From NCBI GenBank assembly GCA_903911435.1, contig CAIWDF010000063.1, positions 1 to 37,376 on the forward strand: 37,376 bases of DNA, written 5' to 3'. Positions 1-37,376 of the stretch are shown in pieces. The DNA comes from an uncultured Bacteroidota bacterium. GTDB lineage: Bacteria; Bacteroidota; Bacteroidia; 2-12-FULL-35-15. Each line of letters begins with the position of its first letter. Position 1 is the first letter of the stretch. The notes beneath the pieces were generated by a model. That model saw only the letters and a list, made by a program, of their open reading frames with translations, ran no database searches and was not told the origin of the DNA. The position numbers were made by a program, and so were the translations under genes.

Positions 1-198
1 AGGAAAACTCTTTAGTACTTTATCAAATACAAGTAAGGCTTCTTGATACTTTTTTTGACCCAGCAAACCGTTACCTTCTTTCATCATTGCGTCCACGGTA
101 GTTTGAGCAATTGAAGATACAATGGTGAAGAAAAGAAGAAGAAAAGTGAATCCTCTTCTCAAAAATAATTTACGAAAAGCTGAATATTTATGTGTCAT
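1..198 (-). CDS. TPR-repeat protein, N-terminal fragment cut by window edge
   Basis: The first 66 codons of a minus-strand gene are visible, read from the ATG at 198 to the window edge. Residues 1-31 look like a signal peptide: basic start, hydrophobic run FTFLLLFFTIVSSI, then AQ. The next stretch (EGNGLLGQKKYQEALLVF followed by DKVLKSFP) has the Gly/Ala/Phe/Pro spacing of a tetratricopeptide helix pair. The protein is therefore probably an exported TPR scaffold, but its length and partners cannot be seen. A strong terminator at 224-258 separates it from the cupredoxin-like gene upstream, so it may be transcribed independently. The start is chosen because the signal peptide follows it directly. 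Confidence 0.6.
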   Translation of the reverse strand, partial: MTHKYSAFRKLFLRRGFTFLLLFFTIVSSIAQTTVDAMMKEGNGLLGQKKYQEALLVFDKVLKSFP

Positions 199-223
199 GT
201 AGGATGGCTCAAAGATAAAAACA

Positions 224-258
224 AAAACGCCCCGATACACAAAGTATCGGGGCGTTTT
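224..258 (-). terminator. Strong intrinsic terminator after the cupredoxin-like gene
   Basis: A perfect 15-bp inverted repeat (arms 224-238 and 244-258) with a 5-nt loop. The GC-rich core CGCCCCGATAC is flanked by A and T runs, so it can work in either direction. It lies 17 bases past the stop codon of the minus-strand gene at 276-875. Confidence 0.9.
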
Positions 259-275
259 AAATAAGAGGAATTAAA

Positions 276-875
276 TTATTTTTTTACCACTTTTCTGGTT
301 TCAAAAACAATTCCTTCTTTAAATGTGCTGTAGAAATATAATCCAGATGGCATTCCTTCAAGATTCATTTCAAGAGTTCCTTCGTTTGAAGCTAGTTCTG
401 TAGCTTTTACTTGTTCTCCAATAACATTATAAAGAACAATCTTATCAATTCCATTGAACTTAAAAACCAACTTATCAGTACATGGATTTGGGAAAGCCGA
501 AGTAATACTGCTCATTGAAGGATTTGCAATTCCTGCACCACTTGCATTAATTGTTCCTGTCATCGTTGTAGCATAGTATGAACAATTGTAGTTATACAGT
601 CCAGGATAAAGAATAGTATACGAGAACGGTGCAGATGTTAACATTGGGTTAGCTGAAGCAAATGGGGCAGCAGAAGAAGGTATTACTCCACTAACAACAT
701 TGTAAGCACCTTGAACCAAAGCCCAAGTAACAGTGTCACCAACCATAACATTGATGGCTGCAGGAGCAAAGGTGTTGCCTGATGCTCCAACGGTAATGTA
801 GTGATGATAAGCTTTAGCATTAAAACTAACCAAAGCAAATGAACTAATTAAAAGTAATGTGTAAAGTTTTTTCAT
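276..875 (-). CDS. Secreted cupredoxin-like protein with T9SS type A sorting domain
   Basis: 199 residues. Residues 1-22 are a signal peptide. Residues 23-110 form a plastocyanin/azurin-like domain (VGDTVTW, then YNYNCSYYATTMTGTI). Residues 125-199 are a type IX secretion C-terminal domain (FPNP start, YNVIGEQV, GLYFY, KKVVKK-like end), so the protein should be exported across the outer membrane. In copper-binding relatives the metal ligands are His in a HNVVS-like segment, then Cys, His and Met near the end. Here both His positions are Tyr (AYNVVSG and CSYY), while Cys and Met remain. Type 1 copper binding is therefore doubtful. The gene has its own promoter at 907-937 and its own terminator. 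The T9SS fold is a confident call; redox function is not. Confidence 0.85.
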   Translation of the reverse strand: MKKLYTLLLISSFALVSFNAKAYHHYITVGASGNTFAPAAINVMVGDTVTWALVQGAYNVVSGVIPSSAAPFASANPMLTSAPFSYTILYPGLYNYNCSYYATTMTGTINASGAGIANPSMSSITSAFPNPCTDKLVFKFNGIDKIVLYNVIGEQVKATELASNEGTLEMNLEGMPSGLYFYSTFKEGIVFETRKVVKK

Positions 876-906
876 ATTTAAATAAGATTAAAGGTTTATA
901 TGACAC

Positions 907-937
907 CAAAGGTAAACCTTTTTATTCAATTGGCAAA
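907..937 (-). promoter_or_regulatory. Bacteroidota-type promoter for the cupredoxin-like gene
   Basis: On the minus strand TTTG (934-937) is followed after exactly 19 bases by TACCTTTG (907-914), matching the TTTG-N19..21-TAnnTTTG consensus of the phylum. The -33 element abuts the end of recO. The start region after the -7 box reads GTGTC, as in two other promoters of this window. Confidence 0.8.
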
Positions 938-939
938 AT

Positions 940-1665
940 TCAGGAAATAACTTCTTCTAAAACTTCCAAGGAGTTTATTTCCTTAAAACTTGGAATATGA
1001 AATTGAAAATAACTTATTAGAGCCTGCAATAACTGTTTGCGCTGCTGTTGACTTATTCTTAGTTGATTTAATGTATCGTACCTTTGGCTTAGGATGGTAT
1101 AAAACAACTGGCTTTGGTCATCGTTAAGGTAATGCGGATGATTAGGCATTTGATTGATGAAACATCCACTTTTTAGATCGAATAAATTATGAGTATCCGA
1201 AAACGCACCTTGCGGAAAAAACCCTAGGTACTTTGTAAGTTGAGCCATGAAATATACGTGAAAATTGGAGCAACTATCGGTTTTGAGGTCAAGGATTAAA
1301 AGGGAGTTTTGGATAAATTCAAACAAATCTTCATCGGGATGCGCTTCGTTTAGGGCTTTGTACAATATCTCGTTTAGAAATAATACGATTGAACTTTTTG
1401 AAACTATATAAGGTATGCTGGTATATGGATGAGCATTGTTGATTTCTGATATTCGCTGAAGGCCTCCTTTCTCGGTGTGCGAAACGACCATATCCACTAA
1501 AGATAAAGGCTGAAAAACAGAAGCTTTGGTTTTAGATTTTTTACCGCGAATACCACTTATAATATATGATTGTAGTCCGAACTGAAGTGTGTACACCTTT
1601 GCAATCAACTGACTTTCGGAATAGCTGGTGGTGTGTAATATTATTCCACGCGTTTTGTGCAACAT
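940..1665 (-). CDS. recO: DNA repair protein RecO
   Basis: 241 residues, the usual RecO size. The N-terminal OB-fold is recognisable (residues 1-80: TRGIILHTTSYSESQLIAKV, then ISGIRGKKSKTK and FQPLSLVDMVV), followed by the helical C-terminal half (residues 85-241). RecO works with RecR and RecF to load RecA on SSB-coated single-stranded DNA during gap repair and recombination. I see no four-Cys zinc knuckle, which is common in the Bacteroidota branch. It lies 48 bases downstream of the porZ-like gene on the same strand, with no terminator between them, so the two are probably co-transcribed. Confidence 0.93.
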   Translation of the reverse strand: MLHKTRGIILHTTSYSESQLIAKVYTLQFGLQSYIISGIRGKKSKTKASVFQPLSLVDMVVSHTEKGGLQRISEINNAHPYTSIPYIVSKSSIVLFLNEILYKALNEAHPDEDLFEFIQNSLLILDLKTDSCSNFHVYFMAQLTKYLGFFPQGAFSDTHNLFDLKSGCFINQMPNHPHYLNDDQSQLFYTILSQRYDTLNQLRISQQQRKQLLQALISYFQFHIPSFKEINSLEVLEEVIS

Positions 1666-1713
1666 ATCTTTCTTTATTCTACGCGATTGATTAAAGGTAA
1701 CAATTATGCTACA

Positions 1714-4125
1714 TCAATTGATGAACAAAATCTTTGTAACTGCCTTTTGAGAACCATCAGTATTGGTACAAAACACCATGTATACACCTGTACTCACGCG
1801 TTCGCCTTTGAAATTTTTTCCATACCACAAAGCTTGTCCACCTTCGGAAGTGGTTTGAAAAACAAGGTTTCCGACTACATCAGTAATTTTTACAGTGGAG
1901 TTACCCATCAATCCTGTAATCGCAATTGGGCCATCGTAGTTGGGTTTTACCGGATTTGGGAATGCATACATTTGACTAAAATCTTGATTGCCCTCTGTTG
2001 AACTTCCTCTGAATGAAATGATGCCTTTGGCAGTTCCAAAATACACTTCGCCTGTTTTATGATTGATGGCAATGCTTCTTACATCGTTACTGAACAATGG
2101 ACTGTTAGCGGCATCGAAGTGATAGATTTGTTGTGTACCATCAGCGGACATTAAGAACACACCCGAATTAGTGGTTCCAATCCACTTTCTGTTGGCATCA
2201 TCCACAGCAATGGCCTGAACCAATTCAGTTAAAAGTAATATTTGCACATGCCCATCTTGTTCCAATAATATTTGTTGTGCATCAAAATTAGCTCCTGGTA
2301 CAAACACATTTTCGGGAGAGTAAAACACTGCAATTCCTTTGTTAGTGCCTATCCATATTTCACCATTCTTATCTTCGGCAATGCAATCTACTTCGGTGCT
2401 TGGAAGTAAACCGTTTCCGCTAGAGGTTGATAAAAATTTAGTGTTGGTTGATAAATTTGCGGTTGCAGTTGTTCCTGCTTTATACACCATCAATCCCCCA
2501 CCACGCGCTATTATCATCCATTTCTGATCATTCTTATCAACTAAAACCTGACTGAGTGTTGCTCCTGAATTGCCTAGTATTGCACTGAAATCAATGCCTG
2601 TCCAACTTCCTGAAAATGTTTTTCGAGCGAGGGCTTTGTTGACTAATGTGCTACTCACCCATAAATTATTAGCTGCATCCAGCGCTATACCATAGTTCAA
2701 CACAGGACCACTTCCTCCACTATTTATACCCATTAAGGCACCATTGGTATTTGAACGATCCCAATGCTTAGTGGGTACTCCATCATAAAACTCAATAATA
2801 CCGCTTCCCCATGTGGCCGCATATGCATGTCGAGTATCGTTGGTATCAATTAAGACATTCATGATATCAAACGTTGTATCCAAATTGATGACAGGCGAAT
2901 GATTGCCGCTTATGGCCGACCATGTATTATTGTTGTAAGAAAATACTCCATCGGTGAGGTAAAGCGATTGCCAACTACCGTTTACTCCTCCAGGTGCCAC
3001 GAGGAGGTTCTCGCCTGCCGTGCTCATGTTGGTTGCAAATTCGTTGGCTGGACCATTAGGGTAACGCGATTCGCAACCGATGGATGGCCTCCACGAAAGT
3101 AATCCATATTTATCATCAGCAAACCATGTTCCTCCATTGTTATCAAAAGTAGCGGCTTCGGCTCGTAATTTATCATTGAAACAAAACTGATCGCCACCAA
3201 AATAATAAATGGAATGCAAAGCAGTGTCGTATACATTCACTTGACCATCCAACACTACTAATAAATGATTATTGCAAACCTCGAGTTGGCGAGCGGTATA
3301 GCCTGTTGCAGGCATAAACGAGGGGCTCGACCATGATGTACCATCAAACACTTTCACCGAATCGTTGATGTAATAAACCACTGGAGGATTCGACAAAAAA
3401 TTACTGTATAAATATTTTGAAAAATTAGCATATATTTTCCCATTGAATGAAACTATGGTATTGTATTTCCCATTTATAGTTCCACTGTATGTTCCGTTCA
3501 CAACACCGGTAATGAGACTCCAAGAACTGTAATCAGCCAAAGAGGGAGCGTTGACCGATGCGCGATAAACACCGTTGTCGGTAGCTGCATAAAAATAATT
3601 ATTGTCCGAAGTAACGTCTCTCACGTTCAAAGCACCGCCTGATGGGGTAAGTAGAAAATAAGTATCATAAACTTCCATTCGATTCATATCAATCACTACA
3701 ATGCCGAAACCACAAGCTAAGTAAGCGTATTGATTAAGCATGTAAACACTGTTGATGGATTTATTTCCTACAATGTTTTTGTTTTTAATGTCGGGCAAAT
3801 TGGTGATGGCTGTACCTGTGAGTATGTCGAGGTTTGCATTTTTGTAAGCAATCAGCACCTTGTTGTTGTATTTATTATAATTAACAACCACCGCTTCAAC
3901 ATCCGACAGGCCGTTGACTTTAGAGAGTCGCTCCATCGAATTATCGCCTTTGTTGTAAACAAATATTCCGCCTTTGGTAGCGCAATACACCTTGCCACCA
4001 CCCTCGGTTACCGACACTCCACTGCGGTACGAAAGATGATCTTGCCATTTGAAAATGGGCACCGTTTGCGCCACACAGGAGTTTGCTATAATAAATGTGA
4101 TGAGTGCTAAAACAATATTTTTCAT
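1714..4125 (-). CDS. porZ: PorZ-like beta-propeller protein with T9SS C-terminal domain
   Basis: 803 residues. A signal peptide (1-19) is followed by WQDHLSYRSG and repeated propeller blades of the two-component-regulator type: CATKGGIFVYNKGDNSMERL, AATDNGVYRA, WIGTNKGIAVF, WIGTTNSGVFL, YFGTAKGIISF. A T9SS sorting domain closes it (about 720-803: AFPNPVKPNYDGPIAITGL, then STGVYMVF). This order and length match PorZ, a surface component of the type IX attachment complex that handles cargo carrying C-terminal domains. The N-terminal half, with NGLSDVEAVVVNY, fits PorZ better than the larger hybrid histidine kinases that share these propellers. It precedes recO in a probable operon. A secreted propeller paralogue that is not PorZ itself remains possible. 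Confidence 0.8.
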   Translation of the reverse strand: MKNIVLALITFIIANSCVAQTVPIFKWQDHLSYRSGVSVTEGGGKVYCATKGGIFVYNKGDNSMERLSKVNGLSDVEAVVVNYNKYNNKVLIAYKNANLDILTGTAITNLPDIKNKNIVGNKSINSVYMLNQYAYLACGFGIVVIDMNRMEVYDTYFLLTPSGGALNVRDVTSDNNYFYAATDNGVYRASVNAPSLADYSSWSLITGVVNGTYSGTINGKYNTIVSFNGKIYANFSKYLYSNFLSNPPVVYYINDSVKVFDGTSWSSPSFMPATGYTARQLEVCNNHLLVVLDGQVNVYDTALHSIYYFGGDQFCFNDKLRAEAATFDNNGGTWFADDKYGLLSWRPSIGCESRYPNGPANEFATNMSTAGENLLVAPGGVNGSWQSLYLTDGVFSYNNNTWSAISGNHSPVINLDTTFDIMNVLIDTNDTRHAYAATWGSGIIEFYDGVPTKHWDRSNTNGALMGINSGGSGPVLNYGIALDAANNLWVSSTLVNKALARKTFSGSWTGIDFSAILGNSGATLSQVLVDKNDQKWMIIARGGGLMVYKAGTTATANLSTNTKFLSTSSGNGLLPSTEVDCIAEDKNGEIWIGTNKGIAVFYSPENVFVPGANFDAQQILLEQDGHVQILLLTELVQAIAVDDANRKWIGTTNSGVFLMSADGTQQIYHFDAANSPLFSNDVRSIAINHKTGEVYFGTAKGIISFRGSSTEGNQDFSQMYAFPNPVKPNYDGPIAITGLMGNSTVKITDVVGNLVFQTTSEGGQALWYGKNFKGERVSTGVYMVFCTNTDGSQKAVTKILFIN

Positions 4126-4289
4126 TTAATACGAATTTCTTTTCTGTTTATAAAACGATGTTTTTTCGATTTTATTGTGTAAAGATAATGAATTGATAAC
4201 AGCTGCAACTATTTTTTAGTTTACAGAAACATGCTCATCTCTTGTAAGGTACATGATTGAAAGACTACTGCTTGATTGCTAAAAAAAAC

Positions 4290-4297
4290 TATCTTTG
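4290..4297 (+). promoter_or_regulatory. -7 element for tRNA-Arg
   Basis: TATCTTTG matches TAnnTTTG and ends 14 bases before the mature 5' end of the tRNA. No well-spaced TTTG is seen upstream. Confidence 0.6.
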
Positions 4298-4311
4298 CGA
4301 ACGATAAAAAT

Positions 4312-4384
4312 GGCTTCGTAGTTCAACTGGATAGAATGGCAGATTCCGGTTCTGCAGATGGGGGTTCGAACCCTCTCGAGGTCA
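4312..4384 (+). tRNA. tRNA-Arg (anticodon CCG)
   Basis: A 73-nt cloverleaf. The acceptor is GGCTTCG paired with CGAGGTC (two G-U pairs), the D stem GTTC/GAAT, the anticodon stem GCAGA/TCTGC with loop TTCCGGT, and the T arm GGGGG-TTCGAAC-CCTCT. The anticodon CCG reads the arginine codon CGG. CCA is not encoded; the sequence after A73 is CTT. A promoter element lies upstream and a terminator follows 20 bases downstream, so this is a stand-alone transcription unit. Confidence 0.95.
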
Positions 4385-4404
4385 CTTGGTGATGATGTAT
4401 AATA

Positions 4405-4436
4405 AAAAAAGTCCTGTACGGTTACAGGACTTTTTT
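4405..4436 (+). terminator. Intrinsic terminator of tRNA-Arg
   Basis: Stem GTCCTGTA/TACAGGAC with loop CGGT, extended by A6/T6 flanks. It is bidirectional and also lies 28 bases past the stop of the minus-strand gene at 4465-5166, so it probably serves both. Confidence 0.92.
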
Positions 4437-4464
4437 AGTTGTTGCAATTACTAATTTTCTATTT

Positions 4465-5166
4465 TTAATAATCTTCTTTTTGCCATCCCCAAACTCTATA
4501 TATAGACTTGTAGGTGGTTGGATAATTCGCATCTATTAATGACCGTAAGGCTTTGAACACTTTTTTGATTTCTGCTTTTTGCTGTGTTTTGGTAGCTACT
4601 TTTCCCGAAACCGAACCATCAGTATCGGATGCGGCTTTCAAGGCTGCTTTGTAATCAATTTTCATGGCCGTCCAAAACGCAGTGCCGAAAGGCTTTGCAC
4701 CAAAACCATCAGTAGCTATGGCTGCAATCATCATGTCTAAAGCATTGAACCTTGTTTGATGATCTTTTGGAAATTCATAATGTTGACGTTTGTGCACTAA
4801 TCCGTAGCGTGAATATTCTGACTCAGCATTTTCCTCAAATTTAGAAGTGATGTAAATTTTCACTTTCTTCACCGCATCATCAATCGACTTATCAAGGTTT
4901 TTGAGGGTTTTAGTTTGCGAAGGACGTGCGCCACCAATGCTTTTACGGCTCAAGAGATTGGTTCCATAATCGTTCACCAATGTTTCGAAATCGGTAGAAT
5001 TGGTCCAGATGAGTGTGAAGCCTGGAGTGGCAAGCCATGTGTCTTTCACTTTTTTTGCTGTTTCTAAAAAATCCATATCCTTGGTAGGGATTCCAGATTT
5101 ACTGACCACTTTTTTAGTGCCTGCTGGAGGCACTAGGTCGGGACTAAATTGAACGTGTAGTTTCAT
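4465..5166 (-). CDS. Unrecognised 233-residue protein
   Basis: I do not recognise the family. No signal peptide or membrane segment is seen, so it should be cytoplasmic. Residues 30-60 and 80-115 look helical and charged (ETAKKVKDTWLATPG, LKNLDKSIDDAVKKVKIYI). A central segment, RYGLVHKRQHYEFPKDHQTR, is rich in aromatic and basic residues. The protein ends with YKSIYRVWGWQKEDY. Coding is supported by a proper promoter element at 5195-5202, a terminator at 4405-4436 and an intact reading frame. It sits between a tRNA gene and the 42-bp repeat array, a position where acquired genes often settle. Whether protein and repeats are linked is unknown. Confidence 0.75.
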   Translation of the reverse strand: MKLHVQFSPDLVPPAGTKKVVSKSGIPTKDMDFLETAKKVKDTWLATPGFTLIWTNSTDFETLVNDYGTNLLSRKSIGGARPSQTKTLKNLDKSIDDAVKKVKIYITSKFEENAESEYSRYGLVHKRQHYEFPKDHQTRFNALDMMIAAIATDGFGAKPFGTAFWTAMKIDYKAALKAASDTDGSVSGKVATKTQQKAEIKKVFKALRSLIDANYPTTYKSIYRVWGWQKEDY

Positions 5167-5194
5167 ATTTTATGTCATTTAAAGTTTCCGACAC

Positions 5195-5202
5195 CAAAAT
5201 TA
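5195..5202 (-). promoter_or_regulatory. -7 element for the 233-residue protein gene
   Basis: TAATTTTG on the minus strand, followed by GTGTC, ends 28 bases before the ATG at 5166. No clear -33 TTTG is visible. Confidence 0.55.
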
Positions 5203-5329
5203 TTGAAAAAAATAATATGTTTTTTAGTTTTGGGGTAATTTTTTTTAAAAGTCGTCCGAATACCTATCGAAAACAACATGTAAAGTATTATTTATCTGCA
5301 TTTTATACCATTCAGGATGTTATTAAACC

Positions 5330-5525
5330 CATTTGCGTGACGCACCAAGACACTTTGGCAATTAAAATGCATTGGTGCGTGCCGCACCTAAACACTTCAG
5401 CAACTAAAATGCGTTGGTGCGTGCCGCACCTAGACACTTCGGCAACCAAAATGCGTTGGTGCGTGGCGCACCTAGACACTTCTACAACTAAAATGCCTTG
5501 GTGCGCAGTGCACCAAGGCATTTAG
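5330..5525. repeat. 42-bp tandem repeat array, about 4.7 copies, with internal palindrome
   Basis: Units begin at 5330 (degenerate first copy), 5372, 5414, 5456 and 5498, exactly 42 bases apart. Each contains a palindrome of the type GGTGCGTGCCGCACC, followed by ACACTTC, then CAAC and AAAATGC. The last copy has been trimmed into a perfect hairpin (5491-5523) that looks like the terminator of the minus-strand gene ending at 5607. Because 42 is divisible by three, both strands show open 14-residue repeat frames. I read these as by-products, since there is no start signal or coding bias of their own. Confidence 0.9.
5491..5523 (-). terminator. Long perfect hairpin closing the 42-bp array
   Basis: A 14-bp perfect stem (5491-5504 with 5510-5523, AAATGCCTTGGTGC arm) and a 5-nt loop, 83 bases downstream of the stop of the minus-strand gene at 5607. 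T residues are few after the stem, so termination efficiency is uncertain. Confidence 0.5.
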
Positions 5526-5606
5526 GACACTCATCTGTTCTTGTGAGATTACCTCGTTAGGCTTTGTATTGAAAATTATTGCAAAAAATGAAGTGCAGAA
5601 ATCCAC

Positions 5607-7427
5607 CTACTCCACACTGTAAAGTTCAATCCTCATGTCATCCACATAAAATCTTTTTTTATTTGGATTCCAAACATAGATGCTAAGGTTAGCGTTCTTA
5701 GAGTGGATGGGAGGCAAAGAAATTTCGAATTGCAAATTACGCCAAGTGTCAAAATCATCATATGGCAAGTCGTTCAGCACATTTCCATTCCAATACTTTG
5801 TTTTCGTTCCTGCTGAATCTAGAGCTATAACTAAATAACTATTAGCGCCCGCATTCGGTTCTTTCTCGCGTTTATTAAGGCTTACCTTGAGGTAGGTAGG
5901 TTGTTTCATAAAATCATCCACGTGTTCCACACGATACGTTGCACCGAATTCGTGTTCATTATCCAACAACAACATGTTGCTCGGTTTCGCATCGCGTTCG
6001 TTGCATCGCACTATTGAAGCCGAGTTCCAGCCATTCTTCTCTTGTTCAAAATCATTGAATGATGAAAAGGCTTTGTTCATGCTGAGTTTACCATACACCA
6101 CATCGTTGGTACCCGCCAACACCCCACGGTACTTGTCGTCTGTCTTGAGAAACACATATTTATATTTTTCAAAATTCATGTCTTCGGGATGAATAATGAA
6201 ATGCATGTATTGATACGTTTGTATGCCACTAATGATGAGCAACAAAACACTTATCCCTACAACTATTGATTTTAGTGCATTTGAGCGAAGTGAAGCAAAA
6301 ACAAAAGCAAGCAACACAGCAAACAAAGGATAAAAATCGATGTACGGGCGCAAACCAAAACTCGAACCGAAATACCAATTCCACCACGATGAAGTAATGT
6401 AAAACAATAGAAAAAGAAACACTGCAACACTTTTGAATTGGTATTTATTGTTTTTGTATAGAGGAACAAAACCCAATAAACTCAGTAGAAGTAAAGGAGT
6501 GTATACAAATAAACCTTTTCGAAAACCAAATAAACTTTGCATCCAATGTGCATGTCCGAAATCAAAACCTTCGCCTTTATACGACCACACTACCCAATGA
6601 CCTGTCTGTTGATACCATAGCAAGAGTTGAATACAAATCAATAGAATTGGCACAATGCATGCATAAAGCAGGAGTTTAGTCTTACTCTTCATTTCTTTTA
6701 CGAATGTGCTAAAACGGCTTGAATGCTCAGCAAAGAATGGCCAAAGCAAAACAACAATCATATTGTTCGGACGAATCAATGCGATGATAGCAAGCAACGA
6801 AACAACAGGAATAATAAGCTTTGCAAGGCTTTCCGAAAACATTCGTTTTGAATAATAAAAAAACATGGCCATCATGGCGAATGAATACACATGCGACATA
6901 GAAGGTGCTATGCATGCATAATAAAACAAATTAGTGCCAAATAATATGAGTACAAGCACCCATGCGATGACCCATTCAGGAAAAGAAAATGAGAGTAATA
7001 ATTTTCGTAGAAACCACAAACCAAGCAGCAGATAAGCCAATGCAGCTATGCTCACCGAAAGCTGAAAAGGCATTGAGTATCCATCATTAGCATACCCACT
7101 CAACTTACAATAGACTTGAGCCATCATAAAGAATGGTGCTTGCAACACAGCCACACCACAGAAATACTTATCCACCTTTCGATTACCATTCGGCACTAGA
7201 AAGGAAGAAGCATAACCATCGGGCACTAATTTTTTATTCTCAAGAAAAGTAAAATTGAAATCGTGATAAATGAATACTGCAGGCAAATACGCATAATAGC
7301 CTTTGCCATCACTGCTCACTATCTCTTTCCAAGCAGCATTGTTTTCGCCCTTCCAACGAATGCTCGCTGTAAAATACATACAGATAACGAGCAATATAAA
7401 GACTATGGCTAAAGAAAGTTTTTGCAT
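5607..7427 (-). CDS. Polytopic membrane protein, GT-C glycosyltransferase-like
   Basis: 606 residues. An N-terminal membrane helix (5-22) is followed by an external loop holding SSDGKGYYAYLPAVFIYHDF, then roughly ten further hydrophobic helices up to about residue 415, for example LAYLLLGLWFLRKLLL and LLLLSLLGFVPLY. A soluble C-terminal portion (about 420-606) looks like a beta-sandwich with a jelly-roll-like end (WNPNKKRFYVDDMRIEL). A long first loop with an acidic residue before an aromatic run is the arrangement in GT-C enzymes that transfer sugars from polyprenyl-phosphate carriers, such as the PMT/ArnT type. That is an inference from architecture; I see no decisive motif. A promoter element lies at 7459-7466. 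Confidence 0.65.
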   Translation of the reverse strand: MQKLSLAIVFILLVICMYFTASIRWKGENNAAWKEIVSSDGKGYYAYLPAVFIYHDFNFTFLENKKLVPDGYASSFLVPNGNRKVDKYFCGVAVLQAPFFMMAQVYCKLSGYANDGYSMPFQLSVSIAALAYLLLGLWFLRKLLLSFSFPEWVIAWVLVLILFGTNLFYYACIAPSMSHVYSFAMMAMFFYYSKRMFSESLAKLIIPVVSLLAIIALIRPNNMIVVLLWPFFAEHSSRFSTFVKEMKSKTKLLLYACIVPILLICIQLLLWYQQTGHWVVWSYKGEGFDFGHAHWMQSLFGFRKGLFVYTPLLLLSLLGFVPLYKNNKYQFKSVAVFLFLLFYITSSWWNWYFGSSFGLRPYIDFYPLFAVLLAFVFASLRSNALKSIVVGISVLLLIISGIQTYQYMHFIIHPEDMNFEKYKYVFLKTDDKYRGVLAGTNDVVYGKLSMNKAFSSFNDFEQEKNGWNSASIVRCNERDAKPSNMLLLDNEHEFGATYRVEHVDDFMKQPTYLKVSLNKREKEPNAGANSYLVIALDSAGTKTKYWNGNVLNDLPYDDFDTWRNLQFEISLPPIHSKNANLSIYVWNPNKKRFYVDDMRIELYSVE

Positions 7428-7458
7428 TCGCTATTTTTCATTTACATCAAACATCATA

Positions 7459-7466
7459 CAAACGTA
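7459..7466 (-). promoter_or_regulatory. -7 element for the GT-C-like gene
   Basis: TACGTTTG on the minus strand ends 31 bases before the ATG at 7427, matching TAnnTTTG. It lies just past the hppA terminator, as expected for a separate transcription unit. Confidence 0.55.
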
Positions 7467-7479
7467 CTAAAAGAAAATA

Positions 7480-7509
7480 AAAAGACCCCACATTTCTGTG
7501 AGGTCTTTT
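7480..7509 (-). terminator. Terminator after hppA
   Basis: AAAAGACC and GGTCTTTT arms extended by CACA/TGTG, with one C-A mismatch and a 4-nt loop. It lies 39 bases past the hppA stop codon. Confidence 0.85.
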
Positions 7510-7548
7510 CGTATATCAATAAACTTATTACTAACGATGCACTAAAGA

Positions 7549-10137
7549 TTAGTGTTTATCAGCACAAGTTTTTCCGCAACTCTTCATGCATTCTTCTTTT
7601 GTTTTGCAGCCCATTGTGCAGCCTTCCATACAAGCACCTTCGTGTTTTTCGGAACAAGAAGCAGCTTTCTTTTTGCAGCAATCTTTCTCCATTCCTTCGC
7701 ATTTCGAACTGCCTGCCGAACACATTTTTTTACATTCAGTATTTCCTTTTTTCTCACACTCTTCGTGACATTTACCTTCGCATTTATTGTCGCAAGGAAT
7801 TCCTGCTTCTTTACATTTAGTAATACACTCTTCGTTACAAAATGCAGTACCAGCATGTTTCACACACATTTCTTTTTCTTCAGGTGAGCATTTCATCGAG
7901 TCGCAATAGTTAGCACACTCTTCAGCAGTCATTTTAGTGCATTTGCTCATGTCGCAAGTCATTTCCATTCCTTCGCCACATTCTTTCATACCCATCTTGC
8001 ACTCGCTTCCCATTCCTCCTTCCGAAGAATTAACAGCAATGTAAGGAGCAATAACCAACGATACGATTGACATTAATTTAATCAAGATATTCATTGATGG
8101 TCCAGAAGTATCTTTGAAAGGATCTCCAACAGTATCGCCTGTTACAGAAGCTTTGTGTGGTTCTGATTTTTTATAGAACATTTCACCATTAATCATTACA
8201 CCTTTCTCAAACGATTTCTTTGCATTGTCCCATGCACCACCAGCGTTGCTTTGGAAAATTCCCATCAACACACCCGATACGGTAACACCAGCTAACAAAC
8301 CACCCAATACTTCAGGCCCGAAAATAAATCCAACCAAAACAGGAGTAATTAATGCAATGGCTCCAGGCATCATCATTTCGCGAATAGATGCTTTTGTAGA
8401 AATAGCAACACATTTTTCGTATTCAGGTTTTGCTTTGTATTCCATGATACCAGGAATCTCGCGGAATTGTCTACGCACTTCCTGAACCATGTCCATAGCA
8501 GCTTTACCAACCGCTTGAATACACAATGCAGAGAAAATAAATGGAATCATAGCACCAACAAATAAACCAGCAAGAACAGTTGCTTTATAAATATCAATAT
8601 GTTGATTCTCTGGCATTGCAATACCAACAAACGCAGCAAATAATGCCAATGAAGTTAATGCCGCAGATGCAATAGCAAAACCTTTTCCAGTGGCAGCAGT
8701 AGTATTACCAACTGCATCCAAATTATCAGTACGTTCGCGCACTTCAGGAGGCAATTGACTCATCTCTGCAATTCCACCAGCGTTATCAGCAATCGGTCCG
8801 AAAGCATCAATCGCTAATTGCATTGCTGTTGTACTCATCATACCCGCAGCAGCAATTGCCACACCATACAATCCAGCAAAATGATACGAAGCCATGATAC
8901 CACCAGCTAAAGTAAGAATAGGTATCACTGTTGATTTCATACCTACTGATAAGCCACCAATGATATTGGTAGCATGTCCGGTTGATGATTGTTGAATAAT
9001 AGACAATACTGGTTTCTTACCCATTGCAGTATAATATTCGGTTACCACACTCATGATGGCACCTACTATCGAACCTACAACAATTGCGTAAAATACATTA
9101 ATGTTGGAAAATTCATATCCTCTCAAACTCAATTGAGCAGGTAACATGAACATCACCACAAAGTAAGAAACAATAATCATGATAATGATTGATGACCAAT
9201 TACCCAAATTCAATGCATTTTGTACACTTGATTTTTCATCCTTAATACGAACAAAGAAAGTTCCGATGATAGAAGCAACAATACCTAAACCACAGATGAC
9301 CATTGGTAGCAAAATTGGTGATAATCCACCATAATTATCAGTTACTATAATCTCTTGACCCAATACCATGGTAGCAAGAATAGTAGCCACATAAGAACCA
9401 AATAAATCGGCACCCATACCAGCCACATCACCTACGTTATCACCTACGTTATCAGCGATAGTAGCAGGGTTACGAACGTCATCTTCAGGAATACCTGCTT
9501 CGACTTTACCAACTAAATCGGCTCCAACGTCAGCAGCCTTTGTATAAATACCACCACCAACTCTAGCAAATAATGCAATAGACTCAGCACCTAGCGAGAA
9601 TCCTGTTAATACCTCTATTGCAGTTTTCACTGTGTCGGTACCCATTCCACTAAAATACTGTAAGAATGCAATGAATAAACCACCTAAACCTAACACAGCA
9701 AGTCCAGCAACACCAAGCCCCATAACCGTGCCTCCTGTAAAAGATACCTTTAATGCTTGTTTCAAACTAGTACGAGCTGCTTGTGTAGTACGAACATTTG
9801 CTTTTGTAGCTACCTTCATTCCTATATATCCAGCGGTAGCCGAAAATACAGCACCTATTATGAAAGCAAGGCATATGATCCAACTTGAATGAATAGGTTT
9901 ACCATTAATTTCGTGAATAGTTCCAGAGTATGCCAACAAAGCAGCCGCAAACACAACGAAAATGCTAAGCACTTTCCATTCTGCTTTCAAAAAAGCCATA
10001 GCTCCATCTGCTATATAGCCTGCAAGCTCTTGCATGTTTTTATCGCCTGCATCTTGTTTACTAACCCATGCCGACTTTATGGCCATTACTATCAATCCTA
10101 AAACCCCTAATGCGGGTACCAAATAAATGATGTTCAT
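7549..10137 (-). CDS. hppA: K+-dependent membrane pyrophosphatase with cysteine-rich C-terminal tail
   Basis: 862 residues. It hydrolyses pyrophosphate in the cytoplasm and pumps Na+ or H+ across the inner membrane. Residues 1-703 are a complete 16-helix M-PPase with the catalytic segments [16 protein letters not shown] (about 199-213) and [20 protein letters not shown] (about 229-248). The [10 protein letters not shown] motif (477-486), with Ala rather than Lys, indicates the K+-dependent class, where many members pump Na+; which ion is moved here is not settled. Residues 704-862 are unusual. This hydrophilic tail contains 27 cysteines plus many Lys, Glu and Met, is far beyond the normal end of the family, and should face the periplasm by family topology. 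Transcription probably starts at the box 10228-10235, giving a leader of about 87 nt with two hairpins. Confidence 0.95.
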
Positions 10138-10182
10138 CTTGTTTTTATTATATTAATTTGTTTTGTTTGTTTAAAATAAATC

Positions 10183-10226
10183 GTTGATTAAAAGAAAATT
10201 AATCAACACCTTTTTTCAAAAGGGGT
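10183..10226 (-). other. Two-hairpin 5' leader of hppA
   Basis: On the minus strand the predicted leader begins with a CACC/GGTG hairpin (10206-10226). A second stem, GTTGATTA paired with TAATCAAC (10183-10207), follows at once. A role in RNA stability or regulation is only inferred. Confidence 0.4.
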
Positions 10227-10227
10227 G

Positions 10228-10235
10228 CAAAAATA
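10228..10235 (-). promoter_or_regulatory. -7 element for hppA
   Basis: TATTTTTG on the minus strand fits TAnnTTTG and lies directly upstream of the hairpin leader. Confidence 0.55.
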
Positions 10236-10296
10236 GCTAAATTATGCTAATTAGCAAAACTATGCTTAAAGGAAAGAGAAAAACTCACAAAAAGAA

Positions 10297-12906
10297 TTAG
10301 TTATCAATGGTATCAAACAAAGATTTTATCTCTAAGTTTAGGGGCAAATTACCAACGAAAGACTGCTTGCATTTTCCCTTAATTGCTTCACCATTTATGA
10401 TGGTAATTACTTTTTGTTGATTAGGACTAAGGTCAAAATAATTATCACTCAACCTTCCGCCCAACTCATCAATATATACCATCTTCGCAAATTTATCAGT
10501 TGTAAGCTCAAATTTATTATTACCAATTGCTGTCATTTTGAAATTAGCTTTGTGCAATTCCATGTCTTTCGGTTTCACGAAACAGTAAGTTTCGAATTTT
10601 GCTTCTGAAACACCATTCAATTTGAGCCTTACTAGTAGCTGAAGACTTCTTATATCTAAATTTATAAGTTCCGATTTATCAATCACAAAATAACTAGAAC
10701 TACTATTTTGCTTAATGAATACTTTCTGTGATTTATTCCATTTTACCGATCCATTAAAATCAACTAATTGAACTTCCAAACTTCCTTCTTCGTTTAGCAA
10801 GTTATCATTCACAATGTAAACCGCATATTTATCTTTCTCTTCTATAAAGGAAATTAAAATATTATCATAACTCCGTTTAGCCTGATAATGCAAAGCTTTC
10901 CAACTCCCCGTATAGTCAACACTACTCCAAGAGGTAACCGGCCAACAATCATTTAATTGCCAATACAAAGTTCCCATACAATAAGGTTTCGCTCTGCGAT
11001 GTGCTTCAATTGCGGTTTTCATTCCTTCAGCCTGCAAAATTTGAGAAACATATACATAGTTTTCGAACCGCTTGGGTACTTTATAATCACGCTCCATATA
11101 TGTTGTGATGGTTTTGTATCCAGTCGGATGCTTTTGATGCGCCTTTAAGTTAGTGGTGTCATATATTTCGTAATACCTAGTTATTGAGTCGTTGAAATTG
11201 ATCCTATCAGAAGGGCGTTGAATTACACCTGAAGTCATAAGACAATTGAGTGAAGGCATTCCTTGAAACCCATACTCACTCATAAATCTTCCAACCTTTT
11301 CTTTGTATACATCAAAAGATTCCATTCCCCACCAAACTCCCCAATAGTGAGAATCTCCCTGTTGTAAACTTTCTTTATGTCCCCACCCAATACTTGGTGA
11401 TGATTGCCAATAATTTCTTTGCGAATCGTATTTCTTCACTATTTCAGGTATGGTTTTTTGAAAGAGATTAGTATAATCTTTCCAAATAGAAATCGAGTCT
11501 GATTTTGAATAATGATATTGTTTCTGCCATCCCCAATTTTTCCATCCTTCGTCTACCTCATTGTTGCCACACCATAGAGCGATACTTGTATGATTTCTTA
11601 ATCGTACAACTTGTTGTTTTATTTCTTCTGATACATTCAGAACGAAGTGTTCATCACCAGGATACATGGCACAAGCAAACATAAAATCTTGCCAAATCAA
11701 AATTCCTTTTTCATCACATGCATTGTAAAATTCATCATCAGCATACACTCCTCCTCCCCAAACTCGCAACATATTCATGTTAGCATCCACTGCATTTTGA
11801 ACAATCGTTTGATAATCAGATTTTGTAACTCGAGGTAAAAAATTGTCAGGAGGAATATAATTAGCACCCTTCATAAAAACAGGCACTCCATTCAATTTAA
11901 AACAGAATGACTTTCCGATACTATCTTTATCTTGCACCAATTCCAGTGTTCGCAAGCCAACCTTAACTGATTTAGAATCTATTTCTTTTTTCTGGTAATA
12001 AAGTTGAATAGAGAAAGGATATAACGAAGATTTTCCTAATCCATTACACCACCATCTTTGTGGATTATCAATGGAATTCACTATTGAGCAGTAATTAATT
12101 CCCTTTTTTAAGTGAACAGTGTGGTGAGAAACAGAAGCTATTCCAGTTTCACTTAATTCAGGCGAATAACGAACAACGGATAAAATGAAATTGGTATCTA
12201 AATCCGAACTGATTTCACAGTTAAACTCTAACTCAGCTTTCGATTCTGTAAGTTTTTTTTGAATGCTCTCAATGTTTTCAATCTTTGCAGTATTCCATAA
12301 AATTAGCTTCACATCCTTGTAAATCCCACAAGTCACATACCTTGGACCCCAATCCCAACCATATTGATACTGCGCCTTCCTTGTAAATACCTTTTCATCA
12401 CCAGGCAGTGTATAACTCAACTTTGCGGCTTCTTTCTTTCCAAATTTACTCGCAGAGAAAAATATTAAAGCCAAATTATTTTCTCCACTCTTTAGAAATC
12501 TTTTTACATCGACAGTCCATTGACGAAACATATTATCCGTAGTCAATATCAACGAATCGTTGAGATAAATTTCCGAATAGGTATCTAACCCGTCAAATCT
12601 CAACTCGACATGTTGATTTGATAACTCCTCTTGAGTAACGTTAAATGAGGTTTGATAATTCCAATCTTCTTCCTCTATCCACTGAAGTTTCTTTTCATTA
12701 TCCCCATAAAATGGATCAGGTATTTTTTTATTCTTGAATAAATCGGTATGTACTGCACCAGGAACAGTTGCAGGCAACCATACTACATCACCTTTCTTTC
12801 GAAAATTCCATTGGTAATGCGAAAGAGAAATCTCTGAGGATTGAGAAAATAAACATACAGGAAACAACAGAAGCAAAAACAGTGAACGCATTTGCTTCTT
12901 ATTCAC
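10297..12906 (-). CDS. GH2 beta-mannosidase, exported
   Basis: 869 residues. A signal peptide (1-21, ending LFSQ) is followed by the sugar-binding, Ig-like and TIM-barrel domains of glycoside hydrolase family 2. The beta-mannosidase type is shown by YQYGWDWGPRYVTCGIYKDV (180-199), the acid/base pair NE in WCGNNEVDEGW (Glu450), and the nucleophile in MSEYGFQGMPS (Glu544). It removes beta-mannose, for example the beta-1,4 mannose of the N-glycan core. It is the last gene of the six-gene operon and overlaps the end of the CutC-family gene by 8 bases, indicating translational coupling. Its length is normal for periplasmic GH2 mannosidases. Product class is confident; substrate is inferred from operon context. 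Confidence 0.9.
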   Translation of the reverse strand: MNKKQMRSLFLLLLFPVCLFSQSSEISLSHYQWNFRKKGDVVWLPATVPGAVHTDLFKNKKIPDPFYGDNEKKLQWIEEEDWNYQTSFNVTQEELSNQHVELRFDGLDTYSEIYLNDSLILTTDNMFRQWTVDVKRFLKSGENNLALIFFSASKFGKKEAAKLSYTLPGDEKVFTRKAQYQYGWDWGPRYVTCGIYKDVKLILWNTAKIENIESIQKKLTESKAELEFNCEISSDLDTNFILSVVRYSPELSETGIASVSHHTVHLKKGINYCSIVNSIDNPQRWWCNGLGKSSLYPFSIQLYYQKKEIDSKSVKVGLRTLELVQDKDSIGKSFCFKLNGVPVFMKGANYIPPDNFLPRVTKSDYQTIVQNAVDANMNMLRVWGGGVYADDEFYNACDEKGILIWQDFMFACAMYPGDEHFVLNVSEEIKQQVVRLRNHTSIALWCGNNEVDEGWKNWGWQKQYHYSKSDSISIWKDYTNLFQKTIPEIVKKYDSQRNYWQSSPSIGWGHKESLQQGDSHYWGVWWGMESFDVYKEKVGRFMSEYGFQGMPSLNCLMTSGVIQRPSDRINFNDSITRYYEIYDTTNLKAHQKHPTGYKTITTYMERDYKVPKRFENYVYVSQILQAEGMKTAIEAHRRAKPYCMGTLYWQLNDCWPVTSWSSVDYTGSWKALHYQAKRSYDNILISFIEEKDKYAVYIVNDNLLNEEGSLEVQLVDFNGSVKWNKSQKVFIKQNSSSSYFVIDKSELINLDIRSLQLLVRLKLNGVSEAKFETYCFVKPKDMELHKANFKMTAIGNNKFELTTDKFAKMVYIDELGGRLSDNYFDLSPNQQKVITIINGEAIKGKCKQSFVGNLPLNLEIKSLFDTIDN

Positions 12907-13567
12907 GCATATTTTTTCTTAGCAATTGGATTTCTTTAATACTTGGTAAATTTGACTCATTGACAATAGCAGATGAATGACAGTATGTAGTAGACACCTT
13001 TTGAACAATCGAAGCTATGTTATTTGACCGTACTCCTCCTCCTGGCATCACAGTAATTTTCTTTTTTGCAATTGAAGCTAATTTCGAAATCAATTCAACT
13101 CCTTGTAAAGCTGTTTTCGCTTGGCCTGAAGTTAGAACGGTGCTAAAACCACAACTAATAATATCTGCTAAGGCTTTCTGAGGATTAGGTGTGGAATCAA
13201 AAGCTCGGTGAAATGTGCATGGAAGCGGTGCGGCCAAACTCACCAACCTTTTATTTTGAGATATATTAACTGTTCCATCTTTATTCAAAATACCGAACAC
13301 AAATCCGTCCGCTTCTATCTTTTTGAAAAACTGGATATCTTTTTTCATTTGTTCGAATTCCTTTGCGGTGTAGACAAAATCCCCAGACCTAGGTCGGATC
13401 ATCATGTATAGATCACAACTAATTTTCGTTCTTGAACTTTTAGCCATTTGATAATCGGGTGTTAATCCGCCAGACTTAATGTCAGAACATAATTCAATTC
13501 TATCAGCTAGATTCTCATGAGCTATCAAGGCTGATTCTAAACTAAAACAAGCAATTTCAAGTTTCAT
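12899..13567 (-). CDS. CutC-family TIM-barrel protein inside the glycan operon
   Basis: 222 residues, slightly short for the CutC family (usually about 240-250). Family signatures are visible: LEIACFSLESALIAHENLAD at the start, RIELCSDIKSGGLTPDY, MIRPRSGDFVY, EADGFVFGIL, TFHRAFD, VLTSGQAKTALQG and VMPGGGVRSNNI. CutC was first named for copper tolerance in E. coli, but the protein is a TIM barrel and its biochemical activity is poorly defined. Here it lies between glycosylasparaginase and beta-mannosidase, 30 bases after the former and overlapping the latter, with no copper genes nearby. A role in handling a sugar or glycosylamine product is a better guess from context than copper handling, but it is only a guess. 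Confidence 0.88.
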   Translation of the reverse strand: MKLEIACFSLESALIAHENLADRIELCSDIKSGGLTPDYQMAKSSRTKISCDLYMMIRPRSGDFVYTAKEFEQMKKDIQFFKKIEADGFVFGILNKDGTVNISQNKRLVSLAAPLPCTFHRAFDSTPNPQKALADIISCGFSTVLTSGQAKTALQGVELISKLASIAKKKITVMPGGGVRSNNIASIVQKVSTTYCHSSAIVNESNLPSIKEIQLLRKNMRE

Positions 13568-13597
13568 TTTTCTTTAATTTTAATTATTATACTATAT

Positions 13598-14587
13598 TTA
13601 CTTAACGTGTGAATTTGCATCCAATAGTCGATTACCTTCATTATCATGAACAGCATAGTTAAAACCTGTTTGAACACAATAAGCTCCATGTTCACCGTTC
13701 TTGTTTAATGCGATAAAACCAACTTGAATATCTTTTAAATCTTTATTTCTTATTTTCATTAATTTGACAACTCTCTCGACAGCTTCCTTGCATGCCATTT
13801 CAGGAGTTCTTCCTTGCCGCATAAGTTCAACCACCAAATGACTACCTGCAATCCTGATAACTTCCTCGCCATGTCCAGTTGCTGTAGAAGCGCCTATTTC
13901 GTTATCTACGTACAAACCTGCTCCTATTATTGGCGAATCGCCAACTCTACCATGCATTTTATAAGCCATACCGCTTGTTGTGCATGCACCTGAAAGGTTT
14001 CCACGAGCATCCATTGCAATCATCCCAATTGTATCATGATTTTCAATATTCACAACAGGTTTATAATTACTTGTTTTCAACCATTCTTTCCATTCATTTT
14101 GTGACTCTTCAACCACACCTGTTTCTTTTGGAAACCCCTGTGACAAAGCAAACTGAAGCGCTCCTTCGCCCACCAACATTACATGTGGAGTTTTCTCCAT
14201 CACCGCACGCGCTACTGAGATCGGATGTTTGATATATTCCAAACAAGCTACAGCACCAATATTCGATAACTCATCCATTATACAAGCATCCAAGGTAACG
14301 TGCCCATCTCTATCTGGTCGGCCACCTAAACCAACGCTTCGCTCAAGCAGGCTGTTTTCGGGAACCATTACACCGGCTTCAACAGCATCTAGAGCTTTTC
14401 CTTTATTTTTCAAAATTTCCCATGCTGCTTCATTCGCCTTTATTCCAAATTTCCATGTACTCACCACTATTGGTTTCACAACACTTGATTTACTTTTTGG
14501 TGATGATGCTTTCGACTCAGGTATGTTTGTAACCGCAGCAACTGCTGCAAATGCTGATGTCTTTATGAAATTCCTTCTGTTCGCCAT
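13598..14587 (-). CDS. Glycosylasparaginase (N4-(beta-N-acetylglucosaminyl)-L-asparaginase)
   Basis: 329 residues of the N-terminal nucleophile hydrolase family. It splits the GlcNAc-Asn amide bond that joins N-glycans to protein remnants. The autoproteolytic site is HDTIG (Asp185-Thr186), which makes Thr186 the nucleophile of the beta chain. The substrate loop follows: ACTTSGMAYKMHGRVGDSPI, then GAGLYVDNEIGASTATGHGE. The N-terminus MANRRNFIKTSAFAAVAAV is a twin-arginine-type signal, so folded export to the periplasm is likely. It starts 12 bases after the hexosaminidase stop. HGRVGDSP fits the glycosylasparaginase branch better than isoaspartyl peptidases of the same fold. Confidence 0.92.
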   Translation of the reverse strand: MANRRNFIKTSAFAAVAAVTNIPESKASSPKSKSSVVKPIVVSTWKFGIKANEAAWEILKNKGKALDAVEAGVMVPENSLLERSVGLGGRPDRDGHVTLDACIMDELSNIGAVACLEYIKHPISVARAVMEKTPHVMLVGEGALQFALSQGFPKETGVVEESQNEWKEWLKTSNYKPVVNIENHDTIGMIAMDARGNLSGACTTSGMAYKMHGRVGDSPIIGAGLYVDNEIGASTATGHGEEVIRIAGSHLVVELMRQGRTPEMACKEAVERVVKLMKIRNKDLKDIQVGFIALNKNGEHGAYCVQTGFNYAVHDNEGNRLLDANSHVK

Positions 14588-14599
14588 TCAATTCAACTA

Positions 14600-16255
14600 T
14601 TACTTCTGAGTTAAAAAATGTCTTGCATAATTCACATTCATTTTATCTAATGTTTTGGAATGCAATTTCAATCGCATAACAAAATTCTTATAATTTTTTC
14701 TTTCAATAGGGGTCCAAAGTGCTTCTGACAGGGCTGCCATTCGTGGCATAGACATATATTGCACTTTAGAAAAATCAGTGATGTACTCCGTCCAAACGTT
14801 TCCTTGAGCACCTAATACAAAGTTCGCCTCTTCGGGAGTCAAAACCTTTGGCAATGGATTATAAGCGTATACTGAATCTAAAGGATTAAAACCTCCAATA
14901 GCGAGTGGCTCTTTTACTTTATCCTTAGATTGGTAGTGATCAAAGTAACAAGGATTGCCTGGGGTCATTACCACTTTGTGTTTCTCCCTCGCTGCAACTA
15001 TTCCTCCTTTAGTGCCCCTCCAACTCATTACAGCTGCATTTGGCGCAAGTCCGCCATCTAATATTTCATCCCAACCTATCATTTGTTTTCCTTTCGAATT
15101 CAAGTACTTTTCAATTCTAGTCACAAAATAACTTTGCAACTCGTTTTCGTCTTTTAGCTTCTCATCAACAATTCGCTTCTTACATTTAGCACATGCATTC
15201 CAACGATCTTTCAAACACTCATCGCCACCTATGTGAACATAGTTTCCAGGAAACAATTCTACTACTTCGGATAAAATATTTTGAAGAAAGAAAAACGTAG
15301 AATCATTGCCTGCACAATAGACATCATCCGAAACACCCCATTTGGTATAGGTTTCAAAAGGGCCACCTGTACATGAATATTGAGGGTATGCTGCTAAAGC
15401 AGCTAGAGAATGACCAGGCATTTCTATTTCTGGAACAACTGTAATGTGCCTAGCCATAGCATATACAACAACTTCTTTAATGTCTTCTTGCGTATAATAC
15501 CCTCCATAAGGCGTGGCATCATATTTATCATCTTTCGAAGGTTTTCCATCTTTATCCCATTTAGGCTTTCCTACAATAGTCTCCTTGCGCTTCGAACCGA
15601 TGGAGGTGAGTAATGGGTATTTCTTAATTTCAATTCGCCAACCTTGGTCATCTACCAAATGCCAATGAAAAACATTAAATTTATATAGTGTTAGATAGTC
15701 GATATATGTTTTTACTTCTGCTTTTGTAAAAAAATGTCTACTGCAATCCAAATGCATACCTCTCCATTGAAACCTTGGAGAATCTCTTATTTGGGCGCAA
15801 GGTAACTTAAGTTCATTTGCTTTTTCGAGTGGCAAAAGTTGAATAAGTGTTTGCAATCCATAAAACAGACCAGCATTTCCTTCAGCCACAATCAAAATCT
15901 GATTTTGATTCATCGTCAAATCATATTTCTCGACAAAACCAGCGTCAAAGTCAGGTTGAGTGATCATCAAGTAATTACCATCAGTGGGCATTTCCGAAAT
16001 AATGGGTAATTCGAATCCATAGTTCTTTTTCAAATACTCGTTAAAATATTTTATTTCTGGTCGAAACTTTTCGTTTGATAAAACTATTTTGGTTTTATTG
16101 CTCATCGTGAATTCATCACTCGAAACCTTGAGTTCTTTTGGCATCGGAATTAAGGGCAACAGCTTTTCTGACGCATCGTCAGGTCTCTGTGCGAAAGAGA
16201 TACACGAAATTAAAATACATATAACAAATCCTAATCTATGTTTCAAACTATTCAT
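14600..16255 (-). CDS. GH20 beta-N-acetylhexosaminidase, exported
   Basis: 551 residues. An N-terminal export signal is followed by the GH20 alpha/beta domain (about 30-160) and the catalytic TIM barrel (RGMHLDCSRHFF, FHWHLVDDQGWRIEI, HIGGDECLK). The catalytic Asp-Glu pair is Asp345-Glu346, for substrate-assisted cleavage of terminal beta-GlcNAc or GalNAc. The signal contains LISC at 15-18, a possible lipobox, and also FAQ at 21-23, so it may be a lipoprotein or a soluble periplasmic enzyme. Only 1 base separates it from the upstream ROK kinase gene. In this operon the expected job is splitting chitobiose from N-glycan cores. Confidence 0.93.
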   Translation of the reverse strand: MNSLKHRLGFVICILISCISFAQRPDDASEKLLPLIPMPKELKVSSDEFTMSNKTKIVLSNEKFRPEIKYFNEYLKKNYGFELPIISEMPTDGNYLMITQPDFDAGFVEKYDLTMNQNQILIVAEGNAGLFYGLQTLIQLLPLEKANELKLPCAQIRDSPRFQWRGMHLDCSRHFFTKAEVKTYIDYLTLYKFNVFHWHLVDDQGWRIEIKKYPLLTSIGSKRKETIVGKPKWDKDGKPSKDDKYDATPYGGYYTQEDIKEVVVYAMARHITVVPEIEMPGHSLAALAAYPQYSCTGGPFETYTKWGVSDDVYCAGNDSTFFFLQNILSEVVELFPGNYVHIGGDECLKDRWNACAKCKKRIVDEKLKDENELQSYFVTRIEKYLNSKGKQMIGWDEILDGGLAPNAAVMSWRGTKGGIVAAREKHKVVMTPGNPCYFDHYQSKDKVKEPLAIGGFNPLDSVYAYNPLPKVLTPEEANFVLGAQGNVWTEYITDFSKVQYMSMPRMAALSEALWTPIERKNYKNFVMRLKLHSKTLDKMNVNYARHFLTQK

Positions 16256-16256
16256 T

Positions 16257-17204
16257 TCAATTCAAATTTTTCCAAATCAATGAGGCGGCACCAAGCAATG
16301 CTGCATCGTTCTCTTTCAATTTAGAAGGTAATATTTTTATTTTGTTTTTATAAATATTCAATAAATTATTTTCAAAACTTTCAATGGCAGGTTTGAAAAT
16401 AAAATCTCCTGATAGCGCCAAACCACCAAACAAGAAAATGGCTTCTGGGCTAGTATAAGCTACACTATTTGCCAATGCTAAACCTAAAATATCACCAGTA
16501 TAATTAAATGCTTCTATTGCATACCGGTCACCATTCATCGCTTTATCGAATACAAATTTTGCATCGGTCATTTTTTCGTTAGTTTCCATTTTTTCATGAT
16601 GACTCATGAGCAAATCGGAATAGGTTCGTTTTATTCCGGTGGCCGAACAATAGGTCTCTAAACAGCCTTTTCTTCCGCATCCACATTGCCGACCATCTGG
16701 AAACATAATTACATGTCCAAGTTCACCAGCAAAGCTATCATGACCATAAACCAATTCACCATTCGAGACAATTCCGCTACCTAAACCAGTTCCAAGGGTA
16801 ATAAAGATAAAATCTTTCATTCCTTTGGCAGCGCCAAACATCATCTCTCCAATTGCGGCTGCATTGGCATCGTTGGTTAATGAGGTTTTGACTCCTAATC
16901 GTTCTTCAAACAATTTTGCCAACGGAATAATGCCATACCATTTTAAATTGGGAGCAAATTCAACGGTTCCCTTAAAATAATTTCCGTTAGGAGCCCCTAT
17001 GCCTGCGCCAAGCAATTCAAAGTTTTGGAATGACAATACAGCCCTCTTGATGTGTTCACACACCACAGCCACCAAATCTTCGGGTATAGGAAAATGCTCG
17101 GTAGGCACACTCTCCTTGAAAACCAGTTCTCCGTTAGCATTCACTAAGCCAAAACTAGTATTCGTTCCACCAATATCAATGCCCGCTACCAATTGTTGCA
17201 TCAT
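16257..17204 (-). CDS. ROK-family sugar kinase
   Basis: 315 residues. The nucleotide-binding motif is GIDIGGTNTSFG (8-19), the catalytic base is Asp112 in LTNDANAAAIGE, and the ROK zinc site consists of ELGH (161-164) with CGCGRKGC (174-181). These kinases phosphorylate glucose, GlcNAc, mannose or N-acetylmannosamine. The placement between an importer and a hexosaminidase suggests GlcNAc or mannose, but the residues seen do not decide it. The start overlaps the transporter gene by 29 bases; a second Met directly after the first is equally possible. The enzyme has no signal peptide and acts in the cytoplasm. Confidence 0.9.
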   Translation of the reverse strand: MMQQLVAGIDIGGTNTSFGLVNANGELVFKESVPTEHFPIPEDLVAVVCEHIKRAVLSFQNFELLGAGIGAPNGNYFKGTVEFAPNLKWYGIIPLAKLFEERLGVKTSLTNDANAAAIGEMMFGAAKGMKDFIFITLGTGLGSGIVSNGELVYGHDSFAGELGHVIMFPDGRQCGCGRKGCLETYCSATGIKRTYSDLLMSHHEKMETNEKMTDAKFVFDKAMNGDRYAIEAFNYTGDILGLALANSVAYTSPEAIFLFGGLALSGDFIFKPAIESFENNLLNIYKNKIKILPSKLKENDAALLGAASLIWKNLN

Positions 17205-18627
17205 AATCTATTCCTTGTGATTTTAAGATAGCTCCTACTCGCCAGGCATAGAATGCAAGGTAAGCAAAACAAGCTACTCCTACTAAATAACTCCATTGGA
17301 TGCCTAATAAATTGCTAGAAGCTAGTGCTCCTTGAAACCAACTTATCAATCCACCACCCATAATCATCATGATTAAAAAACTCGAGCCTTCATTGGTATG
17401 TTTGCCCAATCCTGCGATTGCCAAAGTAAAAATACATGGCCAAAGGGTAGAACAAAATAAACCGACACTAATGAATGCATATACACTCACCATGCCACTG
17501 GCAAACATCCCTACGAACAATGCCGTGATACCGCAGGCTGAGAAAATGAGTAATTGTCTTGCCGGATTTCCTTTGCTCATAATATTGGCTACTATCAAAA
17601 CAAGAATTACAAATACGTAAACATAAAACGGAGTTAAATCGTGGTTCGCGATTTTGTTGACCAATAAGAAAACTCCAAATGCAATATAAGGCATGAGAAA
17701 ATTCAAAACTGCTTTCACTCCTCCATTTAAGTTGAATGCTCCTACGGATGATGTCCAACGACCAATCATCAAACTTGCCCAAAACAAAGAAACAAAAGGC
17801 GCTACTTGGTCGGTATTGGTATTAGCATGTTGCTTCATGAATTCAGGAAGATTACTTGCTGTAGATACTTCCACACCAACATATACAAATATCCCAATCA
17901 TTCCCAGTAACAATTGAGGATATTTCAACGCACTTGAACGCTCGGCCACCACAGGTATTTCCGATTTCTCATCATCGTTTACCGAGTGTATTTTGTTTGG
18001 TATGGAAGAGAATTTGAATATAACGGCTACCACGATGAAGGCTGCACCAAGAATAAGGTAAGGAGTTTTTATACTCTCGATACTTGCTACCGATTTACTC
18101 CCCGCAGCAATGGTTCCGAAAATAGCAAAACTAATTAAGATGGGACCTATGGTGGTGCCTACATTATTAATACCTCCTGCCAAGCTCAAACGTTGCGAAC
18201 CTTTTCGTGGGTCACCCATCACAATAGCCAACGGATTAGCCGCAGTTTGTTGCAACGAAAATCCTAAACCTACGACAAACAATCCGGATATCATTAAACC
18301 AAACGATGCAGTTTGAGCTGCAGGATAAAACAACAAGGTACCGATAGCCGATATGATTAAGCCCAAGGCAATGCCGTTTTTATATCCTATCCTGTTGAGG
18401 ATATCACCTCCAGATGTTTTCGAAATAAAATAATAAATAAGGGAACCAACGGTGTAGGCAACATAAAAAGCTACCGAAATCAGCTGTGCTTGCCATTGTT
18501 CAAGATTCAGTTTTTCTTTAAACACTGGAATCAGAATATCATTGCTTGCTGCTACAAAACCCCAGAAAAAAAACACTGAAATTAATGTTATTAATGCCGA
18601 AGGTTTTGTTTTGTTCAAGTCGTCCAT
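17176..18627 (-). CDS. FucP/NagP-type MFS sugar transporter
   Basis: 483 residues with about 12 membrane helices. It matches the fucose:H+ symporter family of the major facilitator superfamily: FFFWGFVAASNDILIPVFKE (19-38), LGFSLQQTAANPLAIVMG and LAGGINNVGTTIGPIL. Bacteroidota use members of this family for fucose, glucose, galactose, mannose and GlcNAc. The neighbours point to GlcNAc or mannose released in the periplasm. It is the first gene of the minus-strand operon. Upstream, 18628-18765 is a divergent intergenic region, but I could not find a perfect TAnnTTTG for this direction; the nearest is TATTTTCG. Confidence 0.9.
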   Translation of the reverse strand: MDDLNKTKPSALITLISVFFFWGFVAASNDILIPVFKEKLNLEQWQAQLISVAFYVAYTVGSLIYYFISKTSGGDILNRIGYKNGIALGLIISAIGTLLFYPAAQTASFGLMISGLFVVGLGFSLQQTAANPLAIVMGDPRKGSQRLSLAGGINNVGTTIGPILISFAIFGTIAAGSKSVASIESIKTPYLILGAAFIVVAVIFKFSSIPNKIHSVNDDEKSEIPVVAERSSALKYPQLLLGMIGIFVYVGVEVSTASNLPEFMKQHANTNTDQVAPFVSLFWASLMIGRWTSSVGAFNLNGGVKAVLNFLMPYIAFGVFLLVNKIANHDLTPFYVYVFVILVLIVANIMSKGNPARQLLIFSACGITALFVGMFASGMVSVYAFISVGLFCSTLWPCIFTLAIAGLGKHTNEGSSFLIMMIMGGGLISWFQGALASSNLLGIQWSYLVGVACFAYLAFYAWRVGAILKSQGIDYDATIGSGH

Positions 18628-18741
18628 AAAAGTCGCTAAAATTAATTCACCGAAAATAAGTAAAAACTTTAATCGAATCGGGATTTAATTGCAAAAGTTT
18701 TCAGCCCTGTTTTTCTGTTCTTAAATTTCAATTAAAGTTCT

Positions 18742-18749
18742 TATGTTTG
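18742..18749 (+). promoter_or_regulatory. -7 element for the TlpA-like gene
   Basis: TATGTTTG fits TAnnTTTG and ends 16 bases before the ATG at 18766. The -33 element is not clear. Confidence 0.55.
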
Positions 18750-18765
18750 TTCGAAATAAAAAACA

Positions 18766-20211
18766 ATGAAAAAACAAATTTGCATACTTGCTATTCTCCT
18801 CCATCAGCTTGCGTTTGCTCAAAACGTCAACATATTTTGTCATTTCAACTTGGCTGCTGCCGATTCGTGTAGTATCCGTGTTGACAAGTTTCATATCCGC
18901 GATTTCGACCCGTTGACGAAACATGCTTTGGTAGAAAACGAGTGTCAATTTAAATTGAACATTGACCAACCTACCCTTGCTGAGTTTATGTACAACAAGC
19001 AGTCGGTAAACTTTTGGCTTGAACCCAACGACAATTTAAAACTCACCATTGATTACGACTCGCTTTATAAAGCCATAAAAATAGAAGGCACAGGCAATGT
19101 ACACAACAGTTTTCTGATTGCTTTTTTCAAATCGTTTAAGTCCGATTTCGACAAAGACCTTATTAAACAATCGATGCTGAGCACAGGAATAGACGCATTC
19201 GAAAACAACTTGTTCAAACAACGAAAAAAACAACTTGAGTTCTTCAACAGTTATAAAGACAAAGCTTCCTTTTCCGCTGCCTTCAATGCTTATGTTGCTA
19301 ACATGATTAAATACAATTATTATTATCAATTGCAGGCCTTCGCCATCATCAATGCCAACGATAACAAAGGACTTACTGTAACTCCAATACCAAGTCTACT
19401 TTTGGAAGAGATAACACCTGCAATTGCCAACAATGACGATGCCCTCAACTGCGAACAATATCGAAACTTTCTGAATTATTACATTATCTACAATACTTCG
19501 AAAGCTAATGGATTCAACAAGTTTACCGACAATTCTGTTTCGATGGAAAAGAAAATGGCATTCACCAACCAAACCATCATTGGCCGTGCTAACGCTTATT
19601 TTATTGCCAATTACCTCAACGACAATGTGGCTAATGTTTCACCTTTTACTGCTAAACATATTTATGAGATGCTTTCTTTCAACGAGAAAAAAGGAGAATA
19701 CACTCGTTTGCTGAAAACCAAATGCGAAAAACAAATCAACAACAAAGAAGCGCTGGCAAAAAAAGCTGATGTGCCTGCAAGTAGTGCTACTTCGGCTGTT
19801 AAAATAATGGGTACCGATGGTAAGTACTTTACCTTTGACGATTTAAAAGGCAAAGTGGTGTATGTCGATTTTTGGGCTAGTTGGTGCGGTCCTTGTAGGC
19901 AGCAATTCCCCTTTTCGAAAGAATTACACAAAAAGTTCACTCCAAAACAATTGAAAAACCTTGTTTTCCTTTATATCTCTATCGACAAAACCGAAGAAAT
20001 TTGGAAAAAAGCCATCGAGCAAAACGGGCTTGGCGAGATGAAAAACGGTTTGGTACCAGGTGATTGGAGCAGCGAGATTGTAAAATATTTTCAAATAAAC
20101 TCCATTCCGCGATATATGCTTATTGACAAAAAGGGAAACATTATCGACATCAATGCCAAACGCCCTAGCGATGAAGCCGCTTACGATGATATTCTGAAAC
20201 TGCTCGAATAG
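18766..20211 (+). CDS. TlpA-like thiol-disulfide oxidoreductase with N-terminal extension
   Basis: 481 residues. A signal peptide (1-18, ending AFAQ) is followed by a beta-rich N-terminal domain (about 20-115), a helical middle (about 115-330) and a thioredoxin domain (about 345-481). The active site is WCGPC (373-377) in YVDFWASWCGPCRQQFPF, and the cis-proline segment is INSIPRYMLID. This architecture is common in Bacteroidota periplasmic TlpA/ResA-like reductases, thought to keep cysteines of envelope proteins reduced. It is transcribed divergently from the glycan operon and ends before the 21-bp repeat array. The target is unknown. Confidence 0.9.
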   Translation: MKKQICILAILLHQLAFAQNVNIFCHFNLAAADSCSIRVDKFHIRDFDPLTKHALVENECQFKLNIDQPTLAEFMYNKQSVNFWLEPNDNLKLTIDYDSLYKAIKIEGTGNVHNSFLIAFFKSFKSDFDKDLIKQSMLSTGIDAFENNLFKQRKKQLEFFNSYKDKASFSAAFNAYVANMIKYNYYYQLQAFAIINANDNKGLTVTPIPSLLLEEITPAIANNDDALNCEQYRNFLNYYIIYNTSKANGFNKFTDNSVSMEKKMAFTNQTIIGRANAYFIANYLNDNVANVSPFTAKHIYEMLSFNEKKGEYTRLLKTKCEKQINNKEALAKKADVPASSATSAVKIMGTDGKYFTFDDLKGKVVYVDFWASWCGPCRQQFPFSKELHKKFTPKQLKNLVFLYISIDKTEEIWKKAIEQNGLGEMKNGLVPGDWSSEIVKYFQINSIPRYMLIDKKGNIIDINAKRPSDEAAYDDILKLLE

Positions 20212-20385
20212 CTTTTTGTTGTATAATGGTAAAGTATGGCGAGTAAACTCGAAACCAAACCTAAGCTAGCTACTTTTAACTAACATTTAGTCAAAAGTTT
20301 GACAAAAACGAGTTTACATATATTTAAGTATACCTCGACTTATTATAATTCGAACAAAACCAAATGGCATTTTAGCAAAAGTGAG

Positions 20386-20688
20386 TACTTTTGCTCCAAC
20401 ATAGGACACTTTTACTCCAACAGCGAATACTTTTGTTCCAACACTGGACACTTTTGCTCCAACACAGGACACTTTTGTCCCAACAGCGAATACTTTTGTT
20501 CCAAAAGTGAATACTTTTGCTCCAACACAGGACACTTTTGTCCCAACAGAGGACACTTTTGCTCCATCACAGGATACTTTTGTTCCAACACAGGACACTT
20601 TTGCTCCATCACAGGATACTTTTGTTCCAACACTGGACACTTTTACTCCATCACAGGATACTTTTACTCCATCACAGGACACTTTTGG
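20386..20688. repeat. 21-bp tandem repeat array, 14 full copies plus a partial
   Basis: Units start every 21 bases from 20386 to 20659, with a partial copy from 20680. The unit has an invariant CTTTT core (ACTTTTG in most copies), then YTCCAAC or YTCCATC, then a variable end (ACAGGA, ACTGGA, AGCGAA, AGTGAA). The first base alternates T/C. The repeat carries no stop codon in any of six frames, so long spurious frames cross it on both strands. A degenerate unit before it makes an inverted repeat with the first copy (9-bp arms around 20374-20395). The rest of 20212-20873 shows no gene or clear promoter; TCTTTTTG near 20812 is one mismatch from a -7 box. Confidence 0.95.
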
Positions 20689-20873
20689 AAAAAAACCGGA
20701 AGGTATTCAGAATTTATACAATAAGACCGAACTCTCTTAACAAAATCTATTGTGAAAATAGAAATAATCAAGCCAAAGAAAGATACTTCCACATTGATTC
20801 TTTAGGTATTCGTCTCTTTTTGGAAAGTGCATTAATATATATGGTAGCTTTGCCGAAACTAGTAGGAAAAAAT

Positions 20874-21302
20874 ATGAAGAAATTAATGGTAATGGTTTTG
20901 GCAATAGCAAGTTTTAGCTATGCTCAGGCACAAAAAGTAAAAGAAGCGGAAGTGCCAACGGAAGTAAAAGCTGCGTTTGCAAAACAATATCCTGGCACAA
21001 AGGCAGGAGGTTGGATAAAAGAGAATGGTAATTATGAAGTGGAGTTTGATTATAAAAAAGCAGAAATGACGCTGGTAATAGACCCTAAAGGCACGGTGCT
21101 GGAAACAGAAACGGAAATAAAGGTGAGCGAATTGCCAAAAACAGTTTTGGATTATTGCGCTAGCAAATATGTAGGAAAAAAGATTAAAGAAGCTTCGCGT
21201 ATAGTAGGTGCTGCCGGAGAGGTAACTTACGAAGCGGAAATCGAAAAAATGGATGTTCTGTTTGATGCGAATGGAAAGTTTTTAAAAGAATCGAAAGACT
21301 AA
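20874..21302 (+). CDS. Periplasmic PepSY-like (DUF2874-type) protein
   Basis: 142 residues from the chosen ATG at 20874, which is followed directly by a signal peptide (MKKLMVMVLAIASFSYAQAQ). An upstream ATG at 20841 would place extra residues before the signal, and the frame continues back into the repeats, so the internal start is preferred. The mature part holds two repeats of the PepSY-like/BLIP-like fold: VPTEVKAAFAKQYPGTKAGG with WIKENGNYEVEFDYKKAEMT, then LPKTVLDYCASKYVGKKIKE with YEAEIEKMDVLFDANGK. Such small proteins are frequent in Bacteroidota envelopes. Their function is not established; protease inhibition or sensing has been suggested for the fold. Confidence 0.85.
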   Translation: MKKLMVMVLAIASFSYAQAQKVKEAEVPTEVKAAFAKQYPGTKAGGWIKENGNYEVEFDYKKAEMTLVIDPKGTVLETETEIKVSELPKTVLDYCASKYVGKKIKEASRIVGAAGEVTYEAEIEKMDVLFDANGKFLKESKD

Positions 21303-21316
21303 TCAATATATAACAG

Positions 21317-21354
21317 AGGGCATGCCAATGAGGTATGCCCTTTCTTGTTGGCAT
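21317..21354 (+). promoter_or_regulatory. Attenuator-like alternative hairpins between the PepSY-like gene and the TonB receptor
   Basis: The first stem, AGGGCATGCC with GGTATGCCCT (21317-21326 and 21332-21341), is followed by TTCTT and resembles a terminator. A second stem, ATGCCAA with TTGGCAT (21322-21328 and 21348-21354), uses part of the same left arm, so the two exclude each other. This could be a simple imperfect terminator or a conditional one. Confidence 0.5.
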
Positions 21355-21384
21355 TAAATTTATCACATCTATCACTCACCCATT

Positions 21385-23544
21385 TTGAAACGCAATACCC
21401 TTCTTTCATTTTGTTTTGTGTTCGCCTCCCTATTTACCTCGGCACAAAACACATTTAAAGCCAAACTACAAGATAGCCTCACACACGAAGCTTTGGTTGG
21501 TGTGGTAGTGAGCATCGAAAACACAACCATAGGTGCAAGCTCTGATGCCAACGGAAACGTGGTATTAAACAATATTCCGAATGGAAAACAACGCTTGGTA
21601 TTCAGCTTGATGGGGTACAAAAAAACCATTCGTAGTTTCGATTTCCCTATTGCTTCCACTGCACCATTGTTGATTAACCTTGTAAATGCCGAAAATGAGT
21701 TAGAAGAAATAATCGTGAGTACCATGCGCACCAATTCGCGTATTGATGATCTTCCTACCAAAGTGGAAGTACTCGGACAAGAAGAAATGGACGAAGAAAG
21801 CACGCTTGTGCCAGGCAATGTATCCAGTATTTTAGGCGATTTGTCCATCATTACCATACAACGCACCAATCAGATAAACGGTAATGATGCCATTCGTATG
21901 CAAGGGCAGGATTCGAAATACACACAAATAATGCGAGATGGCTTGCCGCTGTATGGTGGGTTTTCGGGAAGTTTGGGAGTGTTGTCTATCCCGCCCCTTA
22001 ACCTGAAACAAGTAGAGATAATAAAAGGTTCGGCTTCTACTTTATATGGTGGCGGAGCCATAGGCGGATTGATTAATTTTATTTCAAAAACACCTGTAGA
22101 TACTCCCAATGCTACCCTTTCGCTAAATGCAACTACGTTGAAAGAAGCCAATTTTAATGCATTTGCATCGGGCAAAAAAGGAAAAATGGGTGCTACTTTG
22201 TTTGCCGGAGCAAATGTAAAACAAGCGGTGGATATAAACGGAGATGGGTTTACAGAAGTACCTGCCAACGAAAACTACATGGTTAATCCCCGATTGTTTT
22301 TTTATATCAACAAACGAACTGACCTGGTTGTTGGGCTTTCGTCAAATTACAATAATAGCACAGGTGGCGACATCGCAGCGGTACAGCATGGAGCAGATAC
22401 GGCACATCCTTTTTTGCAAAAGGAAAAAATATTTAGAAATACAGCTGATTTGGTGTTTAATCATCAGTTTTCGGAAAAGAATAACTTGACGTTTAAAACA
22501 GCTGGCAGTTCGTTTAAGAGAGATATTAACTACTCCGGTTTCGTGTTTAACGGTACTCAGTATTCGAGCTACAGTGAGCTGAATGATGCGCTGAAGATTA
22601 AAAACCATAACATCATTGTAGGTCTTAATCTCATTTCCGAAAACTTTATGTTGAGCAATTGCAATGCTCCTCTGTTTTCTAATTACAATTATTACACTGT
22701 GGGAAGTTTTGTTCAGGACGACTGGCAGGCTTTTAAGAAGCTGTCGTTTCAGCTGGGTGTTCGTTATGATGTTCATAATACATTCGGCAATTTTTTCCTG
22801 CCCAGAGTTTCGTTGTTTTATAAACCCACCAATAAGTTTAGCGTAAGGCTTGCGGTGGGAAGCGGGTACAAAACGCCCAACCTTTTTGATATTGCCGATC
22901 CTTCGCCAAATTTGAGTTCATTGCCGAATACCATTCAGTCAGAAAACTCGTATGGAGTTAATGCCGATATAAATTATCACACGGTTATTTTTGAAAAACT
23001 GAGTATTCAAATCAATCAAGCATTTTATTATTCTAATATCACCCACCCTGTGGTAATTGATACTTCGGGAGCAATGGTAACGGCACGAAATGGAAACTTT
23101 GTGGTGAATAGTTACGGTACGGATACCTATATCCGCTTTGCTTATGAAGAGTTGGAATTGTATTTGGGATATAACCATACGGAAGCAACACAAAACTATG
23201 ATGCCGCTACTTATAATATGCCATTCAATCCGAAGGATAAGTTTTCGGCTACATTGGCTTATAAAATAGAAGAAAAATGGAGAATGGGTATTGAGTCGTC
23301 AAACACAGCCAACCAATATATTTATAACAATAAAAAAGTAAAAGATATCTGGTTTATGGCCTTGATGGTGGAACGAAAGTTTAACCGAGTAGGAATCGTT
23401 TTGAATTGCGAAAATGTACTCGACACCCGACAGTCGCAATACTCACCTTTAATAGCAGGCACCACTAAAACGCCTGTTTTTATGCCCGTTTGGGGGCCTG
23501 TAGAAGGAAGGGTGATTAATTTATCTATCAGGATAGTGATTTAA
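21385..23544 (+). CDS. TonB-dependent outer-membrane receptor
   Basis: 719 residues. A signal peptide (1-20, ending TSAQ) is followed by a carboxypeptidase-regulatory-like domain (about 22-100), a TonB-box-like EEIIVSTMR (about 111-119), the plug (about 120-230, with DGLPLYGGFSG and VEIIKGSASTLYGGGAIGGL) and a beta-barrel. The length suits siderophore, cobalamin or metal receptors rather than the much larger SusC proteins. The substrate is not evident. The best start is TTG at 21385, since the signal peptide begins there and no in-frame ATG precedes it. It follows the PepSY-like gene after a hairpin region and has no clear promoter of its own, so read-through is possible. Confidence 0.92.
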   Translation: MKRNTLLSFCFVFASLFTSAQNTFKAKLQDSLTHEALVGVVVSIENTTIGASSDANGNVVLNNIPNGKQRLVFSLMGYKKTIRSFDFPIASTAPLLINLVNAENELEEIIVSTMRTNSRIDDLPTKVEVLGQEEMDEESTLVPGNVSSILGDLSIITIQRTNQINGNDAIRMQGQDSKYTQIMRDGLPLYGGFSGSLGVLSIPPLNLKQVEIIKGSASTLYGGGAIGGLINFISKTPVDTPNATLSLNATTLKEANFNAFASGKKGKMGATLFAGANVKQAVDINGDGFTEVPANENYMVNPRLFFYINKRTDLVVGLSSNYNNSTGGDIAAVQHGADTAHPFLQKEKIFRNTADLVFNHQFSEKNNLTFKTAGSSFKRDINYSGFVFNGTQYSSYSELNDALKIKNHNIIVGLNLISENFMLSNCNAPLFSNYNYYTVGSFVQDDWQAFKKLSFQLGVRYDVHNTFGNFFLPRVSLFYKPTNKFSVRLAVGSGYKTPNLFDIADPSPNLSSLPNTIQSENSYGVNADINYHTVIFEKLSIQINQAFYYSNITHPVVIDTSGAMVTARNGNFVVNSYGTDTYIRFAYEELELYLGYNHTEATQNYDAATYNMPFNPKDKFSATLAYKIEEKWRMGIESSNTANQYIYNNKKVKDIWFMALMVERKFNRVGIVLNCENVLDTRQSQYSPLIAGTTKTPVFMPVWGPVEGRVINLSIRIVI

Positions 23545-23565
23545 GAATGTCGATTGTTTGAATGT

Positions 23566-24408
23566 TTAAATAACATCAGCAAAAGACTTCTCCATCTTTC
23601 TGAAGTACCATATTCCAAGGAATAAGGACAATACACTAACCACAATGGATGCTATAAATTCGTTAAGATGAAGAGGAGTGCTTCCACCTAAAATACACCA
23701 ACGAAATCCATCAATAACACCCACCATAGGATTGAGTGCATAAAGGTATTTCAAAAACTGAGGAATATCTTTGTTGTAAATAACACTACTACTAAAACCA
23801 ATTGGAGATATGTATAAGCCAAATTGAATGATGAAGGGAACCACATATCTAAAATCGCGATACTTCACATTGAGCGCTGCGATGAAAAGACCAGTCCCCA
23901 TAGCTGTAACGGTAGCCAAGATTAAAAATAGCGGAAGAAAAAGAATTCGGTAATCGGGTATAAAATGATACCAAAAGAAAAGGACAATAAGAATGACAAA
24001 AGAAATTAGAAAATCAATAAAACTAACAATAATGGATGAAGCAGGGACAATCAATCGAGGGAAATAAACCTTAGTAAGCAAGTTTGAATTTGCAACTAAT
24101 GACCCAGCAGATTCGCTAAATGCATTGGAGAAAAATTGCCAAGGAAGCATTCCAGCACAAACCATGATGGCATAAGGCACACCTGCTTCGGAAGAAAAGT
24201 TGCCAAGTTTGTTGAACACCACCGTAAAAACAACGATGGTGATTAAAGGACGGAGAACACTCCAAAGCACCCCAATGACGGTTTGCTTGTACCTAACTAA
24301 AATATCACGCCAAGCCAAAAAATAGAAAAGCCCCCGGTAATTCCAGAGGTCTTTCCAATAGTTACTGTTTTCAGTACCTGGTTCTATAATAATACGGTGC
24401 TTACTCAA
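23566..24408 (-). CDS. ABC-2 type polysaccharide export permease (Wzm/TagG family)
   Basis: 280 residues with six hydrophobic helices. It has the N-terminal amphipathic region of the family (LWNYRGLFYFLAWRDILVRY, then KQTVIGVLWSVLRPL) and the later NPMVGVIDGFRWCILG. These permeases export O-antigen or other undecaprenyl-linked polysaccharide with a Wzt-type ATPase. No ATPase gene lies within the window; the convergent TonB receptor gene follows 21 bases downstream. The gene starts 22 bases after rny on the same strand and may be carried by that transcript. Confidence 0.9.
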   Translation of the reverse strand: MSKHRIIIEPGTENSNYWKDLWNYRGLFYFLAWRDILVRYKQTVIGVLWSVLRPLITIVVFTVVFNKLGNFSSEAGVPYAIMVCAGMLPWQFFSNAFSESAGSLVANSNLLTKVYFPRLIVPASSIIVSFIDFLISFVILIVLFFWYHFIPDYRILFLPLFLILATVTAMGTGLFIAALNVKYRDFRYVVPFIIQFGLYISPIGFSSSVIYNKDIPQFLKYLYALNPMVGVIDGFRWCILGGSTPLHLNEFIASIVVSVLSLFLGIWYFRKMEKSFADVI

Positions 24409-24430
24409 ATTTATTTAGAATTATAAATCT

Positions 24431-25978
24431 CTATTTAGCATAATTCACTGCACGCGTCTCTCGAATAACCGTTACCTTCACTTGACCAGGATAAGTCATT
24501 TCGGTTTGTATTCGTTGGGAAATATCAAATGACAATGCTTCTGCGTCTTTGTCGGTTACCTTATCACTTGATACGAGAACTCTTAATTCACGTCCAGCTT
24601 GAATAGCATACGTTTTATCAACACCTGGGTACGAAAGCGCAAGTGCTTCCAAATCCTTTAATCGTTTAATATATTGCTCAACCACCTCGCGTCTTGCACC
24701 AGGACGAGCACCACTAATGGCGTCACATACCTGAACAATCGGAGAGATTAATGTTGTCATTTCTATTTCATCATGGTGAGCACCAATCGCATTACACACC
24801 TCCGGTTTTTCCTTATACTTCTCAGCAAGTTGCATACCTAAGATAGCGTGTGGCACCTCTGGTTGATCGTCAGGCACTTTACCAATATCGTGTAACAAAC
24901 CTGCACGTTTGGCAACTTTTACGTTTAGGCCTAATTCAGCTGCCATGGTAGCACATAAATTAGCAACCTCGCGCGAGTGTTGTAATAAATTCTGACCGTA
25001 AGAAGAACGATATTTCATACGACCAACCATCCTTATCAATTCTGGATGCAATCCATGAATGCCAAGATCAATGGTTGTACGTTTACCTATTTCTACAATT
25101 TCGTCTTCTATTTGTTTCTTTACTTTTTCTACAACTTCTTCAATACGCGCAGGGTGAATACGCCCATCGGTGACCAATTGATGAAGGGCCAAACGAGCAA
25201 TCTCTCTACGTACGGGGTCGAATCCAGATAAGATTATTGCCTCAGGAGTATCATCAACAATAATCTCAATTCCGGTTGCAGCTTCAAGAGCACGTATGTT
25301 TCGTCCTTCACGACCAATAATTCGCCCTTTCACCTCATCACTTTCAATATGGAAAACGGACACAGAGTTTTCGATGGCATGTTCAGTAGCTACTCTTTGG
25401 ATGGTTTGAATAACCACCTTCTTTGCTTCTTTGTTTGCATTGATTTTGGCCTCTTCAACGATATCCTTAATATGCGACATAGCATCTGTTCTAGCCTCTG
25501 CTTTTAACGATTCTACTAACTGAGCTTTAGCTTCCTCAGCTTTCAACCCACTTAAGGTCTCCAATTGCTCCACTTGGCGTTTGTGAAACTTATCTACTTC
25601 CGTTTGTTTTGCATTAACCAATTCCAATTGATGCGTCAAATTTTGACGCAGTGCATCAAGTTCCACATCTTTACGTTGCGCACCCTCAAGCTTCTGAGCC
25701 AATGATTGTTCTTTTTGCTTCATTCTGTTTTCAGACTGTTGCACCGCCATGTTTTTTTCATTGATAAACTTGTCATGTTCAAGTTTCAGCTGGTCGAACT
25801 TTTCCTTTGCTTGCAACATTTTAGTTTTTTTAATCACATCTGCTTCAGCTTCGGCAACCTTAAGTATACCATCGGCTTTAGTAACATTTGCTTTTTTAAT
25901 TACCATGAAGGTAATGAGTGCGCCCAAGCCGATTCCAACCAAGGCAGCAGCGACAATAAGTATTAAATTGATGTCCAT
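24431..25978 (-). CDS. rny: Ribonuclease Y
   Basis: 515 residues, the normal length. One N-terminal membrane helix (4-26) anchors the enzyme. A long coiled coil (about 30-200) is followed by a KH domain ([20 protein letters not shown], near 216-235) and an HD domain ([12 protein letters not shown], then [13 protein letters not shown]) that carries the endonuclease metal site. It initiates mRNA decay at the membrane. It follows zapA after a 119-base interval that may contain a structured RNA and no perfect promoter box. Confidence 0.96.
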
Positions 25979-25996
25979 AAATTTTTTAAATTAATA

Positions 25997-26067
25997 ATTG
26001 ATATTACCAAATCCCGTTAGTCAAAACAGACTGATACCGGGGCACTCTAAAATTGATGCGGAATATT
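25997..26067 (-). ncRNA. Candidate structured RNA (possible 6S-like) between zapA and rny
   Basis: On the minus strand, ATATTCC can pair with GGTAATAT (one bulge) to close an internal bubble. Within it an apical hairpin forms from CCCG/CGGG and CAGTC/GACT arms. A closing stem, a one-sided bubble and an apical stem resemble the 6S RNA plan, and in enterobacteria 6S RNA lies next to zapA. The interval is only 119 bases, so it is short for 6S, and a leader of rny is an alternative. Boundaries are approximate. Confidence 0.25.
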
Positions 26068-26097
26068 GTTGCTTACGATTTTTTGTAAAAAAGTAAA

Positions 26098-26391
26098 CTA
26101 TAAAGGAATGCTCTCTTTTTGAAGATAGTTTGAAACAAATAAGTCGAGTTGGTCAATTTCTTTTTCCAGCTCTGGTGATTTGCGAGGTATATTTAGTTGA
26201 GTTGCCAATAAGTTGAGTGCTGCCATAGCAAGCAAATCTTGCTTCTCGCGCACTGCGTAGTTATTCTCAAAATCTTTCACCTTTTCATTAATAAGATTAG
26301 CCGCCTCAAGAACAGTACACTCCTCTTCCTGTTTAACAGTAAGTGGGTAGGTGCGTCCAGCGATTAATACTTTTAATGATACTTCAGCCAT
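26098..26391 (-). CDS. zapA: Cell division protein ZapA
   Basis: 97 residues. The N-terminal ZapA domain (VSLKVLIAGRTYPLTVKQEE-like start with AANLINEKVKDFENNY) is followed by a C-terminal helix (DLLAMAALNLLATQL) for coiled-coil tetramer formation. ZapA binds and bundles FtsZ at the division site. It follows the ZapB-like gene by 76 bases, has its own TACTTTTG box at 26405-26412 and lies upstream of rny, an arrangement I associate with this phylum. Confidence 0.88.
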   Translation of the reverse strand: MAEVSLKVLIAGRTYPLTVKQEEECTVLEAANLINEKVKDFENNYAVREKQDLLAMAALNLLATQLNIPRKSPELEKEIDQLDLFVSNYLQKESIPL

Positions 26392-26404
26392 AATTTATTG
26401 TTTA

Positions 26405-26412
26405 CAAAAGTA
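26405..26412 (-). promoter_or_regulatory. -7 element for zapA
   Basis: TACTTTTG on the minus strand, 13 bases before the ATG at 26391. An upstream TTGG is 22 bases away, slightly beyond the usual spacing. Confidence 0.5.
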
Positions 26413-26467
26413 AAAAGGGATTGTTAAATATTTGCCAACTTTAACCAATCTACTGTTTACCTAACTT

Positions 26468-26752
26468 CTAATTTAAAAGAGCAATACAATTTTCAATTTC
26501 CTGCACCAGCTCGTTAATCTTTTCTTTTGTTTCTGTTATTACCTGTTGTTGTTCTTCTTTTGTGTTAGCTGTTAATTCTAGATTTCTTTTTTCAACCGCC
26601 TCAATCTGTGACTTTTGCTCATCGATAACATTTAACAATTTTATGTTGTCTAATGTCAAGCGCTCGTTATCTTTTTTTAGTTGTTGATGTAAATTTACTA
26701 ACTTTTCAACCTTCGCCTTTAAATCAGTAATACTTAAAGTTAAATCATCCAT
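26468..26752 (-). CDS. ZapB-like coiled-coil protein
   Basis: 94 residues, almost entirely one predicted coiled coil (heptads through LKAKVEKLVNLHQQLKKDNE, LKLLNVIDEQKSQIE-like and ITETKEKINELVQEIENC). It has no signal peptide. Size, composition and its place directly upstream of zapA suggest a division-associated partner with a role like ZapB; homology to E. coli ZapB cannot be shown by eye. It has a strong promoter at 26783-26814. Confidence 0.7.
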   Translation of the reverse strand: MDDLTLSITDLKAKVEKLVNLHQQLKKDNERLTLDNIKLLNVIDEQKSQIEAVEKRNLELTANTKEEQQQVITETKEKINELVQEIENCIALLN

Positions 26753-26782
26753 TCCTTTAATAAGTTGCTTTTTTGAATTTCA

Positions 26783-26814
26783 CAAAGATAGTATTGTATT
26801 CAGAATAATGCAAA
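26783..26814 (-). promoter_or_regulatory. Promoter of the zapB-like/zapA/rny cluster
   Basis: On the minus strand TTTG (26811-26814), 20 bases, then TATCTTTG (26783-26790): a full match to the phylum consensus. The start of transcription would be about 26 bases upstream of the ATG at 26752. Confidence 0.8.
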
Positions 26815-26833
26815 ATAAATTTCAGAAGGCACT

Positions 26834-28039
26834 TTATTCAGACGGTGAAGGAGAATACACTTCGCCAATACTCTCCTGAATTATCTTACAGGCATACATC
26901 AGTTCTTGTTCTGAAATGGTTAGTGGGGGAGCTATCCGCATAGAGTTCGCATTGAACAAAAACCAATCTGCAATCACACCTTGGGCTATGCATTTATCAA
27001 TTATGGCTTTATTTTGTTCAAAACTCTCAAATTCAACTGAAAGTAAAAGGCCCTTGCCATTAATCGACTTAATTCTAGGGTCATTTAATTCCCTCCTGAT
27101 TATGTGCTCTTTTTTGGCGACTTCACCCATCAAATTCTCTTCCAAAAGAACAGAAAGCACAGCAAGACTAGCTGCACAGCAAACAGGATGCCCTCCAAAG
27201 GTGGTGATATGACCAAGAATAGGGTTGTTAGTGAATGAATTCATGATTTCTTTTGAGGAGACAAAAGCGCCAATTGGCATTCCTCCTCCCATTCCTTTTG
27301 CCATACACAGAATGTCGGGAATTACATCAAAATGTTCGAATGAAAACAATTTACCAGTTCGACCGAAACCACATTGAATTTCGTCCGCTATTAATAAAGT
27401 TCCTGTTTGTTTGCAACGTTCACTCAAGGCTTTAAGAAAATTGTTCACAGGAACGATGGCACCAGCTTCGCCTTGGATTGTTTCTACAACCACACAAGCC
27501 GTCCGTTCGGTGATGTGACGCAAATCTTCCATTTTATTAAATCGCATTAGCTTGGTACCTGGAAGTAATGGGCGAAAAGCAGATTTAAATTCTTCGTTGC
27601 CCATTATACTCAGACTACCTTGCGTACTTCCGTGGTATGCATTCTCAAATGAGATAATTTCACTTCTTCCAGTAAATCTTTTCGCAAGTTTCATAGCCCC
27701 TTCAATAGCCTCACTACCCGAATTAACAAAGTAGACGGAGTTCAAAGACTTGGGTAATAGGGAGCTTAAGAGGGATGCTAACTGAACTTGAGGACTCTGA
27801 ATATACTCGCCATAAACCATAAGGTGCATGTACTTATTGACCTGATCGATGATTGCAGATACAACTTTCGGATGACGGTGCCCTACATTACTTACCGAGA
27901 TACCAGAGATTAAATCGATGTACTGTTTCCCATTAACATCGGTAAGGTAAATTCCTTCAGCTTTGACTATCTCAAGAGCCAAAGGCATATCTGTTGTTTG
28001 TGCTAGATGGTTAAAGAATAGTTGACGTTGTGTGAGCAT
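26834..28039 (-). CDS. Class III PLP-dependent aminotransferase (acetylornithine/ornithine type)
   Basis: 401 residues from the ATG at 28039. A frame extends 14 codons further upstream, but the -7 box TACATTTG lies inside that extension, so the shorter start is chosen. Family features are NSGSEAIEGAMKLAKR for cofactor phosphate binding, ADEIQCGFGRTGKLF with the Asp (219) that holds the pyridine nitrogen, and the Schiff-base lysine in CMAKGMGGGMPIGAF (Lys248). Members transfer the terminal amino group of acetylornithine, ornithine, GABA or related amines to 2-oxoglutarate. Substrate cannot be read from motifs, and no arginine-pathway genes are adjacent. Confidence 0.88.
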   Translation of the reverse strand: MLTQRQLFFNHLAQTTDMPLALEIVKAEGIYLTDVNGKQYIDLISGISVSNVGHRHPKVVSAIIDQVNKYMHLMVYGEYIQSPQVQLASLLSSLLPKSLNSVYFVNSGSEAIEGAMKLAKRFTGRSEIISFENAYHGSTQGSLSIMGNEEFKSAFRPLLPGTKLMRFNKMEDLRHITERTACVVVETIQGEAGAIVPVNNFLKALSERCKQTGTLLIADEIQCGFGRTGKLFSFEHFDVIPDILCMAKGMGGGMPIGAFVSSKEIMNSFTNNPILGHITTFGGHPVCCAASLAVLSVLLEENLMGEVAKKEHIIRRELNDPRIKSINGKGLLLSVEFESFEQNKAIIDKCIAQGVIADWFLFNANSMRIAPPLTISEQELMYACKIIQESIGEVYSPSPSE

Positions 28040-28043
28040 GCGG

Positions 28044-28051
28044 CAAATGTA
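28044..28051 (-). promoter_or_regulatory. -7 element placed for a leaderless transcript
   Basis: TACATTTG on the minus strand ends only 4 bases before the ATG at 28039. An imperfect TTTC lies 21 bases upstream. With a box centred near -7, transcription would begin at or within the start codon. The rest of 28052-28171 shows no further feature. Confidence 0.55.
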
Positions 28052-28171
28052 TGAAAAAGGTTTCAGTGCGGTGAAAGTCAAAAGGTATAATCCGTCTCGA
28101 AAAACAACTCAACTGACGTTAATTATCATTTTACGTCCTTTCCCATCCTAGCGAAATTGACGAACCGTTCG

Positions 28172-31117
28172 TTAAATTCCTATATTCGCGGTATCCAATC
28201 TTTGCATCTCGTTTACTTCTATACTTACAAAACTAAACTCATCCGTTACTCTTCCTATTAGCAGATAACATCCCGGACCAATAAACGGATATTGTTTAAG
28301 GGAAGGAGGAAAATGAACGGTGTCAATCCACATCCCTTCTGTGTCAGTAAATGTACCGAAACACATTCGGTCGCCTTTGGATGTAGCCGTGTTTTTATAT
28401 GTTACCAGATATCCCACTATGCTTACTGTTTTGCCGATAGAGTTCCTCAACTCCTTTGCGGTAGCTGTTGCGGGTAGTTTGTCTTTCAGCATTTCGAAAG
28501 GAGAACAGAGCGGAAAACCCAATAGCTCCAATTCATCAAAAGCATCATCCAGTTTATTGTCTTCAAGCTTTGGCAATTTCCAACTCGGAGGTTTCACTTC
28601 AAATAATTCGGCAACTTTCTCCGGTTTTTTTAAATGATTAATTAGCATGTATATCTCCCACAAGAGTTCTTTTTTGTTTTTAGTCGTAAAACTAAACGCA
28701 CCCACCCGAATCAACAAACGAATTTGTTCGAGCGAAATGGGAACACGTTTTATGAAATTGTGAAGGTCGGTGAAAAGGCCGTTCTGCTTACGTTCCTTTA
28801 TAATAGTTACAACATGATGTTCTTCCAGTTCAGCAATCAGGTTTAAACCTAAATAAATGGTTGTATCTTTAATAATGCATATTACATCGCTGTTGTTCAC
28901 ACAAGGAGGTTTAATTGTGCCGTTATTCATACGGGCTTCGTGCAGATACAATTCCTTTCGGTAAAACCCTCCGCCATTGTTGAGCGTAGCAACCATATAT
29001 TCCAAAGGAAAATATGTTTTTAAATATAAAGCCTGATAACTCTCTACTGCGTAACTTGCCGAGTGCCCCTTGGAAAAGGCGAAGTTGGCAAAGCTTTCTA
29101 TCTGTGTCCAGATTTCAAGAATGGTTTTTTCGTTATGATTCTTCTTTCTGCAATTTTCAAAGAACTTTTTACGAACTAAATTAAACTCGTTTCGCTGTTT
29201 GAATTTCCACGACATTCCCCTTCGTAAATAATCGGCTTCGGTTAATGTTAATCCGGCAAATAAATGCGCCACCTTAATTACATCTTCCTGATAAACCATT
29301 ACTCCGTAAGTTTCTTCGAGCAAATCATATAATTCGGGCAACTCCTCTCTTGCCGTTTTACGTCTGTTCTCATCGCGATAACGAAGAATATATTCCCGCA
29401 TCATTCCGCTTTTGGCTACTCCCGGGCGAATGATGGAGCTAGCTGCTACCAGCCGTAAGTAATCATCAGCATTTAATTTAGCCAACAACATTCGCATGGC
29501 AGGAGATTCTACGTAAAAACAACCTATTGTTTTTCCTTTTCGTAGCAGGACTTTCACATTATCGTCAGATGTAAATTTCTTGATATCGTGTATGTCTATC
29601 TCTGTATTTTTATTCTCCTTAATAATGTCAACGGCATCTTTTATTTTGCCCAATCCGCGCTGACTAAGAATGTCGAATTTGGCCAAGCCAATATCTTCGG
29701 CTTCCAGCATACTAAACTGAGTGGTAGGGTATCCTTTAGGAGGCATGTTAGTGGCGCAATAACTACTAATTGTTTCTTCGGAAATGAGAATCCCACTGGA
29801 ATGAACACTTAAGTGACTCGGAAAACCATGAATGAGCTCACTGTAACGAAGCACTAACTTTCCCAGGTCGTCCGTATCAGGAAATTTGGAAGGAGATTGT
29901 AATTTATCAATTTCGTCAGGAGGTAATCCAAACACTTTTCCTAATTCGCGAACCACGGCATCTTGCTGAAAGGTGTTGTAAGCACCCACCAATGCGGTGT
30001 GTTTATGGCCAAAGGTGTTAAAGATATAACGGGTGATATCATCTCTGTCTGTCCACGAAAAATCAATATCGAAATCAGGAGGGTTGCTGCGTGCCGGATT
30101 AATGAAACGTTCGAAATACAAATCAAGCTGAATAGGATCTACATCGGTAATGCGAAGCAGGTAAGCCACCATGCTGTTTGCTCCGCTGCCTCTACCCACC
30201 CAATAGTAATTTTTATGCTGTGCGTATTTTATAATATCCCAGTTGATCAGAAAGTAGGAAGAGAAATTCATCTGCTCTATTATCTGCAATTCCTTTTCCA
30301 CCCGAGCAAGTACTTCTTTGGTTGGTTCGGTGTAGCGATATTTTAATCCCACTTCACATTCCCTTCTTAATTTCAGGAGGTCATTGGCAACGCTGTCGGT
30401 ATAGTGCTTTTTATTTTTATTGGAAAACTTACCATACACAAATTCTATTTTGTAATCATTCAACAATGCTTCGGTATTGCTTATTATACTTGGGTATTCG
30501 GCATAAGCCGCCAGCAATTCGTTTCGGGGGAGCATGATTTCCTCTGTCGTTCCTTGTTCGTCAACAGGCAATTTGCTTAACAATTGATTTTTATCAATTG
30601 CCCTCAATAGCCTGTGTGCATTAAATTGTCGCTTATCAGCAAAACTTACCGACTGCAAAATGACAAGCTTGTTAAGGTGTTTTCTGACGGGAGAAAAAAC
30701 TAAATTAGAAACACTTTTTACCGAAACACCTATAAACTCATTTTCTCGCAATTGCCAACCACTGTAAGCGGACGAGGGATAAATAATATACGCATTGTTA
30801 AAAGCAGGAGCTTCGTTTTCGAACGGGAGATGATGATGTAAATGATACGAAAGGTGTTCGTTGAGTTCTTTGAATCCTTCATTATTAATGGCGATACCAA
30901 CGTATTGCTGTTTCACACCATTTCTGAAATCGATGCCTAATACTGGTTTAATACCTTGTGCATTTGCCGAACGAACCATGTCTATACAAGCGGAAGTATT
31001 ATTAATATCAGTAAGTGCAAAGGAGGAATAACCTTTGCGCTTTACTTCAGCCAACAATTCGTCAACAGTAAATACTCCGTAGCAAAAACTATAATATGTA
31101 TGACAATTGAGTAACAT
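28172..31117 (-). CDS. Short DnaE-type DNA polymerase (error-prone, DnaE2/ImuC-like)
   Basis: 981 residues. The domains are PHP (1-220), palm/fingers with GRGSGANSMVAYLL (308-321), catalytic DFDID (Asp350, Asp352) and AKFDILSQRGLGKI (Asp482), helix-hairpin-helix (about 760-830) and an OB-fold (about 890-970) at the end. The tau-binding C-terminal domain of replicative DnaE is missing. The PHP site is degraded: the usual HxH start reads NCH, and the usual TDH reads TDINN, so PHP metal-dependent activity is probably lost. It starts 20 bases after a Y-family polymerase gene, the arrangement of DNA-damage mutagenesis cassettes. A lesion-bypass role is therefore likely rather than replication. Confidence 0.88.
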   Translation of the reverse strand: MLLNCHTYYSFCYGVFTVDELLAEVKRKGYSSFALTDINNTSACIDMVRSANAQGIKPVLGIDFRNGVKQQYVGIAINNEGFKELNEHLSYHLHHHLPFENEAPAFNNAYIIYPSSAYSGWQLRENEFIGVSVKSVSNLVFSPVRKHLNKLVILQSVSFADKRQFNAHRLLRAIDKNQLLSKLPVDEQGTTEEIMLPRNELLAAYAEYPSIISNTEALLNDYKIEFVYGKFSNKNKKHYTDSVANDLLKLRRECEVGLKYRYTEPTKEVLARVEKELQIIEQMNFSSYFLINWDIIKYAQHKNYYWVGRGSGANSMVAYLLRITDVDPIQLDLYFERFINPARSNPPDFDIDFSWTDRDDITRYIFNTFGHKHTALVGAYNTFQQDAVVRELGKVFGLPPDEIDKLQSPSKFPDTDDLGKLVLRYSELIHGFPSHLSVHSSGILISEETISSYCATNMPPKGYPTTQFSMLEAEDIGLAKFDILSQRGLGKIKDAVDIIKENKNTEIDIHDIKKFTSDDNVKVLLRKGKTIGCFYVESPAMRMLLAKLNADDYLRLVAASSIIRPGVAKSGMMREYILRYRDENRRKTAREELPELYDLLEETYGVMVYQEDVIKVAHLFAGLTLTEADYLRRGMSWKFKQRNEFNLVRKKFFENCRKKNHNEKTILEIWTQIESFANFAFSKGHSASYAVESYQALYLKTYFPLEYMVATLNNGGGFYRKELYLHEARMNNGTIKPPCVNNSDVICIIKDTTIYLGLNLIAELEEHHVVTIIKERKQNGLFTDLHNFIKRVPISLEQIRLLIRVGAFSFTTKNKKELLWEIYMLINHLKKPEKVAELFEVKPPSWKLPKLEDNKLDDAFDELELLGFPLCSPFEMLKDKLPATATAKELRNSIGKTVSIVGYLVTYKNTATSKGDRMCFGTFTDTEGMWIDTVHFPPSLKQYPFIGPGCYLLIGRVTDEFSFVSIEVNEMQRLDTANIGI

Positions 31118-31137
31118 GAGTTCATTTGTTTGTTTTT

Positions 31138-32316
31138 TTATCCCTTAAAAGGATTGAAGTTTTTTAGTTTTAGGCCTAACCCCGAGGCCCGAACTACAGC
31201 ATTCTCTCCGTATCTCGTCCGCATTTTGTCCATTGCCCCGTATAGTTGCAACTGTTCCATATTATCCTCAAATAAATTATATTGATAGTTACCCTGCACC
31301 AGCCCGCTAAACCTAACTCCTATTAATCGGATAAGCATCCGCTTGTGATACAGTTTATCAAACAATTCCTTTACCTTCTCAATGATGACATGGTCTAGCG
31401 ATGTATAAGCTAAGTGTGCCTGCATCGTATATGTATTAAAATCAGAATACCTTATTTTTACTGTAACGCAACTCATCAAATCGCCCTTACTCCTCAACTG
31501 AAAAGCCAGTTTCTCGGTCATACTCACCAGCAAATCCTTCAGCCCTTTCACATCTATTGTGTCCTTATCAAATGTCCGTTCTGTACTTATACTCTTTCGT
31601 TCGCTGTATTGCTCCACAGGAGTATTGTCAATACCATTTGCTTTTCTCCAAATCAGCCTGCCGTTTGCACCCATCACTTGCTCCATAAGTTCTATAGGCA
31701 TTTCCTGCAAGGTGTGTATCTTGGCCACACCCATACTCCTCAGCAGCTCGTATGATTTATCGCCTACCATCGGAATTTTCTTTATCGATAGAGGAGCGAG
31801 AAAACCTTTTTCTGTTCCGCTCGGAATTTCATTCTGTCCATTGGGTTTCGCTTCGCCAGTACCTACTTTCGCTACCGTTTTGTTGGTGCTTAGGGCAAAT
31901 GAAATGGGCAAACCTGTCTCCTTTATTATTACGTTTCTCACCTCCGTAGCTAGTTTATACGAACCGTAAAACGTATCCATCCCCGTTAAATCAATATAAA
32001 ATTCATCTATCGAAGTTTTTTCATAGAGAGGCACTCTCTCCTTTATGATTTCGGTTACTTGTTTCGAACTCTTACTATATTCCTCAGAATCTCCCTTTAC
32101 TAGCATAGCTTCTGGGCAAATTTTCCGTGCCATTCGCATCGCCATTCCTGAGTGTACGCCAAACTTGCGCGCTTCGTAACTGCACGATGCTACCACACCT
32201 CGGTCGCTGGTACCGCCTACCAGAACAGGTTTTCCTGCTAGCTTCGAATTCTTGAGTCGTTCTACCGAAACAAAAAAAGTATCTAAGTCGATATGCATTA
32301 TTGAACGATTGCTCAT
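31138..32316 (-). CDS. dinB: Y-family DNA polymerase (DinB/Pol IV-like)
   Basis: 392 residues. The first catalytic Asp is in MHIDLDTFF (Asp10), the second site is SIDEFYIDL (Asp104, Glu105), and SYEARKFGVHSGMAM is the fingers motif. Both helix-hairpin-helix and little-finger regions follow. QYNLF (345-349) is a good beta-clamp-binding motif. Catalytic residues are intact, unlike ImuB proteins, so it should be an active translesion polymerase. It is the first gene of a two-gene unit with the short DnaE. Upstream are a 7-bp inverted repeat at 32319-32346 and a distant -7 box at 32446-32453. No LexA or UmuD-like gene is adjacent. Confidence 0.92.
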   Translation of the reverse strand: MSNRSIMHIDLDTFFVSVERLKNSKLAGKPVLVGGTSDRGVVASCSYEARKFGVHSGMAMRMARKICPEAMLVKGDSEEYSKSSKQVTEIIKERVPLYEKTSIDEFYIDLTGMDTFYGSYKLATEVRNVIIKETGLPISFALSTNKTVAKVGTGEAKPNGQNEIPSGTEKGFLAPLSIKKIPMVGDKSYELLRSMGVAKIHTLQEMPIELMEQVMGANGRLIWRKANGIDNTPVEQYSERKSISTERTFDKDTIDVKGLKDLLVSMTEKLAFQLRSKGDLMSCVTVKIRYSDFNTYTMQAHLAYTSLDHVIIEKVKELFDKLYHKRMLIRLIGVRFSGLVQGNYQYNLFEDNMEQLQLYGAMDKMRTRYGENAVVRASGLGLKLKNFNPFKG

Positions 32317-32318
32317 AC

Positions 32319-32346
32319 ATTATATCTTATAAAACGATTATATAAT
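32319..32346 (-). promoter_or_regulatory. Possible operator: inverted repeat before dinB
   Basis: ATTATAT (32319-32325) and ATATAAT (32340-32346) are 14 bases apart, starting 3 bases before the dinB start codon. The position suits a repressor site for a damage-response cassette, but AT-rich repeats arise easily by chance. Confidence 0.3.
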
Positions 32347-32445
32347 GAGGGGTTACAGCTTTTCGAGTGCCTTGATTAAGTTTGTTCTATTTCAAAAGCT
32401 TAGTCAGGGCAAGAACTGCTTCACTACTATTTATTTCACAGACAC

Positions 32446-32453
32446 CAAAGTTA
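32446..32453 (-). promoter_or_regulatory. -7 element upstream of dinB
   Basis: TAACTTTG followed by GTGTC on the minus strand, about 130 bases before the dinB start. It shares the TTTGGTGTC start region with two other promoters of the window. No well-spaced -33 is seen. Confidence 0.45.
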
Positions 32454-32781
32454 CCACCTTTTTTAGTTTCAATTTACCATCTTATTTAGCAACGTAGAAA
32501 TGAGCGTAACGATTGGTGACTGCAAGAGGCAAGAACAGTTTTTATGGAAAACAGAAAACGAAGGAAAGGAATTGCAACTGCAAATAGGGTGGGAATATTA
32601 AATGGTATTATTGAAAAAATAAAAGAGCCAACACGTTGCTGTATTGACTCTTTGTATCCATTTAATGACCCCTAATCTAATAATTTAATTAGCGGTTTTA
32701 TGAAAACAATTGAGTTCAAAACAAGAGAACCTCAAAATATAATATTCAATATTGAAAGAGAATTTGAAGAAAGATTTTATT
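32454..32781. other. Intergenic region without a supported gene
   Basis: It holds a weak hairpin (AAAGAGCCAA with TTGACTCTTT, arms 32622-32631 and 32644-32653, one mismatch, 12-base loop), which may end transcription from the toxin-antitoxin pair. A 43-codon frame at 32544-32675 and a 65-codon frame from 32700 are present, but neither has a start signal and I do not call them genes. It may be decayed sequence. Confidence 0.5.
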
Positions 32782-33237
32782 CTATTCACCGCAAGCATCA
32801 TAAATTTTCTTTTCAATTGTGGGAGACAAATAAAAATTGGTTTCTTTTATTTTTTCGATTAAGGGGCGGATTAATTTTATTTTGCCACTCAATTTAGCTT
32901 CGATTAATATGCCTAAAGTTCCTGTATAATTTATTTTTAATTCACTAGCAATTCTTCTTGCTTTTGTATCATCCAAAATCAACAAAGGATTTTTTAGCTC
33001 CACCGCCAAGGCAATTGCACTCGCTTCTCCAATATCAAGCGAAGTTTGTAATATATGTTGATAATTCATGTTTACAGGACTTTGAATTACAATCCAATCG
33101 GGAAGAGGATTGCCAAACTCTGAGGCAATTATTGAAGTGATAATAATTTCACCGAACAATATTTTAAGGAGAGCTAATTCGGAAATTTTATCTAGAAGAA
33201 TTAAGCAGCTTGTATCAGCAATGATAGTCTTTTGCAT
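32782..33237 (-). CDS. PIN-domain toxin of the DUF3368 type
   Basis: 151 residues. The PIN fold has acidic metal-binding residues in IIADTSCLILLDKI (Asp8), the GEASAIALA segment (Glu near 73) and LILDDTKARRIA (Asp pair near 90). This matches the DUF3368 branch, whose members are probable ribonuclease toxins found behind UPF0175 antitoxins. It overlaps the end of the antitoxin gene by 23 bases. The protein is full length, and all the acidic motifs expected for activity are present. Confidence 0.88.
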   Translation of the reverse strand: MQKTIIADTSCLILLDKISELALLKILFGEIIITSIIASEFGNPLPDWIVIQSPVNMNYQHILQTSLDIGEASAIALAVELKNPLLILDDTKARRIASELKINYTGTLGILIEAKLSGKIKLIRPLIEKIKETNFYLSPTIEKKIYDACGE

Positions 33238-33457
33238 TTTTTATATCATTGTCTAATTCATCAGCGGAAAAATTAAAAACAGATACACTATAATTTGCTA
33301 ACAATTCCATAAATGTTTTTTTTGAATATCCTGCAAGTTCAGCGGCTTGTCCCAAAGAAAGCTTACCCATTTCATAGAGTTGGGCAGCAAGAGCAGTAAC
33401 TACTTCTTTTGTTGTTAAATCAAAAGAATCAGGTACATTTATAGTTAGCGATTTCAT
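33215..33457 (-). CDS. UPF0175-family antitoxin
   Basis: 80 residues from the ATG at 33457. A 14-codon upstream extension exists, but the promoter box lies within it. The sequence MKSLTINVPDSFDL, then ALAAQLYEMGKLSLGQAAEL, then AGYSKKTFMELLANYSVSVF is the UPF0175 pattern: a short beta strand and a helix-turn-helix-like AELAGYSKKTF, likely used for DNA binding and autoregulation. It neutralises the PIN toxin encoded just downstream. Transcription seems to start at or next to the ATG. Confidence 0.85.
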   Translation of the reverse strand: MKSLTINVPDSFDLTTKEVVTALAAQLYEMGKLSLGQAAELAGYSKKTFMELLANYSVSVFNFSADELDNDIKNAKDYHC

Positions 33458-33461
33458 AGTG

Positions 33462-33491
33462 CAAAGATACAAAAATTTAATTTCAACCAAA
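33462..33491 (-). promoter_or_regulatory. Promoter of the toxin-antitoxin pair, leaderless arrangement
   Basis: On the minus strand TTTG (33488-33491), 18 bases, TATCTTTG (33462-33469), then CACT and the ATG. Only 4 bases separate the -7 box from the start codon. Confidence 0.7.
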
Positions 33492-33545
33492 TTTTTCATT
33501 TTCGGAAATAAATATCAGACCCAATTTTGGTCTTTCTATAAAAAC

Positions 33546-33580
33546 AAAACCCTTTGAAATAATCTATTTCAAAGGGTTTT
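33546..33580 (-). terminator. Strong terminator of tRNA-Met
   Basis: A 16-bp perfect stem (33546-33561 with 33565-33580) and a 3-base loop with A4/T4 ends. It lies 8 bases past the 3' end of the minus-strand tRNA. Confidence 0.92.
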
Positions 33581-33588
33581 TTAAAAAG

Positions 33589-33661
<73 letters not shown>

Positions 33662-33664
33662 ATA

Positions 33665-33672
33665 TATCTTTG
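33665..33672 (+). promoter_or_regulatory. Possible -7 element for era
   Basis: TATCTTTG on the plus strand, 115 bases before the era ATG. The -33 region would lie inside the tRNA gene and shows no TTTG, so this is weak. Confidence 0.3.
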
Positions 33673-33729
33673 GCCTTTTCTACACTATTAAAGAAGTAAA
33701 ATGAGGTATTGCTTTTTAATTTCGGAGCG

Positions 33730-33761
33730 CAAAGATATATTTAGTTTCTTTGTACTCCAAA
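33730..33761 (-). promoter_or_regulatory. Promoter of tRNA-Met
   Basis: On the minus strand TTTG (33758-33761), 20 bases, TATCTTTG (33730-33737): full consensus. It predicts a 5' leader of about 65 bases removed by RNase P. Confidence 0.7.
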
Positions 33762-33787
33762 TAAATCTTATTAACAATTGCAATAAA

Positions 33788-34669
33788 ATGGCACACAAAG
33801 CAGGATTTGTAAATATCATTGGCAGTCCGAATGTTGGAAAATCAACGCTAATGAACGTGTTGGTGGGCGAAAGGCTGTCGATTATTACCTCTAAAGCACA
33901 AACTACTCGACACCGGATCATGGGAATTGTGAATGGTGAAGATTTTCAAATTGTATATTCCGACACTCCTGGAGTGCTTAAACCGAACTATAAGTTGCAG
34001 GAATCGATGATGGAATTTGTTCATACCGCGATTACGGATGCGGATGTGATGCTATTTGTAACCGATATTTATGAGGATGAGAAGATAGATGAAAAGATAC
34101 TGAATAAGATTAAGAATGCGAAGGTGCCTGTATTGCTTCTGGTAAATAAAATAGATTTGGCAAAACAAGATGTATTGGAAAACAAAGTTCAATATTGGAA
34201 AACAGAAGTACCGAATGCAGAAGTAATTCCGGTGTCGGCTTTGGAGAAATTTAACACCAATTATATATTTGACCGAATACTTGCGCTTTTGCCCGAAGGG
34301 CCTGGTTATTACGGAAAGGATGAGTTGACAGATAAGCCGGAAAAGTTTTTTATTTCGGAGATTATTCGCGAGAAGATTTTGTTGAATTACAAGAAAGAAA
34401 TACCCTACTCGGTGGAGGTGGTAGTGGAATCGTTTAAGGAAGAAGAAAAGATAATAAGGATACGCGCTGAAATATTGGTGGTGCGCGATTCGCAGAAAGG
34501 GATTTTGATTGGCCATAAAGGTCAGGCGCTAAAAAAGGTGGGAACCGAGGCGAGGAAAGACATGGAAATATTTTTGCAAAAGCAGGTGTTTCTGGAGCTA
34601 TTTGTGAAGGTGAATAAAGACTGGCGTGATGATGGTAATCAACTAAAACGCTTTGGGTATACCAATTAA
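33788..34669 (+). CDS. era: GTPase Era
   Basis: 293 residues from the ATG at 33788. A 29-codon upstream extension is rejected, since MAHKAGFVNIIGSPNVGKST is the normal Era start. G1 is GSPNVGKS, G3 DTPG, G4 NKID and G5 VSALE, followed by a C-terminal KH domain (RIRAEILVVRDSQKGILIGH, then KGQALKKVG). Era binds the 3' end of 16S rRNA and assists 30S maturation. It is transcribed away from the tRNA gene and ends 44 bases before the next operon. Confidence 0.96.
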   Translation: MAHKAGFVNIIGSPNVGKSTLMNVLVGERLSIITSKAQTTRHRIMGIVNGEDFQIVYSDTPGVLKPNYKLQESMMEFVHTAITDADVMLFVTDIYEDEKIDEKILNKIKNAKVPVLLLVNKIDLAKQDVLENKVQYWKTEVPNAEVIPVSALEKFNTNYIFDRILALLPEGPGYYGKDELTDKPEKFFISEIIREKILLNYKKEIPYSVEVVVESFKEEEKIIRIRAEILVVRDSQKGILIGHKGQALKKVGTEARKDMEIFLQKQVFLELFVKVNKDWRDDGNQLKRFGYTN

Positions 34670-34678
34670 AAATAGTGC

Positions 34679-34686
34679 TACCTTTG
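34679..34686 (+). promoter_or_regulatory. -7 element for the epimerase-CBS operon
   Basis: TACCTTTG, 27 bases before the ATG at 34714. A TTTG at 34652-34655 is 23 bases upstream, slightly wide. It makes the three-gene unit independent of era. Confidence 0.6.
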
Positions 34687-34713
34687 CAGGCCTAAAAACC
34701 CCCAAACTAATTA

Positions 34714-35718
34714 ATGAAAATATCTGCTTCAATTTATTCGAATAAAACAAAAGGTGTAGAGACACTTGTAAGAGAATTAGATGATTTAAAAGTTGATTTT
34801 TTACACATCGATTGCAACGATGACCTTTCTGTTTTTAATGATATTGAGATTATTCAACCCATCAGCAAAACACCGATTGATTTGCATATCATCTCGTCCG
34901 AGCCTGAGAAATATTTTGCATCGCTGATAAAACATCAGGTTGATTTTGTGACTTTTCAGCATGAAAATTTAAAGGCTCCACTCCGATTACCGAAAGAAAT
35001 AAAATCGAAAATAGGGATTGCGATTGTTACGGAAACTCCGATAACGGTATTGGAGCAATATAAGGATGTGATGGATTTTGTACTGTTCATGACTACTACG
35101 CCTGGTAAAAGTGGAGGGATGTTCAACAAAGAAAACTTTAAGAAGATAAGGGATTTTAAACTGGCATTTCCGGATAAGAAAATACATGTGGACGGTGGGG
35201 TGAATGATGAGGTATCGTTTGTGTTGCGCAATATGGGTGTGTATTCGGTGGTGTCGGGGTCGTACTTAGTGAACTCAACGGTAATAGGACATGCGCTGCA
35301 TAACTTGAGGAACGATAATATTCAATCGCATATTTCGGTGAGTGAATTTATGATGAATGTGGAAGAGCTGCCTATTGTTTCTTCTCATCAATCGGTATTG
35401 ATAGATGCTTTGGAAAGTATAGAAAAGTATTGCCTTGGCTTTACCTTGATGGTGGACAACGATGGTAAACTTACTGGATTGATAAGTAATGCTGATGTGA
35501 GAAAGGGATTGATACGGAAAATAAATTCTTTGAATGAGCTATCGATAAAAGATGTGATTAACCCTAACCCTATAAAGATAGTGAACACATTGACGATATC
35601 GGAGATGTTGACTTTGGTAAAAAATTCTAAGTTCCCGATTCTTTATCTACCAGTGGTGGATGCCGAGAATAAGCTTGTGGGAGCGATTACATTTAACAAT
35701 TTAATTAAAGGAGAATAA
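34714..35718 (+). CDS. Ribulose-phosphate 3-epimerase-like TIM barrel fused to two CBS domains
   Basis: 334 residues. Residues 1-205 are a ribulose-5-phosphate 3-epimerase-type barrel with all four metal ligands in place: His31 and Asp33 (FLHIDCND), His58 (IDLHII) and Asp160 (HVDGGVND). The phosphate loop TTTPGKSGGMF is also present. Epimerase chemistry is therefore plausible, converting ribulose-5-P and xylulose-5-P or a related ketose phosphate. Residues about 209-275 and 278-334 are two CBS domains (LMVDNDGKLTGLISNADVRK and LPVVDAENKLVGAITFNNLI), which usually sense adenine nucleotides. The first resembles the CBS pair of KdsD, the arabinose-5-phosphate isomerase. It is followed after 2 bases by DAHP synthase. 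I know no standard name for this fusion. Confidence 0.85.
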   Translation: MKISASIYSNKTKGVETLVRELDDLKVDFLHIDCNDDLSVFNDIEIIQPISKTPIDLHIISSEPEKYFASLIKHQVDFVTFQHENLKAPLRLPKEIKSKIGIAIVTETPITVLEQYKDVMDFVLFMTTTPGKSGGMFNKENFKKIRDFKLAFPDKKIHVDGGVNDEVSFVLRNMGVYSVVSGSYLVNSTVIGHALHNLRNDNIQSHISVSEFMMNVEELPIVSSHQSVLIDALESIEKYCLGFTLMVDNDGKLTGLISNADVRKGLIRKINSLNELSIKDVINPNPIKIVNTLTISEMLTLVKNSKFPILYLPVVDAENKLVGAITFNNLIKGE

Positions 35719-35720
35719 AA

Positions 35721-36722
35721 ATGATTATACACTTAAAACCTGAGGTAGCAACCGAAAAAGCGGAGCAACTTGGAGTAGAATTGGAAAGCGTGGTGCTAAA
35801 GCGTGATGGATTTTATGCGCTTATCACATCGAGTAAAATGAAACCGATTGATGAAAAATACAATCAGTTTATCGCGGAGCGATTCCCATTTGATGATGAT
35901 ATTCAATTGGCAAGTAAGAAGTACATGGCAGGTGTGCGCGAGATAAAAATTACGGATAGTGTTTCGATTGGAGGAAAGCATAATAACACGGTGATGATTA
36001 CTGGTCCGTGCTCGGTGGAGTCGGAAGAACAGATAGAACAATGTTCGGAACTATGTGTGGAACTTGGTGTGAAAGTGCTGAGAGCAGGAGCCTACAAACC
36101 AAGAACAACTCCTTATGCTTTTCAAGGAATGGGATTGGCGGGGTTGAAACTTTTGGATAAAATGCGTACGAAACATGGTTTGAAAATAATTACAGAGATA
36201 CGCGACTCGACCCATGCGAGTGAGGTGATTGAGTATTCGGATATTCTTCAGATAGGTGCGAAAGCGATGTACGACCACGGCATACTGAAAGCTTGTGGCA
36301 AATCGGGGAAACCGGTGCTGCTGAAAAGAGGTTTTGGCGCTACGCTTCAGGAGTTTGTGCAAGCTGCTGAGTTTATCCTTTCGGGAGGAAATGACCAAGT
36401 GATATTGTGTGAACGAGGGATACGAACGTTTGAAACAAAAACACGTTTTACGCTTGATTTGTGCGGTGTGGCTTATTTGAAACAATATACAAACTTGCCG
36501 ATTATCCTCGACCCTAGTCATGCGATAGGTTTTGCATACGGGGTGGCTGACTTGTCGAAGGCTTGTGTGGCGATGGGTGTGGATGGACTTTTGATAGAGA
36601 CTCATCCTAATCCTTCGGTTGCAAAATCGGATGCTGCGCAACAATTGAACTTTAACCAATTCCGCGAATTGCATGCTCAACTTAATGGAGTGGCAAAGGC
36701 AGTGGGACGAACTATGATTTAG
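35721..36722 (+). CDS. aroF: 3-deoxy-7-phosphoheptulonate (DAHP) synthase, type I beta
   Basis: 333 residues. An N-terminal ferredoxin-like/ACT-like domain (1-75) precedes the PEP-binding barrel: GPCSVES (95-101), RAGAYKPRTTPYAFQGMGLA (121-140), ITEIRDSTHASEV, LLKRGFGATLQEF and ILDPSHAIGF. KPRTTPYAFQG identifies DAHP synthase rather than KDO-8-phosphate synthase, which has KANRS there. It condenses PEP with erythrose-4-P, the first step of aromatic amino acid synthesis. It lies 2 bases after the epimerase-CBS gene and 3 bases before the phosphatase gene, so all three are coupled. Confidence 0.93.
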   Translation: MIIHLKPEVATEKAEQLGVELESVVLKRDGFYALITSSKMKPIDEKYNQFIAERFPFDDDIQLASKKYMAGVREIKITDSVSIGGKHNNTVMITGPCSVESEEQIEQCSELCVELGVKVLRAGAYKPRTTPYAFQGMGLAGLKLLDKMRTKHGLKIITEIRDSTHASEVIEYSDILQIGAKAMYDHGILKACGKSGKPVLLKRGFGATLQEFVQAAEFILSGGNDQVILCERGIRTFETKTRFTLDLCGVAYLKQYTNLPIILDPSHAIGFAYGVADLSKACVAMGVDGLLIETHPNPSVAKSDAAQQLNFNQFRELHAQLNGVAKAVGRTMI

Positions 36723-36725
36723 GGA

Positions 36726-37208
36726 ATGGCAAAAAAATTTAAAAAAGAGGATATTCGATTTCTGGTGCTGGATGTGGACGGTGTGCTTACTGATGGCGGA
36801 ATGTACTATTCGAACTCGGGAGATGAGTTTAAAAAATTCAATACCAAGGATGGAATGGGTATAAAAGAGATTTTGAAAAAGGGTGTGAAAGTGGGTTTTT
36901 TGAGTAATGGGAAAAATGATGCTTTGATAAAGAACCGTGCTGAATTGTTGAAGGTGGAGTATGTGTATGTGGGCAACGAAAACAAATTGAAGGTTTTGGA
37001 TAAATGGTTGAAAAAACTAAAGCTTACTTATAATAATGTGGCGTATGTGGGTGATGATATTAACGATTTGGAGGTAATGGGCCTTGTGGGACTGAGTGCA
37101 TGCCCTGGTGATGCGGTGAAAGCTGTGAAAGCAAAAGCTGGACTTATATTGAGTAAGAATGGTGGGGAAGGTTGTGTACGTGAATTGATAGATGAATATT
37201 TGATGTAA
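36726..37208 (+). CDS. kdsC: KdsC-like HAD phosphatase
   Basis: 160 residues of the capless C0 HAD family. The nucleophile motif is LDVDGVLTDG (Asp16, Asp18). FNTKDGMGIK, the LSNGKND segment (motif II), the lysine in NKLKVLDK and YVGDDINDLEVM (motif IV) follow. Length and the TKDGMGIK loop match 3-deoxy-D-manno-octulosonate-8-phosphate phosphatase (KdsC), which releases KDO for lipopolysaccharide. Relatives act on other 3-deoxy-ulosonate phosphates. It is the last gene of the operon and is followed by a strong terminator. Confidence 0.88.
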   Translation: MAKKFKKEDIRFLVLDVDGVLTDGGMYYSNSGDEFKKFNTKDGMGIKEILKKGVKVGFLSNGKNDALIKNRAELLKVEYVYVGNENKLKVLDKWLKKLKLTYNNVAYVGDDINDLEVMGLVGLSACPGDAVKAVKAKAGLILSKNGGEGCVRELIDEYLM

Positions 37209-37230
37209 AAGCGACATAGCTTTTATGCTT

Positions 37231-37268
37231 AAAAAACTCCTTGCATTTGGTTGTAAGGAGTTTTTTTT
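37231..37268 (+). terminator. Terminator of the epimerase-CBS/aroF/kdsC operon
   Basis: Stem ACTCCTTGCA with TGTAAGGAGT (one G-T pair), a 6-base loop, preceded by A6 and followed by T8. It lies 22 bases past the kdsC stop. Confidence 0.93.
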
Positions 37269-37290
37269 GTTTCAAAACGAGAAAAAAAAG

Positions 37291-37376
37291 GGGCACATGT
37301 AACAAAAAATCGCCACGTGTGACGAGAAATCGCCACGTGTGACGAGAAATCGCCACGTGTGACGAGAAATCGCCAC
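37291..37376. repeat. 20-bp tandem repeat array, cut by the right window edge
   Basis: Exact 20-base period. A degenerate copy from 37291 and one at 37301 are followed by units GACGAGAAATCGCCACGTGT at 37321 and 37341 and a partial unit at 37361. Each carries the palindrome CACGTG. Full length is unknown, because the array continues beyond the window. There is no unique spacer between copies. Confidence 0.9.

Follow-up and report, generated by a model that had tools for sequence, protein, structure and literature searches.

An epimerase-CBS, DAHP synthase-type and KdsC-type operon occurs instead of kdsD and kdsA in Bacteroidota and some Gammaproteobacteria

Genomes that carry a three-gene operon, described here from an uncultured Bacteroidota bacterium, have this operon instead of kdsD and kdsA. 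We hold with considerable confidence that it provides a different entry to KDO synthesis, in which KdsD and KdsA are subject to non-orthologous replacement and which brings its own KdsC and feeds KdsB and WaaA. KDO is considered to join lipid A to the LPS core almost universally, with KdsD, the arabinose 5-phosphate isomerase that acts on ribulose 5-phosphate, and KdsA, the KDO 8-phosphate synthase, as its fixed entry enzymes. The operon shares with the KdsD-KdsA-KdsC-KdsB pathway a CBS-bearing sugar-phosphate enzyme, a PEP condensation and a HAD phosphatase, followed by the retained KdsB and WaaA; it differs in having a barrel of the ribulose-phosphate 3-epimerase (RPE) type for the SIS isomerase and a DAHP synthase (DAHPS)-type enzyme for KDO 8-phosphate synthase. 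The initial annotation had described the operon as a parallel of the KDO pathway; the analogy with KdsD-KdsA-KdsC holds, but the operon does not stand beside the pathway and instead appears to replace its first two steps.

The operon lies in a window of 37,376 nucleotides, the whole stretch of DNA that was analysed. An ORF check of the window placed three genes on the forward strand, with gaps of 2 bases between ORF 1 and ORF 2 and 3 bases between ORF 2 and ORF 3; together with family scans, it confirmed the order of RPE barrel with two CBS domains, DAHP synthase and KdsC-like phosphatase, and the spacing, that had been annotated initially. The features are as follows.

34652–34687, forward strand: candidate promoter of the Bacteroidota type, with TTTG at 34652–34655, 23 bases, then TACCTTTGC at 34679–34687 (-7 box)
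34714–35718, forward strand: ORF 1, fusion enzyme of 334 aa, with an RPE-type TIM barrel (about 1–205) and a CBS pair (about 207–334) (Pfam, AlphaFold, Foldseek)
34804–34812, forward strand: HID of the barrel, with metal ligand H31 and catalytic/metal D33, the same in all 43 fusion proteins and all 29 RPE compared
34885–34887, forward strand: metal ligand H58, followed by I60 (Met in RPE), invariant in the alignment
35191–35193, forward strand: catalytic/metal D160 of VDGG, invariant in the alignment
35332–35715, forward strand: CBS pair in two stretches, of the add-on type also borne by KdsD
35721–36722, forward strand: ORF 2, DAHP synthase-type (type I beta) PEP condensing enzyme of 333 aa with an N-terminal ferredoxin-like domain (NCBIfam, tree, AlphaFold)
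36096–36113, forward strand: KPRTTP, sugar-phosphate binding motif of DAHP synthases (alignment of 32 members)
36258–36275, forward strand: AKAMYD, signature of the operon condensing enzyme (79 of 79 operon enzymes)
36726–37208, forward strand: ORF 3, KdsC-type HAD phosphatase of 160 aa (TIGR01670 above cut-off; genome search)
37231–37266, forward strand: intrinsic terminator of the operon, a 15-pair stem and then a T run (pattern scan)

The candidate promoter is situated within the 3′ end of era, and the start codon follows 27 bases further on. Its -7 box, TACCTTTGC, matches the pattern TAnnTTTGC, which is a weak criterion, as the window has 19 matches where 11 would be expected, and the TTTG box was assigned by eye. 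We discarded a link with era: the gene is divergently oriented in one related locus (L054), and is not upstream in another (L053) or in other families.

We searched GTDB genomes with the fusion, obtaining 281 relatives, and examined the best 80 of the 281 loci, all in genomes other than that of the window. An AroF-type gene adjoined the fusion in 77 of these 80 loci, with a 4-base overlap in 57, and a KdsC-type gene followed AroF in 68 of the 80; five of the nine AroF-linked loci without a KdsC gene next in line stop at a contig edge. The trio is a conserved unit and not a chance cluster, the linkage of fusion and aroF being upheld in this survey of neighbours. One genome (G402) has the fusion alone, with the same special AroF and an adjacent KdsC elsewhere in the genome, ~7 kb from kdsB. 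Bacteroidota carriers among the best 80 of the 281 loci belong to Crocinitomicaceae and other Flavobacteriales, Saprospiraceae, Chitinophagales, Cyclobacteriaceae and Bacteroidales, and the gammaproteobacterial carriers in the same set to Chromatiales, Halorhodospira, Ectothiorhodospiraceae and Thiohalophilus.

The host genome (4.19 Mb, 99.55% complete) retains the KDO-using genes waaA (contig C99) and kdsB (contig C278). Absence calls, here and below, are from profile searches of genomes, mostly MAGs. Four separate genes had been raised by the initial annotation for the host: one canonical rpe was found apart from the operon, profile searches detected neither kdsD nor kdsA, and a genome search found no KdsC-type protein besides that of the operon. 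The only other PF00793 protein of this genome is a DAHPS/chorismate mutase (L004). The initial annotation had also proposed a 3-deoxy sugar acid as the product, which went in the right direction, since kdsB and waaA are present while kdsD and kdsA are absent; the exact acid is graded separately below.

In the genus of the window, the seven carriers detected by profile searches all lacked both kdsD and kdsA. By contrast, kdsD was present in 17 of 18 apparent non-carriers, 16 of them with a full kdsA and one (G348) with a kdsA fragment at a contig edge. The remaining apparent non-carrier (G365) is in fact a carrier whose operon is cut by the end of a contig (L235), leaving the KdsC gene and part of aroF; this brings the carriers in the genus, none with kdsD or kdsA, to eight. 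Hence, the mutual exclusion of kdsD and the fusion is without exception in this genus. The tree of the genus requires only 2 changes, too few for independent-pair statistics, and related genomes are not independent events. Among 249 genomes of a second order (that of G041), 94 had the fusion, 137 had KdsD, none had both and 18 had neither; the nominal p-value of 1e-50 for this exclusion is meaningless as such because of phylogeny, although the switch was repeated. Four families of this order (f7, f56, f61 and f62) hold carriers as well as kdsD-bearers, in f56, f61 and f62 at the genus level, and in f7 two genomes (G552 and G586) have kdsD-kdsA although their genus otherwise carries the fusion. 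The presence of both types within the same families indicates that several independent switches have occurred.

The pattern extended to 22 further carriers traced from other loci, four of them gammaproteobacterial: KdsD was found in 0 of 22, no KdsA-sized protein was among the matches listed, and KdsB scored above the cut-off in 21 of 22. The PF00793 enzymes of the four Gammaproteobacteria (G382, G383, G384 and G392), which lack KdsD by the same searches, were the operon type and one enzyme of 355–368 aa that scored ~325–333 bits, unlike KdsA. Because the host has kdsB and waaA without kdsD or kdsA, and because carriers never have kdsD, we favour replacement of the two entry enzymes, and we infer that the operon supplies the acid for KdsB and WaaA.

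Gene neighbourhoods point the same way. kdsB lies ≤2.6 kb from the operon in 12 of the best 80 of the 281 loci, in several lineages; it is just upstream of the operon in three Bacteroidota loci (L070, L074 and L112), and in the isolate Thiohalophilus thiocyanatoxydans DSM 16326 (L083) the order is fusion, aroF, kdsC, a heptosyltransferase-like gene and kdsB. Several Gammaproteobacteria have an lptB-lptA-lptC-kdsC-kdsB block divergent from the operon. In E. coli and Burkholderia, it is kdsD that lies beside the kdsC of the kdsC-lptC-lptA-lptB block (PMC10448790), whereas in these gammaproteobacterial carriers kdsB lies beside the lpt-linked kdsC. In Flavobacteriales non-carriers, kdsD often adjoins kdsA, the mirror image of fusion-aroF. 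This adjacency, and the proximity of kdsB to the operon, further support the replacement of KdsD and KdsA.

We also considered that the operon supplies a 3-deoxy sugar acid to a different glycan, of the capsule or of another surface polysaccharide, KDO being made by a still unknown route. On a viral contig (L129), the fusion and the condensing enzyme lie beside genes for a PseF-like CMP-sugar-acid synthetase and a NeuB-like protein, which speaks for this explanation, and in 4 of 48 genomes, including a 100% complete carrier (G041), no WaaA was detected, an observation that also counts against replacement. However, the absence of any genome with both fusion and KdsD among the 249, and the position of the operon next to kdsB and lpt genes, are at odds with a role in another glycan, which would moreover require an extra unknown pathway; we regard such a role as improbable.

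The fusion enzyme has features of both RPE and KdsD. Residues 2–185 of ORF 1 match Pfam Ribul_P_3_epim (2.9e-28), and the CBS domains are matched in two stretches. An AlphaFold model of the fusion had a pLDDT of 90, and the best Foldseek matches were RPE for the barrel and the CBS pair of KdsD (4o9k) for the CBS part. The barrel shares with RPE (PF00834) the fold, the four metal ligands, two acid-base Asp residues and the phosphate-site glycines, and all four metal ligands (H31, D33, H58 and D160), which the initial annotation had given as kept, are invariant among 43 aligned family members. It differs from RPE in the fused CBS pair, in the existence of a canonical rpe elsewhere in the host genome, and in residues near the substrate, where Leu is replaced by Tyr8, Met by Asn35, Met by Ile60, His by Gln82, Val by Thr128 and Gln by Gly135. 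These pocket residues are nearly or fully fixed in a comparison of 43 fusion proteins with 29 RPE. The Met residues of HxDxMDG and DVHLM, which in RPE surround the enediolate, are absent from the fusion, Asn35 and Ile60 standing at their positions, and the fusion scored 85 bits against the RPE model TIGR01163, below the cut-off of 212.6.

The SIS isomerase domain of KdsD/KpsF (TIGR00393, cut-off 203.7 bits) is absent from the fusion, and only the CBS part matches this model, with 47 bits. A C-terminal CBS pair is present, as in KdsD/KpsF arabinose 5-phosphate isomerase; this is a general feature that is not exclusive to KdsD, and in a BLAST search with the CBS pair, a protein consisting of CBS domains only scored about as well as KdsD, as did the CBS region of a 489-aa protein, taken as an IMP dehydrogenase. 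Among solved structures, the CBS part comes closest to the CBS pair of an arabinose 5-phosphate isomerase, which is consistent with the replacement of KdsD.

ORF 2 was assigned by NCBIfam to 3-deoxy-7-phosphoheptulonate synthase (NF006421, 363 bits against a cut-off of 335; TIGR01361, 315 against 268), and reached 118 bits against the KdsA/KDO 8-phosphate synthase model TIGR01362, below its cut-off of 314 bits. The AlphaFold model (pLDDT 91.5) had its best fold matches in the DAHP synthases 4grs, 1rzm and 1zco. The enzyme shares ~40–50% identity and the KPR[TS]SP motif with type I beta DAHP synthases of Aeropyrum, Pyrococcus and Thermotoga, and its N-terminal ferredoxin-like domain with the Thermotoga enzyme. 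The KANRS motif of KDO 8-phosphate synthases was not found in ORF 2, which has KPRTTP at this place; the K, P, R, T and last P of the motif are invariant among 32 aligned members, with S or T between. By contrast, all 79 operon enzymes have GAKAMYDxGIL where the DAHP synthases compared, including trpA-linked ones of the same genus, have GARNxQNFxLL. The K, Y and D of AKAMYD and the next I occur in all 79, and the R, Q and N of ARNxQN in 10 of 10 DAHP synthases; in KDO 8-phosphate synthases this loop reads AFLCRQ. In a tree, the operon enzymes grouped in a single fully supported clade, which had the phage enzyme beside it and lay apart from DAHP synthases and well apart from KDO 8-phosphate synthase. 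The fusion and the condensing enzyme each constitute a sharply defined subfamily in which the substrate pocket is altered.

The score of the condensing enzyme above the curated DAHPS cut-off agrees with another proposal of the initial annotation, that the operon supplies erythrose 4-phosphate to aromatic synthesis under nucleotide control; in the form considered here, it would provide DAHP for aromatic amino acids as well, with the phosphatase as an overflow valve. Four carriers (G385, G395, G398 and G399) show no PF00793 enzyme other than that of the operon, which may also serve aromatic synthesis there, or a class II DAHPS (PF01474) may do so. A second DAHP synthase is present in most of the remaining carriers, however, and the host has its separate DAHPS/chorismate mutase and rpe. 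The condensing-enzyme genes keep company with KDO genes and not with trp or aro genes, unlike those of type I beta DAHP synthases, and the active-site signature matches none of the DAHP synthases compared, not even the trpA-linked one from the host's own genus. Since aromatic supply also leaves the exclusion of kdsD and kdsA unexplained, we regard this proposal as unsupported and highly improbable.

ORF 3 scored 151 bits against the KdsC/YrbI model TIGR01670 (cut-off 106.95). It scored alike against the KdsC and KDN-9-phosphate phosphatase models, below both equivalog cut-offs, that of PRK09484 included (149 against 208 bits); the match to these phosphatases (TIGR01670, NF058599) is full-length and the HAD motifs are kept. 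The equal scores suit the label 'KdsC-like' used in the initial annotation. In many Bacteroidota, the operon phosphatase is fused to an N-terminal Cro/C1-like HTH domain, unlike known KdsC. Some Gammaproteobacteria retain a canonical lptC-linked kdsC besides that of the operon, an extra copy that speaks against replacement.

Under the replacement model, KdsD and KdsA would have given way to unrelated or only distantly related enzymes, with the fusion acting as a sugar-phosphate epimerase in KdsD's stead. With both acid-base Asp residues and the metal site kept, the barrel most likely still epimerises next to a carbonyl. Ribose 5-phosphate and arabinose 5-phosphate are C2 epimers, and the fusion may convert the former directly to the latter by C2 epimerisation. 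The DAHPS-type enzyme would then condense arabinose 5-phosphate with PEP to KDO 8-phosphate, from which the phosphatase would free KDO, and this 3-deoxy-ulosonic acid would pass to the ordinary KdsB for activation and to the ordinary WaaA for transfer to lipid A. The CBS pair probably serves as a sensor of an end product of nucleotide type, for which CMP-KDO is one candidate.

We compared KdsB and WaaA between carriers and non-carriers in one genus and observed no fixed differences; for KdsB, an E. coli sequence served as bait, solely to find and number homologues. This result fits an unchanged product, favouring KDO without being decisive. Because lineages switch both ways, and because KdsB and WaaA show no fixed difference, we consider KDO itself the most likely product, rather more probable than not.

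A less probable candidate, which we put forward tentatively, is a seven-carbon analogue, 3-deoxy-D-lyxo-heptulosonate (KDO without C8), with the same role in the pathway. Here, the RPE-type domain would epimerise C2 of erythrose 4-phosphate to D-threose 4-phosphate, the DAHPS-type enzyme would condense this with PEP to 3-deoxy-D-lyxo-heptulosonate 7-phosphate, and the phosphatase, KdsB and WaaA would treat the C7 acid as KDO lacking C8. Erythrose 4-phosphate is ribulose 5-phosphate minus the C1 hydroxymethyl group; given this resemblance to a shortened ribulose 5-phosphate, the RPE reaction geometry would be kept. In known enzymes of the DAHPS type, KPR[TS]SP binds the four-carbon sugar phosphate, erythrose 4-phosphate, and its retention in all members, in place of the KANRS of KdsA, speaks for a C7 product and against KDO. 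Consistent with such a product, the barrel pocket is altered (Tyr8, Asn35, Ile60) while the metal and phosphate sites are kept, and by our own reasoning the stereochemistry would match the KDO ring. On the other hand, KdsB and WaaA show no fixed change, and the fact that lineages within families have switched both ways suggests an unchanged end product.

We found no report of an alternative KDO route, of kdsA or kdsD replacement, or of 3-deoxy-lyxo-heptulosonate in LPS in the open-licence literature, a scope in which absence carries little weight; nor did it yield anything pertinent on what sets the specificity of DAHPS apart from that of KDO 8-phosphate synthase, or on RPE residues. We regard the operon as a real and widespread alternative entry to KDO, or to a KDO-like acid, undescribed as far as the searched literature goes.

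Annotation hides the operon at present: its genes probably bear the names rpe (or CBS protein), aroF and kdsC, and carriers therefore give the impression of lacking KDO synthesis or of having surplus aromatic genes. If replacement is correct, there would be a new reaction for an RPE-fold enzyme and a new product for a DAHPS-type enzyme, probably with another sugar-phosphate conversion at the pathway entry, and inhibitors directed at KdsA or KdsD would be useless against carriers. If the product is the C7 acid, hundreds of bacteria would have a seven-carbon acid, not KDO, joining lipid A to the core. Overall, hundreds of bacteria, most of them Bacteroidota and a few Gammaproteobacteria, seem to produce KDO, the essential sugar acid in the core of their outer membrane, or a near equivalent by other enzymes, and on this reading much of one Bacteroidota order, other members of the Bacteroidota and some Gammaproteobacteria would enter the KDO pathway by enzymes other than KdsD and KdsA.

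We found an extra N-terminal domain of 60–75 residues on the operon's KdsC-type phosphatase in most Bacteroidota carriers of the fusion outside the window's genus, at about 45 other loci in addition to these three:

L242, 5237–5932, KdsC with the extra N-terminal domain
L239, 9679–10359, KdsC with the extra N-terminal domain
L090, 12000–12692, KdsC with the extra N-terminal domain

The resemblance of this domain to Cro/C1-type HTH domains (Pfam HTH_3/HTH_19) is clear in L242 and degenerate in Crocinitomicaceae, and the protein may be a regulator-phosphatase fusion. The genes that come after the operon in Crocinitomicaceae encode a 406-aa protein, whose N-terminal domain is of the alanine dehydrogenase/PNT type, and an ATG22-like MFS transporter; the pair occupies an equivalent position in about 30 loci:

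L079, 12686–15270, PNT-domain protein and ATG22-like MFS transporter

Counterparts of the first two operon genes also occur on a viral contig:

L129 (IMGVR_UViG_3300010883_022905), 1232–10387, fusion, condensing-enzyme, PseF-like and NeuB-like genes

The viral fusion is diverged (31%), and the condensing enzyme lacks the N-terminal domain and has an AKAMWD signature. A PseF-like cytidylyltransferase gene and a NeuB-like gene are found on the same contig.

Within the window, we noted two further gene pairs:

32782–33499, minus strand, UPF0175 antitoxin-like gene that overlaps a DUF3368 PIN-type gene
28172–32316, minus strand, DNA polymerase III alpha-type gene adjoining a Y-family polymerase gene

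The former are likely to be a toxin-antitoxin pair; the latter are possibly a translesion cassette. Fourteen copies of a 21-base repeat (20387–20687) adjoin a TonB-dependent receptor gene. The contig ends in 3.5 perfect copies of a 20-base tandem repeat (37307–37376; unit AAATCGCCACGTGTGACGAG), which probably caused the contig to break there.

In four carrier genomes (G385, G395, G398 and G399), the operon enzyme was the sole PF00793 protein found. Another carrier, G041 (2.2 Mb, 100% complete), has KdsB, and no WaaA match was found in that genome, suggesting either a KDO transferase of another kind or another use of the sugar acid.
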